Positions 1-64,000 of a DNA stretch of 64,000 bases are shown piece after piece. Positions within the stretch are counted from its first letter, which is position 1, and each line of letters begins with the position of its first letter. The notes below the pieces were generated by a model. That model was given only the letters and a program-made list of their open reading frames with translations. It was not told where the DNA came from and did no database searches. Origin of the DNA: Sphingomonadales bacterium (GTDB taxonomy: Bacteria > Pseudomonadota > Alphaproteobacteria > Sphingomonadales > Sphingomonadaceae); assembly GCA_025351405.1 (NCBI GenBank), contig JANXVZ010000005.1, positions 1 through 64,000 of the forward strand. Direction: 5' to 3'. The position numbers and the translations under genes were made by a program.

Positions 1-136
1 CGCACGATGCCGTCACCGCGGGTCTGATCGCCGATATAGACCGCCGCCTTGGTGCCGCCGCGCGCCCGGCGCACGGCGCGGCTGATGCCGCCCAGCGTGT
101 CGAAATAATGATCGACGGTGGTGACGGCAGCGTGCG
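1..136. repeat. Inverted repeat pair flanking an inverted bchH segment
   Basis: The left arm is bases 1-17 and the right arm is bases 120-136. The right arm matches the reverse complement of the left arm at 16 of 17 positions. The 102-base spacer (34 codons) reads as BchH only on the minus strand. The arms therefore look like the crossover points of an inversion. Because the left arm touches the window edge, I cannot tell whether the inverted tract extends further or whether this is a fold-back at a sequence end. Confidence 0.8.
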
Positions 137-518
137 CACGATCGCAGAGCAGGTCGCGCTGGAAACCCGCACCCGCACGCTCAATCCGAAATGGTACGAG
201 GCGCTGCTCAAGCACGGCTATGAGGGCGTGCGCGAGATCGAGGCGCATGTCACCAACACGATGGGCTGGTCCGCCACCACCGGCGAAGTCGATCCCTGGG
301 TCTATCAGCGCATCACCGAAACCTATGTACTCGACGAAGCGATGCGCGAACGCATCGCACAACTGAACCCGCGCGCTGCCGCCAAGATGGCCAATCGGCT
401 GATCGAAGCGTCGGAACGCAAATACTGGGCACCGGACGCTGCCACATTGGCAGCGCTGTACGCCGCAACCGACGCAATTGAGGACGCGCTCGAAGGCGTC
501 GTCCAACAGGCGGCTTGA
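1..518 (+). CDS. bchH: Magnesium chelatase subunit H, C-terminal part (BchH), 5' end outside the window
   Basis: BchH is the large porphyrin-binding subunit of magnesium chelatase, which inserts Mg2+ into protoporphyrin IX with BchI and BchD. The reading frame is open from base 3 to the stop at 516-518. From about base 130 it carries the conserved BchH C-terminus, including NPKWYE, HGYEGVREIEAHVTNT and the GWSATTG stretch. Upstream of base 120 the + strand frame does not look like BchH. Instead the minus strand of bases 119-18 encodes the expected piece (DHYFDTLGGISRAV, then AVYIGDQTR), so this piece is inverted. Re-inverting it restores a continuous BchH frame. As written, the gene would have 34 wrong residues. 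bchL follows after 9 bases, so this is the same operon. Confidence 0.93.
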   Translation, partial: HDAVTAGLIADIDRRLGAAARPAHGAADAAQRVEIMIDGGDGSVRTIAEQVALETRTRTLNPKWYEALLKHGYEGVREIEAHVTNTMGWSATTGEVDPWVYQRITETYVLDEAMRERIAQLNPRAAAKMANRLIEASERKYWAPDAATLAALYAATDAIEDALEGVVQQAA

Positions 519-2196
<1,678 letters not shown>

Positions 2197-2200
<4 letters not shown>

Positions 2201-3639
2201 GCCGGGCGGCACGCTTCTGGGGTCGGATGGGGACGCGCTTCCTGCCGTTCGCAGATGTGGCGACTGCGGAATTGCCGTTGTCGCGGCTGTTGCGGCTGTC
2301 GCTATTCCAGGTGTCGGTCGGCATGGCGTTCGTGCTCATCAACTTTACCCTCAATCGCGTTATGATCATCGAGATGGGCGTTCCTGCCAGCCTCGTGGCC
2401 GCGATGGTGGCGCTGCCGCTGCTGTTCGCACCGGCGCGGGCACTGATTGGTCACAAATCCGATCATCATCGCTCGGTGCTCGGCTGGCGGCGCGTGCCAT
2501 ATCTGTGGTTCGGCTCGCTGGTGCAGTTCGCTGGCCTGGCTATCATGCCCTTTGCGCTGCTCCTGATGACCGGCGGCGGCGCGGTCGGCGGTGCCAACAT
2601 CGGCATCGCCGGTGCGTGTCTTGCCTTCCTGTTCGTCGGGGCCGGCATGGCGACGTCGCAAACTGCCGGGCTGGCATTGGCCACCGACCTCGCCACCGAG
2701 GAAAACCGGCCGCGCGTGGTGGCGCTGCTCTATGTCATGCTGCTGCTGGGGATGCTGGTCAGCTCGCTGGTTTTCGGCCGGCTGCTCCACGGGTTCACGC
2801 CTACGCGACTGGTCGGCGTCATCCAGGGCACGGCCGTGCTGACAATGCTGATCAATATCGTCGCGCTGTGGAAACAGGAAGCCCGCCAGCCCACGGGGAT
2901 CGACCGGCCGGTCGTGCCCGATTTTTCCGAGACCTGGGGTGATTTCGTCGCAGCGCCGCGGACCCGCCGCCTGCTGGTGTCGCTGGGGCTCGGTGCCGCC
3001 GGCTTTGCCATGCAGGACATCCTGCTCGAACCCTATGGCGGCCAGGTGCTGGGGCTCACCGTCGGTGAAACCACGGCGCTCTCGGCGCTTTGGTCGGCCG
3101 GCATGATCGGCGGATTTGCGCTGTCCCAGCGCGCTCTGGCACGGCAGGTCGATCCACATCGGCTTGCCGGCTTTGGCGTGGTGATCGGCATCGCCGCATT
3201 CGCCATGGTGGTGATGTCGGCGCCGCTCGCGGCCGTGCCGCTATTGTGCATCGGCGCCGCGGGCATCGGCCTGGGCAATGGCATGTTTTCCGTCGGCACG
3301 CTGATTGCGGCCATGGACCTGTCCCACGGCGGAAAGTCGGGGCTCGCACTTGGCGCCTGGGGATCTGTGCAGGCCTCGGCCGCCGGGGTCGCCATCCTGC
3401 TGTCGGGCGCCATCAAGGATGGCATCGGTGCGTTGGCCGAATCGGGACGTTTGGGCGCAGGCATGGTCGGGCCTGCCACGGGCTACAGCTTTGTCTGGCA
3501 CATCGAGATTGCGTTGCTGTTCGCGACCCTTGTCGCCCTTGGCCCGCTGGCGCGGCGGGCCTGGAATGCTCGCCACCGCGCCGGTTTCGGCTTTCCTGAA
3601 GTTTCCAGTCAACGGCCCATGTTTGGGGGAGAAATCTGA
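2197..3639 (+). CDS. lhaA: LhaA/PucC-family (BCD) light-harvesting assembly membrane protein
   Basis: This is a member of the bacteriochlorophyll delivery branch of the major facilitator superfamily, whose proteins (LhaA, PucC) help assemble light-harvesting 1 or 2 complexes in the membrane. The 480-residue protein is hydrophobic throughout, with about 12 predicted membrane segments. It has the family's arginine-rich loop near residue 90 (GWRRVPYLW). It starts on an ATGA overlap with bchM and is followed at once by puhA, the position lhaA occupies in the conserved bchFNBHLM-lhaA-puhABC arrangement. The choice of lhaA over pucC rests on this position. Confidence 0.9.
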
Positions 3640-4403
3640 TGCACAGCACGATCGTAGGTGGCCTCGATGTCGCCGAGCTCGCTTTCTACATGTTCTTCAT
3701 CTTTTTCCTCGGGCTGGTCTGGTACCTCCGCCGCGAAGACCGGCGCGAAGGCTATCCGCTCGAGGATGACATAACCGGCGCTGTCGAAACTGCCGGCGGG
3801 CTGTTGACGACGGCCTCTCCCAAGACCTTTCAATTGCCGTTCAACCTCGGAACCGTCTCCACGCCGACCGGCGCCGGTCGCGATGCCATGCCGACGAACA
3901 TCACGGCGCGCACCTATGCCGGCACGCCATTCGAACCGTTGGGCAACCCGCTTTCATCGGGCGTTGGCCCGGCATCCTATGCGCTCCGCGCCGACAGGCC
4001 GGACATCGACATGCATGGCCAGCCGCGTATCGTGCCGACCCGCATCGATACCCAGGTGACGGTTTCGGAGCAGGATACCGACCCGCGGGGCCTGCCGGTC
4101 ACCGGCGCAGATGGCGTTGTCGCCGGCACCGTCCGCGACCTGTGGGTCGACCGGTCGGAGCATGTGCTGCGTTACCTGGAAGTCGCGCTCAGCGATGGCG
4201 GCACCGTCATCGTCCCGATGCCGATGTCCAAAATCGGCAAGCGCCACGTCCATGTCGATGCGGTGACGGCAGCGCAATTCGCCGGCGCGCCGCAGCTTGC
4301 CTCGATGGACCAGATCACCCTTCTGGAGGAAGAAAAGGTCCAGGCCTATTTCGGCGCCGGCTATCTTTGGGCGACGCCGTCCCGCTCGGAGCCGATCATA
4401 TGA
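3639..4403 (+). CDS. puhA: Photosynthetic reaction centre H subunit PuhA
   Basis: PuhA is the H subunit that caps the L/M reaction centre on the cytoplasmic side and shapes proton delivery to the secondary quinone. The 254-residue protein has one N-terminal membrane helix (about residues 10-30, ending WYLRREDRREGYPLE) and a PRC-barrel domain in its C-terminal half (from about residue 145). The ATG shares one base with the lhaA stop. The L and M subunit genes (puf operon) are not in this window. Confidence 0.96.
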   Translation: MHSTIVGGLDVAELAFYMFFIFFLGLVWYLRREDRREGYPLEDDITGAVETAGGLLTTASPKTFQLPFNLGTVSTPTGAGRDAMPTNITARTYAGTPFEPLGNPLSSGVGPASYALRADRPDIDMHGQPRIVPTRIDTQVTVSEQDTDPRGLPVTGADGVVAGTVRDLWVDRSEHVLRYLEVALSDGGTVIVPMPMSKIGKRHVHVDAVTAAQFAGAPQLASMDQITLLEEEKVQAYFGAGYLWATPSRSEPII

Positions 4404-5047
4404 GCGCGCCCGAATATGAAATCGAGCCGGTCCGCGGCCTGCCCGGCGTTCTCCCCAAGGGCGAAACGATATTGTGGCAGGGCAGCCCGGATTGGCGGAC
4501 GCTGGCACGATCGGTGTTTCACACACGGCTGGTGACAATCTGGTTCGTGGCTGTTGCGGGCGCTGCATTTCTCGCGGGCGGCAAGGGCCTGCTCGGCGCG
4601 GCCGTGACGCTTGCGGTGGCCGTGCTCGGCCTCGCGGTGCTGGGCCTGCTGGCCTATGGTCAGTCCCGGACCACGGTTTATACACTGACCGACAAGCGCG
4701 TTGTGATGCGTTTCGGCATGGCGCTGCCCAAGTGCGTCAACCTGCCGCTATCGCTCATCGGACAGGCCGATCTGCGGCCTTCAAGCCCTGGTCATGCCGA
4801 TGTTGCGCTGGTCATCACGGAACGGTTTCCCCTTGGCTGGCTGCAGATGTGGCCGCACATTCGGCCCTGGGCGCTGGGCCGCCCGCAGCCGATGTTGCGG
4901 GCTGTTTCCGAAAGCATCGTGCCCTTGCTGGCAAAGGCACTTGCGGACGCCGACCCGTCGCTGCAACGTGTTCATGTTGCGCAACATGCAGACGCGGCGA
5001 AGGGCGTGGCGGAAACCGTCACAACATATCTGGGAGTCGCCGCATGA
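4400..5047 (+). CDS. puhB: Reaction centre assembly protein PuhB
   Basis: PuhB is a membrane protein needed for efficient reaction-centre assembly in Rhodobacter. The 215-residue product has a short N-terminal part (GETILWQGSPDW), two closely spaced membrane segments near residues 45-85, and a bacterial PH-like domain after them (TVYTLTDKRVVMRFG). The start is the ATG overlapping the puhA stop. The longer frame that begins inside puhA at 4142 is an artefact. Confidence 0.93.
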   Translation: MSAPEYEIEPVRGLPGVLPKGETILWQGSPDWRTLARSVFHTRLVTIWFVAVAGAAFLAGGKGLLGAAVTLAVAVLGLAVLGLLAYGQSRTTVYTLTDKRVVMRFGMALPKCVNLPLSLIGQADLRPSSPGHADVALVITERFPLGWLQMWPHIRPWALGRPQPMLRAVSESIVPLLAKALADADPSLQRVHVAQHADAAKGVAETVTTYLGVAA

Positions 5048-5547
5048 GCACCCATAGCCATACCGGCCCGGCGTTTCCGCGCGGCGCCCTCATTGGCGCG
5101 GGCGGCATGATCGGCATAACCCTGATCGCGGTTTTCGGCGTCAAGCTCGGCGTGTTTCCAGCCCCCCTGACGACCCAGCAGGAGCGGGTAATCGATCATG
5201 CCCGGGTCGCGGCCACGCGCGACTTCATCTTCACGGACCGCGCCGATGGCGCACTGGTGGCATCGGACGCGAAGTCCGGCGATGTCGTGCTGGTAGAAGC
5301 CCCCGGGTCGAACAGTGGTTTCATTCGCGGCGTGTTGCGCGGCCTCGCGCGCGAGCGGATGCTCCATGGAAAAGGCCACGAAATTCCGTTCACCGTGACG
5401 CAGTGGAGCGACGGTGCATTGACACTGACGGACCAGGCCACCGGCCGCGTCATCGAGCTCGGCAGCTTTGGCCATACCAATCGCGGTGCCTTTGCAAAGC
5501 TGCTGGTCGGCGCCCCGAAGGTCGACGCCCGGACGGTGCCTGCATGA
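5044..5547 (+). CDS. puhC: Photosynthetic complex assembly protein PuhC
   Basis: PuhC is a single-pass membrane protein that affects organisation of the reaction centre-LH1 core complex. The 167-residue product has one N-terminal hydrophobic helix (about residues 14-35) and a soluble, probably periplasmic, domain containing the family pattern RGVLRGLARERM and a C-terminal FGHTNRGAF motif. It overlaps puhB and the next gene by four bases each. Confidence 0.92.
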   Translation: MSTHSHTGPAFPRGALIGAGGMIGITLIAVFGVKLGVFPAPLTTQQERVIDHARVAATRDFIFTDRADGALVASDAKSGDVVLVEAPGSNSGFIRGVLRGLARERMLHGKGHEIPFTVTQWSDGALTLTDQATGRVIELGSFGHTNRGAFAKLLVGAPKVDARTVPA

Positions 5548-5843
5548 CACGGCTTTTCACCCGCGAAACCTGGGAAACCGGCTGCACGATCGCGGTGGAA
5601 CACACCGCCGACAACCTGCATGCCCATGTCGAGCTCGATGACAATGTCGCGATCGGCCCCGGGGACCAGGTACGGGTGCATGGCGCCGCAGTGCATTTGC
5701 CGTTCGGCACGGCATTGACCTTGCGCCGCCGTGCCACTGTGTCACGCGCCAGCTTGATTGCGCGCTGGTTGACCCAGATCAAGGCGCACCTCGACCTGAC
5801 CGAGCTTTACGAAATCACCTTCAGTTCGGAGAGAATTCGGTGA
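5544..5843 (+). CDS. Conserved 99-residue protein of the photosynthesis cluster (function unknown)
   Basis: A small protein of unknown function lies between puhC and acsF, where many alphaproteobacterial photosynthesis clusters carry an unnamed reading frame. It has no signal peptide or membrane segment. The N-terminal two thirds looks beta-rich, with alternating hydrophobic residues and the motif [11 protein letters not shown], like a small beta-barrel. The C-terminal third is probably helical ([21 protein letters not shown]). It overlaps both neighbours by four bases, so it is likely made in step with PuhC and AcsF. A role in cyclase or reaction-centre assembly is inference only. Confidence 0.85.
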
Positions 5844-6901
5844 ACGCGCACACGAAGATTTCACAATCCGAAGCGATGGCAATCGCCCAGTCGGATACCG
5901 TGCTCAGCCCACGCTTCTATACCACCGATTTTGCCGCGATGGACCGGATCGACGTCTCCCCGGTGCGCGCCGAATGGGACCAGCTCATCGCCGAAATGGC
6001 CGCCGACCCCAACAAGCGCCATTTCAAACGCACGCCGGAATTCGACGGGGTCATCGAAAACCTGCCTCCGGACCTCCGCATCGAATTCACCGATTTCCTC
6101 GTCTCGTCGATGACGTCCGAATTTTCGGGCTGCATCCTTTATGCCGAGATCGCCAAGCGGGTCAGCAACCCCGATGCCAAGGCACTGTTCAAACTGATGG
6201 CACGCGATGAATCGCGCCACGCCGGCTTCATCAACGACAGCCTGAAGGATGCCGGCATCGGCATCGACCTCGGGTTTCTGACCAAGACCAAGAAATACAC
6301 CTATTTCCGGCCCAAGTTCATTTATTACGCCACATATCTGAGCGAAAAGATCGGTTACGCCCGTTACATCACCATCCATCGCCATCTCGAGAGTCACCCG
6401 GAAAAGCGTTTCCACCCGATCTTCAAGTGGTTCGAGGAATGGTGCAACGACGAGTTCCGCCATGGCGAGGCGTTTGCCTTGCTGATGCGGTCTGACCCAA
6501 AGCTGCTGTCGGGCGTCAACAAGCTGTGGATCCGTTTCTTCCTCGTCGCCGTCTACGCGACCATGTACGTCCGCGACCATAATCGCCCGGCGCTGTATGA
6601 CGCTTTCGGGATCGATCCGTCCGAATATGGCTTCAAGGTTTTCAACATCACCACCCAGATCACTGCCCAGGTCTTCCCGCTGGCGCTCGATACCGACGCG
6701 CCCAGGTTCCGGGCGTTGTTGGAAACGATGCGGGGCATATCGGCGAGGATCGACGCGGCGCGGGCCGAGGGCGGTATTCTCGGCCGCGCCAAGCGGATCG
6801 TGCTGAGCGTTGCCGCCGCGGTCACCTTCGTCAGGCTGTATGTGCAGCCGACGCAGCAGACCGCGCTCCCGGCCACCGTCCGGTTGCAGCCTGCCTGGTA
6901 A
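5840..6901 (+). CDS. acsF: Aerobic Mg-protoporphyrin IX monomethyl ester oxidative cyclase AcsF
   Basis: AcsF is the di-iron, O2-dependent enzyme that forms ring E of bacteriochlorophyll, converting Mg-protoporphyrin monomethyl ester to protochlorophyllide. The 353-residue protein has both iron-binding motifs of the family: ESRH at residues 124-127 and DEFRH at about 204-208. The start is GTG at 5840, overlapping the stop of the small upstream gene. Using the aerobic cyclase rather than BchE fits an obligately aerobic phototroph. I see no bchE in the window. Confidence 0.97.
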
Positions 6902-6906
6902 GTTCG

Positions 6907-7767
6907 GTGTCCTCGCTCGCCCTTCCCCTGTTGTTCGCGACCGTATTGTGGTTCTTTGCCACCGGTTTCGTGTTGTGGCTCGATCGGCTGCCGAGCCGAA
7001 CCTGGCCAGCCAGCCTTGTCGGCGCGACCATTGCAAGCGGCTTTGCCATGGGCGGGGTGATCGCGACCGCCCCGATGACGGGCAGTGCCGGCGCCTATGC
7101 GGCCTTCGCCTGCGCGCTTGTGCTTTGGGGCTGGCATGAACTGAGTTTCCTCATGGGCTTTGTCACAGGTCCAAACCGCGAAGCCTGTCCGCCAGGTGCG
7201 GCCGGCTGGCGGCGCTTCCGGCTCGCCGCCGCGACGCTGATCCATCACGAGGTGGCGATGTTCCTTACCGTGCTGCTGATGGCCGCCGTGACCTGGAAGC
7301 AGCCGAACCAGACCGCGACTCTCACCTTCATGCTGCTGTTCGTCATGCGGCTGTCTGCCAAGTTCAACATCTTTGCCGGCGTGCCGCATCTTTCGACCGC
7401 GATGATGCCCGATCACATGCGCTACCTGGCGAGCTACTTCCGTATCCGTCCGGCGCGCTTGTTCTTTGCCTTCAGCCTGACCGGGATCAGTGTCCTTGCT
7501 GCCTGGCTCGGCAACGCCGCATTGAGCGCGGAAGGCGGCCTGGCAACGTGCTATGCCCTTGCATTTGCTTTGGTTGTCCTTGCCTTCATCGAGCACGGTT
7601 TTCTCGTCGTGCCGTGGCAGGATACCAGTCTTTTCCGTTGGGCCATGGGCGGCGCCGAGGGCAATCGCATCTCGCAACCAACGCTAGCTGCTGCCGGGCA
7701 CCTGCCGGAAGCAGCGACAATTCGCCAATCTAAGACACTTGCAGCCGTGGACAGGGCGCGGCAATGA
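6907..7767 (+). CDS. puhE: Photosynthetic complex assembly protein PuhE (DUF3623)
   Basis: PuhE is a membrane protein reported to modulate bacteriochlorophyll synthesis and core-complex assembly. The 286-residue product has about seven predicted membrane segments and the DUF3623 features, including [12 protein letters not shown], a histidine-rich HHEV in a helix, and a FNIFAGVP loop. The start is GTG at 6907, five bases after acsF. The C-terminal about 40 residues (after WAMGG) are polar and probably disordered. It overlaps the first possible hemA start by four bases. Confidence 0.93.
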
Positions 7768-7784
7768 GCTTCGGGGAGACCAAG

Positions 7785-9008
7785 ATGGATTATGAATCGC
7801 ATTTCAAGGCTGCTCTGGACGGCCTGAAAGAACGCGGCAACTACCGCGTGTTTGCCGAACTGCAGCGCCACAAGGGGCAATATCCCCGTGCGACCCGTCA
7901 CAATGATGATGGCACCACCCAGGAAGTCACGGTGTGGTGTTCCAACGATTATCTCGGAATGGGGCAGCACCCCGACGTTATCGAAGCGATGCATGAGGAG
8001 CTTGACCGGTCCGGCGCCGGCGCGGGCGGCACGCGCAACATTTCGGGCACCATGCACGCCCATCGCCAGCTCGAACTCGAGCTCGCCGATCTGCACGGCA
8101 AGGAGGACGCGCTGCTGTTCACCAGCGGCTATGTCTCGAATTGGGCCGCACTGGGTACGCTGGCGGCAAAACTGCCCAATTGCGTGGTGTTGTCGGACGC
8201 ACTGAACCACGCCTCGATGATCGAAGGCATCCGCCACAGCCGCGCCGAGTGCCTGAAATTCCGCCACAACGATGTCGAGGACCTCGACCGGCTGCTGGCG
8301 AGCATCGAGCCCGGCCGGCCCAAGCTGGTGGCGTTCGAAAGCGTTTATTCGATGGATGGCGATATCGCCCCCATCAAGGAAATCATCGAAGTCGCCGAAA
8401 AGCACGGCGCCATGACCTATATCGACGAAGTCCATGCGGTCGGCATGTACGGCCCGCGTGGTGGCGGCGTCGCCGAACGCGAAGGCCTGATGGACCGGCT
8501 GACCGTTATCGAAGGCACGCTCGGCAAGGCATTTGGCGTGGTTGGCGGCTATATCGCCGGCTCGCAGGCGATGTGCGACTTTGTCCGCAGCTTTGCTTCG
8601 GGGTTCATCTTCACCACGGCACTTCCGCCGGCGATTGCCGCCGGCGCGCTGGCCAGCGTGCGCCATTTGAAGGCCAGCCCCTTCGAGCGCAAGCGCCAGC
8701 AGGAACGTGTTGCCAAGGTGCGCAAGGCGCTGCGCGCGATGGGGATCCCGCAGCTCGACAACCCCAGTCACATCATCCCGGTCATGGTCGGCGACGCCAA
8801 GAAGGCGAAGATGATTTCCGACTGGCTGATGGAACACCACGGCATCTACGTCCAGCCGATCAACTATCCGACTGTTCCCGTCGGCACGGAGCGGCTGCGC
8901 ATTACCCCGTCGCCGGTCCACAGCGACGATGATATCGACCGGCTCGTCAAGGCACTCAGCGACATCTGGGGCCAATGCGCGCTGCACAGGGTCGAAGCGG
9001 CGGCATAA
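7785..9008 (+). CDS. hemA: 5-aminolevulinate synthase
   Basis: This PLP enzyme condenses glycine and succinyl-CoA to 5-aminolevulinate, the first step of tetrapyrrole synthesis in alphaproteobacteria. The 407-residue product has the PLP-binding lysine at K248 (in GTLGKAFG), the IDEVHAVG stretch with the cofactor-contacting aspartate, and the [14 protein letters not shown] motif. I chose ATG 7785 because it has a GGGGAG ribosome-binding site six bases upstream and gives the usual length. An earlier ATG at 7764 overlapping puhE would add seven residues. The gene closes the puh-acsF-hemA run, tying precursor supply to bacteriochlorophyll synthesis. A second hemA elsewhere cannot be excluded. Confidence 0.95.
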
Positions 9009-9016
9009 CCGGGCAT

Positions 9017-9041
9017 ATTCCCTGCGCCCTCGGGTGCAGGG
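9017..9041 (+). terminator. Hairpin after hemA
   Basis: Bases 9018-9024 pair with 9035-9041 (TCCCTGC/GCAGGGA), with further pairing inside, giving a stem of about 11 pairs. It sits nine bases past the hemA stop. There is no run of T after it, so it may be a weak or factor-assisted terminator. Confidence 0.45.
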
Positions 9042-9155
9042 AGTGGTCGCGTCACGGCGACAGCAAGACCATCATGAATTGACAGCCGGGCAAGGGCTGG
9101 CGATCCTGCGCTGCCGACCGCGATCCAGTATTTCGGGTCGGCGAAGGGGATTGTC

Positions 9156-10874
9156 ATGGGTCGATCGAAAAACTGTGTGCTTTCGGGCGCCGCCGCACTG
9201 CTGCTGACCCTTCCCGCCGCTGCGCTGGCCGCGGCATCGGCAGATCCATCATCGCCAGTCCCGTCATCGGCAGCCCCTGCCGCTAACGTCCCGGCCAGCT
9301 ATCAATCGCTGGTGACGCTGTTCGCGGACTGGCGGGCGTTCACCGTCCCGACCCTCAAATCCGGGGTGCCGGACTATAGCCCGGCGGCGATGGCCAAGAC
9401 GGCGGCGGCGTTACCAGGCTATCGACAGCGACTGGCAGCGATCGACAAGACCGGTTGGCCGCTATCGGCGTTGAACGACGCGCGTCTTGTCGAAGCGGAA
9501 ATGAACGGCCTCGATTTCAATTTGCGCGTCCTGCATCCCTGGTCGCGCGACCCAAGCTTCTACGCCACGGTTTTCGGCGAACAAAGCGACGTCCCGGCTC
9601 ACGAAGGCCCATCGGCCTATCCCAACATCGACCTGTTTGCCTTCAAATACCCGCTCGGCAAGGCCGACGACGCCAAAATGACGGCGCTGCTCGGCGCCAT
9701 CCCGATGACGTTGGCGGCGGCGAAGGTGAATCTTGCCGATGGCAACGCACATGACCTCTGGGCTTATGGCAACCGCGCCTTTGCCGAACAATCGGCGACA
9801 TTGAAGTCGCTTGGCGACGGCACGCTGGTGATGCGGACGCTCGAAGGCCATATCCCCGCGACAATGCGTGGCGCCAGCCCGGCATTGCGGCGCGCCATAG
9901 CCGCGGCGCGTGTCGCCACCGATGACTTCGCCGCCTGGGTCGCCGCTGAAGCGCCCGGGAAAACCGGACCATCGGGCGTCGGCAAGGCCGATTACGACTG
10001 GCACGCCCGGAATGTCGAACTGCTGCCCTATGATTGGGAGGCGCAGGCGCTGCTGCTGCGCCGCGAACTTGATCGTTCGCTGGCATCGTTGCGGCTGGAG
10101 GAGGCGCGCAACAAGGGGCTAGCGCCGCTAACCCCGATCGAAGATGCCGCTGCCTATCGCCGCATGGCCGATACCAAGACTGCGATGTTCAGCCGCTTCC
10201 TTGCCGCCAAGGGGTTCGCGCCGGATACGCCCGAATTCCGCGCGGCGATGGCAGCGCAGACCAGCGATTACGTGCCATTGAAAGACCGCAACTTCTTCAG
10301 CCATGTGACGGCGCTCGATCCGCTTCCGCTGTTGTCCCATTCGACGCACTGGATCGATCTCGCGCGGATGAAATACGCCCCTCACGCCAGCCCTGTTCGC
10401 TGGGTGGCGCCACTGTTCAACATCTACGCCAGCCGATCCGAAGGCTTTGCCACGGCGTTCGAGGAAATGGTCATGCAAGCGGGATTGTATGACGATATTC
10501 CGCATGGGCGAGAACTGGTGTGGATCATGCTCGCCAACCGCGCCGCACGTGGTCTCGCTTCGCTGCACGTCCAGGCCAATGAAATGACGCTGGCCGAGGC
10601 CGGACAATTCCATGCCGCATGGACTCCACGCGGCTGGTCCGACCCGGCCAGTCCGCTGGTGGGCTTTGAACAGCTGCTCTATGCTCGTCAGCCTGGCTAT
10701 GGGCCGAGTTATGTTATCGGCAAGGCCCAGCTCGATCGTCTGATGGCCGATGCGTCCCACGCCGACGACGTCGCCGGGCGACCGTTCGTTATGGCGGATT
10801 TCATGGCAAGGGTATTTGCATCGGGCATCGTACCGGTGGCAATGATCGGCGAAGAAATGGCGGTGACCCCGTAG
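9156..10874 (+). CDS. Secreted DUF885-family protein with a degenerate metal motif
   Basis: This 572-residue protein begins with a Sec signal peptide (hydrophobic residues about 10-26, cleavage near ALA-AASA). Its C-terminal half follows the DUF885 family, which is related to zinc peptidases: SEGFATAFEEM matches the conserved EGWALYAE region, and RQPGYGPSYVIGKAQL matches the conserved PGQA.Y.iG region. The usual HExxPGH zinc motif that should lie about 30 residues before the EG motif is not visible; there is only SHSTHWIDLAR. The protein may be an inactive or altered enzyme. It lies between hemA and bchI and has no obvious role in pigment synthesis. Confidence 0.75.
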   Translation: MGRSKNCVLSGAAALLLTLPAAALAAASADPSSPVPSSAAPAANVPASYQSLVTLFADWRAFTVPTLKSGVPDYSPAAMAKTAAALPGYRQRLAAIDKTGWPLSALNDARLVEAEMNGLDFNLRVLHPWSRDPSFYATVFGEQSDVPAHEGPSAYPNIDLFAFKYPLGKADDAKMTALLGAIPMTLAAAKVNLADGNAHDLWAYGNRAFAEQSATLKSLGDGTLVMRTLEGHIPATMRGASPALRRAIAAARVATDDFAAWVAAEAPGKTGPSGVGKADYDWHARNVELLPYDWEAQALLLRRELDRSLASLRLEEARNKGLAPLTPIEDAAAYRRMADTKTAMFSRFLAAKGFAPDTPEFRAAMAAQTSDYVPLKDRNFFSHVTALDPLPLLSHSTHWIDLARMKYAPHASPVRWVAPLFNIYASRSEGFATAFEEMVMQAGLYDDIPHGRELVWIMLANRAARGLASLHVQANEMTLAEAGQFHAAWTPRGWSDPASPLVGFEQLLYARQPGYGPSYVIGKAQLDRLMADASHADDVAGRPFVMADFMARVFASGIVPVAMIGEEMAVTP

Positions 10875-10944
10875 GGAGCGCATCAACTCGACCGCAGCGT
10901 CTCGACGACCCCATTCGGCCTTCACTCGCCTTGCCGCCCACCAC

Positions 10945-10962
10945 TGTCATGCTAGATGGACA
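10945..10962 (+). promoter_or_regulatory. Putative PpsR/CrtJ operator in front of bchI
   Basis: Bases 10945-10962 match the PpsR/CrtJ consensus TGT-N12-ACA exactly and are also symmetric as TGTC-N10-GACA. PpsR represses bacteriochlorophyll genes under oxygen in purple bacteria. The site lies one base before the bchI ATG and overlaps a possible -10 box (TAGATG at 10953) that pairs with TTGCCG at 10931. If so, transcription would begin near the ATG. About six such matches are expected by chance in 64 kb, so the position is the main support. Confidence 0.5.
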
Positions 10963-10963
10963 C

Positions 10964-11980
10964 ATGGGCAAAAGTTTTCCGTTTTCCGCAATCGTTGGCC
11001 AGGCCGAGATGAAGGACGCGCTGCTGCTGGCGGCGGTGGAACCTCGGTTGGGCGGGGTGATGGTGTTCGGCGATCGCGGCACCGGCAAATCAACGGCGGT
11101 GCGGGCCCTGGCGGCGTTGCTGCCGCCGATGATGATCGTGGCCGGTTGCCGATATGGCTGTGCACCGGGCGATACCATCCCGTGCCCGGATGACTGCCGC
11201 AAGGCGGCTGGCAAGCGGACGGCGGAGGTGCCGGTGCCGTTCGTCGACCTGCCGCTGGGCGCCACCGAAGATCGCGTCGTGGGCTCGCTGGATCTGGAGC
11301 GCGCACTTTCTACAGGGGAGAAGCGCTTCGAGCCCGGCCTGCTGGCAAAAGCCAATCGCGGCTTCCTCTATATCGACGAGATCAACCTGCTCGAGGACCA
11401 TCTCGTCGATCTGCTGCTCGATGTCGCGGTGTCAGGGCAGAATCTTGTCGAACGCGAGGGGCTTTCGGTGCGCCATGCGGCCCGCTTCATCCTCGTCGGC
11501 TCGGGCAATCCGGAGGAGGGTGAGCTTCGGCCGCAACTGCTCGACCGTTTCGGACTGTCGGTTGACGTGCGGACGCCGGCCGCGCTGGCGGACCGCATCG
11601 AAATCGTCAAGCGCTGCGACCGTTTCGACCGGGATCCGGTCAGCTTCGCCGCGCAGTTCGCAGCGCAGGAAGCCGCAACAGTGGCCGGCATTGCCGCCGC
11701 GCGCAAACGCCTGCCAAGGGTCGAAGTCAGCGATGCGATCCTCGAACTGGGATCCCGGTTGTGCCAGGCGGTGGGGGCCGATGGCCTGCGCGGCGAATTG
11801 ACCTTGCTGCGCGCGGCGCGGGCACGGGCGGCGCTGGACGGCAAGAAGATGGTCACGGCGGTGCATGTGGCGAAGGTGGCGACAGTGGCGCTGCGGCATC
11901 GCCTGCGCCGCAATGTCCTCGACGATACGGGATCGACCGTCCGCATCACCCGGGCGCTGGACGAGCTCATTTTAGCGTGA
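10964..11980 (+). CDS. bchI: Magnesium chelatase ATPase subunit I (BchI)
   Basis: BchI is the AAA+ ATPase that forms a ring with BchD and drives Mg2+ insertion by BchH. The 338-residue protein starts MGKSFPFSAIVGQ, matching the family N-terminus. It has Walker A at about residues 36-43 (GDRGTGKS), the cysteine-containing insertion near residues 61-78, Walker B at about 134-139 (FLYIDE), and the sensor region VGSGNPEEGELRPQLLDRFG. ATG 10964 was chosen because it begins at the conserved N-terminus; ATG 10949 and TTG 10931 would add non-conserved residues. No good ribosome-binding site precedes it, which fits a leaderless message. bchD follows by overlap. Confidence 0.95.
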   Translation: MGKSFPFSAIVGQAEMKDALLLAAVEPRLGGVMVFGDRGTGKSTAVRALAALLPPMMIVAGCRYGCAPGDTIPCPDDCRKAAGKRTAEVPVPFVDLPLGATEDRVVGSLDLERALSTGEKRFEPGLLAKANRGFLYIDEINLLEDHLVDLLLDVAVSGQNLVEREGLSVRHAARFILVGSGNPEEGELRPQLLDRFGLSVDVRTPAALADRIEIVKRCDRFDRDPVSFAAQFAAQEAATVAGIAAARKRLPRVEVSDAILELGSRLCQAVGADGLRGELTLLRAARARAALDGKKMVTAVHVAKVATVALRHRLRRNVLDDTGSTVRITRALDELILA

Positions 11981-13740
11981 AGGACGACAGCGGCGATGCT
12001 GGAGATGCCGGCGATGCTGGCGATGCTGGCGATGCTGGAGATACTGGCCGGAACGTCGATGCACGCTGGGCAATGGCGCTGACAGCAATTGCATTGTTGA
12101 AGGCGGATCCGCGCCGTATTGGCGGCATTCTCGTGAAAGCCCGGCCCGGTCCGGTGCGGGATTTATGGACGGAAGCCTTGGGCTCGGCGCGGCGGCTGCC
12201 CGCGAGTGCCGACGCCGAAGGGCTCGACGCCGGCCTCGACCTGGCCGCGACCTTGGCGGCGGGGCGTCCGGTGACACGACCCGGATTGATTGCCGAGATC
12301 GGCGGCGGTGTGTTGCTGGTGCCGATGGCGGAACGGCTGGCTCCGTCGCTGGCAGCGCGACTGGCGAGTGCGCGCGATGATGACGGCCCGGTACTGGTGC
12401 TGTTCGATGAAGCTGAAGGAGAAGCTGACGAGACTGTCTCCGCCGCGCTGGCTGACCGGGTGGCGATACATCTCGATCTCGACGCCATACGACTGCCGAT
12501 GGCGGGTTTGCTTTCTGGTCAGGTGCCGGTCGGGGCGCCAACGCAGGCCGAGCCCGGCGCCGCCGTCAGCGACGCGGATGCGGCGGCATCGCTGGCCAAT
12601 GCCGCACTCGCACTCGGCATCGCTTCGATTCGGGCGCCGCTCCACGCGCTGCGGCTGGCATGGGCGCACGCCAGGCTCGGTGGTCGAACGCTGCTGGCAG
12701 CGGCCGACCTGGAGATTGCCGCGGCACTGGTGCTCGGGCCCCGCGCAACCCGGCTGCCGCCGACGGACGACGCCCCAGATGATGCGCCCGACCCGTCACC
12801 AGATGAAGACGAACCTCAACAGGATCAACGCGATTCGCCACCCCCCGATGGCGACAACGATCAGGACCGCCCCAGCGAGCCGCCATCCGGCACCGATGAC
12901 CTTGTCATGGACGCGGCGCGGACCTCGCTTCCCCCGGGCCTGCTCGATGCGCTGGCGGCGGGCGCGATGCCGAAAGCGGCAGGCGGCGGCAAAAGCGGTG
13001 CCAAACTGCGGTCGCTTACCTCCGGGCGCCCGGCGGGCGTACGCGCCGGCATGCCGGGGCGGGGCGCGCGGCTGGCGATCATCGACACCATCAAGACCGC
13101 GGCACCCTGGCAGTCGCTGCGCCCCCGCCGGGCAGATGGCCGGATGTCGATACACCGCGACGACCTGCGCATCCGGCGATTCGTCGCCCGCGCCGAATCG
13201 ACCACCATCTTTGCCGTCGATGCCTCCGGATCGGCAGCGCTGGCGCGGCTGGCGGAGGCCAAGGGCGCGGTCGAGCAGTTGCTGGCGCAAGCCTATGTGA
13301 AGCGCGCCGAAGTTGCGCTGGTGGCATTCCGCGGGGATGGCGCCGAGATCACCCTGCCGCCAACGCGATCGCTGGCGCGCGCCAAACGCCAGCTGGCAGC
13401 GCTGGCGGGTGGAGGCGGCACGCCCATGGCGGCGGGAATCGATCTCGCGCGGCGCCTCGGCGAGCAGGAGCGGGCGCGCGGGCGAACGCCGCTGGTGGTG
13501 GTTCTGACCGATGGCCGGGCCAATGTCGGCGGCACCACGACGCTGTCGCCCCAGGCGGCCGCCCTGGCAAGTGCGCGCATGTTCGCGGCATCCGGAATCG
13601 CCAGTGTCTTCATCGATTGCAGCGCCCGCCCACGCCCCGAAGGCGGCGCACTCGCAGCCGCGATGGCGGCACGCTATGTGGCATTGCCGCGCCTCGATGC
13701 ACGCATGGTCGTGGCGGCGGTTTCAGGAATGACGGGATGA
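11977..13740 (+). CDS. bchD: Magnesium chelatase subunit D (BchD)
   Basis: BchD is the AAA+/integrin-I-domain partner that links the BchI motor to BchH. The 587-residue product has a degenerate AAA+ domain (about residues 30-255), an acidic, proline-rich linker (about 262-308) and a C-terminal von Willebrand A domain with the MIDAS motif DASGS at 415-419, GGTPMAAG and LTDGRANVGG. I chose GTG 11977 because it overlaps the bchI stop (GTGA). The frame is open upstream inside bchI, but that part is not BchD. The first about 23 residues are a DAG repeat tract. Confidence 0.95.
   Translation: MKDDSGDAGDAGDAGDAGDAGDTGRNVDARWAMALTAIALLKADPRRIGGILVKARPGPVRDLWTEALGSARRLPASADAEGLDAGLDLAATLAAGRPVTRPGLIAEIGGGVLLVPMAERLAPSLAARLASARDDDGPVLVLFDEAEGEADETVSAALADRVAIHLDLDAIRLPMAGLLSGQVPVGAPTQAEPGAAVSDADAAASLANAALALGIASIRAPLHALRLAWAHARLGGRTLLAAADLEIAAALVLGPRATRLPPTDDAPDDAPDPSPDEDEPQQDQRDSPPPDGDNDQDRPSEPPSGTDDLVMDAARTSLPPGLLDALAAGAMPKAAGGGKSGAKLRSLTSGRPAGVRAGMPGRGARLAIIDTIKTAAPWQSLRPRRADGRMSIHRDDLRIRRFVARAESTTIFAVDASGSAALARLAEAKGAVEQLLAQAYVKRAEVALVAFRGDGAEITLPPTRSLARAKRQLAALAGGGGTPMAAGIDLARRLGEQERARGRTPLVVVLTDGRANVGGTTTLSPQAAALASARMFAASGIASVFIDCSARPRPEGGALAAAMAARYVALPRLDARMVVAAVSGMTG
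11992..12045. repeat. Six tandem 9-base units at the 5' end of bchD
   Basis: Units of GGCGATGCT or close variants run from 11992 to 12045 and encode a DAG-rich repeat just after the BchD start. The unit length is three codons, so copy changes keep the frame. Confidence 0.85.
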
Positions 13741-14627
13741 GCGCGCCGCAGTGGAAAATCGAAGGGCGCGGCTGGCCCAACGCCGGCGCCAGCCGCTTTG
13801 TCGAGGCCGGGGGCGTCAAATGGCACGTGCAAGTGATGGGGTCGGGCCCCGTGGTGCTTTTGCTCCACGGCACCGGGGCTGCAACGCACAGCTGGCGTGA
13901 CCTCGCACCCTTGCTGGCCGAGGGCGGATTGACTGTCGTGGCACCGGACCTGCCGGGGCATGGCTTCAGCAGCGCAATGGCGCGCGCGACGCCGGTCGGG
14001 GTTGCAACAGCCCTTGCAGCGCTGACGGCGGCGCTCGAACTGCCGCCAGGGTTGATTGTCGGGCATTCCGCCGGGGCCGCGGTGGCGCTGACGATGGTTC
14101 AGCACAAGCTGGCGGCGCCACGGGCGATCGTCAGTCTTGGCGGGGCGCTGCTGCCGTTTCCGGGGCTTGCCGGCAAGCTGTTCCCTGCAATGGCACGCTG
14201 GCTGTTCGTCAACCCGCTCATGCCTGAACTTTTTGCCATGCGCGCCAGGGTCCCGGGTGAAATCGCGTCGTTCCTGCACCGGTCGACGGGGTCGCGGATC
14301 GATCCGCAGGGGCTGATGTTCTATGAGCGGCTGTTGCGGACATCCGGCCACATCGGCGGTGCGCTGGCGTTGATGGCGCACTGGAACCTGGAGGCGCTGG
14401 AGCAGGCGTTGCCCGCCATCGATATACCGGTCCTGCTGGCGCACGGCGCAAGGGACAGCACCATCCCGCCGGCGACATCGCGGACCGTCGCCGCCCGGTT
14501 GCCCCTTGCTGAACTGGCGATACTGCCAAACCTCGGCCATCTCGCGCATGAAGAGGATCCGGGTGGCCATGCCAGGCTGATCCTCGATTTTGCCGATGGA
14601 GCCGGATCGGGCAATGCGGGGCCGTAG
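13737..14627 (+). CDS. bchO: Alpha/beta hydrolase BchO
   Basis: BchO is an alpha/beta-fold hydrolase found with bchI and bchD in photosynthesis clusters; its exact reaction is not settled. The 296-residue protein has the oxyanion motif HGTG near residue 43, the nucleophile elbow GHSAGAA near residue 107, a later acid (AHGARDSTIPP) and the catalytic histidine in NLGHLAHEE. The ATG overlaps the bchD stop (ATGA). The longer frame from 13617 lies inside bchD. This is the last gene of the photosynthesis cluster in the window, and it converges on the next gene. Confidence 0.92.
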   Translation: MSAPQWKIEGRGWPNAGASRFVEAGGVKWHVQVMGSGPVVLLLHGTGAATHSWRDLAPLLAEGGLTVVAPDLPGHGFSSAMARATPVGVATALAALTAALELPPGLIVGHSAGAAVALTMVQHKLAAPRAIVSLGGALLPFPGLAGKLFPAMARWLFVNPLMPELFAMRARVPGEIASFLHRSTGSRIDPQGLMFYERLLRTSGHIGGALALMAHWNLEALEQALPAIDIPVLLAHGARDSTIPPATSRTVAARLPLAELAILPNLGHLAHEEDPGGHARLILDFADGAGSGNAGP

Positions 14628-14666
14628 CGCAGGTGCTGTTGCCGCGTGGGCTGGAGCGACGCCCTG

Positions 14667-16205
14667 CTAGAGGACGGCAGCCAGTTCCGTGCGCAACTGC
14701 TGCTTCATGACCTTGCCCATGGCGTTGCGCGGCAGGGCATCGCGGATGACATAGGCCTTGGGCAGCTTGTACCGCGCCAGTCGCGCGGTCATCGCCTCGC
14801 GCACTGCGGCTTCGTCGATCACGGCACCGACCCGCGGCACCAGCACCGCCACGACGGCCTCGCCGAAATCGGCGTGCGGCACGCCGATGACGGCGCTTTC
14901 ATCGACACTGGCGAGGGCATCGAGCTCGGCTTCCACTTCGCGAGGATAGACGTTGTAGCCACCGGAAATGATCAGGTCCTTGCCACGCCCGACGATGTGG
15001 ACATAGCCGTTGCTGTCGATCATCCCCAGGTCGCCGGTGATGAAGAACCCGTCGGCGCGCATGTCCTCGGCCGTCTTGGCCGGGTTGCGCCAATAGCCCT
15101 TGAACAGATTGGGACCGCGCACGACGATCAGACCGACCTCGCCATCGGGCAGCGGTGCGCCGGTTTCCACCGCCACGACCCTTACTTCGATACCTGGCAA
15201 CGGTGGCCCGACCGTGCCGGGAACGCGCACGCCGTCATAGGGATTGGACGTGTTCATCAGCGTTTCGGTCATACCATAGCGTTCGAGGATCTGATGGCCG
15301 GTGCGCGCGGCAAACGCCCGATGGGTCTCGGCCAGCAGCGGTGCCGATCCAGACACGAACAGCCGGATCCCGGCAGCAACTTCGCGGGTAAGCCCCGTTT
15401 CGCCGAGCAGCCTGACATAATAGGTCGGCACCCCCATGAATACACTGGCGCGCGGCAGCCAGCCCAGCACATCGCCAGCATCGAAGCGCGGTAGCAGGAT
15501 CATGCTGGCGCCGGCCGCCAGCACGGTGTTGACCGCAACGAACAGGCCGTGGGCATGGAACAGGGGCAGCGCGTGGAGCAACACATCGCCCTTCGTGAAG
15601 CGCCAGCTATCCGCCAGCACCGCCGCGTTCGAGGTGAAGTTGCCGCACGTCAGCATGGCGCCTTTCGGTCGCCCCGTGGTGCCCGAAGTATAGAGAAACG
15701 CCGCCAGCCGGTCGCCGTCCGGGGCGGGACGCGGTGGTGCCGCGGGCGCCCGCGCCGCGAGGTCGGCGAGTGAGCCATCGCCCTTTTCGCCAAGCGTCAC
15801 GACACCGGCACGACCATTGACCAGCGTGATCGCATCGGCCTCTCGCGCCGGTGAAACAACAACGAGACCAGGATCGCTGTCGCCCAGGAAATAGTCGATC
15901 TCGGCATCGGTGTAGCCGGTGTTGAGCGGCACGAAGATCGCCCCCATGCGCAGGCAGGCGAGGTAGAGCAAAATCATCTCGACAGATTTTTCGATTTGCA
16001 CGAGCACGCGATCGCCGGCCACGACCCCCGAGGCTGCCAGCGCCCCTGCATATGCGGCAGCGCTACTGTCGAGATCGCGATAGCGCAATTGTCGGCCATC
16101 CGGGGTTGCGATCGCCGGCCGGTCGGGGTCGGACGCAACCACCTGTTCGACCCATCCATAAGGATCGATCGGCGCCGACGCTGTCGTGGTGGCGGATACG
16201 GTCAT
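14667..16205 (-). CDS. matB: Malonyl-CoA/acyl-CoA synthetase (MatB-like AMP-forming ligase)
   Basis: This is a 512-residue class I adenylate-forming ligase that activates a carboxylic acid as AMP ester and transfers it to CoA. The P-loop-like motif YTSGTTGRPKGAM is near residue 175, YGMTET near 310, and the hinge and catalytic lysine region near the C-terminus (PRNAMGKVMK). Overall it most resembles malonyl-CoA synthetases (MatB), with features such as ALPLFHAHGLFVA and MGVPTYYVRLL. The substrate assignment is inferred. ATG 16205 has a GAGGAG site six bases upstream; an upstream ATG adds seven residues. It stands alone, convergent with bchO. Confidence 0.85.
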   Translation of the reverse strand: MTVSATTTASAPIDPYGWVEQVVASDPDRPAIATPDGRQLRYRDLDSSAAAYAGALAASGVVAGDRVLVQIEKSVEMILLYLACLRMGAIFVPLNTGYTDAEIDYFLGDSDPGLVVVSPAREADAITLVNGRAGVVTLGEKGDGSLADLAARAPAAPPRPAPDGDRLAAFLYTSGTTGRPKGAMLTCGNFTSNAAVLADSWRFTKGDVLLHALPLFHAHGLFVAVNTVLAAGASMILLPRFDAGDVLGWLPRASVFMGVPTYYVRLLGETGLTREVAAGIRLFVSGSAPLLAETHRAFAARTGHQILERYGMTETLMNTSNPYDGVRVPGTVGPPLPGIEVRVVAVETGAPLPDGEVGLIVVRGPNLFKGYWRNPAKTAEDMRADGFFITGDLGMIDSNGYVHIVGRGKDLIISGGYNVYPREVEAELDALASVDESAVIGVPHADFGEAVVAVLVPRVGAVIDEAAVREAMTARLARYKLPKAYVIRDALPRNAMGKVMKQQLRTELAAVL

Positions 16206-16343
16206 CTCATGCTCCTCGGCCGGCATCGTACTCGGCCCGGCGATACACCAAGAGCATTGACGCGTCGTCCGACATGAATCGTGCTGTCACATAAGAACGC
16301 CATCACCGCTGGGTGGCGACGCGTTCCCGCGGCCGCCGTCGCT

Positions 16344-17462
16344 TCAGCGCTGCAGCTTTGCCTGCGGGATCGCGATCGACACCGCCAGACCCTCCGGGCG
16401 CCAGTCATTGGTGATCGTGGCATCAAGCTGAAGCGTAACGGCGCGTTGCGACAGCGTGCTGCCAAACCCCTGTCGCTTTGGCGGACCGGCAAGGTGCGGG
16501 CCGCCGCTTTCGCGCCATGACAGCAAAACGCTGTCGCCTTCCGGCACGCAATCGATGGCAACAAGGCCGGCATCGGCACTCAAGGCGCCATATTTTATCG
16601 CATTGGTGGCGAGCTCGTGGATGACCAGCGCCAGCGACGTTGCAGCGCCAACCCCGATCAGCGCATCGTCGCCGGCGATGCTGATCCGTGCCGTGCCATC
16701 GTCGGCATAGGCGGCAAGCAGCGTCGTGATCAGCCCGAGCACCGTCTGGCCATCGCTCGCCGGCCGTGACGCCGGGCTGTGGGGCCGCACATAGTCGTGC
16801 GCCTTGGCGAGCGCCGAGATGCGCGACCGCAGGGCATCGGCGAATGGCTTGGCCGGGGCGTTCCCGCGTGCCGTCAGGGCGACCAGACTCGAGATCACTG
16901 CAAAGATGTTCTTGATCCTGTGCGCGAGTTCCTGCGTGATCAGTTCGCGCTGTTCCTCGGCAATCTTCAGGTCATGGATGTCGGTGCAGGTGCCGAACCA
17001 GCGTTCGATGTCGCCATCGGCGTCACGCGTCGCCACGGCACGGCCAAGCGTCCAGCGGTACTCACCGCTGCGGTGGCGCAGGCGATATTCTATCTCGTAC
17101 GAATCGCCCGTCGCGATGCTGTGGCGCCATTTTTCCCATGCCTTGGGCTGGTCATCGGGGTGGAACATGCCGTTCCAGCCTTCACCGTCGGTGGTGCCCT
17201 GCGGGGCACCGGTAAATTCATACCAGCGGTCATTGTAGAAATCATGATAGCCATCGGGCCGCGCGGACCATACCACTTCGGGCAGGACATTGAGCATCGC
17301 CCAGAAGCGTTCGTCCTTGGCGGCAATCTCCGCCTTGAGAGCCGCGATCAGGCGTTGCGATTCGGTTGCGTCGGGCGCAGCGGCTGTCAAAGGCTGGACC
17401 GGCACCGCAGCGAAACCGATCGAACCGGTCATAAGCGAATCACAATGAACACTGCCCCGCAT
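16344..17462 (-). CDS. PAS-domain HWE-family sensor histidine kinase
   Basis: This is a soluble sensor kinase of 372 residues. A PAS domain spans about residues 50-165 (LPEVVWSARPDGYHDFYNDRWYE), with the PAC-like tail GTCTDIHDLK. The kinase H-box is near residue 181 (QELAHRIKNIF), and the ATPase part contains NAIKYGAL and the WxE motif SWRESGGP that defines the HWE/HisKA_2 class common in alphaproteobacteria. No membrane segment is seen, so the signal is probably cytoplasmic; what the PAS domain binds is unknown. The start could also be the ATG at 17432. It is divergent from the Crp/Fnr gene, sharing a spacer of about 80 bases. Confidence 0.88.
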   Translation of the reverse strand: MRGSVHCDSLMTGSIGFAAVPVQPLTAAAPDATESQRLIAALKAEIAAKDERFWAMLNVLPEVVWSARPDGYHDFYNDRWYEFTGAPQGTTDGEGWNGMFHPDDQPKAWEKWRHSIATGDSYEIEYRLRHRSGEYRWTLGRAVATRDADGDIERWFGTCTDIHDLKIAEEQRELITQELAHRIKNIFAVISSLVALTARGNAPAKPFADALRSRISALAKAHDYVRPHSPASRPASDGQTVLGLITTLLAAYADDGTARISIAGDDALIGVGAATSLALVIHELATNAIKYGALSADAGLVAIDCVPEGDSVLLSWRESGGPHLAGPPKRQGFGSTLSQRAVTLQLDATITNDWRPEGLAVSIAIPQAKLQR

Positions 17463-17540
17463 AAAACAGAGTTTTGGGTTCGCGTCTGTTCACTAGTGCA
17501 CTTATAGGCACGGGCTTTGCAAACAGCCTGCAGGTCTTTC

Positions 17541-18365
17541 ATGCCCAACGCCGAATCGCTTGCCGCCGCGTCCAAACCGGCAGGGGCCGATGCCGACGAG
17601 GCCACGCGAAACAACCTGTTGCGGGCGCTGCGCCCCGACGATCTGGCCCGTATCGCCCCCCGGCTGCAATCCTGGGCCGCCGATGCCGGCACGGTGATCT
17701 ATGAACCCGGCGACGACGTGCGCTTCGTGTACTTCCCCGCCGGGGCCATGCTGGTCTCGTTCGTGGTATTGCTCGACGATGGCCGGGGCGTCGAAACCGG
17801 GTTGATCGGGCGTGAGGGCGCCGTTGGTGGAATCGTCAGCCAGGGACGCCTGCCGGCCTATTCGCGCGCCGTGGTGCAGTTTCCCGGCAGCGGCTTGCGG
17901 ATGCTGTCGTCCGACCTCGAGGCCGCCAAACTCGAATCACTGACGCTGCGCAACCTTTTCGCGCGCTATGCCGACTGCATGATGGCGCAGATATTCCAGG
18001 CCGTGGCCTGCAACGCCGCGCACAGCATCGAGCAGCGCGCCGCCAAATGGCTGGTCGCCGCGATCGAACGGACGGGCGATCATGATGTGCCGCTGACACA
18101 GGAGCAACTGGCATCGATGCTCGGCGTCGGCCGCAGCTACATAAGCCGCGTCATCCAGTCGCTGAAGCTGCGCGGTGTTCTGGAGGTGCGGCGCGGGCGC
18201 ATGCGGGTGCGCGATATCGCCCTGCTCAACGCGCTTGCATGCAGTTGCAACGACCTTGTCCGCCACCATTTCGAGGAAGTGTTGCGCGGCGTCTATCCAA
18301 CCGAACAGGAGAGCGCCGGATTGAAGGACGAGGACGGTTTCGAAGCGGCGCGAATGGCGAGCTGA
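17541..18365 (+). CDS. Crp/Fnr-family transcriptional regulator
   Basis: This is a 274-residue regulator. An N-terminal cyclic-nucleotide-binding-like domain spans about residues 25-145 (AGTVIYEPGDDVRFVYF), and a C-terminal winged helix-turn-helix spans about 165-235 (LTQEQLASMLGVGRSYISRVIQSL). It lacks the N-terminal cysteine cluster of Fnr, so it probably does not sense oxygen through an iron-sulfur centre. The effector is unknown. ATG 17541 is preferred over an upstream TTG at 17517. The gene is divergent from the HWE kinase. Confidence 0.87.
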   Translation: MPNAESLAAASKPAGADADEATRNNLLRALRPDDLARIAPRLQSWAADAGTVIYEPGDDVRFVYFPAGAMLVSFVVLLDDGRGVETGLIGREGAVGGIVSQGRLPAYSRAVVQFPGSGLRMLSSDLEAAKLESLTLRNLFARYADCMMAQIFQAVACNAAHSIEQRAAKWLVAAIERTGDHDVPLTQEQLASMLGVGRSYISRVIQSLKLRGVLEVRRGRMRVRDIALLNALACSCNDLVRHHFEEVLRGVYPTEQESAGLKDEDGFEAARMAS

Positions 18366-18492
18366 AGCTCCTCCCTGGCTGACCACTGTCGCCCCGACAT
18401 TGTGCAAACCGCGGGCGTCGTGGCATGAGGGTTGCCAACAACCAAAGGCGCGAAAAAGCCGCGCTCAAGCCATGATATTTCGGGGAGTGACG

Positions 18493-20211
<1,719 letters not shown>

Positions 20212-20250
20212 TCCCGTCACGCGGCGGGCCGGTCATACGAGGAGCGACAG

Positions 20251-20796
20251 ATGTTCACCACCATGCTCGAAGGCACCCAGGAAGACTGGACGCACATCGC
20301 CGGCGAACACATGAAGCACCAGGTGTCGGCGGCGCCGCAGCAGATCATGGACTCGCTCGCCCGGCTGGCGTCGATCGAGGTCGGCTTTGGCGCCAACCAG
20401 CTTGAACACAGCCTGATGACGGCGACCTTGGCGCGCCAGGATGGCGCCTCCGACGAGGAGGTTGTCGCGGCGCTGTGCCACGATCTCGGCAAGCTGATGA
20501 GCATCCCCAACCACGGCGCCATCGCAGCCGAGATTCTGAAACCCTATGTCTCGGACGATCTGTATCACGCGGTGAAGTGGCACCAGGATTTCCAAGGCCG
20601 CTACTATTACGAATACCTCGGCAAATCCAAGGACATGCGGGAGCGTTTCCGGGATGAGCCGTGGTTTGCGGTCGCCGAAAAGCTTGTCGACCGCTGGGAC
20701 GCACCGGCGTTCGACCCCGATTTCAAGGCGGACAGCCTCGAAAGTTTTGCCCCGGTGGTAACAAAGGTGTTCAGCCGTCCGGTGCGAGCTTATTAA
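20251..20796 (+). CDS. HD-domain protein, resembling PhnZ/MIOX-like di-iron oxygenases
   Basis: This is a 181-residue HD-superfamily protein. The HD pair is H77-D78 (ALCHDLGKL). Further likely metal ligands are H53 (LEHSLMTA), H88 (NHGA), H106 and H111 (YHAVKWHQ). This spacing, with an extra histidine before the HD pair and two after it, resembles PhnZ and TmpB, HD-fold di-iron oxygenases acting on phosphonates, rather than a nucleotide hydrolase. That reading is tentative. It follows an acyl-CoA synthetase, so it could instead act on a CoA-linked or small organic substrate. Confidence 0.78.
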   Translation: MFTTMLEGTQEDWTHIAGEHMKHQVSAAPQQIMDSLARLASIEVGFGANQLEHSLMTATLARQDGASDEEVVAALCHDLGKLMSIPNHGAIAAEILKPYVSDDLYHAVKWHQDFQGRYYYEYLGKSKDMRERFRDEPWFAVAEKLVDRWDAPAFDPDFKADSLESFAPVVTKVFSRPVRAY

Positions 20797-20850
20797 GGAA
20801 CCTGAGCGGCCGGGCGCGGTTGAACGGCTGCACGTCAACAGGAGCGAACC

Positions 20851-21093
20851 ATGTCGGAAGTCCATTACAAGATCGTCGAGCACGACGGCGGCTGGACCTA
20901 CAAGCTGGGCGATGTCTTCGCCGAGACGTTCGCTACCCATGACGACGCAATGGCAGCGGCCCGCATCGTCGCGGCGGAACAGCAACTCGGCGGCGAGACC
21001 GTGCCGATCAGCTGGCAGGACGCAGATGGTGTCTGGCACGAGGAAGTCGCCCATGGCGACGACCGCCCGGTGGCCGACGTCAGCGAGGATTGA
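20851..21093 (+). CDS. Small DUF2188-like protein
   Basis: This is an 80-residue cytoplasmic protein with the DUF2188 pattern: a beta-beta unit (HYKIVEHDGGWTYKLGD), then FATHDDAMAAARIVAAEQQL and a second sheet part (VPISWQDADGVWHEEV). The family's function is unknown. AGGAGCG precedes the ATG. It sits 54 bases after the HD-domain gene and may belong to its transcript. Confidence 0.75.
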   Translation: MSEVHYKIVEHDGGWTYKLGDVFAETFATHDDAMAAARIVAAEQQLGGETVPISWQDADGVWHEEVAHGDDRPVADVSED

Positions 21094-21099
21094 CCCGCT

Positions 21100-21438
21100 T
21101 CAGCCGCCGAACTTCCGTGCGATTTGGGGTTCGAGGGCCGACACCGGCAGCGGCGTTGAATCGGTGATGTTGAGACAGCCCTTGCCGCTTTTCAGGCCGG
21201 GAACGGCAGCGACCACGGCTGCCACCGCCTCGGCACCGATGTATATCGACAGGTAGGACTTTTGCGACGCCGTGCCGATGTAGCGCTCGCCGTGCCGGTA
21301 GATCGGCATCGTCCATTCGATGCTTTCGGCGACATCCGGGCAGACGCGGTGGATGAGCGCGCGTAGCGCAGCCAGCCGTTGACGACGCAAAGGCGGGGCC
21401 GCCTCGATATAGGCAGTTACGGCAGGATCGTGGGCCAT
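21100..21438 (-). CDS. DUF1801 domain protein
   Basis: This is a 112-residue protein of the DUF1801/YdhG-like family, whose function is not established. Typical features are the helical N-terminus with ALRALIHRVCPDVAESIEW, the MPIYRHGERYIG segment and the KGCLNIT stretch followed by a C-terminal helix. It lies convergent with the DUF2188-like gene and just downstream of dnaB on the same strand. Confidence 0.78.
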   Translation of the reverse strand: MAHDPAVTAYIEAAPPLRRQRLAALRALIHRVCPDVAESIEWTMPIYRHGERYIGTASQKSYLSIYIGAEAVAAVVAAVPGLKSGKGCLNITDSTPLPVSALEPQIARKFGG

Positions 21439-21465
21439 GTCACCTCGCCGGCTCTGACGATGGCG

Positions 21466-22959
21466 TCAGTCGCGCTGCTCCGGATAATATTCGTCAAGGG
21501 CGCGATCGGCAAATTTGGTGGTCGATTTGTGGAAGGTCAGCGGCACCGTCCCGGTCGAGCCATGGCGCTGCTTGGCGACGATGACTTCGGCGAGGCCCGA
21601 TATCTTGACGGCCTTTTCCATCCACTTGTCGTGCTTGTCCTTGTCCTCGATGTCGGGCTGCTTGAGCGAGTGGTAATATTCGTCGCGATAGACAAACAGC
21701 ACGATGTCGGCGTCCTGCTCGATGGTGCCCGATTCGCGCAGATCCGATAGCTGCGGGCGCTTGTCCTCGCGCGCTTCGACGGCACGGCTCAACTGCGACA
21801 GCGCCAGCACCGGCACTTCGAGCTCCTTGGCCAAGGTCTTCAATCCGCGGGTAATTTCCGATATTTCCTGGACACGATTCTCGTTCATGGCGCGCGACGA
21901 ACCCTGCAGCAGCTGCAGATAGTCGACCACGATCAGGCCGATATCGCGCTGCCGCTTCAACCGCCGGGCACGCGTCCGCAACGCCGCGATCGACAAGGCA
22001 GGCGTGTCGTCGATGAAGAACGGCAGGTCGTTCAGGTCCCGCGCGGCGCGGCACATCCGGTCGTATTCGAGCTGGTTGATCTCGCCCTTGCGCAGGCTTT
22101 CCGAATTGATCGAGGACTGTTCGGCAAGGATACGCGTCGCCAGCTGGTCCGACGACATTTCGAGGCTGAAAAATGCCACGGGGGCGCCGCTGCTCTTGTC
22201 CTTGGGAATGCCGTCGGCGGCGTCGCGCAGGTAACGCTGGGCGCATGAGAAGGAAATGTTGGTGGCGAGCGCGGTCTTGCCCATGGCTGGCCGTCCGGCG
22301 AGCACGACAAGGTCGGAGCGCTGCAGCCCGCCGAGCTTGGTGTTGAGCGCATCGAGCCCGGTGGTCAGCCCGGACAATTTGCCCCCCGACTGCATGGCAC
22401 GGGTGGCCATCGTCACCGATTGCGTTGCGGCCTGGGCAAAGGTCTTGACCGCGCCGGACACTTCGCCCGCCTCCGCAACCTTGTAGAGCGCCATCTCGGC
22501 TTCGGCGATCTGCTTCAGCGGTTCGACATCGGTCGATGTGTCGGCAGCGCTGATCGCCATCTCGCGGCCGACACGGATGAGCTCACGCAGCAGCGCAAGG
22601 TCATAGATTTGCTGGGCAAAGTCCTTGGCGGCGATAAGTGCGCCGCTGTGCTGCGTCATCGCGGCAAGATATGAGGCGCCGCCCATGTCGGCCATCGCCT
22701 GGCTGGTTTCGAACAGCGGGCGCAGGGTCACGGGGTTGGCGGCCATCTTGCGGTCGATCAGCCGCAGGATCGCGTCATAGACCTCGCCATGCAGGCTTTC
22801 GGCGAAATGCTCCGACCGCAGCTTCATCATGACATCCTCGACCAGCCGGTTGTCGATCATCAGCGCCCCGAGCAGCGCGATCTCGGCTTCGAGATTCTGC
22901 GGCAGGGTGGCAGCTTCAGAGGCGGGCTCGACGACGCGGAAGGTGGGGATTGAGGCCAT
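21466..22959 (-). CDS. dnaB: Replicative DNA helicase DnaB
   Basis: DnaB is the hexameric helicase that unwinds DNA at the replication fork and binds primase. The 497-residue protein has the N-terminal DnaB domain (LPQNLEAEIALLGALMID near residue 20), Walker A (GRPAMGKTALATN near residue 210), Walker B (DIGLIVVDYLQLL) and the C-terminal motif DIVLFVYRDEYY. ATG 22959 matches the usual start shortly before the first domain; the frame is open further upstream but reads into non-coding sequence before nusB. It is divergent from nusB. Confidence 0.96.
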   Translation of the reverse strand: MASIPTFRVVEPASEAATLPQNLEAEIALLGALMIDNRLVEDVMMKLRSEHFAESLHGEVYDAILRLIDRKMAANPVTLRPLFETSQAMADMGGASYLAAMTQHSGALIAAKDFAQQIYDLALLRELIRVGREMAISAADTSTDVEPLKQIAEAEMALYKVAEAGEVSGAVKTFAQAATQSVTMATRAMQSGGKLSGLTTGLDALNTKLGGLQRSDLVVLAGRPAMGKTALATNISFSCAQRYLRDAADGIPKDKSSGAPVAFFSLEMSSDQLATRILAEQSSINSESLRKGEINQLEYDRMCRAARDLNDLPFFIDDTPALSIAALRTRARRLKRQRDIGLIVVDYLQLLQGSSRAMNENRVQEISEITRGLKTLAKELEVPVLALSQLSRAVEAREDKRPQLSDLRESGTIEQDADIVLFVYRDEYYHSLKQPDIEDKDKHDKWMEKAVKISGLAEVIVAKQRHGSTGTVPLTFHKSTTKFADRALDEYYPEQRD

Positions 22960-23158
22960 GGCGCATAGTCGCGCATGGGCGGGCCGACGGCAAGGTTCGG
23001 GGTCCAAGGAAGTCGGGACAAGGCTGGGGATAACCCGGTATCGACGCGGGACAAGCGCCGCCTTCGACGGGCCGCAGCGGGGAGCCAACAGGCGGAGTCT
23101 GTTGCGGCGGTGGGCGGGCAGCGTGACTTCCCGGGCCAGCCGCGCTAAACGCCGCGCC

Positions 23159-23617
23159 GTGTCCAGTTCCTCAGCCATTCCCGCCAATCGTGCCCGTTCC
23201 GCCGCGAGGCTGGGCGCCGTGCAGGCTTTGTACCAGCGCGAGATGGGGGGCGACCCCGTCGCGAAATTGCTCCACGAGTTCCACGCGCACCGATTGGGGC
23301 AGGAGATCGAGGGTGCCGATTATGCCGAGGCCGATGGGGCATTTTTCGACGACCTGGTGACGGGGGTCGCGGCGCGACAGGACGAGCTCGACGCACTGAT
23401 CAGCGCTGCGCTGGCGACTGGCTGGGCAATCGATCGTCTCGACAAGCCGATGCGGGCGTTGTTGCGTGCGGCCTGTTTCGAGCTGCTGGCGCGCCCCGAC
23501 GTGACGGCGGCGACGGTGATCGACGAATATGTCGATGTGTCCCATGCCTTCCACGCCGAAAAGGACGCCAAATTCGTCAACGGCCTGCTCGACACCGTGG
23601 CGCGCAAGCTACGCTGA
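23159..23617 (+). CDS. nusB: Transcription antitermination factor NusB
   Basis: NusB joins NusE (S10) and boxA RNA to prevent termination in rRNA operons. The 152-residue product carries ARLGAVQALYQREMGG at its N-terminus and the C-terminal IDEYVDVSHAFHAEKDAKFVNGLLDTVARKL typical of NusB. I chose GTG 23159 because it places the conserved helix about 18 residues in, as in the family. The frame continues upstream over the dnaB promoter region without looking like NusB. thiL follows after six bases, a common alphaproteobacterial pair. Confidence 0.93.
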   Translation: MSSSSAIPANRARSAARLGAVQALYQREMGGDPVAKLLHEFHAHRLGQEIEGADYAEADGAFFDDLVTGVAARQDELDALISAALATGWAIDRLDKPMRALLRAACFELLARPDVTAATVIDEYVDVSHAFHAEKDAKFVNGLLDTVARKLR

Positions 23618-23623
23618 CCGGAG

Positions 23624-24544
23624 GTGGGTGAGCGCGACTTCATCGCTGCGCGCCTCGCCCCGCTTGCCACGACCGCTGCCGCACGCGGCCTTTCCGATGA
23701 TGCCGCGGTGTGGTCACCACCATTGGGGCGTGACCTGGTGTTCACCCATGACGTGCTAGCCTGCGGCGTGCACTATCTGCCGTCGGACCCGCCTTCCGAC
23801 ATCGCCTGGAAGCTGCTGGCGGTGAACTTGTCCGATCTCGCTGCGATGGGCGCGCGACCCTCAGGCGTACTGATGGGGCTGGGCCTTTCAATCGCCGAGG
23901 ACGACATCTGGAGAGCCGCCTTTGCGGACGGTCTCGGGCGGGCGCTGCGGCATTTCGGCGTGGCGCTATGGGGCGGCGACACCGTCACCGGGCTCGCGCA
24001 GGCTGTCCTCGGCTTGACCGCGATCGGCCATGTCGCGCCGGGGAAGGCACTCTCCAGGAACGGGGCGCAGGTGGGTGACGGCGTCTGGGTTTCGGGGACG
24101 ATCGGCGACGCTGGCCTGGGCCTCGCCATCGCCAGGGGGAAAGCAACGCCGGACCAACGCCTGCTCAACCGCTTTCGCCGTCCCCAGCCGCGGCTGCTCC
24201 TTGGCCAGGCCCTGGTCGGCACGGCGACAGCGTGCATGGATATCTCCGACGGCCTGTTGATCGACGCCGACCGGCTGGCGCAGGCCAGCGGCGTCGGGAT
24301 CGAAATCGACCTGATGGCCATACCGGCAACCGCGGCCGCCTCCGATGCCGAAAGACTGGTGCGCGCCACCGCCGGTGACGATTACGAACTGCTGTTCACT
24401 GCCCCTCCCGGCGTCGATCTTGCCGCGATCGGGGGCAACACGCCCGTGACCCGCATCGGCACGGTGCAGGCCGGTGCCGGCGTACAGATCCGCGGCGAAC
24501 AGGGTGCACTGCCCCTGCCCGAAAGGCTTGGCTGGGAACATTAG
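23624..24544 (+). CDS. thiL: Thiamine-monophosphate kinase ThiL
   Basis: ThiL phosphorylates thiamine monophosphate to thiamine diphosphate, the last step of cofactor synthesis. The 306-residue product shows the AIR-synthetase/PurM fold motifs: GLSDDAAVW near residue 25, LAVNLSDLAAMGARPSGVLMGLGL near 70, the WGGDTV motif, DISDGLLIDADRL near 205 and GDDYELLFT near 250. GTG 23624 is the start; the GGAG just before it lies very close. It follows nusB closely, in the common nusB-thiL order. Confidence 0.94.
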   Translation: MGERDFIAARLAPLATTAAARGLSDDAAVWSPPLGRDLVFTHDVLACGVHYLPSDPPSDIAWKLLAVNLSDLAAMGARPSGVLMGLGLSIAEDDIWRAAFADGLGRALRHFGVALWGGDTVTGLAQAVLGLTAIGHVAPGKALSRNGAQVGDGVWVSGTIGDAGLGLAIARGKATPDQRLLNRFRRPQPRLLLGQALVGTATACMDISDGLLIDADRLAQASGVGIEIDLMAIPATAAASDAERLVRATAGDDYELLFTAPPGVDLAAIGGNTPVTRIGTVQAGAGVQIRGEQGALPLPERLGWEH

Positions 24545-24682
24545 CGGCGACACAGCCACCGACAGCGCTTGCCATCCCCCCGGGGCTTTGCCATGAAGCT
24601 GCCACATTAGGTGCGCGCCCGATGTGATAAAACATTGCAGACGCGGGGCAGTGGGCGCGAAATTCCAAGGGGCCGGACTGAT

Positions 24683-26800
<2,118 letters not shown>

Positions 26801-26855
26801 CGCCGCGTAGCGTCGCGAGGGCGCGCGCCGACAGGAGCAAGCGCGGCCGGCGGGG

Positions 26856-26876
26856 CGGCGGGGCCTTCCCCCGCCG
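26856..26876 (+). terminator. GC-rich hairpin after hppA
   Basis: CGGCGGGG at 26856-26863 pairs with CCCCGCCG at 26869-26876 around a five-base loop, about 55 bases past the hppA stop and before the convergent exonuclease gene. No T run follows, so it may work in either direction or only with Rho. Confidence 0.4.
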
Positions 26877-26935
26877 AACCCGTCCGAGGTAAGCACAGGC
26901 TCTGCCCGTGCCCGTCCTTCCTTCCACGCCGCCCC

Positions 26936-27382
26936 TTAAAGCCGCAGATCCGCCTCCCGCGCCAGCACACGCGCCCGCAGCGCCACCGCATCATTATAAG
27001 CATTGTGCGGCACCGCGCTGGCCACGGCAGCGTCGAAATCGAAAATGTCGATTAGCTGGAACGACAACGGCGGAACCGGGAGCGCCTTGCCGGGCCCGGT
27101 GACGAGCAAGCGCGCGGCATGGGCGATATCCTCGGGCCAATCGGCAACGATCAACGGTTCACCGTCCGCCCCCAAAAATTCGGCGAAGGCCCAGGCGACA
27201 TCGCGGCGCGAACGCGCGACGGTATTGAGGACGGGGATGACATTGGCAGCGACCCAAGGATGCGGATCAGCACAGGCGATTGCTTCGTAAAAGAACGGCG
27301 CCTGTGCATCCTCGGGTACCAACGCCAGTGATATGAGGTCGCCGCAAAACCCGTTGAATTCGGTATCGAGAAAATATCGCAT
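26936..27382 (-). CDS. DEDDh-type 3'-5' exoribonuclease-like protein
   Basis: This is a 148-residue protein with a minimal DEDD exonuclease fold. It opens with MRYFLDTEFNG, supplying the first catalytic Asp and Glu. A middle Asp lies in VADWPED, and the C-terminal HNAYNDAVALR gives the His and last Asp. It resembles the small exoribonucleases of the Rv2179c type rather than RNase D or oligoribonuclease. It would act on RNA 3' ends with two metal ions; the true substrate is unknown. It is convergent with hppA and divergent from lnt. Confidence 0.8.
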   Translation of the reverse strand: MRYFLDTEFNGFCGDLISLALVPEDAQAPFFYEAIACADPHPWVAANVIPVLNTVARSRRDVAWAFAEFLGADGEPLIVADWPEDIAHAARLLVTGPGKALPVPPLSFQLIDIFDFDAAVASAVPHNAYNDAVALRARVLAREADLRL

Positions 27383-27481
27383 CGCCCCACCTCGCCTGTC
27401 GCGCGTCCATCGGCTCGATAGCAGACCCGCGGTTGCGCCCCCACTGGCCTTTGACGCGCAATCCCGCTAACCCCTCGCGCC

Positions 27482-29032
27482 GTGCTGCCTGCCCGCCTTT
27501 CCCCCCGTCTCCTTGCCTTGCTGGCGGCTGGCTCCGGTGTCGTCGCGGCACTCGGGTTCGCCCCCTGGGACATCTGGCCCCTGGCCATCATCGGCATCGC
27601 GGCGTTGTTCTGGCTGGTCGATATTGCCCCGTCGCGGCGCAGCGCGGTGCTTGTCGGCTGGCTGTTCGGCACCGGGCATTTCAGCTTCGGCCTCGGCTGG
27701 ATCGCCCATGCCTTTACCTATCAGTCAAAGATGCCGCCGGCCCTGGGCTGGGTCACAGTGGTCGGGCTGGCGATGTTCCTCGCACTTTACGCAGTGCTGG
27801 CCGCGGGGCTGGCGCGCGCGCTGGCGGTATCGCCACTGGCGCGGGTGGCGGTCTTCGCTTCGACCTGGATGCTCGGCGAATGGCTGCGCGGATGGGTGCT
27901 GACCGGGTTCGCGTGGAACCCGCTCGGCGCCGCCTGGCTGCCCGCACCGGGGGTGGCGCAATTGGCGGCTTACGGCGGGGCCCTGTCGCTGTCGGGGCTG
28001 GCAATGCTGGCCGGCGGCGGAGTGTGGCTGTTGCTGCGTGCCGGGGCGGTGCGGGCCGAGCGCCTGGCCGCGTTGGCGATCGGCCTCGGCGTCGTCGTCG
28101 CCGGCGCCATCGGAGCGCTGCGCGACGCCGGCCTGCCACCGGCGAATGGCCCGACGGTCTATCTCGTCCAGCCCGATATCGGCCAGGACGAGCGCTATCT
28201 CGAAGGTTCGGACGCGGCGCATCTCAACAAATACCTGGCCCTGACCGCGGATGCGCTGGCCCGGCGCGCCTCGCCGCAGGGGGCGCTGGTGCTCTGGTCC
28301 GAAGGCGCGGTGCCTTATCTGGTCGAGGAGGACGCCGGAGTACGCGCCGCGCTGGCGAGCGTCCTTGGCCCCCGTGACCTGCTGCTGTTCGGCGGCACCG
28401 CAGCGATTCGCGACGGGCGCGGCGAAGCGACGGCGCTGACCAACAGCCTCTATGTCATCGACGCCGCGGGCGTCCTGCGCGGCCGCTACGACAAGGCGCA
28501 TCTGGTGCCGCTGGGCGAATATGTCCCGGCCAAGGCGCTGATGACCGCGCTCGGCGTGGCACGGCTGGTCCCGGGCGATCTCGAATTCCACCCTGGTCCC
28601 GGCCCGCGCACGCTGGCCCTGCCCGGCTTTCCGGCCGCCGCCATGCAGATCTGCTACGAGATAATTTTCCCAGGCGCGGTCGTCGATGCCGAAAATCGCC
28701 CGGCGTGGATCGCCAACGTGTCGAACGATGCCTGGTATGGCCCCGATGGACCGCCGCAACATCTGGCACAGGCGCGGTTGCGCGCCATCGAGGAGGGCCT
28801 GCCGATTGCCCGTGCAACGCCTACGGGCGTCAGCGCGATGATCGATGCGCATGGGCATGTCAGCGGCGCGCTGCCGCTCGGCACCCAGGGCGTCAGCGCG
28901 GTGCGGTTGCCGGCGGCGTTGCCGGCGACACTGTTTGCGCGAATCGGGCATCTGGTGCCGCTGGGGTTCGGGCTGGCGCTGCTGGCAACCGGACTGGCAG
29001 TCGACCGCCGAACGAGGCGGTTCAACACATAA
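27482..29032 (+). CDS. lnt: Apolipoprotein N-acyltransferase Lnt
   Basis: Lnt adds the third acyl chain to lipoproteins in the inner membrane. The 516-residue product has about seven membrane segments in the first 210 residues, then a periplasmic nitrilase-like domain with the catalytic triad E274 (LWSEGAVP), K338 ([14 protein letters not shown]) and C391 (QICYE), followed by a final membrane helix. The GTG at 27482 is the first codon of the conserved N-terminus. Predicted lipoproteins in this window, such as LemA and the GlcG-domain protein, would be its substrates. Confidence 0.93.
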
Positions 29033-29112
29033 AGCTATCCTTATACCCTTGCGCGCAGCCGCGGTGCCGCCTAGACGCCAAGGGCACATTTCCAGCACGA
29101 ACGGGAAACCAG

Positions 29113-30354
29113 ATGGCGCGCAGTTCCTATTTTTTCACCAGCGAATCGGTTTCCGAGGGCCACCCCGACAAGGTCGCCGACCAGATTTCCGATGCCGTCG
29201 TTGACCTGTTCCTGTCAAAGGATCCGGAGGCACGGGTCGCCTGCGAGACGTTGACGACGACCAATCGCGTCGTACTTGCCGGCGAAGTCCGCGGGCTCGG
29301 CATGATCGACAGGCACGGCAACTGGGCGCCCGGCGCGCAGGAGGAAATCCAGACCGTCGTGCGTGAAACGGTGAGGCGCATCGGCTATGAGCAGGACGGC
29401 TTTCATTGGCAGAACCTGACCTTCGAAAACCATCTGCACCCGCAATCGGCGCACATCGCCCAAGGTGTCGATGCCGTCGGCAACAAGGACGAGGGCGCCG
29501 GCGACCAGGGCATCATGTTCGGTTATGCCACCGACGAGACCCCCGACCTGATGCCGGCGACGCTGTATTATTCGCACAAGATCCTCGAGCGCATGGCTGA
29601 CGATCGCCATTCGGGCAAGGCACCGTTTCTGGAGCCCGACGCAAAGAGCCAGGTGACGCTGGCCTATGAAAACGAAATCCCGGTGCGCGCCACGGCGCTC
29701 GTGGTTTCGACGCAGCACGCCGTCGATTATTGCCTGCCGTGGGACGACGGCGACGCCAAGGGTGGCGATGCCGTCAAATACGCCGTGCTGCGCGACTATG
29801 TCATGGGGGTTTTCAAGGACATTCTCCCTGATGGTTTCATCACCGATGAAACCGCGATCCACGTCAACCCGACCGGGCGCTTCGAAATCGGTGGCCCCGA
29901 TGGCGATGCCGGCGTGACCGGCCGCAAGATCATCGTCGACACCTATGGCGGCGCCTCGCCCCATGGCGGCGGCGCTTTCAGCGGCAAGGACCCTACCAAG
30001 GTCGACCGGTCCGCTGCCTACATCACGCGCTACCTCGCCAAGAATGTCGTCGCCGCCGGGCTGGCGCGGCGCTGCACGATCCAGCTGTCCTATGCCATCG
30101 GCGTTGCGGAGCCGCTGTCGGTCTATGTCGACCTGCACGGCACCGGCACCGTTGACGAGGGCAAGCTGGAGGCCGTCCTGCCCAAGCTGGTGCGGCTGAC
30201 GCCCAAGGGTATCCGCACGCACCTGGGGCTGAACAAGCCGATTTACCAGCGCAGCGCCGCTTATGGCCATTTCGGTCGCCAACCCGATGCGGATGGCGGA
30301 TTTTCCTGGGAAAAAACCGATCTCGTCGAAGCGTTGAAGTCGGCCGTAGCCTGA
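29113..30354 (+). CDS. metK: S-adenosylmethionine synthetase MetK
   Basis: MetK makes S-adenosylmethionine from methionine and ATP in the cytoplasm, and so supplies the methyl donor for BchM among others. The 413-residue product begins [20 protein letters not shown], with the catalytic histidine in GHPDK. It carries the [12 protein letters not shown] motif and the P-loop-like [19 protein letters not shown] 29113 is preferred; the frame reads open upstream inside lnt but without homology. I looked for a SAM-responsive leader in the 80 bases before it and could not support one. Confidence 0.96.
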
Positions 30355-30392
30355 CCATTCCGTCCTCGGACGGGGCAAAACAGCATTCACAG

Positions 30393-31076
30393 ATGATTTC
30401 GGACCCCGCCACCATTCGCCAGCTCTATGGCCGCCGCACCGGCCACAAGCTGCGGATCGGCCAGGCGGCACTGGTCGAAAACCTGCTGCCGCAAATGGCG
30501 CTGCCCGAAAAAGGCCAGCTCGACGCCCCGACGCTGTTCGGCGATGAACGCCCCCTGTGGCTGGAGATCGGCTTTGGCCGCGGCGAACACATGGCCGGGC
30601 AGGCCGCCGCCAACCCGCAGGTCGGCATCATCGGTGCCGAGCCATTCCTCGACGGTGTCGTCGGTGCATTGCTCGAAGTCGAGGAGCGCGGGCTGACCAA
30701 CGTTCGCCTGCACAACGGCGATGCACTCGACGTGCTCGACCGGCTGCCCGACGCCAGCATCGACCGGTTGTTCCTGCTTCACCCGGACCCCTGGCCCAAG
30801 GCACGTCATGCCAAGCGCCGCTTCGTCAACCCGGGGCCGCTGGACATGGTCGCCCGGGTGCTGAAACCAGGCGGCGAATTCCGCCTTGGTACCGACCACC
30901 CGATCTATTGTCGCTGGGCGATGATGCAAATGGGCAAGCGCCGCGATTTCGAATGGCTGGCGCTTGGCCCGGGGGACTGGCAGGTGCGCCCCGATGACTG
31001 GCCGCAGACGCGTTATGAAGCCAAGGCGCGGCGGCTTGGGCATGAAGTCTGGTATTTCCGGTACGTGCGCCGCTGA
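30393..31076 (+). CDS. trmB: tRNA (guanine-N7-)-methyltransferase TrmB
   Basis: TrmB makes 7-methylguanosine at position 46 of tRNA variable loops, using S-adenosylmethionine. The 227-residue protein has motif I LEIGFGRGEHM near residue 55, the FLLHPDPWPKARHAKRRF signature near 130-147 and a C-terminal TRYEAKARRLGHEVWYFRY. It lies 38 bases after metK, which makes its cofactor, so they may share a transcript. Confidence 0.94.
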   Translation: MISDPATIRQLYGRRTGHKLRIGQAALVENLLPQMALPEKGQLDAPTLFGDERPLWLEIGFGRGEHMAGQAAANPQVGIIGAEPFLDGVVGALLEVEERGLTNVRLHNGDALDVLDRLPDASIDRLFLLHPDPWPKARHAKRRFVNPGPLDMVARVLKPGGEFRLGTDHPIYCRWAMMQMGKRRDFEWLALGPGDWQVRPDDWPQTRYEAKARRLGHEVWYFRYVRR

Positions 31077-31107
31077 TCTGCGCCGTGCCATCCCGGCTTG
31101 CCGTCGC

Positions 31108-31776
31108 CTAGATCTCGATCAGCCGGTCCGGCAGTTCGTTGGGATTGTCCGCTTCGGGCGGGAAGTGTTCGGCCAGGACGCCACCAGCAAGCCGGATGGC
31201 CGTAACCATGCCGTCGGCGGCCTGGCCTGAACGGATACCATCGGTTAGCGCGGTTATCGTCGCGCCCCAGTGTTCGGGCGATACCTTGGCGAAAACCGCG
31301 GTGTCGGCAATGACTTCGGCAATGTGATCCGGCTCGTCGATATAGATGAGGACGCCGGTGCGCCCCTGCGTCGCTTCAAGACCGCGGGCCTTGAACTGGG
31401 TCAGCGCGGCGCGGTGGACCCGGTCCCGGCGCAGGCCGGCCGGGGTCAGCACCCGCGCCAGCCGGGTGTTCCACGCCAGTGCCAGCACCGCTGCGAAAAC
31501 CGCCGCCTGCACCGCCACGAGCGCTTCGATGTTCCGTACATCGCGGACGGCGGGCTCGATCGCGTCCCAATCCGGAAACATTGCAGCCGGCGACCAGCCG
31601 AGCAGCACCGCACCAAGCGGCAGCGCAAAGCCGGCGAGGGCGGCGATGCTGAGCGCGGTCGCCGGGTATCGCGCCACTTCCGACGAGGTGATGACGACGA
31701 TTTCACCCGAAGTAAGGCTCTCGGCAGCGGCAATGGCCTCCCCGACACGCGTGCGTTCGCTTTCGCTGAACAGCAT
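31108..31776 (-). CDS. TPM-domain membrane protein (second of a pair)
   Basis: This is a 222-residue protein with a TPM-type domain. An N-terminal segment (FSESERTRVGEAIAAAESLTSGEIVVI) is followed by two membrane helices (about residues 40-100) and a C-terminal half resembling the other half of TPM proteins (GVLIYIDEPDHIAEVIAD). It has no signal peptide. TPM proteins are periplasmic or membrane proteins linked to photosystem II repair in plants and are widespread in bacteria with unclear roles. It starts on a one-base overlap with the stop of the upstream TPM gene (TAATG). Confidence 0.82.
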   Translation of the reverse strand: MLFSESERTRVGEAIAAAESLTSGEIVVITSSEVARYPATALSIAALAGFALPLGAVLLGWSPAAMFPDWDAIEPAVRDVRNIEALVAVQAAVFAAVLALAWNTRLARVLTPAGLRRDRVHRAALTQFKARGLEATQGRTGVLIYIDEPDHIAEVIADTAVFAKVSPEHWGATITALTDGIRSGQAADGMVTAIRLAGGVLAEHFPPEADNPNELPDRLIEI

Positions 31777-32591
31777 TACCAACTGCCCGACGAACCGCCG
31801 CCGCCGAAGCCGCCGCCACCGCCGCCAAAACCGCCGCCGCCGCCCCAACCGCCACCACCGCCACCACCACCGCCCCAGCCGCCAAGGCCCGGACCCCAGA
31901 TGATCGTCGGGCCGGAACCAAGGCCACGCCGGCGCCGCAACACCGATATGACCAGCCAGATGATGACGATGATGATCCAGACGATGGTGCCAAGCCCGGG
32001 GCTTCTGCCGCTGCGCGCCTGCTGGCGTTCGGATACCGCCGCTTGTGCTGCGGCTGCCTGCATCTGTTCGGGGGGCAGTTGCAGCAGTGCCAGCAACGCA
32101 TCGGCGCCGGCAGTCACCCCGCCGGCCATGTCGCCGGCCTTGAAGTGCGGGATGATATCGCGCCGAATGATCTGCGAGGTCAGCGCGTCGGTCAGCGTGC
32201 CTTCCAGGCCATAGCCGACTTCGATCCGCACCTTGCGCTCATTGGGGGCAACGAGAAGGATCACGCCATTGTTGGTGCCCTTCTGGCCGATGCCCCAGGC
32301 ACGGCCGAGTTGATAACCGTAGTCGGCGATGTCATTGCCCTCCAGATCGGGCACCGTCGCCACAACCAGTTGGGTGCCGGTGGCGCGTTCCAGCCCGGCC
32401 AGCCGGGTTTCAAGCGCGGCGCTGACATCGGCCGGCAAAATGTTGGCGGCGTCGGTTACGCGGCCCGACAACTTGGGAAAGGTGGGGGCCGCCTGCGCCG
32501 GAAGCGCGGCAAGGGCAAGACCGAGCAGGGCCAACGCCAGCACGAGCCAGCGCAGCGGGTCGAACAAGCGCCGGGCGTTGCCGGATTGCAT
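31776..32591 (-). CDS. TPM-domain protein with signal peptide, membrane anchor and Gly-rich tail
   Basis: This is a 271-residue YgcG-type TPM protein. It has a signal peptide (about residues 10-32, ending AQA-APTFP), a TPM domain at about 40-165 (LSGRVTDAANILPADVSAALE; NDIADYGYQLGRAWGIGQKG), a single membrane helix near 210 (IVWIIIVIIWLVI) and a glycine- and tryptophan-rich tail ending SSGSW. ATG 32591 is chosen because it begins the signal peptide; the longer frame runs back into lemA. LemA and TPM genes commonly occur together, and the function is unknown. A terminator separates it from lemA, so partial read-through would be needed for co-transcription. Confidence 0.88.
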   Translation of the reverse strand: MQSGNARRLFDPLRWLVLALALLGLALAALPAQAAPTFPKLSGRVTDAANILPADVSAALETRLAGLERATGTQLVVATVPDLEGNDIADYGYQLGRAWGIGQKGTNNGVILLVAPNERKVRIEVGYGLEGTLTDALTSQIIRRDIIPHFKAGDMAGGVTAGADALLALLQLPPEQMQAAAAQAAVSERQQARSGRSPGLGTIVWIIIVIIWLVISVLRRRRGLGSGPTIIWGPGLGGWGGGGGGGGGWGGGGGFGGGGGGFGGGGSSGSW

Positions 32592-32615
32592 GGTATGGGG
32601 AACCCCTGTTGCCGC

Positions 32616-32644
32616 AAAAATGCCGCCGGGCGAACCCGGCGGCA
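32616..32644 (-). terminator. Rho-independent terminator after lemA
   Basis: On the minus strand a perfect 10-base-pair stem (TGCCGCCGGG/CCCGGCGGCA, bases 32644-32621) closes a TTCG tetraloop and is followed by five T. It begins six bases after the lemA stop and precedes the TPM gene start, so it probably sets a lemA:TPM expression ratio. Confidence 0.88.
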
Positions 32645-32649
32645 TCACG

Positions 32650-33249
32650 TCAGAACGCCACCTTGGGCGCTGTATCGGCATTGACGGTCGTCGCCTTGAA
32701 CGAAGCAATCGGCTTCGAGCCGTAAATGACCTTGGCCGCGACCATCGACGGGAAGGTGCGGATTTCGGTGTTATAGTCCTGAACCGAGGCATTATAATCG
32801 CGACGCGCCACGGCGATGCGGTTTTCCGTGCCCTCGAGCTGGGACTGGAGCTGCAGGAAATTTTCGTTCGATTTCAAGTCCGGATATTTCTCGACCGTCA
32901 CGAGCAGCCGGCTTAGCGCGCTGCCGACCTGGGCCTGTGCGGCCTCGAACTTGGCGATCTGGTCGGGATCGGACAATTTGGAGGCATCGACCGTCACCTG
33001 GCTGGCGCTGGCCCGGGCCTTGGTGACGCCTTCCAGAACGTCCTTTTCCTGGGCAGCATAGCCTTTCACCGTGGCGACGAGGTTGGGAATGAGGTCGGCG
33101 CGGCGCTGGTACTGGTTTTCGACATCGCCCCACTTGGCCTTGACCGCTTCCTCCTTGGTCGGAATCGAATTCACCCCGCAGGCGGAGACGCTGAGCGCCA
33201 GTGCGGCAAGGGCGCCGAAGCGGGCAGTGCGGGCAGCAAAAAAGCGCAT
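32650..33249 (-). CDS. lemA: LemA-family lipoprotein
   Basis: This is a 199-residue LemA-family protein of unknown role, predicted to form long helices at the membrane surface. It has a lipoprotein signal with the lipobox LSVSAC near residue 24, then the family core WGDVENQYQRRADLIPNLVATVKGYAAQE and the C-terminal NRIAVARRDYNASVQDYNTEIRTFPS. The start at 33249 begins the signal sequence; an open extension upstream lacks support. It heads a lemA-TPM-TPM group on the minus strand. Confidence 0.92.
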   Translation of the reverse strand: MRFFAARTARFGALAALALSVSACGVNSIPTKEEAVKAKWGDVENQYQRRADLIPNLVATVKGYAAQEKDVLEGVTKARASASQVTVDASKLSDPDQIAKFEAAQAQVGSALSRLLVTVEKYPDLKSNENFLQLQSQLEGTENRIAVARRDYNASVQDYNTEIRTFPSMVAAKVIYGSKPIASFKATTVNADTAPKVAF

Positions 33250-33383
33250 GGTTGAGTCCCCTTCAAATCCCGAATCGCGAAAACCATTGGATTTTCGCGA
33301 GCGCGAGCGGCAGTGTTTCGGTTCACATCCGTTCACGCGCATCTACATAGTGCGTGTGAGGGGACTACAACAGGGGTGGCAGC

Positions 33384-33812
33384 GTGTTTCAGGAATTCAA
33401 GACATTCATCGCCCGCGGGAACGTCCTTGACCTGGCGGTTGCGGTGCTCATCGGCGCAGCGTTCGGCGGCATCGTCACCTCGTTTACCGACGATTTGCTG
33501 ATGCCTGTCATCGGCCTGGCCACCGGCGGCACGGATTTCACCAGCCATTTTGCCATCCTGGGCGCAGTACCGGCGACATACACCGGCCCGTTGACGGACT
33601 ATGCCGCGCTCAAAAAGGCCGGCGTGGCGCTGTTCGGCTATGGCAAGTTCCTGACCGTCGTCTTCAACTTCCTCATCGTCAGCTTTGCCATCTTCATGGT
33701 CGTGCGCGCTGCCAACCACGCCCGAAAGCCGGTCGAAGCCGCCCCTGCCGGCCCAAGCGAGACGGAAAAACTGCTCGCTGAAATTCGCGATGCCCTGAAG
33801 GCGCGGCCGTAA
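33384..33812 (+). CDS. mscL: Large-conductance mechanosensitive channel MscL
   Basis: MscL is a homopentameric channel that opens under membrane tension to release solutes during osmotic downshock. The 142-residue protein begins FQEFKTFIARGNVLDLAVAVLIGAAFGGIVTS, the conserved N-terminal helix and first membrane segment, and has a second membrane segment (FLTVVFNFLIVSFAIFMVV) plus a C-terminal helix (ETEKLLAEIRDAL). The start is GTG 33384. It is divergent from lemA and convergent with cysA. Confidence 0.95.
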   Translation: MFQEFKTFIARGNVLDLAVAVLIGAAFGGIVTSFTDDLLMPVIGLATGGTDFTSHFAILGAVPATYTGPLTDYAALKKAGVALFGYGKFLTVVFNFLIVSFAIFMVVRAANHARKPVEAAPAGPSETEKLLAEIRDALKARP

Positions 33813-33873
33813 GCAGCAGCCGGGAGTCGCGGGTCGCGGGCATCCGCAATGCGCCGATCGTAGAGGCGCCTGG

Positions 33874-34911
33874 CTACGCCGCCGGGTAAGCGCGCACGGC
33901 GAGCGGCACCAGGGTCAGCGCCGCGCCGGCAGCGAGGTGGTCGGCGGCGTCGGCGATAACCTCCAGCACGCTGCCGTCGGCGGTAGCGGTTTCCAGCGCG
34001 GGCCGGGCGCCGGTGCGCAGGATTCGCCGCAGGGTCACGGGGACGCCGGCCGTGCCGGGTTCGGCTAGCGCGAACTCGTGCGGGCGGACGAACGCCGTCG
34101 CCGGCCCGTCGCCACAGGCGGGCGCGCTGTTGGGGAGGCGGACCCCGCCGATATCGACGCTACCGCCGCTGACATGGCAGGCGATGCGATTTGCGCCCCC
34201 CAGGAAGTCACAGACGAACGCCGACGCCGGACGGTCCCAAAGCGCTTCGGGCGTATCGACCTGTTCGATGCGGCCGTGGTCCATGACGACGACGCGATCG
34301 GCAAGGTCGAGCGCTTCTTCCTGGTCATGGGTGACGAACACCGAGGTCAGCCCCATGCGGTCGTGCACCGACCGCAGCCAGCGCCGCAGATCCTTGCGCA
34401 CCTTTGCATCGAGCGCGCCAAAGGGTTCGTCGAGAAGCAGGATGCGCGGTTCGACCGCCAGCGCGCGCGCCAGCGCGACACGCTGGCGCTGGCCGCCGGA
34501 AAGCTGGCTCGGGTAGCGGCCGCCGATATGCGAAAGCTGGACGAGGTCGAGCAGTTCCGACACGCGTCGCGCGATCTCGCGCCTGGGCGGGCGGGTGGCG
34601 CGTGGCCGTACTGTCAGGCCAAAGCCGATATTGTCGGCGACGGTCATGTGGCGAAACAGGGCATAGTGCTGGAACACGAAACCGACCCGGCGGTCGCGGG
34701 CTGCGGCGTTCGACATGTCTTCGCCGCCTATCTCGATACGGCCGCTGTCAGGGAAGTCGAGCCCGGCGAGGATTCGCAACAGCGTCGTCTTGCCGGATCC
34801 AGACGGGCCCAGCAGCGCCAGGAACTCCCCGGGGCGCGCGTCGAGGCTGACGCCGTTGAGGGCCGCGAAATTGCCGAAACTCTTGACGACATCGGTGGCG
34901 GTGACGGTCAA
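33874..34911 (-). CDS. cysA: Sulfate/thiosulfate ABC transporter ATP-binding protein CysA
   Basis: CysA is the ATPase that powers sulfate import through CysT and CysW. The 345-residue protein has Walker A at about 35-42 (GPSGSGKT), the signature [15 protein letters not shown], Walker [12 protein letters not shown], the H-loop FVTHDQEEA and a C-terminal TOBE-like domain (AFVRPHEF). I chose TTG 34911, which overlaps the cysW stop and has GGGAGG upstream. It is the last gene of the sbp-porin-cysT-cysW-cysA operon. Confidence 0.93.
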
Positions 34912-35747
34912 TGGCCCCTCCCGGCAAGCTGCCCGGCAAAACGCCATTCGAGCAGGGACTTGGCCACCAGCGTCACCAGCGCCAACCCGGCGAGGATCGA
35001 GGCGACAGCAAAGGCAGCGACGAAATTATATTCATTGTAGAGAATTTCGATATGCAGCGGCAGCGTGTTGGTCTTGCCGCGGATATGCCCGGATACCACC
35101 GACACCGCGCCGAATTCGCCCATCGCCCGGGCGTTGCACAAAAGCACGCCGTACATAAGCCCCCAGCGAACATTGGGGAGGGTAACGTGCCAGAATGTGC
35201 TCAATCCCGAAGCGCCGAGGGACAAGGCTGCCTCCTCCTCGTCACGGCCCTGTTCCTCCATCAACGGTATCAGCTCGCGCGCAACGAAGGGAAAGGTGAC
35301 GAATACCGTCGCCAGGACAAGGCCCGGGACGGCAAAGATGACCTGGACATCATGGGCGCGCAGCCATGGCCCGAACCAGCCCTGCAAGCCGAACAGCAGC
35401 ACATAGATCAGCCCGGCGACAACCGGCGAGACCGAAAACGGCAGGTCGATCAGGGTGATCAACACTGATTTCCAGCGGAAATCGAACTTGGCGATGGCCC
35501 AGCTTGCCGCCAGCCCGATGATGATGTTGAGCGGCACCGCGATGGCAGCGACGGTCAGCGTCAGCCTGAGCGCCGCAATCGCGTCGGGCTCGCGAATGCC
35601 GGCGACATAGGCGGTGATGCCCTTGCGCAGCGCTTCGCCGAACACAGCCAGCAGCGGCAGCAGCAGGTTGAGCGCCAAAAAGCCGAGCGCCAGTGTGATC
35701 AAGGCCCAGCGCAGCCACGCCGGCTCCGTGGTGGCGTTGTTCCTCAC
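34908..35747 (-). CDS. cysW: Sulfate ABC transporter permease CysW
   Basis: CysW is one of the two membrane subunits of the sulfate importer. The 279-residue protein has about six membrane segments and the permease coupling loop [24 protein letters not shown] that contacts CysA. The segment [12 protein letters not shown] matches sulfate permeases. It starts with GTG 35747 on an overlap with the cysT stop and overlaps cysA at its end. Confidence 0.93.
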
Positions 35748-36664
35748 GACGCCATCCGCCGGCGCTGCCAGCCCTGCAGCAAGTTGATTGCCAGCAGCAA
35801 CAGGAAGCTCGCCACCAGCATCGTCGCCGCGATGGCGGTGGCGCCAGCATAATTGAATTGTTCGAGCTGGATGATGATCAGCAACGGTGCGATTTCGGAC
35901 TTGTAGGGCATGTTGCCGGCAATGAAGATCACCGAGCCATATTCACCAACCGCCCGTGCAAAGGCGAGTGCAAAGCCGGTGGCCAACGCCGGCGCGATGG
36001 CGGGAAATATCACGCGCCGAAAGGTCTGGAAGCGCGACGCCCCGAGGCTGGCGGCGGCTTCCTCGACATCGGCACCAAGATCGGCGAGCACCGGCTCGAC
36101 AGTGCGGACGACGAACGGCAGGCCGACAAAGGTCAACGCCACGACGATACCGAGCGGGTGAAAGGCGACTTCGATGCCGTGCGGTACCAGCCAGCGCCCC
36201 AACCAGCCATTGGGGGCGTAGAGCGCCGTCAACGCGATCCCCGCGACCGCCGTCGGCAGTGCGAACGGCAGATCGACCAGCGCCGAAATCACCCGCTTGC
36301 CAGCAAAATCATAGCGCACCAGCACCCAGGCAGTCATCAGCCCGAACACGGCGTTGATGCTGGCGGCGATCGCCGACGCGCCGAAGCTGAGCTTATAGGC
36401 CTTCAAAGCCCGGCTCGACAGCGCCACATCGGCATAGGCCTGCCAGCCCATGCCCGCAGTTTTTACGAACACTGCCGACAGCGGCACCAGCACCAGCACG
36501 CACAGCGCGAACAGCGTGATGCCGAACGTCAGCCCGAAGCCCGGGATGATCGATGCGCGTCGTTGCAAAAGGCCATTGCGTCGGTTCACCGGCAAGGCTT
36601 GCCGTGCCTTGGCGGCGGGCGCAACCGGCAGTGTCGTCGGCGCTGGCCAGGTCGAGGTTACCAA
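35744..36664 (-). CDS. cysT: Sulfate ABC transporter permease CysT (CysU)
   Basis: CysT is the second membrane subunit of the sulfate importer. The 306-residue protein has a polar N-terminus of about 40 residues, then about six membrane segments. The coupling loop is [22 protein letters not shown], and [18 protein letters not shown] is typical of CysT. The likely start is TTG 36664, overlapping the end of the porin gene, which couples translation of porin and transporter. Confidence 0.92.
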
Positions 36665-38124
36665 TCGACGTGCAATCGTGTTGCGACCGCGCTGCCCCGG
36701 GCACGATTGCCGACGGGATCGAGCGGCGTGTTGACACCCTTGAAGGCGATATAATTGAGCTGGAGTTTGAAGTTAGACGTCAGATACCAGTTCACCGCGC
36801 CCGTAATGCTGTTGGCATAGCTGCCGGCGCGGGAGGTCACCGGGGTCTTGCCGACGCGGAAATCATCGTAGCGCAGCAGCAGCTCGATCGCGCCGGAGCC
36901 CCCGCTCGAATCGAAATCCGCGAGCGGCCGCAGCCGGTTGAAGTTGCCGCCCTGGAAGCTGCGGCTCTCGCCGGTGACGAACCAGCTGCCATAGACATAA
37001 TAGCCCTTAAAGCTCGGGTCGGTGAACCCGGTGCTGCGATCGAGCGTCAGCTTGCCATATTCTGCCGCGACCGAGAACGGGCCATAGACCGCCGTGCCCT
37101 CAAGCCCGAAATAGTAGAGGTTCTCGACATTGGGGATGACCCCGGTATCGGTGATGTTGCCGCCATCGACACGAACATTCGGACGCTCGGTAAGTCGGAT
37201 GGCATTGGCCGTATCGCCTGATTTGAGAGTCGTGCGCCAGAAGCCGGATGCGCCGAGATGGAGAATCCGCCCGGGCGACGATACCGGCTCCCAGGTGGCG
37301 CGGGCATTGACGCCCCAGCTTTCGGGTTGCGCCGACGTCGGGGTGGCACCGGCCGAACGGAAGACGCTTTCATTGTCGCCCGAGACGCTCGCGGTAACTG
37401 TGTACGTGTCGCGGACCAGCGCCACCGCCGCGCCGAGACGACGCTCACCGCCAACCGCGCCGATCGCGTTGGTAAACATACCGCGCTCGAGGAAGCTGTT
37501 GTAATTGTCCGAATTGTTCGATTCGAGCCCGAACGGCACCTTGAACTGGCCCAGCGTAATCGCCAGCGGCTTGAAGCCATTGTACTGGAGATAGGCGTCC
37601 TGGATCGCGACGGTATTGCCGGCGAAGTCGACCTCCAGCCGCCAGTTGAAATCCTTGAAGGCGGTGCCTTCGACGCCGAGCCGGGCCCGGCGGAAGCCGG
37701 TACCGCTGTTGAAGGCATAACCGCCACGCTGGCCATCGAACGCAACGAAATCCGCATCGATGACGCCCCGCGCCTTGAACGAGAAATTGCCGTTCGAATC
37801 GGCAAGGATCGGCGACACGCTGGCCTGCACACCCTTGGCGGCCCGCACTTCGGTTGCTGCGATGCGGCCCTGTGCGAGATCGAGCTGGCCTTCAAGGTCC
37901 CTGTTGCGGGCCTCGAGCGCGTTGACCTTGGCTTCCAGCGCGTTGAGCCGGTCGATAACGGCGTTGCCGGTCGGCACCGGCGGAGCAGGCTGGACGGCAC
38001 CGAATGCCGGCTCCAGCCGATCGATGGGCGTCGCATCGCCGCCTTGCGCCTTGGTGTCCTGGGCACCTGCCGGCATCGCGGCGACGAGCGCAAGCATGGC
38101 TGTGGCGTGGCGAAGAGTCCGCAT
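36658..38124 (-). CDS. OprO/OprP-family outer-membrane porin in the sulfate operon
   Basis: This is a 488-residue outer-membrane porin. It has a signal peptide (about residues 1-21), a short coiled coil (IDRLNALEAKVNALEARNRDLEGQ written in two parts, about 57-83) and a beta-barrel of the porin P (phosphate-selective OprO/OprP) family, with features such as FRRARLGVEGTAFKDFNWRLE and LGQFKVPFGLE. It ends in tryptophan, as outer-membrane barrels do. Porin P proteins favour anions. Its place between sbp and cysT, overlapping cysT, suggests it brings sulfate or sulfonates across the outer membrane; that substrate is inferred from context. Confidence 0.88.
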   Translation of the reverse strand: MRTLRHATAMLALVAAMPAGAQDTKAQGGDATPIDRLEPAFGAVQPAPPVPTGNAVIDRLNALEAKVNALEARNRDLEGQLDLAQGRIAATEVRAAKGVQASVSPILADSNGNFSFKARGVIDADFVAFDGQRGGYAFNSGTGFRRARLGVEGTAFKDFNWRLEVDFAGNTVAIQDAYLQYNGFKPLAITLGQFKVPFGLESNNSDNYNSFLERGMFTNAIGAVGGERRLGAAVALVRDTYTVTASVSGDNESVFRSAGATPTSAQPESWGVNARATWEPVSSPGRILHLGASGFWRTTLKSGDTANAIRLTERPNVRVDGGNITDTGVIPNVENLYYFGLEGTAVYGPFSVAAEYGKLTLDRSTGFTDPSFKGYYVYGSWFVTGESRSFQGGNFNRLRPLADFDSSGGSGAIELLLRYDDFRVGKTPVTSRAGSYANSITGAVNWYLTSNFKLQLNYIAFKGVNTPLDPVGNRARGSAVATRLHVDW

Positions 38125-38162
38125 GGAAAGTCCCCCTCTGATGTGCGTGATCCGCGGCGCCC

Positions 38163-38222
38163 GGTGTCGCGCCCTGCGTCGCGCCCAGTGTCGCGCCCGG
38201 TGTCGCGGCCTGTGTCGCCCTT
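38163..38222. repeat. Five tandem 12-base units between sbp and the porin gene
   Basis: Units of the form GGTGTCGCGCCC and variants run 38163-38174, 38175-38186, 38187-38198, 38199-38210 and 38211-38222. They fill most of the spacer between sbp and the porin on the minus strand. The core CCGGTGTCGCG is the complement of the bchM repeat core. Confidence 0.8.
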
Positions 38223-38228
38223 GCCGGC

Positions 38229-39260
38229 TCAGCGTTTCGCCGCGTCGAAAATCTGGTCGAACAAACCGCCATCGTTGAAGAACAGCGTCTGAGTCTTTTT
38301 CCAGCCACCAAAATTATGGTCGATGGTGAACAACGAGACGTTGGGGAAATTGCCCGCATACTTCGCCGCGACCGCCTTGTTGACCGGGCGGTAGCCATCC
38401 CTGGCGATGATCTCCTGTGCTTCCGGGGTGTAGAGATAGTTCAGGTAAGCCTCGGCGACTTTTCGCGTACCGCGCTTGTCGACGACCTTGTCGATGACGG
38501 CGACCGGCGGCTCGGCGCGGATCGAAACCGATGGCACGACGACCTCGAACTTGCCGGCGCCAAGCTCCTTGTTGGCCAGCGTCGCTTCGTTCTCCCACGC
38601 CAGCAGCACGTCGCCGAGGCCGCGTTCGGCAAAGGTTGTGGTGGAACCGCGCGCGCCGGAATCGAGCACCGGGACATTCTTGTAGAGTTTGGTGACAAAA
38701 TCCTGCGCCGCTTTCGGCGAGCCGTATTTCTTCTGGGCATAGCCCCAGGCGGCGAGGAAGTTCCAGCGAGCGCCGCCGCTGGTCTTGGGATTTGGCGTGA
38801 TGACCTGCACACCCGGCTTCACCAGGTCGTCCCAGTCCCGAATCGCCTTGGGATTGCCCTTGCGGACGAGAAACACGATGGTGGAATAATAGGGTGTCGA
38901 ATTTTCCGGCATGCGGGCCTGCCATGTCGTCGGCAGCAACTGGGCCTTTTCGGCGATGGCGTCGATGTCATAGGCCAGCGCCAGCGTTACGACATCGGCC
39001 TGCAGGCCATCGATCACCGAACGCGCCTGCTTGCCGGACCCGCCGTGCGACTGGTTGATGACCACATCGTCGCCGGTCTTGGCCTTCCATTGCCTTGCGA
39101 ATGCCGTGTTGATGTCCTTGTAGAGTTCGCGAGTCGGATCGTAGCTGACATTGAGCAGCGAGACTGTGGCAGCGGGCGCCGCACCCGGCAGGGCAAGGCT
39201 GGCGACCATGGCCAATGCCACCCGGCGAGCAATAATGTGTGCGCTGACGATGTTTCGCAT
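38229..39260 (-). CDS. sbp: Periplasmic sulfate-binding protein Sbp
   Basis: Sbp captures sulfate in the periplasm for the CysTWA importer. The 343-residue protein has a signal peptide (cleavage near [15 protein letters not shown]). It carries the family segments [30 protein letters not shown]-like [39 protein letters not shown] and [13 protein letters not shown] 39260 has GGGGAA just upstream; an in-frame ATG at 39272 is less likely. It leads the sulfate operon and has a palindrome in its promoter region. Confidence 0.94.
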
Positions 39261-39296
39261 GATGTTCCCCATCGCTGTGATCGTGTCGCAACGTTA

Positions 39297-39317
39297 TGCC
39301 TATCGGTTTGATAGGCA
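39297..39317. promoter_or_regulatory. Perfect palindrome in the sbp promoter region, likely operator
   Basis: TGCCTATC at 39297-39304 and GATAGGCA at 39310-39317 are perfect inverted repeats around a five-base spacer. The site lies 37-57 bases upstream of the sbp ATG and about 70 bases from the stop of the Rrf2 regulator gene. Its size fits a dimeric winged-helix repressor. It is too far upstream of sbp, and lacks a T run on the minus strand, to be an obvious terminator. Confidence 0.6.
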
Positions 39318-39387
39318 ATTGGGCTTTTGCTTTGCCCCTTTAAAGTTGGGCTTTGCGCGCGTTGCTATCCGTCAGGGGTAGAACCCC

Positions 39388-39813
39388 TCAGGCGGCGGCG
39401 CGTTCAATCGACAGGTCTGCCAGCGTGGTGTTGTCAAGGATCGCCGCGGTGTTGTCGCGCACGGTCAGCATGATCTTCCGGATGACACAGGTGGTTTCCT
39501 CGAAGCAGTCGGCGCAGCGTTGATAGGCGCTGACCGACACACAGGGCACCAGCGCCAATGGCCCTTCGATGAGGCGGATGATCTCGCCAAAGCTGATCTG
39601 GCTCGCGGGCTTGGCGAGGCGATATCCGCCGCTTTTGCCGCGATAGCTTTCGACGAGGCCGCCATTCTTCAGATCGAGCAGAATGATCTCGAGGAATTTG
39701 CGTGGCAGCTTCTGATCGGCGGAAATCACTGAAATGGGCACCGGGGCGATGCTCCCCGACCGTGCGATAAAGATGAGTGCGCGCAGGGCGTAGCGGGAGC
39801 GCTGGGTCAGCAT
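39388..39813 (-). CDS. Rrf2-family transcriptional regulator (IscR/CymR-like)
   Basis: This is a 141-residue Rrf2-family repressor. The N-terminal winged helix (MLTQRSRYALRALIFIA, with recognition region KLPRKFLEIILLDLKNGGLV) is followed by GKSGGYRLAKP and the effector region with four cysteines at 91, 100, 103 and 109 (PCVSVSAYQRCADC, then CVIR). IscR-type regulators hold an iron-sulfur cluster with three such cysteines, while CymR-type ones sense cysteine synthesis status. Here the spacing is close to, but not the same as, IscR. It sits directly upstream of sbp on the same strand, so it probably controls the sulfate operon. Confidence 0.9.
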   Translation of the reverse strand: MLTQRSRYALRALIFIARSGSIAPVPISVISADQKLPRKFLEIILLDLKNGGLVESYRGKSGGYRLAKPASQISFGEIIRLIEGPLALVPCVSVSAYQRCADCFEETTCVIRKIMLTVRDNTAAILDNTTLADLSIERAAA

Positions 39814-40098
39814 GGTGGGGCCAGCCTATGCACCGGCACGGCTTGAGCGGCAAGATGCCGGGGTGCGAGACGCTTCACATCGTATCGGGCACGTCCTGAA
39901 ATACCAACTATCGGCAGATTTTCCCAGTCTTTGGCGCCAGGAATCTGCCGACCGTCATACTGTTGCAATACAATGCCTGCTAACATGTTGATAAATAACA
40001 GCGCGTCATCTCGCCCGGCACTTGGCACGGCTCATGCAATGCATGTGGCATCGGAGGCCGGGCTGGCCGGACGCTCCGCCAGACAGAGGAGAAACACC

Positions 40099-40431
40099 AT
40101 GTTCGCCACCATCAACGACACCGCCGCCCGGTTTGCTTTTGGCACCCTTGGCGCTTTTGTCGCCGCTGGCCTGTGCCTCGGCGCCGCGACAGCCCCCGCC
40201 AATGCCGCTGAAGCACCCCGCACCCAGGCGGTCAGCTACAAGGATCTCGACCTGTCGAAGGCCCAGGGCCGCCATGCACTCGAAGCCCGTATCAAGGGTG
40301 CTGCCCGCAGCGTCTGCGCCGCCAATTCGGACGATCTGCAAGAGCGTATCAGCCAGAACATCTGCGTTCGCAACGCCGTCGGCAACGCCCAGTCGAAGGC
40401 CTATGCCGCCGCCGCCTCGAACCAGGGCTGA
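40099..40431 (+). CDS. UrcA-family secreted protein
   Basis: This is a 110-residue UrcA-family protein, a small exported family of unknown function common in sphingomonads and caulobacters. It has a signal peptide (about residues 10-37, ending ANA-AEAPR), the SYKDLDLSKAQGRHALEARI segment and two cysteines (SVCAANSDD and ICVRNAV) likely to form a disulfide. AGAGGAG lies seven bases before the ATG. The 285 bases upstream contain no other gene I can support. A strong terminator follows. Confidence 0.87.
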   Translation: MFATINDTAARFAFGTLGAFVAAGLCLGAATAPANAAEAPRTQAVSYKDLDLSKAQGRHALEARIKGAARSVCAANSDDLQERISQNICVRNAVGNAQSKAYAAAASNQG

Positions 40432-40457
40432 ACCGCCGTTGCATACGCTGCCCAACA

Positions 40458-40494
40458 GGGCGGGATCATCACCCGATGATCCCGCCCTTTGTGT
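40458..40494 (+). terminator. Strong rho-independent terminator between urcA and gyrB
   Basis: A perfect 13-base-pair stem (GGGCGGGATCATC at 40458-40470 with GATGATCCCGCCC at 40475-40487) closes an ACCC loop and is followed by TTTGTGTTTG on the + strand. It ends urcA; the stem can also form on the other strand for convergent gyrB, but without a good T run there. Confidence 0.9.
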
Positions 40495-40508
40495 TTGTTG
40501 CCGGGCAA

Positions 40509-43775
<3,267 letters not shown>

Positions 43776-43779
<4 letters not shown>

Positions 43780-44831
43780 CGGAGCCGCAACCGCGTCGCA
43801 TCCGTGCCGACGCCATCAAACAGCGCCGCGTCGGTTCCGGTCATCCAGACCTGGCTGCCGGTCGCGGCGAGGCGCTCGAACAGCGTGCCGCGACGGGTGG
43901 CATCGAGATGCGCGGCGATCTCGTCGAGCAGCAGCAGCGGCGCACGCCCGGTTCGGGCGGCCACCAGCTCCGCATGAGCGAGAATGATGGCGATGAGCAA
44001 CGCCTTCTGCTCGCCGGTCGAGCCCATCGCCGCGGCGGCATTCTTGGCGGCGTGGGTGACGAGAAGATCGGCGCGATGCGGCCCGATGAGCGCACGGCCG
44101 GCGGCGGCATCGATATTGCGGTTGCGCGCCAGCGCCGCAGCAAGGTCCGGCGTATCCGGCGTCAATGCCAGCAAGGGCCGGGCAAACGGACTTTCGGGCT
44201 CGCCCGCCAGCCGCCCGCCGAGCGCTGCCACGGTCTCGCTTCGCGCCGCGGCGATCGCTGCGCCATGTTCCGCCATCGCTGCCTCCAGCGCTGCCAGCCA
44301 ATGCGGATCGGCGGGCGTGTCGGCGGTCAGCAGTCGGGTGCGGGCGCGCATCGCGGCGTCATAGCGCACGGTCTGGTGTCCGTGACCGGGATGCAGCGCC
44401 AACACCAGCCGGTCGAGGAAGCGCCGCCGCGCGCCGGGCGTATCGGCAAAGATCCGGTCCATCGCCGGCGTGAGCCACACCAGTGCCAGCCATTCGCCCA
44501 AGGCAGCCGCACTGGCGCCGGCACCATTGATGCGCACCAGCCGCCGCTCCGGCGCGGCTGCCGCGGTGCCTGTGCCGAGTTCGACATCGCCATCACGGCC
44601 CGACAAGGTTGCGGCAATGCTCCAGTTGCCGGGGCCGGCGTGCCGTGCTGCTTCGGATAGCGGCGCGCCGCGCAGCCCGCGTCCCGGCCCGAGCAGCGAG
44701 ATCGCGTCGAGGATGTTGGTCTTGCCGGCTCCGTTTTCACCGGTGATGACGATGGCGCCCGAGCCGACCTCCAGCGCCAACGCGGCATGGCTGCGAAAAT
44801 CGGTCAGCGTGAGGCGCGTGGCGGCAGGCAT
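43776..44831 (-). CDS. recF: DNA replication and repair protein RecF
   Basis: RecF is an SMC-like ATPase that helps load RecA at gaps. The 351-residue protein has Walker A at about 31-38 (GENGAGKT), [23 protein letters not shown] as the Walker B region and [21 protein letters not shown] as the signature region. ATG 44831 begins [15 protein letters not shown], the family start. An open frame upstream runs through repeat-rich DNA at the end of the photolyase gene and is not part of RecF. The gene is 19 bases after phr and overlaps the ceramidase-like gene. Confidence 0.92.
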
Positions 44832-44850
44832 CGGCTCCGGGTGTAGCGGA

Positions 44851-46458
44851 TCAGGCGGGTCTGTCACCTCCGGCGCTGTCACATCCGGCCCTGTCGCCTC
44901 CGGCCCTCTCGCCGATCGCCCACTGCCGCGCGCCGGCGGGGAGTGATGCGAGAAACCCCGCCACCTGCGCCCGGATGGCGTCCTGTTCGCCAGGGTCGAA
45001 GCGGTCCCAGCCATCGTACATCCGCCACAGCCGCTGGTTGCCCTTCAGCGTTTCGCGATGGCGGGCGAGGAAGTCCCAATACAGGCTGTTGAAGGGGCAG
45101 GCGCCGGTGCCGGTGCGTTTCTTAACGTCATACCGGCACTTGCGGCAATGGTTCGACATCCGATTGATATAGGCACCGCCGGCGGCATAGGGCTTCGAAC
45201 CCATCAGGCCGCCATCGGCAAATTGCGACATGCCGATGACGTTGGGCGTCTCCACCCATTCATACGCATCGGCGTAGACGGCCAGGTACCATTCATGGAC
45301 CTGTACGGGGTCCGCGCCGATCAGCATGGCAAAATTGCCCAGCACCATCAGCCGCTGGATATGGTGTGCCTGGGCGTTGCGCTTCGTCGCGTTGATTGCC
45401 TCACCAAGGCAACGAAGGTCGGTCTGCCCGGTCCAGTAGAATGCCGGCAGGTCGCGCGTCGCCTTGAGGTGATTGCGCGCGGTATAGTCCGGCCCGGCGA
45501 TCCAGTGGATACCGCGGACATATTCGCGCCAGCCGAGGATCTGGCGGATGAAGCCTTCGGCGGCGTTTATCGGCACCCCGCCGTCGCGGAACGCCGCCTC
45601 CGCTGCATCGCAGACTTCGCGCGGCAGCAGCAGCCCGGCATTCATCGCGGCGGAAAGCTGGCTATGGAACAGGCTGTCCTCGCCCTCGACCATGGCATCC
45701 TGGAAATCGCCGAATTGCGCCAGCCGATGGGCGATGAAATCGTCAAGGCATTCCAGCGCCTGTGCCCGGGTCACCGCCATGGTGAAGGGCAGCAGGTCGC
45801 CGAAATGCCCGCCGAAATGCGCTGCGACGGTGTCGAGAACCTGCGCCGTAATCGCATCGGGCGCGAATTGCGGCAGTGCCGGGTAGGTCATGCCCCGGGG
45901 CGGTGTCTTGCGGTTTTCGGCGTCGAAGTTCCAGCGGCCACCGGCGGGATCGGCGCCATCCATCAGGATTCCGGTCTGGCGGCGCATCTGCCGATAGAAG
46001 TCCTCCATCACGATGCGCTTGCGGCCCTCCGTCCAGGCGGCGAAGTCACTGCGGCTCGACAAAAATCGGTCATCGGCAAGAACGTCACACGGCAACCCGA
46101 CGCGATCGCTCCAGCCCTGTTGCGCCGCAATGACCCGCCATTCCCCTGCCTCGACCGCCACGATGCGCGCCACCTTGTGCCGTTCGGCGGCGCGGACGAT
46201 CTCGCCGTCAAAACTCTGGCTGTTGCCCGCATCGTCGAGCTTGACATAGTCCACGGTCCAGCCGTCGGCGGCCAATTCTCCGGCAAAGTGCCGCATCGCC
46301 GCGAACAGGAAGGCAATCTTTTTCTGGTGATGGCGCACGGCGGTCGCCTCGCCGGCGACCTCCATCATCAGCACGACCGAGTTGGCTCGGGATGCACCGC
46401 GCAATGAAGCGAGGCCGTGGCTGAGCTGGTCACCCAGGATGGGAATGAGTGTTGTCAT
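44851..46458 (-). CDS. phrB: Iron-sulfur cryptochrome/photolyase (PhrB, FeS-BCP class)
   Basis: This FAD protein of the FeS-BCP group is related to Agrobacterium PhrB, a bacterial (6-4) photolyase. The 535-residue product starts [14 protein letters not shown]. It has the C-terminal catalytic half with [24 protein letters not shown], and the four cluster cysteines at 350, 438, 441 and 454 (counting from ATG 46458), the same numbers as in PhrB. That agreement decides for the second of two adjacent ATGs. The last about 20 residues are a repetitive GDRAG tract encoded by a minisatellite. DNA repair by visible light suits an organism exposed to sun. Confidence 0.92.
44860..44919. repeat. Four tandem 15-base units at the 3' end of the photolyase gene
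   Basis: Units run 44860-44874, 44875-44889, 44890-44904 and 44905-44919, the last one degenerate. They encode the repetitive C-terminal tail of the photolyase and lie just upstream of recF. Confidence 0.75.
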
Positions 46459-46593
46459 CACATGTCTGTCGACGCGACCACTTTGCGGGTCAACGCGGGG
46501 AGTCGTCGCGCTTGGTTGCGGGCCGATCGCTCAGCAGGCCAATGCGATCACCCGATCGTTCCCGGACACAATGACCGCGCAACCCTGGCCGCC

Positions 46594-49500
46594 TTACCGA
46601 CGCGGCGACCAATCCGCCATGTTGACCGTATCCGCGACGAAGAACGGCTTGCCGTCCGGGCCGATGAACATGCGCTCCATTTCCGCCCGGTTGAACGGCC
46701 TGGCGCCAAGCCTTCCCACCACGGCGATCTGGTGGCCGCTTTCATCGACGGCCCTGTCGCGGTCGAGGCCCTTCGACATCGCCAGCGCCGGCTGTCGCAT
46801 GCGCGCAAAGGCGATGAGTTCGGGCTTTGGTGCCGGCGAAAAGCCGTAGAAATTGGGCTGGCTGTCGGGGGACGTCAGTTGCAACACCTTGAGGCCGTTG
46901 CGGCCATCGGCGACATAGGCGAACAGCGAGGCGTTGGTGCTGCCGATCACCACATCCTCGGCATCGTTGAGCGCGCCATCGGCGGTGAAGCGCTGGTACA
47001 GGCGCGGCGCCTCGGGGCGCTTGACGTCGATGATGACCAGCCCTTCGGCCTTGGCGGCGACATAGGCAAAGGTGCGCGCCACATAGACCTTCCGCGCGTC
47101 GGCGATCGCGACCGTTGCGCCAGGGACCGGGACGGGGCGGTCGAGGCGGGTGACGTCGAGCACCTCGAGCCCGTGTGCCGTCGTCACCCAAAGATAGCGG
47201 AATTGCAGCGCCGAGGCGCGTGGGTCGTCGAGCGGCACTGTCGCCGAAAGCGCGGGATGCAGCGGGTCATCGAGGTTGACGACCACCAGCGCGCGCGGGG
47301 TCGCGACATAGGCAAAATGCCCGCCGAGCGTGACGTGGCGCGCGCCAGTGAGGGCACCCCCCGGGTTCCAGGTGACGGCGCGCCGCAGGAAGTTGTTGCG
47401 CGGCTCGCCGTCGGCCAGCGTGTCGATATCGACGAGGATCAGGCCCTCGATGGCATCGGTGACGACAGCGTAGCGATACAGCGGGTGCATCGGCTGTTCC
47501 TGGTTGAAGCCACCCAACGGATCGGCCGGCACTTCGCCCCTCGCCCGCTGCGACTGCTCCTGCATCATCCGGTCGTTGCGCACGACGGCGATGGGCTGGT
47601 CGGTCGGCAGCGCGACACAGGTGGCGTTCGCCGAGGCGACGCGGGTGTTGTTGCCAAGCCTGGAAAACGGCGCGGTGACGATCTTTTTGGATACGCCCTT
47701 GTTGCCGATGCTGGCGATATCGAAGACGCGAAAACCGCCGCGGCCTTGCGCGACATACAGGTATTCACCGCGCGTTTGCAGGCAGTTGACCGGACCACCC
47801 GCGCCCTGGCGGATATTGCGGATGTCCTCGACCGGGTGGGTTTCGCCGGAGCCTTTGCCGTCGAACACCCGCCCGCGCACCCAATCCTTCAACTCGCGCT
47901 TGTTGGTCTCGACATGCGCGCGCCAATAATCGGGATAGGCATATTTTTGCAGGTAGGAGCCAAATACCGCCTGCGGCTCGCCGAACTCGCTGACGCGGAT
48001 GGCTTCGACGGCGCCGTCCACGCCCGCACCCGTTCCGACCCCGGTTCCGATCCCGGTTCCGACCCCCGTCCCCACCCACGCATGGAGCCCGACGAAATTT
48101 ACGAAATTGGTGCCGTTCAGCAGCAGCTGCGCCATGATGGCGTTGTTGTCGTTGGCTTTCGAGACATGGCAGTCGCTGCAGGTCTTGGTTTCGGTCAACC
48201 GCTCGGTGTGGGGGAAATGCGGCGCGAACGCCTGCGACGAATACCCCGAAGCCGCAATCGGCGGTTGCTGCACATAGATGCGTTCGCGATTGATGTTGGT
48301 AGACGTCAGCATCAGCGCCGATGACGAGCGGATGGGGGCGATGATATTGCCCTTCGACGTCTGGTGGCGGCCAAGCTGGAACATGTCGTCGCGCGCCACC
48401 TGCGGGTTGTATGTCGCAAAATTGCGGGTTTCCTGCGGCTCGTACTTGTGGCTGCCGGTCTTCCAGTTGGCCTCGATCGGCAAATGGCAGCCGCCGCACG
48501 ACGGCGTCCACGAGATGTGGCACGCATAGCACGCCATGTTGCTGTCGCCGTGCGCCCGGTCGGCGGCGGCGATGCCGGGGCCAAAGGCGATGTCGCCGCC
48601 GGGGCGGACGATGCGCCCTATCAGCTTGGCGCGGGCGGCGCGCGGGTTGAAATCTGGGTTGCCGCGGGTGACCGAATCCTGGGTCAAATGGATGCGCCAT
48701 TCCAGTTTCGGGTTGCTGACCGAGCGTTGCAGCAGCACCCGGCGGCCGCCTTGTTCCACCCATTGGAAGCGCGGCCGGCCATCGGGGTTGCGGATCAGCG
48801 TCAGGTCCTGCCCATCGGGGCGCGCCGCGAGGTTGGAGGTGCGCAGGCTGGGATAGACGTCGGCGGTGCCGTGACAATCCTTGCAGCCGATCTCGACGGC
48901 GTTGGCGACCTCGCCGTGGATGAAGCCGTTGCCATGGCCGTCCTGGGCAAAATGGCAATCGCCGCACTGCATCCCGACTTCGGCGTGGATCGACATCATG
49001 TGGACGGCCTTGCCGGGCTGGCCGGGGCCGGGGGTGGCGGCTGGCTCGACAAACTGGCCATTGCCGGACTTGCGCCATTTTTCGGGGTCGTTGCTGGCGA
49101 CGATGTTGCCCCGGGCATCGAGCAGGTTGCCGTCGCGGTCACGCTTGTAGGCGGCGCGGAAATTCCAGCCATGGCCGTGATAATCGGCGAACTGGGTGTC
49201 CTTGTTGGCGGGGTTGCGGTCGTTGACGGTCCGCAGGAATTCGGGATCGCTCCACAGCCCGCGCGGCGCGGCGCCTTCGGGATTGCGCTCGTTGACGTCG
49301 CGGACCTGCGCGGCCGTGGGGTAGCGTTGCAGCTTTGGCCACATGTTCGGCGCATCCGATTCATAATCCCACATCGTGTAGCCAAGGTAGGAATTCACGA
49401 ACATGTTGGGCTGGTGCATATGGCAGTTCATGCACTGCGCCGTCGGGATGGCGCGGGTGAAGGCGTGGCGGATCGGATGGCCGGGTTCATCCTTGGGAAT

Positions 49501-50601
49501 GGTCGGGTCGGCACTGAAGCTGCGCCCGTCGCGGCCATATTGCGCATAGACCGACGAATGGCGCGGCTCGCGATCATTGGCATAAACGATGTGGCAGGCG
49601 CCGCAGCCGGAGGTGCGATAATCGCCCGGCTGGTCGTTGGTGCCCATGAACCAGGTAAACGGATCATTGAGGCGGGTCTTGTGGATGTTGATCACCGGCA
49701 CGGCGATGCGCAAACCGGTGCCGGGGCCGCGGTTGGACTGGCGAATGTCGGGCCGGCCAGGTTCCTCCAGCCGTTGCAGCGCGCCCAGGCTGTCGGGCAG
49801 GCCGATCTCTGGAAAGGTCGGGTTGATGTTGCGGCCGCCGCGCTCGAAAACGCGGAAGATGTCACCGGGCGGGAGCACCTGCCATGTCGGCAGCGGCAGC
49901 AGGAAGGGCAGCGCGCCGCGCCGGCGCGCCGCATCGGACAACGCGCCCGGGTTCATGCCGGGCGAACCGGGAGACAACAGCATCGCTGGCTGGCCGTCAC
50001 GGGTATAGGCTTCGCCGGTGATGTAGTTTTTGTATGGCAGGATGCCGTTGTTATAGCTCGCACCGCCGAACAGCATGGCACCGGTCGCCATCATCGATCG
50101 TTCGGCTGCCACGATCGTGTCGATATGGCAGGCGCCGCAGCTTTCACGGACAACGCGATAGTCGGACGGATTGACGAAGCGGACGAATTCCGGGGCCTCG
50201 CGATTGAGCAGGATGTAACTGCGCTTTGGATTGGCCGAGGACGGAAAGTGCCACGCCTGCGGGTAGCGCGGCAGCACATGGGCGCGGTCGCGCAGCACGA
50301 CATAGCGCGGGTCGGTCGCGGCGATGCCGGCCGCCGCCACGGTGACATCGCCGCCGTGACAATCGGTACAGCCGAGCACCACCGATCTGGGCGCGTGCAT
50401 CGTCCATTCGTCGGTGGCGGTGTGGCAGGTCATGCAGCCGCTGCTCTTGGCGTCCGCCTGCACCTGCGTCTGGGACTTTGGCGCGGCGGGTGCGGTGACG
50501 CGGCTGTAGTCGCGAGCGACGGGTTTTTCGCCTTCGGACGCCGGCGCCATGGCGGCGACCAGCGCAAGCGCCACCCCGATGCAAAGTCGGCGCAGTCGCA
50601 T
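46594..50601 (-). CDS. Decaheme c-type cytochrome fused to a C-terminal beta-propeller (LVIVD-like repeats)
   Basis: This 1335-residue exported protein has a signal peptide (about residues 3-22, ending APA-SEG), so it is mature in the periplasm or at the cell surface. Ten CXXCH heme motifs lie in the first about 815 residues, at about C56, C78, C155, C333, C390, C546, C573, C691, C702 and C808, in three spaced groups. A linker at about 840-865 is a VGTG repeat. From about residue 940 to the end come LVIVD-type repeats (YLYVAQGRGGFRVFDI; YAVVTDAIEGLILVDI; FAYVATPRALVVVNL; FAYVAAKAEGLVIIDV), which form a beta-propeller. The hemes are much sparser than in MtrA-type decahemes. ATG 50601 overlaps the barrel gene's stop by one base. 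I do not recognise a named family for the whole protein. Confidence 0.9.
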   Translation of the reverse strand: MRLRRLCIGVALALVAAMAPASEGEKPVARDYSRVTAPAAPKSQTQVQADAKSSGCMTCHTATDEWTMHAPRSVVLGCTDCHGGDVTVAAAGIAATDPRYVVLRDRAHVLPRYPQAWHFPSSANPKRSYILLNREAPEFVRFVNPSDYRVVRESCGACHIDTIVAAERSMMATGAMLFGGASYNNGILPYKNYITGEAYTRDGQPAMLLSPGSPGMNPGALSDAARRRGALPFLLPLPTWQVLPPGDIFRVFERGGRNINPTFPEIGLPDSLGALQRLEEPGRPDIRQSNRGPGTGLRIAVPVINIHKTRLNDPFTWFMGTNDQPGDYRTSGCGACHIVYANDREPRHSSVYAQYGRDGRSFSADPTIPKDEPGHPIRHAFTRAIPTAQCMNCHMHQPNMFVNSYLGYTMWDYESDAPNMWPKLQRYPTAAQVRDVNERNPEGAAPRGLWSDPEFLRTVNDRNPANKDTQFADYHGHGWNFRAAYKRDRDGNLLDARGNIVASNDPEKWRKSGNGQFVEPAATPGPGQPGKAVHMMSIHAEVGMQCGDCHFAQDGHGNGFIHGEVANAVEIGCKDCHGTADVYPSLRTSNLAARPDGQDLTLIRNPDGRPRFQWVEQGGRRVLLQRSVSNPKLEWRIHLTQDSVTRGNPDFNPRAARAKLIGRIVRPGGDIAFGPGIAAADRAHGDSNMACYACHISWTPSCGGCHLPIEANWKTGSHKYEPQETRNFATYNPQVARDDMFQLGRHQTSKGNIIAPIRSSSALMLTSTNINRERIYVQQPPIAASGYSSQAFAPHFPHTERLTETKTCSDCHVSKANDNNAIMAQLLLNGTNFVNFVGLHAWVGTGVGTGIGTGVGTGAGVDGAVEAIRVSEFGEPQAVFGSYLQKYAYPDYWRAHVETNKRELKDWVRGRVFDGKGSGETHPVEDIRNIRQGAGGPVNCLQTRGEYLYVAQGRGGFRVFDIASIGNKGVSKKIVTAPFSRLGNNTRVASANATCVALPTDQPIAVVRNDRMMQEQSQRARGEVPADPLGGFNQEQPMHPLYRYAVVTDAIEGLILVDIDTLADGEPRNNFLRRAVTWNPGGALTGARHVTLGGHFAYVATPRALVVVNLDDPLHPALSATVPLDDPRASALQFRYLWVTTAHGLEVLDVTRLDRPVPVPGATVAIADARKVYVARTFAYVAAKAEGLVIIDVKRPEAPRLYQRFTADGALNDAEDVVIGSTNASLFAYVADGRNGLKVLQLTSPDSQPNFYGFSPAPKPELIAFARMRQPALAMSKGLDRDRAVDESGHQIAVVGRLGARPFNRAEMERMFIGPDGKPFFVADTVNMADWSPRR
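48029..48075. repeat. About four 12-base units encoding the VGTG linker of the decaheme protein
   Basis: Tandem units related to CCCGGTTCCGAC lie between the last heme motif and the propeller and encode a flexible Val-Gly-Thr-Gly linker. The unit is four codons, so linker length could vary in frame between strains. Confidence 0.7.
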
Positions 50602-52454
50602 CAATAGCTCAGCACGGCGTTGAGCAGGACGCTGTAGTAATTGCGATGGCGCGTGCTGTTGGTGAACAGGTCGGCAAAGCCCGATGCCGGCGCGAACACC
50701 GCGCCCGACAGCCGGAATACCAGGTTCTGGTTCATCTGCGGACGATAGATCGTCGAAGCCGACAGATCGTTGCCGATCGCGCGGGGAATCCCGCCTTCAT
50801 TGCGAAGTGCCTGCAGGATCGCGGTGTCGACGAACCACAGGTGATTGGCATTAAGCGACAGCCGCAATTCCGGCAGCAGGTCGAAATCGGCCCCGATGCC
50901 GGCCAGGATGGTGCCCGGGTTGTTGAAGTTGGACTGGCCCTCCTCCTTCGACGATCGCAGCGAATTGAGGATGCCGTTGCGGCCATTGAGGGCGACGGCG
51001 CGGCCGCCGCCGGCAAACGGAATGCTCTGGCGGATCCAGTAGCTGGTGTCGGCACCGGCGAATTGCGGATTTTCAAAGATCGCGTCGAAACCGTGCTCGC
51101 GATTGTCATGGGGGTTGGAATCGCCCGAGGCATACAGCCCCGACAGCCGGACGCGCGTCCAGTTGAGGTCGATCGAGGGCTCGGCGGCGAGGAAATACGC
51201 GCTGATCTTTGCAGGCCTGCCGGTGAAGATCGAATTGCGGTCCTGCCCGGTGGCATACCAGGCGCTGGCGGTCAGGTTGATGCGGCCGATGTGGCCATCG
51301 GCGTTGTAGCCCAGATAGGTCACATCATAATCGCGCCGGCGCAGGTCGCCGATCAGCGCCGGCCGGGCGGGAAAGCCGTTGGCGTCGATATGGGTCTGCC
51401 CGGCCTCGCGATTGCGGTTGTGGACGATGCTGACTTGCGATGTCAGGCCCGGAAAGGGCAGATCCTGACGGTAGAGGTTGGCGACGAAGACATGGTCGCG
51501 GCGCAGGCGCTGGGTGATGTCGTTGAGCCCGGAGTTGGTATCCTTTTCCAGCCGGGCGAACACCGCGAGGTTGTACTGCCAGCGATTGTCGTCGCGATCG
51601 CCGAACAGCCGGATACCGAGCTGGTTGTCCTGGAACAGGAAGCCGCGGAAATCGCTGGAGAACGGCTGGACGCCGATGCGCACCGAATCGAAATCATAGC
51701 GGTCGGATACATTGCGCAGGTGATAGTCGAGGAACATCTCCTGGACGCCGATGAAGCTGTCGCTGCGGTGTGGCGGCGCCGTCGGGTTGACCGACAACAG
51801 GCGGCGTTCCGACACCGAAACATGGTTGAACTGCAAAGCCAGTGCGACACGGATTTCATATTCCGGCGGCTTGAAGGCAGTGGACCCCTTCGTCAGCGCA
51901 GCGCCGAGGATGACGGTCTGCGCCAGCAGCAGCGAATGATCGCGGCCAAAGGTGTCGTTGCTGCCGGGGTGATCGGTGGTCTGCACGCCGACCGGCTGCG
52001 GAAAGCTGCGCGGCTCGATGACGGTGTCGCTGACTGCAGACAGCGTCAGGAACAGGTCGTTGGTGCCGCACAGTGGCCGGTCCCCCTTCAGCGTATTCTG
52101 GTGATAGGGGTCGGACAGGCGCGAATGCACGCCCACGGCTTCGGCCAGCCGCCAGCGGTCCGGCACCGGGACATGATCGCGCGGAAACGCCGATGGCGGC
52201 GGTGCGGTGACGGCGCCGGGGTTGGATTGGACGACGGGGGCAGGAAGCGCCGGGGCGGCAAAGCCGGGGCGGCGGCGGCCCTCGACCGGGGCAAGCGCCG
52301 GATCGGCGGGTGATACGGCAGGCCCCGGTTCGGCAGCGCGTTCGGGACTCGGCTTGGCCGTGTCGTAACAATCGAACCAGCCCCCCGCCGTCGCCGGGCC
52401 GGCGCTCGCCAACCCGGCGACAAGGGCGAGGCCCTTAAAGATTCTGGCAGACAT
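50601..52454 (-). CDS. Outer-membrane beta-barrel protein of the multiheme operon (family not recognised)
   Basis: This is a 617-residue predicted outer-membrane protein. The signal peptide is about residues 1-24 (ARIFKGLALVAGLASAGPATA). A proline-rich stretch (about 35-110) follows, then some 450 residues with alternating hydrophobic and polar residues typical of barrel strands (YEIRVALALQFNHVS; INLTASAWYATGQD; TRVRLSGLYASGDS), ending in LLNAVLSY with a terminal tyrosine. No heme motif is present. I do not recognise the family: it could be the barrel of a porin-cytochrome conduit, by analogy with MtrB/PioB, or a substrate porin. ATG 52454 lies 20 bases inside the end of the lipoprotein gene. 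Confidence 0.85.
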   Translation of the reverse strand: MSARIFKGLALVAGLASAGPATAGGWFDCYDTAKPSPERAAEPGPAVSPADPALAPVEGRRRPGFAAPALPAPVVQSNPGAVTAPPPSAFPRDHVPVPDRWRLAEAVGVHSRLSDPYHQNTLKGDRPLCGTNDLFLTLSAVSDTVIEPRSFPQPVGVQTTDHPGSNDTFGRDHSLLLAQTVILGAALTKGSTAFKPPEYEIRVALALQFNHVSVSERRLLSVNPTAPPHRSDSFIGVQEMFLDYHLRNVSDRYDFDSVRIGVQPFSSDFRGFLFQDNQLGIRLFGDRDDNRWQYNLAVFARLEKDTNSGLNDITQRLRRDHVFVANLYRQDLPFPGLTSQVSIVHNRNREAGQTHIDANGFPARPALIGDLRRRDYDVTYLGYNADGHIGRINLTASAWYATGQDRNSIFTGRPAKISAYFLAAEPSIDLNWTRVRLSGLYASGDSNPHDNREHGFDAIFENPQFAGADTSYWIRQSIPFAGGGRAVALNGRNGILNSLRSSKEEGQSNFNNPGTILAGIGADFDLLPELRLSLNANHLWFVDTAILQALRNEGGIPRAIGNDLSASTIYRPQMNQNLVFRLSGAVFAPASGFADLFTNSTRHRNYYSVLLNAVLSY

Positions 52455-54399
52455 TCTGGTCCGATGTGTCGAGCAACGGCGCGAACGGGCAGTTGACGAA
52501 GCGCAAGCGCACGCTGGCACCGCCGACCGGCACGATGATGCGGTCGCTGCGGATGGCAGCCGGTGGCAGGCCGATGCCGCCGACCCGCAAGCCGGCGTTG
52601 ACGGTGCCGAGGAACGAAATCATGTCGTCCTGGTCGATGCCGTCACCCGAAACACCGATCGCGCCGACAAGGGTGCCACCGCGATAGATCGGCACCGATC
52701 CGGGGAAGATCTGCATGCCGTTCTGCAGCCGGTTGCCGCCGCCCGGTGTGTCGGGCAGGAAGCTGCACCGCGCCGGGCTGCCGCCGCCGAGCAGCTGCAC
52801 CAGGTTCTGCACGATGAGCGCCGATTGCAGCCCGGTCGAGAATGGTGAAAAGCTGGCGATCGGTCGTGACAGCGGCCCGTTGGCAGTGCCTGCCTGGCCA
52901 TCGGGAAAATAGGGCCGCGCCAGGTTGCCGATGGCGCGATCGGAGACGCCGTATTTGCCGGTGAGGAAATCGCCCGAGCCGAGGAAGCTGTTCACCCGCG
53001 CCACATAGTCCCGCACATTGGCGTCCGGCGCCCCCGACGCCGTGGTGACCGCGGCAAGGTCGGCGGCGGCGTGGCTGCCCGAAAAGAACGCCGCCGTGCG
53101 GGCCTTTTGCAGCGCCACATCGATGCCGAAGACCGGTGCATCGGGGGATCGCACCAGCCCCAGCGCCACGCCGCGGGTGTCGACGACGCTGATCGAAACC
53201 TGCGCCCGGCTGTCGAGCGGCTGGCGAATTTGCGCCCGCGCCCGGCTCATGATCTTGAAGGCTTCCTCCAGCAGCGCCCGGACCTCGGCCTCGCTGAGCG
53301 CGGTACCGACCTCTGCGGCATCGCTTCCCGACCGCGCCGGGAAGCGGTTGTTGCCGCTGCCATCGCTGAGCACAAAGGCATCGGGATTGTTGAATTCCGC
53401 CAGGCTGGCAGCCCGGATGCCGCTCGCCTCGCTGCCATAGGCGGCGCCGGCAAGGACGGTGCCGGCATAGAATCCCGCCACCGGCGTCAGGCTGCCGGCG
53501 CTGCCATTAAGGCTGGCGAACGCCGGGGCGCTGGCCGGCGCCGAGCGCAATTGTGTCTCGTCGGTATCGGAATAGCGCAGGGTTGTGCCATCGATGCTGA
53601 TGCGATCGGCCCGGATCGCAGGGTCGGGCGCAAGTCCGGTGCCGGCCGCCAGGGCGATGGCTTCCTCGGCGTCGCTGTCCTTGTCGAGCACTTCGGGGTC
53701 GAAGCCATAATCCCCGTCGGCCATGACGCCGACCCCGCCGACGACGACGCCGTTCTTGTAGAGCGGGAAGCCGCCAGGATCGGCGGCGAGACCGACCGGC
53801 GTGCGGCGGGGACCCGCCTGTGCACCGCCACTGCCGAAGCGCGTGGCAAGGTCGGAACACGGCAGCGACGAAAACTGCACCCCGGACAACGGACCGGACT
53901 CGAGGCCTGCGGTGGTCGCCGACGGCGGAAAATTCTGCTGGACGATCATCGAGGCGGTGCGGGTCGAAAAGGCGTTGCCGCCCGACGACAGGTAGGCGCC
54001 CGTCATGGCCTTGCTGATCGCCCCCAATGCCGCGGGAAAGCCAATCCCCTGCAAGTCGGTGTTGCCGCTGGTGCCGGCGCGGGTCATCGCCGTGGCGCGG
54101 GCGCCGGTCATGCTGAACACTGCCAGCACGTTGCCGACACGATCGACGACGGCGATGACGGCGGGGGTCGATCGCGCCTGCGCCTCGGCGATGGCACGGG
54201 CGAGCACGCCTTCGACCTCGGCCTGGCTCAAGGCCAATTGCGCTGGCCTTGCATAGACGCTGGCCGGGGTTGCCGGCGGCGTTGTCGGGGTGGGCGTGCC
54301 GCCGCCTCCGGATGTCGATCCACCGCCGCCGCCGCACGCGCCCAGCAGCAGCGACAACCCTGCGACAATGCCGCCGACGACGGCGATGCCACGCTTCAT
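52435..54399 (-). CDS. Lipoprotein with two GlcG/HbpS-type heme-binding domains
   Basis: This is a 654-residue predicted lipoprotein: the lipobox LLLGAC places the acylated cysteine at residue 22, followed by a Gly/Thr/Pro spacer. Two domains of the GlcG/HbpS (DUF336) fold follow, roughly residues 50-270 and 360-640. Each has the helix LSQAEVEGVLARAIAEAQ or LSEAEVRALLEEAFKIMSRA and then a sheet VIAVVDRVGNVLAVF or ISVVDTRGVALGLV, with VGGVGVMADG or VGAIGVSGDGIDQDD near the end. HbpS-type proteins can bind heme. Between cytochrome genes it may handle heme or protect it, but that is inference. It overlaps the pentaheme gene (ATGA) and the barrel gene. Confidence 0.87.
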   Translation of the reverse strand: MKRGIAVVGGIVAGLSLLLGACGGGGGSTSGGGGTPTPTTPPATPASVYARPAQLALSQAEVEGVLARAIAEAQARSTPAVIAVVDRVGNVLAVFSMTGARATAMTRAGTSGNTDLQGIGFPAALGAISKAMTGAYLSSGGNAFSTRTASMIVQQNFPPSATTAGLESGPLSGVQFSSLPCSDLATRFGSGGAQAGPRRTPVGLAADPGGFPLYKNGVVVGGVGVMADGDYGFDPEVLDKDSDAEEAIALAAGTGLAPDPAIRADRISIDGTTLRYSDTDETQLRSAPASAPAFASLNGSAGSLTPVAGFYAGTVLAGAAYGSEASGIRAASLAEFNNPDAFVLSDGSGNNRFPARSGSDAAEVGTALSEAEVRALLEEAFKIMSRARAQIRQPLDSRAQVSISVVDTRGVALGLVRSPDAPVFGIDVALQKARTAAFFSGSHAAADLAAVTTASGAPDANVRDYVARVNSFLGSGDFLTGKYGVSDRAIGNLARPYFPDGQAGTANGPLSRPIASFSPFSTGLQSALIVQNLVQLLGGGSPARCSFLPDTPGGGNRLQNGMQIFPGSVPIYRGGTLVGAIGVSGDGIDQDDMISFLGTVNAGLRVGGIGLPPAAIRSDRIIVPVGGASVRLRFVNCPFAPLLDTSDQNVCQNL

Positions 54400-55760
54400 T
54401 GCAGTGCCGCCAGCCGCGAAGCGACCCCCGCCAGCGCATCGCGGAATTGTGCCGGTTGCCAGCGATTGGCATCGCGGGTCGCGGCATAGGCCCTGTCGAG
54501 ATCGGGGCGGATGGCGCGCGCCGCGGCACGATCAACATGGTGCGCCGCCACCAGCGCCGACAAAAGCGTGTCCGCCGCCATCACTGCCTGCGCGCCGCCC
54601 TGGTAATCGGTGTAGCGCGCCGTGTCGGCGAGCACCGCATCCAGCATGGCAAAGCCCTGCGCCCGGTCGAACCGACTGCGCTCGAAGGTGGCGGCAAGTT
54701 GCTCCGCGGTGGTGGCGAGCGCCGCACCGGCGCGCAGCGTGGCGGCGCGGTCGCCGCTGAAGCTGGCGTGAAATGCCTGTGATTGCGTGTCGAACCGGCG
54801 CGCCAGCCCCGGCGCCGCGACCTTTGCCGCGACGCCCAGCAGGATCATGTTTTCATCGTTCCACACCGGCTGGCCCGGCGGAATCGGCCGGCCCGGGTTG
54901 CGGCGCGCCACCAGCGGCACCCCCGGGTCGTCGCTGAAACTGCGGTGGCACGACCGGCAATCGAAGAAGCCGAATTCGGGGAAGGCACCGCCGGCGCGGG
55001 CCGGATACAGCGCCAGTGCCCGCTTGACTGCGATCGCCTGGCCGACTGCCCAGACCTTGACCCCGCCGGGCACGCCCTTGCGCGCCGCATAGTCGGCATC
55101 CTCGTCATGATGGGCCTGCAGGCTGGTGAACAGGTCAAGCTCGAAAGCCAGGCGCGGATGGCCGGCGGCCATGAGGCGGTGGGCGACGAATTGCCCGGGC
55201 TTGCCCGAGCCGAAATGGCAATCGAGGCACAACTCCGCACGGACCCTTGGGCTGTCCACCGCCAGCATCCCGCGGGCAACATTGTCGGCATGGCCGGCGC
55301 CCACGGCGGCATGGGAGGCAAGCCAGCCCTGCGCGCCGCCGTGGCAGACCTCGCAGCCGACGCCATCGGGCTGCCGCCATCGTGCATCGTGGCGCGGCGC
55401 CTGATCGGCATGGCAACCAAGGCATTCCGCCGCCTGCGCCGCATCGGCAATCCCCAGGCGGGCCGCAATCCCGCGCGCCCGCGGCGTCTGCAACACCCGC
55501 CACGCCCGAGAATGCGCGCCGGTCAGGCTGGCGGGGTTCTGCCAGGTCAGCAGTTCGTTCTGGCGGACCACCGGCCCGGTCGCCTCCTGCCGGCCGTGGC
55601 AAGTGGTGCCGCTGCAACTGGCAACGCCGATATGGAGGCCGGGGTCGAAGCCACGCGGCAACGGCGATGCCGCAGCGCCCGCAGCCAGCGTCAGGAGCGC
55701 AAACGGCAACGCTGCCCGGTGCGGCCGCCATCGCAGTGTCGCCGCCCAGCCCCCGACCAT
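54396..55760 (-). CDS. Pentaheme c-type cytochrome (cytochrome c554-like)
   Basis: This is a 454-residue exported cytochrome. After a twin-basic-containing signal peptide (hydrophobic part about residues 18-32) come five heme sites: an unusual CX4CH (CSGTTCH, about 49-55), then CLGCH (113), CEVCH (136), CLDCH (178) and CRSCH (268). The CX4CH followed by spaced CXXCH sites resembles cytochrome c554-family multiheme proteins. The C-terminal about 150 residues are helical with no heme. Several distal histidines (HSRAW, AGHPR, QAHHDED) could be axial ligands. I chose ATG 55760, which has AGGGG five bases upstream; a GTG at 55778 is the alternative. It is the first gene of the operon. Confidence 0.88.
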   Translation of the reverse strand: MVGGWAATLRWRPHRAALPFALLTLAAGAAASPLPRGFDPGLHIGVASCSGTTCHGRQEATGPVVRQNELLTWQNPASLTGAHSRAWRVLQTPRARGIAARLGIADAAQAAECLGCHADQAPRHDARWRQPDGVGCEVCHGGAQGWLASHAAVGAGHADNVARGMLAVDSPRVRAELCLDCHFGSGKPGQFVAHRLMAAGHPRLAFELDLFTSLQAHHDEDADYAARKGVPGGVKVWAVGQAIAVKRALALYPARAGGAFPEFGFFDCRSCHRSFSDDPGVPLVARRNPGRPIPPGQPVWNDENMILLGVAAKVAAPGLARRFDTQSQAFHASFSGDRAATLRAGAALATTAEQLAATFERSRFDRAQGFAMLDAVLADTARYTDYQGGAQAVMAADTLLSALVAAHHVDRAAARAIRPDLDRAYAATRDANRWQPAQFRDALAGVASRLAALQ

Positions 55761-56088
55761 GGCACCCCTGCAATCCACCCGGCGGCGAGCGTAGCAAAGC
55801 CGTGCCGGGTTGGGAACAAGATGCCGGCATGGCCGGTGGCGGTGTTCAAAGCGAGCTTGCCAGTTTCGAGAAGCCAGCGCGAAAGGTCACCCCCGGGAGG
55901 CGTTTTCCTGACCTTCCGATTTGACCGACCCGAGGCGCCCGGGCGCGTTCAGGCAACGGCGATGAGAAAGAGCCTTCGCGGCACGGCGGTAGCGCTTTCG
56001 TGCCGTGTAGGACATGCGCAGCCCGGGTGGCGTCCGCTGCCGGGCGGTGGGGCAGCACCCTGCCGCCACCGCCCGACCCGGCGCTGGA
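55761..56088. other. Spacer between the multiheme operon and ompA, likely operon promoter region
   Basis: This 328-base region should hold the promoter of the four-gene multiheme operon, reading to the left. I could not pick out a convincing -35/-10 pair or operator. Its right end contains a strong hairpin at 56042-56074 serving ompA. Possible reading frames here are short and lack ribosome-binding sites. Confidence 0.5.
56042..56074 (-). terminator. Strong GC hairpin downstream of the OmpA-family gene
   Basis: GGGCGGTGGGGCAG at 56042-56055 pairs with CTGCCGCCACCGCCC at 56060-56074 with a single-base bulge. It begins about 15 bases past the stop of the OmpA-family gene on the minus strand. 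No T run follows. Confidence 0.5.
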
Positions 56089-56997
56089 TTACAGCCCGTC
56101 GAGACCCTTGCTGACGAGGATGTTCACCGCCACGCGGCGGTTTTGTGCCTTGCCCTCGACAGTGTCGTTGTTCGCCAGCGGATCGGCCTCGGCCATCCCG
56201 GTGGGGGTCAGCATGCGATAGGGTTTCCAGCCGCAGACCTGCTGCATGTGGTTGACCACCCGGCTTGCCCGCTTTTCGCTCAGCCGCTGGTTGAACTCCT
56301 GGCTGCCGGTCGAATCGGTGTAGCCGACGACGAGCAACAGCGCGTTCTTCATGCCTTGCGCCGTCGCCGCTGCCGCACAAAGATCGGCCTTGGCCTGCGC
56401 CGACAGCACGGCCTTGCCGGTATCGAAGTTGACGTTGGTCGTGCCCTTTATGTTGTACTCGTCGATATCGCCCATGCGGCCGCGCAGGGCCTCGGTCGCC
56501 GCGGTCTGTTCGTCAAAACCCTGGGCGGTGCCGTGGCGGATCATCGTCGCGGTCTTCAGGTCGGTGTTGCGCAGGTTGATCTGGCTCGCCACCAGCGCAT
56601 CGCCGGCTTGCAGCGTCCTGACGGTGACGGGAAGGCCGTTGAGAAGCGACGTCGCGGCCAGCTTGCTGCGGCCGATGCCGAGCAGGCCCTTGCTGGCAAT
56701 GACCTTGGTGTAATCGTTGATGGCGATGACCGTCTTTGTGCCGTCCGGCGCAGTGACCTGCATCTTGTCACCACTGCGCGCCGAAATGATGCCCTTGATA
56801 TCGGGTCCGCGCGGCGCCGGCGCGCCCGACATGGTGGTCTTGAGATCGGATTCCGGCGCGGCCTGCGGTGCCGGCGCTGATGCAGCCTGCGGCGTGACTT
56901 GCTGCGGGGCCTGCTGCGCCGACAACATGCCCGGCGCCGATATTGTCAGCATGGCGAGCAGGACGACGCCTGCCGGCCTCTTGGAAATGACGCTCAT
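56089..56997 (-). CDS. OmpA-family protein with C-terminal peptidoglycan-binding domain
   Basis: This is a 302-residue exported protein with a signal peptide (about 1-27, ending LSA-QQAPQQ) and a Gln/Ala/Pro-rich linker to about residue 65. A middle beta-rich domain of unknown type covers about 65-160 (DGTKTVIAINDYTKVIAS). The C-terminal OmpA-like domain (about 190-295) has NVNFDTGKAVLS, LLVVGYTDSTGSQEFNQRLSEKRASRV and NRRVAVNI, which bind peptidoglycan diaminopimelate. It may anchor the envelope; there is no barrel domain. Confidence 0.88.
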   Translation of the reverse strand: MSVISKRPAGVVLLAMLTISAPGMLSAQQAPQQVTPQAASAPAPQAAPESDLKTTMSGAPAPRGPDIKGIISARSGDKMQVTAPDGTKTVIAINDYTKVIASKGLLGIGRSKLAATSLLNGLPVTVRTLQAGDALVASQINLRNTDLKTATMIRHGTAQGFDEQTAATEALRGRMGDIDEYNIKGTTNVNFDTGKAVLSAQAKADLCAAAATAQGMKNALLLVVGYTDSTGSQEFNQRLSEKRASRVVNHMQQVCGWKPYRMLTPTGMAEADPLANNDTVEGKAQNRRVAVNILVSKGLDGL

Positions 56998-57502
56998 TGG
57001 GCAACTCCTTCAAGCAACAACGGATGGTCCTGCCCTGGCCGTCCGCCGCTTTTGGTGCGGCGGCATATCGGCCAGATGCAGGGTCAGCCCGTGAGAACAC
57101 ATGGTGCCGCGCATGCGTGGTGATCGTCTGGCCAAACGCGATCTGGCGTACCCGGCCGTCAGTGTCTCCCCCACCTCGCGGTACCGCATGGAGCGACGGC
57201 CAAGCCGGGCAAGAACGACCGGACATGAACAACGCTTCCGGACGCTTTGTTTGTCCGGCCAACCTTTCTGCCGGATGAACGGCGCGGTCCACACCGGTCG
57301 TGCCACAGGTGATCCGAAAGGATCATGGGCCGAACTGTTCAAATCGGGCCGACATGACGATCCCCCTCCGGGCGCGCGATACGCAAAGGCTCAGCGAACC
57401 CCTTCATGGTGGCGAAAGGCCCCACCGGGGCCTGTGACAATCGGCGCCAATGCTCCGGCGCGGGCGAACGCTTGTCGATCCGGGCGGCGGTGACTAGGCA
57501 TC
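56998..57502. other. 505-base spacer with several hairpins, no supported gene
   Basis: This region separates the divergent OmpA-family and M13 peptidase genes. It contains hairpins at 57043-57063 (7-pair stem), 57310-57325 (6-pair stem with GAAA loop) and 57419-57435 (7-pair stem AGGCCCC/GGGGCCT). Small reading frames exist in it but have no homology or ribosome-binding site I can see. It probably holds two promoters; a small RNA is possible but not shown. Confidence 0.45.
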
Positions 57503-59608
57503 ATGTTGAAAACAATCGACAGGACCTCCATGCGCCGCTTTGCTGTCACCGTTTCCCTTGTCGCCATGATCGTCGCGGGCGCGGCGGCGGCCCAGCCAAG
57601 GCCTGGAGCCGGTGCCGTCGGCGCGCCTCAGTACGGCGAATTCGGGTTTGCCGCCGATGGCATGGACCGGGGCGTCAGGCCGGGCGACGATTTCTGGGCC
57701 TATGCCAACGGCACCTGGGACCGGACGACCGCGATTCCGGACGACAAATCCTCGTACGGCGGTTTTGCGGTCCTCGACGACCTGTCGCGGCAACGGACCC
57801 GCGGCATCATCGAGGACGCGGCGAACGCCGGGGCTTCCGGCGATGCCGATGCACGCCGCGTCGGCGCATTCTACGATGCACGCCGCGTCGGCGCATTCTA
57901 TACGACCTTCATGGACGTCGATGCGATCGAGGCGAGGGGCATCGCAGCGATCAAGCCCGCGCTCGACCGCATCGCCGCGATCAAGGCGCCCGCCGACCTC
58001 GCCCGTGCCTTCGGCGACAATGCCCGCCACGGTATCAACCAGCCATTCGGCATCGGCGTCCAGCAGGACCCGAAGAACCCGACACAGTATATGGTCGGCA
58101 TGAGCCAGGCCGGCCTCGGCCTGCCCGATCGTGACTATTACCTCGTCGACACGCCCGAGTTCAAAGCGATCCGGGCCAAATACACCCTGCATATCGCCGC
58201 GATGTTCCGCCTTGCCGGCTTTGCCGATTGCGACGCCCGCGCCCGCGCGGTGTTCGACCTCGAAACGGCGATTGCCCGGCCGCATTGGTCGCAGGTCGAA
58301 AACCGCGATCCGGTGAAGACCTACAACCTGCGTTCGCCGGCGGCGCTCGCCGCCGAGGCTCCCGGCGTCGACTGGCCGGCCCTGCTCGCCGCCGCCGGTG
58401 TCGAGCGGGAAACCCGGATCGACGTCGCCCAGCCGACAGCGTTTGCCGGCATGGCGCGGCTGGTCGCCGACCAGCCGCTGGCGGCGTGGCGCGATTACCT
58501 CGCCTATCATTGGCTGGCCAGCAAGGCCTCCGTGTTGCCCAAGGCGTTCGACGCCGAGGCCTTTGCCTTCTACGGCACCGTGCTGTCCGGCCAGCCGGCG
58601 CAGGAGCCGCGCTGGAAGCGCGGCGTCAACGCGGTCGACGAAGCCATGGGCGAGGCGGTCGGGCGGCTGTACGTCGCCAGATATTTCACGCCGCAGGCCA
58701 AGGCCAAGATCGACGCACTGGTCCATAACCTGCTGGCGTCGATGGGCGGGCGGATCGACGAGGCGGCGTGGATGTCGCCGGCAACCAAGGCCGAGGCGCA
58801 CAGGAAGCTGGCAACCTTCGACCCCAAGCTCGGCTACCCATCGAAGTGGCGGGATTATTCAAAGCTCGTCGTCGTTGCAGGGGACGCCGTCGGCAACCAG
58901 GACCACGGCAGCCAGTTTGCCTATGACCGCAACCTTGCCAAGCTGGGCGGTCCGCTCGACCGGACCGAGTGGGGCATGACGCCGATGACGATCAACGCCT
59001 ATTACAACCCGCCGATGAACGAGATCGTCTTCCCGGCCGCGATCATGCAGCCGCCGTTCTTCGATCCCGCCGCCGATGCCGCGATCAATTACGGCGCAAT
59101 CGGCGCGGTCATCGGCCACGAAATCAGCCATGGTTTCGATGACGAGGGGCGGCAGTATGACGCCAGCGGCGCGTTGCGGGACTGGTGGACGCCGGCCGAT
59201 GGCACGGCCTTCAACGCGCGCGCCGGCCGGCTGGTCAAGCAGTATGACGCGTACGAGCCGCTTCCGGGCACCCACGTCCAGGGCGCGCTGACACTGGGGG
59301 AAAACATCGCCGACTTGTCGGGTATCCGCATCGCCTACGAGGCGTACCACCTGTCGCTGGGCGGCAAGCCGGACCGCGTCATCGGCGGCCTGACCGGCGA
59401 CCAACGCTTTTTCCTCGGCTGGGCACAGGTGTGGCGCGGCAAGACGCGCGACGCGGCGCTGCTTTCGCAATTGACTGCGGACCCGCATTCGCCCGAACGC
59501 TACCGGGTCGCGACGCTGCGCAATTTCGACCCATGGTATGCCGCCTTCGACGTCAAGCCCGGTGACAAGCTGTATCTGGCGCCCGCTGATCGGGTTCGCA
59601 TCTGGTAG
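57503..59608 (+). CDS. M13-family (neprilysin-like) zinc metallopeptidase
   Basis: This is an exported zinc endopeptidase of 701 residues. The signal peptide (about residues 10-30, ending AAA-QPRPG) is followed by the M13 N-terminal domain (VRPGDDFWAYANGTWDRTT) and the catalytic domain with HEISHGFDDEG (zinc histidines and catalytic Glu), ENIADLSG (third zinc ligand Glu) and the terminal tryptophan of the family. A second possible start, ATG 57530, has AGGA six bases upstream and begins directly at the signal peptide. A 27-base in-frame duplication gives DARRVGAFY twice (57848-57901) in the N-terminal domain. Confidence 0.93.
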   Translation: MLKTIDRTSMRRFAVTVSLVAMIVAGAAAAQPRPGAGAVGAPQYGEFGFAADGMDRGVRPGDDFWAYANGTWDRTTAIPDDKSSYGGFAVLDDLSRQRTRGIIEDAANAGASGDADARRVGAFYDARRVGAFYTTFMDVDAIEARGIAAIKPALDRIAAIKAPADLARAFGDNARHGINQPFGIGVQQDPKNPTQYMVGMSQAGLGLPDRDYYLVDTPEFKAIRAKYTLHIAAMFRLAGFADCDARARAVFDLETAIARPHWSQVENRDPVKTYNLRSPAALAAEAPGVDWPALLAAAGVERETRIDVAQPTAFAGMARLVADQPLAAWRDYLAYHWLASKASVLPKAFDAEAFAFYGTVLSGQPAQEPRWKRGVNAVDEAMGEAVGRLYVARYFTPQAKAKIDALVHNLLASMGGRIDEAAWMSPATKAEAHRKLATFDPKLGYPSKWRDYSKLVVVAGDAVGNQDHGSQFAYDRNLAKLGGPLDRTEWGMTPMTINAYYNPPMNEIVFPAAIMQPPFFDPAADAAINYGAIGAVIGHEISHGFDDEGRQYDASGALRDWWTPADGTAFNARAGRLVKQYDAYEPLPGTHVQGALTLGENIADLSGIRIAYEAYHLSLGGKPDRVIGGLTGDQRFFLGWAQVWRGKTRDAALLSQLTADPHSPERYRVATLRNFDPWYAAFDVKPGDKLYLAPADRVRIW
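57848..57901. repeat. Perfect 27-base tandem duplication inside the M13 peptidase gene
   Basis: Two copies, 57848-57874 and 57875-57901, differ only at the last base and encode DARRVGAFY twice. Other M13 enzymes have this helix segment once, so it looks like a recent in-frame duplication. Confidence 0.9.
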
Positions 59609-59612
59609 GCCG

Positions 59613-59638
59613 ACGCGCACCCACGCGCACCCACGCGC
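59613..59638. repeat. Short tandem repeat after the M13 gene
   Basis: About two and a half copies of a ten-base unit (CGCGCACCCA) lie just past the M13 peptidase stop. They have no coding role. Confidence 0.6.
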
Positions 59639-59759
59639 CGCGACGACATGACCGCCCGGACGCCGGGGGCATCCTCTCGACAAGGATTCCGCCGCTGCTA
59701 GGCTGCGCCGTAACGATTGCAATCCGTCCAGACCGACCCGGCATAGGGGAAACCACCGC

Positions 59760-61250
59760 ATGAGCGATGTGACAGCCCCGGCCTTGCAACGCGTGCTGGG
59801 GCCGGTCGGGGTCACGATGCTGACGCTTTCCGTGCTGTCGCCGGGGGCATCGGTGCTGGTTGCAGGGGCCGACATCCTGCACCAGGCCGGCACCGGCGCG
59901 GCATTCGCGTTCCTGCTCGGCGGCGTGCTGACCTTGATCTTCACCTTTGCCCAGGCCGAGCTGGGATCCTCGTTCCCGCTGGCAGGTGGCGATTATGCGA
60001 CCATCGGCAATACGCTGGGGCCTCGCGGCGGGTTCGTGCAGTTCGGCGTCAACCTGCTGCAGACGCCGGTGTTCATCGCGGTCTCCGCGACCGGCATCGG
60101 CCTGTATCTCCACGTCCTGGTGCCGGTGCTCCCCGTCATCGGGGTTGCGGTGGCGTCGCTGGGGCTGGCGGCGGGGATCGCCGTGCTGAATATCCGCACC
60201 GGAGCGATGCTGACCGGCACATTCCTCATCATCGAACTGGCCACCCTTGGGTTGATCGCGGTGCTGGGGCTGGCGCACCCGGTGCAATCCCTTGGCACCA
60301 TTTTCTCGGCGCCGATGGTCTTCAGCGGCGGCGGCGCCCCGATGCCGCTCAGCCTGGCCGCGATGGGCCTCGCCGTGGCGGCGGCGTCCTGGGCGACAAG
60401 CGGCGCCGGGCAGGCAATCTATTTCAGCGAGGAGATGCACGCACCCGCAACGATCGGTCGGCTGGTGATCGCGATCGTGGTCATGACGGTCCTGTTCGAA
60501 TTCGTGCCGGTCCTCGGGATTGTTACCGGAACGCAGGATTTGTCGCGGGTGTTTTCCAGCGACGCACCGTTCACGGCGTTCCTCGCCGAACGCGCTTCGC
60601 CGCTTGTCGCCACCCTGGTCACGATGGGGATCATCGCCGCCTTGTTCAACGCGCTGGTATCGGGGATCACCTGCTACGGGCGGTTCCTGTACAGTTCGGG
60701 GCGCGACCGGATCTGGAGCGGCGCCATCAATCGCGCCCTGGTCCGGGTCAGCGCCCGGGTCGGCTCGCCGTGGATCGCCACCCTTGTCGTCGCCGCGTCG
60801 GCGGTGGGGTGCTGCTTCCTCGGCCTGTCCCGGCTCATCGTCCTCGCCTCGGGCTGCGGGATCGCGCAATGGGTGCTGCTCAACCTGGCGGGTATCGTCG
60901 GGCGGCGACGCGGGCTGACCGGCGGGCCTGGAACCTATCGTGCGCCGTTGTTTCCGCTCACCCACGTCATCAGCCTCGTCTGCTCCGGCGGGCTTGCCAT
61001 CATCGCCTGGAACGACGCGGTATCCGGCCGCCCCGGCGTCATCGCCGTGCTCGCGGTGATCGCCGGGTCGCTGTTGTACCACCGCTTCGTCCTCGATCGG
61101 CGCGGTGAGCGCTGGACCGTGGTCGGGGTATCGCCAGACGGCGGCTCGCCCGGGTCAACGAAAGACGATGCGCGGGAAATAGAAGGACACCACCCAATTG
61201 GGCAGGTCGACGATTTCGCTGATGCGCAGATCACCGCAGACCGAGCATAG
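59760..61250 (+). CDS. APC-family amino acid permease
   Basis: This is a 496-residue inner-membrane transporter of the amino acid-polyamine-organocation superfamily, with about 12 membrane segments. The conserved first helix is LTLSVLSPGASVLVAGADILHQ and an early loop SSFPLAGGDYATIGNTLGPRGGFVQ. Substrate cannot be read; amino acids or amines are most likely. The last about 40 residues after the final helix are polar and lie on DNA that also encodes the end of the oppositely directed amidase gene (61155-61250), so the true end of the protein or a lost stop codon is in question. GGGGAAA precedes the ATG. Confidence 0.87.
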   Translation: MSDVTAPALQRVLGPVGVTMLTLSVLSPGASVLVAGADILHQAGTGAAFAFLLGGVLTLIFTFAQAELGSSFPLAGGDYATIGNTLGPRGGFVQFGVNLLQTPVFIAVSATGIGLYLHVLVPVLPVIGVAVASLGLAAGIAVLNIRTGAMLTGTFLIIELATLGLIAVLGLAHPVQSLGTIFSAPMVFSGGGAPMPLSLAAMGLAVAAASWATSGAGQAIYFSEEMHAPATIGRLVIAIVVMTVLFEFVPVLGIVTGTQDLSRVFSSDAPFTAFLAERASPLVATLVTMGIIAALFNALVSGITCYGRFLYSSGRDRIWSGAINRALVRVSARVGSPWIATLVVAASAVGCCFLGLSRLIVLASGCGIAQWVLLNLAGIVGRRRGLTGGPGTYRAPLFPLTHVISLVCSGGLAIIAWNDAVSGRPGVIAVLAVIAGSLLYHRFVLDRRGERWTVVGVSPDGGSPGSTKDDAREIEGHHPIGQVDDFADAQITADRA

Positions 61251-62099
61251 CATATAGGCATCGACGGCGGCCATGCCGTGCTGCTGGACGAGCAGGTCGA
61301 TCATCCGGCTGACTGCCTCGCGCGCGGCCACCATCAAATCGGGGCCGATACCGGTGGTGACGTCGTAACCATCGCCATCGAGGTGACGCGTCACCGGTCC
61401 CGGCGTGGAGAAGCGCGGCGCCGAAAGGTTGGCACCCTTGACGAGATCGAGCGTGACGGCGACCGCCATCGGGCTTTCGATCGCCGTTCCACAGATCTCG
61501 CCATCGCCCTGCGCGGCATGGGTATCGCCGATCGAGAACAGCCCGCCCGCCACCTCCACCGGCAGATACAGGACGGCACCCGTGCTAAGGTCGCGGATGT
61601 CGAGGTTGCCGCCCGTGCGCCGCGGCGGCACGATCGAGTGCAGGCCCGGTTCGGCCAGCGCCAGGCCCATCGTGCCGGCAAAGGGCTTGAGCGGGACCCG
61701 TGCCGTTGCCGAAAAGGCGGCCGGCGCCATGGTCGTGCGATCATAGGACCATATCTTGAGCGCAGGCTCGACAAACTGGTCCGCCAGCAAGCCGAAGCCC
61801 GGTATGTTGGCGGTCCAGCCGAACCCCGACGGCGAAAAATCCCCGATCGTGACCTTGATTGCGTCGCCGGGCATGGCACCGTCGACAAACACCGGCCCAA
61901 TGACGGGATTGATCCGCCCGAAATCCAGTCGCGCGACGTCGGGCAACGCGCTTTCGGGCGTCAGTTGCCCATCGGATGAATCGGGGCAATCGACCTGCAA
62001 AACCGTTCCCGGCGCCACGGTGACGATCGGAGCAAGCGCATTATCCCAGCCGAAATGATGTTGATGCCTGTGGATCGTGTGGCTGGTGCGGTGCGGCAT
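61155..62099 (-). CDS. Acetamidase/formamidase family protein, cytoplasmic
   Basis: This is a 314-residue member of the FmdA/AmdA family, which hydrolyses short amides such as formamide or acetamide to ammonia and the acid. Family features include VEPALKIWSYD, PFAGTMGLAL, GGNLDIRDLSTGAVLYLPV, FSIGDTHAAQGDGEICG and VDAYMLCSVCGDLRISEIVD. No signal peptide is seen. ATG 62099 is chosen; a TTG at 62114 would add five residues. It converges with, and overlaps by 96 bases, the permease gene. Confidence 0.9.
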   Translation of the reverse strand: MPHRTSHTIHRHQHHFGWDNALAPIVTVAPGTVLQVDCPDSSDGQLTPESALPDVARLDFGRINPVIGPVFVDGAMPGDAIKVTIGDFSPSGFGWTANIPGFGLLADQFVEPALKIWSYDRTTMAPAAFSATARVPLKPFAGTMGLALAEPGLHSIVPPRRTGGNLDIRDLSTGAVLYLPVEVAGGLFSIGDTHAAQGDGEICGTAIESPMAVAVTLDLVKGANLSAPRFSTPGPVTRHLDGDGYDVTTGIGPDLMVAAREAVSRMIDLLVQQHGMAAVDAYMLCSVCGDLRISEIVDLPNWVVSFYFPRIVFR

Positions 62100-62243
62100 G
62101 GCGATCCCGGGCAAGACAGGGGTGCACGATAACGCGGCGTGGCCGCCCTGTCATTTCAACCGCGGCCGGACGCGACAATGTGGCCTGCACCCGCCCGGGT
62201 ACGGGCATCGGGCGCAGGGCATCCAGGCCCTTGCCGGCCGGGG

Positions 62244-63254
62244 TCAAGGCGCCTTGAACACCGATTTCTGCAACACGACATGGACGCCCTTGTTGCGATC
62301 GACCAGTTCGGTGATTTCGACATCGCCGGCGACGCTGACCAGCATATAGGCGTCGCCCCGCGTCATCTTCCGGGTCGTGACGAGGAAATCGATCATGTTG
62401 CGCAAGGCCTTGCGCGTGGCGTTGCTGAGGTCGTCGTCGAAACCCATGGCGATATAGGCGGTCGGTGTCTCCGCCCGAGGGTAGGCGGTCAGCTGCTTCT
62501 TGTGCAGGATGAATTCGAACGTACCGACAAGCGAGGTTTCCAGCGCGGTGATATCGACTTCGCCATTGCCCTGTGCGGCATGGCCATCGCCAGCCTGGAA
62601 CAGCGCCCCCGGGGCATGGACGGGCAGGTACAGCGTCGTGCCTGCAACCAGCGCCTTGTCATCCATGTTGCCGCCGTTGATCGTCGGCGGCGCCGAATCG
62701 TAGCGGCCGAACGCCGGTGGCGGCGCCACCCCCATGCTGCCGAAAAACGGCGCCAGCGGCACTTCGATGCCAGGGCCGAACATGCCGACCATCCGCTTGG
62801 CATCGAGCGGCACGATCTTCATCCGGGCATAGGGAAAATCATCGGTCAGGAAGCCTGCGCCATAGCGAAAGGCGTTGTAGGCATAGGGGATGGCAAGATC
62901 GATCTTGCGGATCCGCACTTCGAGCGTGTCGCCGACTTCGGCGCCGGCAATGGCGATCGGGCCGGTCAGGACATGTCCGCCCGGGCCGCGCGCCGAGGCC
63001 GGAACGCCGTCGAACACCGCGCGCAACGCCGGCTCGACATCGGCCGGTGCCACCCCGGCCTTTTCAAGACCCGCCGGGCTGTTGGTCAGCAGCGTATGCA
63101 CCACCACGGTATCGCCCGACCTGATGGTCAGCGCCGGCTTGTCGGTGGCATCGTAATGGCCCCAGGCCACGGTTTGCGGCGTCGCCTTCAGTTCATAGGT
63201 TTCAGCCCCGGCGGGGGCGGCGCACGCCAACGCGGCGAGCAACAGGATTCGCAT
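62244..63254 (-). CDS. Acetamidase/formamidase family protein, exported
   Basis: This is a 336-residue paralogue of the neighbouring amidase, but with a signal peptide (about residues 1-17, ending AGA-ETYELKA). The family motifs are present (APFFGSMGVAPP, GGNMDDKALVAGTTLYLPV, FQAGDGHAAQGNGEVD, GDAYMLVSVAGDVEITELVD). An exported copy would work in the periplasm. ATG 63254 has AAGGA upstream; the longer frame reads into the M28 gene. It sits 32 bases after the M28 peptidase on the same strand, suggesting co-transcription. Confidence 0.9.
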   Translation of the reverse strand: MRILLLAALACAAPAGAETYELKATPQTVAWGHYDATDKPALTIRSGDTVVVHTLLTNSPAGLEKAGVAPADVEPALRAVFDGVPASARGPGGHVLTGPIAIAGAEVGDTLEVRIRKIDLAIPYAYNAFRYGAGFLTDDFPYARMKIVPLDAKRMVGMFGPGIEVPLAPFFGSMGVAPPPAFGRYDSAPPTINGGNMDDKALVAGTTLYLPVHAPGALFQAGDGHAAQGNGEVDITALETSLVGTFEFILHKKQLTAYPRAETPTAYIAMGFDDDLSNATRKALRNMIDFLVTTRKMTRGDAYMLVSVAGDVEITELVDRNKGVHVVLQKSVFKAP

Positions 63255-63286
63255 CGTCAATTCCTTCGAAAGACCGATCGGCAAGG

Positions 63287-64000
63287 CTAGCGGCGCATCG
63301 CGGCGCTGGCGGCGCGGATGACACCATATGCGATGCCGGCATTCCACCCTGGCCAGGCCGTGGCATTGCCGACGCGGCGGCCGGTTTCGAAGGCGACGCC
63401 GGCTTCCTGCGCCGTACCGGCAAAGGTCCAGCGCGGATCGAACGCGTCGCTGGGCTGGTGATAGCGACGCGCATTATAGGCATCCACGATCCGCGTGCCG
63501 GCGACGGTGCCGCCCTGGACCAGGTCACGCCCGGCACGGAACGACAGCGCCGGCACGCCGCGCTTGGCAAAGGAAAAGTGATCGGACCGGAAATACCAGC
63601 CGGCTTCGGGGTGCGGCTCCGGGTCGACACGCAGGCCGGCGCCGGCGGCAGCCGAGGTGAGGATCGATTCCAGCGGTGTGCGTTCGCCGCCGACCAGTTC
63701 GATATCGCGCGCGGCGGGCAGGACGACATGCGGATCGAGGTTGATGACCGCCGCCGTCCGCTCCAGCGCGAACAGCGGGTGCGCCGCATAATATTCCGAT
63801 CCCAGCAGTCCTTTCTCCTCGGCAGTCCAGGCGGCAAAGACGATACTGCGGGCAGGCCGCGGTCCGGCGGCAAAGGCGCGTGCCACCTCGAGCAGTTCCG
63901 CCGTCCCCGTGGCATTGTCCACCGCGCCATTGCGGATCGCGTCACCCGTCGCATCAGGGCCGTTGACGCCGTTGGCGTCCCAATGGGCGCCATAAAGCAC
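63287..64000 (-). CDS. M28-family zinc peptidase, C-terminal part (5' end outside the window)
   Basis: This is the last 237 residues of an M28 aminopeptidase-like enzyme, still open at the right edge, so the start lies beyond base 64000. Metal-binding residues visible in order are the His in YGAHWDANG, the Asp in GAVDNATG, the Glu pair in WTAEEKGLLGSEYY (catalytic and metal-binding), an Asp in INLDPHV and a late His in ARRYHQPSDAF. It would release N-terminal residues from peptides, probably outside the cytoplasm, but the signal peptide is not in the window. It is likely co-transcribed with the exported amidase. Confidence 0.9.
   Translation of the reverse strand: MLYGAHWDANGVNGPDATGDAIRNGAVDNATGTAELLEVARAFAAGPRPARSIVFAAWTAEEKGLLGSEYYAAHPLFALERTAAVINLDPHVVLPAARDIELVGGERTPLESILTSAAAGAGLRVDPEPHPEAGWYFRSDHFSFAKRGVPALSFRAGRDLVQGGTVAGTRIVDAYNARRYHQPSDAFDPRWTFAGTAQEAGVAFETGRRVGNATAWPGWNAGIAYGVIRAASAAMRR

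Follow-up and report, generated by a model that had tools for sequence, protein, structure and literature searches.

Multiheme cytochromes are associated with an outer-membrane porin in several described systems. According to PMC5566968, MtrB has 28 membrane segments and encloses the decaheme MtrA. PCC3 is presented there with multiheme cytochromes which carry tens of hemes, one for every 22–39 residues, and with porins which are mostly many-segmented, with up to 42 segments. PCC4 has cytochromes with 4, 5 and 10 hemes, and its subgroup II has an Fe-S protein of family PF13247. In PCC3 as in PCC4 the porin and its several multiheme cytochromes are accompanied by an inner-membrane protein of five helices, which carries SGXXG and two WX3HX13H motifs. 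This protein is compared in the same text with NADPH oxidases and ferric reductases, where cytoplasmic NAD(P)H and FAD feed two membrane hemes b. A different system is the extHIJKLMNOPQS cluster of Geobacter sulfurreducens: according to PMC5877670, it codes for a porin-like protein, cytochromes with 5, 12 (ExtM) and 10 hemes and a b-type inner-membrane cytochrome.

The window studied here is a stretch of 64,000 nt from a Sphingomonadales bacterium (contig JANXVZ010000005.1). Four of its open reading frames concern us, all of them open and on the minus strand: penta, a pentaheme c-type cytochrome similar to cytochrome c554 (54396–55760; 454 aa from its ATG, with four CXXCH and one CX4CH); GlcG2, a lipoprotein with HbpS/GlcG-like domains (52435–54399; 654 aa); barrel, a predicted outer-membrane beta-barrel with a C-terminal Tyr (50601–52454; 617 aa from its ATG); and deca, in which a decaheme cytochrome is followed by a C-terminal part similar to an LVIVD beta-propeller (46594–50601; 1335 aa, ten CXXCH). 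The ATG starts are found at 55760, 54399, 52454 and 50601 respectively, and with them the genes overlap by exactly 4 (penta/GlcG2), 20 (GlcG2/barrel) and 1 (barrel/deca) bases, in agreement with the single minus-strand operon proposed in the first-pass annotation. The complete set, in one order and on one strand, is present in 65 of the 80 loci fetched for relatives of deca; 13 of the other 15 are cut by the end of a contig. Measured from each stop to the longest-ORF start of the gene that follows, the three median distances are –4 bases in 63 pairs, –16 in 67 and –1 in 73. The ten CXXCH are kept in 79 of 80 deca relatives, the four CXXCH and the CX4CH in 63 of 64 scored penta relatives; ORFs with less than 85% cover were dropped before counting (4 of 71 for GlcG2, 2 of 75 for barrel, 1 of 65 for penta). 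Since the numbers of heme motifs and the gene order are kept across relatives, the block is more than a chance arrangement: the four genes form a real, tightly conserved cytochrome operon.

This operon had been taken by itself as a possible electron conduit. It is indeed an operon, but not a complete system: it looks like an outer half, whose inner-membrane half is found elsewhere in the same genome, on the separate contig C27. This inner module is formed by an NAD(P)H/FAD/4x[4Fe-4S] oxidoreductase (FADox), a five-helix protein of di-heme-b type (b561) and an FHA-decaheme cytochrome. There are 61 long loci, which extend at least 8.5 kb beyond deca: the three genes occur together in 32 of them and at least one of FHA-decaheme and FADox in 39; a phosphodiesterase-like gene is present in 43 and a cyclase in 25. 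In genome G368, which belongs to another class, all genes are found in a colinear run, FADox-b561-FHAdeca-GlcG2-barrel-deca-penta. Genome G154 has FADox-b561-FHAdeca-GlcG2-barrel, and FHAdeca and GlcG2 are separated by about 1.5 kb in which no gene was recognised; the contig stops behind barrel, and no match to deca is found anywhere in this genome. Several observations speak against a seven-gene system: 22 of the 61 long loci have neither FHA-decaheme nor FADox within the flank read, at loci L011 and L046 barrel and deca are present but GlcG2 and penta do not adjoin them, and 3 of 398 genomes in a survey of the phylum have the inner module without the outer one. In G368 two alpha-amylase genes adjoin FADox. 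On the other side of the run a TPR gene adjoins penta, with FecR beside it, and a CHASE2-cyclase lies three genes from the TPR gene; given this distance and the TPR and FecR genes, the cyclase may be part of a different module. Three gene labels, recF, TpsB-flanked protein and NapC-like, come from inspection by eye or from existing annotation.

The FADox of the same genome as the window has GxGxxG motifs for FAD and NAD(P) and no clear transmembrane helix. Seven aligned FADox sequences have 16 invariant Cys, and all seven keep the motif GE(V/M)...R.(A/S)(T/S) in two cyclic-nucleotide-binding domains. The two WX3HX13H motifs are found in 42 of 42 b561 proteins, with SGXXG between them in 38; among 2796 ORFs of at least 150 aa no others have the pair. 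A crude hydropathy scan gives five hydrophobic stretches in the own protein and four in that of G368. The b561 protein of locus L025, the one scanned, has 23.5 bits with PF01292, under the cut-off, and no PF01794. In genomes G034 and G153 FADox and b561 are fused in a single ORF, and a tblastn search of plasmids with b561 gave only 12 records, all from Sphingobium. In Sphingobium herbicidovorans, a culturable carrier, the genes of the system are on pMSHV. In an FHA domain a Ser usually precedes the conserved His. This Ser seems to be missing in our alignment of FHA-decaheme (A5) and the domain matches are weak, so that we do not accept it as a sure phosphothreonine reader.

By description, the whole set is close to the PCC4 and PCC3 systems presented in the accessible part of PMC5566968: it has a porin, several multiheme cytochromes and, in b561, the features of their inner-membrane protein, while FADox matches PF13247, the family of the Fe-S protein of PCC4 subgroup II. 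It differs from PCC4 by its heme numbers, 5, 10 and 10, and from both by the FHA domain, the propeller, the GlcG lipoprotein and the cyclic-nucleotide oxidoreductase, which are not named in that part of the text. Membership in PCC3 is rejected: deca has about 134 residues per heme and penta about 91, the barrel has about 18 predicted strands and the heme numbers disagree. Compared with NADPH oxidases and ferric reductases, there are Fe-S clusters in between and external multiheme c-type carriers.

The ten-heme region of deca, from Cys57 to His813 of the 1336-aa ORF (48166–50436, minus strand), is homologous to ExtM-like cytochromes: an alignment of five of them (A6) is matched by hhalign over 539 columns with probability 99.9 and E 3.6e-36. 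The curated ExtM model, NF040943, gives 60.8 bits in deca, where the cut-off is 800; over the whole own genome it has two weak matches, both in deca. Three of the five A6 members were scanned and are likewise under the cut-off, with 169–233 bits. By these comparisons the heme domain of deca lies within the ExtM superfamily. The first-pass annotation had found heme spacing, propeller fusion and GlcG lipoprotein unlike those of known conduits, but this part of deca does have relatives. ExtM-like genes elsewhere, in four genomes read, have no comparable operon around them. A search of PDB sequences with deca and with its profile found no match. The strongest LVIVD repeat is in residues 1169–1206 (46987–47100, minus strand; PF08309, 1.9e-15). 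Deca probably carries a signal peptide. We have seen no lipobox by eye, so that it could stay in the periplasm, and with PF22113, the family of surface decaheme lipoproteins of the MtrC/OmcA type, it has 21.4 bits (cut-off 30). In penta the heme-binding stretch goes from Cys55 in CX4CH to His278 in the last CXXCH (54945–55616, minus strand; numbering of a longer ORF of 460 aa with a GTG start at 55778), and its N-terminus has one transmembrane-like stretch, probably a signal peptide. A search with its profile (A2) finds cytochrome c554 (1bvb) at E 4.2e-7. In at least 95% of the sequences deca has 10 proximal and 18 other conserved His (82 sequences), penta 5 proximal and 7 others (66 sequences); these spare His would make both proteins suited to bis-His hemes. 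We reject any kinship beyond heme motifs of deca with FHA-decaheme (hhalign 57%, E 1.1e-4) or of penta with ExtM-like cytochromes (61%, E 8e-5).

GlcG2 belongs to the HbpS-like family: it has 83.2 bits with PF03928 (cut-off 25; 2.2e-23, in three stretches). A lipobox-like Cys22 is seen by eye and is present in 67 of 70 sequences. Heme binding by this protein is doubtful, because no His is conserved in at least 95% of the same 70 sequences.

The barrel has no match in Pfam or in NCBIfam at 0.01. An AlphaFold2 model of modest confidence (pLDDT 67.8, pTM 0.68) places the strands in residues 133–616 of 617 (50607–52058, minus strand); residues 1–127 have nearly all low confidence. The best Foldseek match of this model is AlgE (3rbh, E 1e-17), and the AlgE matches have 11–14% identity. 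AlgE is a barrel of 18 strands. The model thus suggests a barrel of the AlgE/OprD type with about 18 strands, similar to AlgE in fold and strand number. With Alginate_exp (PF13372) the protein of the window has 15.1 bits, under the cut-off of 25.2, and 4 of 50 barrel members match it weakly at 0.1 (best E 0.001). None of these 50 matches MtrB_PioB (PF11854) at 0.1, nor is this family found in the own genome; 14 control genomes gave only Caulobacter vibrioides, under the cut-off, which is no strong positive control. MtrB is also absent among the best 50 of 867 fold matches of the model. On these family searches and the fold matches listed we reject an MtrB/PioB-type barrel. The general porin-cytochrome idea of the first reading is kept, with a barrel of another type. 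The likeness to MtrCAB, PioAB and MtoAB is thus one of outline, a barrel with multiheme cytochromes; both the barrel family and the lack of a lipobox in deca set the locus apart.

A predicted barrel with about 18 strands, narrower than MtrB, may serve as a channel for a substrate instead of a path for electrons. The periplasmic cytochromes could then be an Ext-like chain which reduces a soluble substrate, for example a chelated metal or an oxyanion (tellurite, selenite or the like), entering through the AlgE-like barrel, with no electrons crossing the outer membrane. The ExtM homology of deca, its lack of a lipobox and the resemblance of the modelled barrel to AlgE and OprD channels are in favour of this reading, as is the high tellurite reduction of phototrophic Sphingomonadales. 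PMC5877670 adds that in Geobacter the loss of the porin-like ExtI affects selenite and tellurite and spares Fe(III)-citrate reduction; elsewhere, in PMC6148476, extHIJKL is counted among conduits and its deletion gives 66% on Fe(III) citrate. However, deca is far under the ExtM cut-off and combines ten hemes with a propeller, and rhodanese and Rieske families, in which the ext cluster differs from the present system, are absent from the neighbourhoods scanned (8 ORFs of the own module, 7 of the G368 operon, 17 annotated features of locus L161). A soluble substrate would need neither a long propeller nor a lipoprotein. We consider this reading rather unlikely.

The first-pass annotation had asked for the co-occurrence of these families. 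In the 398 genomes of the phylum survey we have found barrel in 12 and full-length FHA-decaheme in 15, and all 12 are within the 15. The hypergeometric p for this overlap is 1.6e-20, with no correction for kinship. Full length means over 300 bits, a limit set after viewing the list: the 15 genomes have 307–818 bits and the next best 42; the other 109 of 124 matching genomes, in which just the FHA part or short heme pieces are matched, were set aside. Deca accompanies barrel in 11 of the 12 genomes, G154 being the twelfth; 19 genomes of the phylum match deca, 8 of them with fragments only and left uncounted. In the order of G368 (197 genomes) full-length deca is found in G368 only. The objection that barrel homologues might always be unlinked to cytochromes is therefore contradicted. 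The constant presence of the cytochrome module with barrel also distinguishes it from AlgE and argues against a role in the transport of a polymer, exported or imported as by AlgE and modified or sensed by the cytochromes. The best fold matches, the weak Alginate_exp matches and the alpha-amylase genes of G368 would fit such a role, but no glycan family was found in 8 ORFs scanned around the own-genome module; we regard it as very improbable.

Within the family, deca is found in 116 of 293 genomes, all counted, including some in which it is split over contigs or cut. A type-II reaction-centre gene (PF00124) is above the cut-off in 31 of the 116 carriers and in 24 of 177 non-carriers (odds ratio 2.3; p 0.006 in a Fisher test that takes no account of kinship). 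The association is weakly positive, yet in 85 of the 116 carriers no such gene exceeds the cut-off, so that neither a tie to phototrophy nor the phototrophic setting first imagined is retained. The same 85 genomes, which show no reaction centre able to use such electrons, weigh against an inward flow, in which outside donors (Fe(II), Mn(II), other cells) would supply electrons to the pool of quinone or NAD(P)+. The signature of b561 is that of PCC3 and PCC4, modelled in PMC5566968 as carrying electrons from an extracellular donor to quinone; but a regulated output driven by NAD(P)H would be the better fit for a flavoenzyme of NAD(P)H type that has four [4Fe-4S] clusters as well as cyclic-nucleotide domains. 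We find an inward flow unlikely.

We favour, as fairly probable, a reading in which seven genes make up a trans-envelope electron-transfer system, a variant of the porin-cytochrome systems, and the operon of the window contributes its outer half. The sequences show which genes are present, how they are linked and that they co-occur, together with the ligands of hemes and clusters, the cyclic-nucleotide cassettes, the inner-membrane signature and the ExtM homology; the type of barrel comes from a model. We infer a complex with the following order and direction of electron flow. Cytoplasmic NAD(P)H would be oxidised by FADox; electrons would cross the inner membrane through b561 to FHA-decaheme, anchored there by one helix, and would pass the periplasm through penta. 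The barrel, the GlcG lipoprotein and deca would form a station at the outer membrane, possibly exposed at the surface, where an extracytoplasmic acceptor, the presumed substrate, would be reduced at or beyond the membrane. The system is probably controlled by cyclic nucleotides: judging from its domains, their binding would set the activity of FADox, and a phosphodiesterase-like gene, often also a cyclase gene, is nearby.

Sphingomonadaceae are usually regarded as plain aerobes. Judged by the occurrence of deca, 116 of the 293 genomes sampled in the family have a candidate chain that would link the NAD(P)H pool with the outer membrane. In the one annotated record read (L161) it is annotated piecemeal, and no description of the seven-gene system appears among the matches listed in the openly licensed literature (titles and abstract openings). 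It unites an ExtM-type cytochrome with an inner-membrane protein of PCC3/PCC4 type, which have been described in different systems, and adds a cyclic-nucleotide input. Tentatively, aerobic Sphingomonadales and Caulobacterales may thus possess a cyclic-nucleotide-gated, NAD(P)H-driven conduit, with carriers NAD(P)H, FAD, 4x[4Fe-4S], 2 heme b and 25 heme c, which would release reducing power by way of an AlgE-type barrel and a decaheme-propeller, either at the outer membrane or beyond it; this would be extracellular electron transfer under second-messenger control. With such an input, the regulation of electron export could be tested directly in strains that can be cultured, for example those of Sphingobium.

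We will start with the operon of the window, which is formed by four minus-strand genes, all with ATG starts: a pentaheme cytochrome c (penta, 55760-54396), an HbpS/GlcG-like lipoprotein (GlcG2, 54399-52435), an outer-membrane beta-barrel (barrel, 52454-50601) and a decaheme protein (deca, 50601-46594). With these starts the successive overlaps are 4, 20 and 1 bases, which bears out the four-gene run of the first-pass annotation. Penta has four CXXCH motifs and one CX4CH, deca has ten CXXCH; the operon gives Pfam matches of the cytochrome c554/c7-like kind, and GlcG2 and the C-terminal part of deca are recognized as HbpS-like and LVIVD, respectively. No Pfam match of the barrel was found at 0.01; its model (pLDDT 67.8, about 18 strands) has AlgE as best fold match, followed by MOMP and OprD-type channels. 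By eye, a lipobox is found in GlcG2; the N-termini of the other three proteins are signal-like and lack one. Besides their proximal histidines (10 in deca, 5 in penta) there are 18 and 7 other conserved ones, so that bis-His ligation of all hemes in both proteins is possible.

The deca match of five genomes (G639, G698, G744, G726 and G644) consists of two fragments within one open frame, with about 80-210 bases between them; judging from the sequences, the heme part of some members therefore holds small inserts, and three such members come from the genus studied here. Between hemes 4 and 5 (columns 401-470 of the alignment) many relatives (e.g. loci L053, L069 and L076) carry an insert rich in His, Asp and Gly, up to about 60 residues long and perhaps a metal-binding loop, which is absent from the window deca. 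A peculiarity of the latter is a GTGVGTGIGTG-like repeat insert behind the tenth heme (about 48010-48080); it is not found at that length in 25 aligned relatives, and locus L009 has a short form.

Deca relatives are encoded in 442 stretches of the genome contigs scanned. We retained the best 80, with 61-78% identity; by title they belong to Sphingomonadales and Caulobacterales, some being titled just Alphaproteobacteria, Proteobacteria or Pseudomonadota. The order penta-GlcG2-barrel-deca on a single strand is found in 65 of these 80. A contig end interrupts 13 of the other 15; the last two have barrel and deca alone (L011 8018-13944, L046 8013-13999), with GlcG2 and penta missing upstream, which is either a reduced form or a rearrangement. 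In its own family deca is present in 116 of 293 sampled genomes and 42 of 96 genera, some copies being in pieces. Full-length deca appears in 11 of 398 phylum genomes: eight of the same family, two of other families of the class and one (G368) of another class. Among 72,556 plasmid records 13 carry deca, 12 from Sphingobium and one from Sphingopyxis. The entire system lies on pMSHV of Sphingobium herbicidovorans, a 959-kb replicon typed conjugative. ShlB/FhaC-type secretion genes flank it on either side, and the protein encoded directly upstream, of 2092 aa, has no match in Pfam (L161 1-6665, 26125-27804).

Many relatives have a second cassette past deca, mostly on the opposite strand. It encodes an oxidoreductase (FADox), a membrane protein (b561) and a second decaheme cytochrome (FHA-decaheme). 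In 61 loci the sequence extends 8.5 kb or more beyond deca; among these all three are present in 32, FHA-decaheme or FADox in 39, and a metallophosphoesterase gene in 43. G368 has a colinear minus-strand run of seven genes, FADox-b561-FHAdeca-GlcG2-barrel-deca-penta; in G154 the run FADox-b561-FHAdeca-GlcG2-barrel is stopped by a contig end, and the remainder of that genome gave no deca match. Of the 398 phylum genomes, 15 have full-length FHA-decaheme and 12 the barrel, and every one of the 12 is among the 15 (p 1.6e-20, hypergeometric, kinship ignored); in these 12 the barrel is thus tied to cytochromes, as the first pass supposed. The inner module stands alone in the other three, G001 (where the contig stops shortly behind it), G034 and G153. 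In two of these three, which lack the outer block, FADox and b561 are joined in a single reading frame of about 1120 aa (L151 5850-9206, L152 3052-6423).

In the window's own genome the module is on a separate contig, C27, preceded by CcmF and CcmH-type cytochrome c assembly genes and with the metallophosphoesterase 2.2 kb behind; an amine-oxidase-like FAD ORF (L093 13985-15697) lies between FHA-decaheme and this phosphodiesterase-like gene. dnaN (DNA polymerase III beta, L093 16660-17775) adjoins the module, and gyrB and recF are seen by eye near the operon (40509-45014). These genes are frequent neighbours close to the replication origin, so operon and module may once have stood side by side.

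FADox belongs to the Pyr_redox proteins and has two cNMP domains, 4Fe-4S domains and, for FAD and for NAD(P), GxGxxG motifs; its 16 cysteines invariant across seven aligned sequences would be enough for four [4Fe-4S] clusters. b561 has about five helices, with two WX3HX13H motifs in 42/42 sequences and SGXXG in between in 38/42; no further ORF among 2796 has both WX3HX13H motifs. For He et al. (PMC5566968) this combination marks the inner-membrane protein of PCC3/PCC4 and stands for two hemes b. In FHA-decaheme an FHA/YscD-like domain at the N-terminus is accompanied by a single TM-like helix and by ten CXXCH motifs, which do not vary in 6/6 aligned sequences.

The GE(V/M)...R.(A/S)(T/S) cassette, which binds the nucleotide phosphate in such domains, is kept by both cNMP domains in 7/7 sequences. 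Against cyclic-nucleotide phosphodiesterase models the metallophosphoesterase reaches 88 and 112 bits, below their cut-offs of 225 and 400. A CHASE2-cyclase gene is nearby in 25 of the 61 long loci. G368 has one near the operon too, separated from penta by FecR and TPR genes, so that there it may belong to another module. Cyclic-nucleotide control of the system is a fair inference, no more. The G368 operon is preceded by two alpha-amylase genes and followed by genes for TPR, FecR, a cadherin/propeller protein, a metallo-beta-lactamase fold and the CHASE2 cyclase (L114 4169-14031, L115 13427-18070).

The window also contains part of a photosynthesis gene cluster (2197-11980: PucC, PuhA, the reaction-centre H subunit, and a BchI-like magnesium chelatase), and the L/M subunit genes are on contig C23. 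Reaction-centre genes are found in 31 of 116 deca carriers versus 24 of 177 non-carriers, a weak association, and the other 85 carriers gave no such match. We thus rejected the system as a part of photosynthesis.

The deca heme part aligns across 539 columns with ExtM-like cytochromes; scans of three of the five in the alignment give 169-233 bits with the ExtM model NF040943, below its cut-off of 800. ExtM-like cytochromes of other phylum genomes (L105, L106, L107, L108, L110) have about 760-850 aa and 10-12 CXXCH; in L158 a five-heme gene, NapC-like by eye, lies beside one. Parts of the same types occur in the Geobacter ext cluster, as described in excerpts of PMC5877670: a porin-like protein, 5-, 10- and 12-heme cytochromes and a cytochrome b. 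When the porin gene is lost, selenite and tellurite reduction is reported there to be affected, not that of Fe(III) citrate. Excerpts of PMC6148476 count extHIJKL among five clusters that encode conduits for Fe(III) and Mn(IV); a strain without it is reported to reach 66% of the wild-type level with Fe(III) citrate. PCC4, as outlined in part of PMC5566968, has a porin, 4-, 5- and 10-heme cytochromes and a five-helix protein, with an Fe-S protein added in subgroup II; our system is built alike at the inner membrane, and resembles ext in the large cytochrome. By the tests made it is distinct from both, combining a PCC4-like inner membrane with an ext-like large cytochrome.

The operon of the first-pass annotation is real and conserved and a conduit is plausible, but the description was incomplete: it overlooked the inner module, and the system is larger. 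From its parts, electrons would pass from NAD(P)H to FAD, Fe-S, heme b, FHA-decaheme, penta and deca, and the flow would be outward. That they actually cross the outer membrane we rate a little short of an even chance; that the parts form one chain leading to a station at the outer membrane is somewhat probable.
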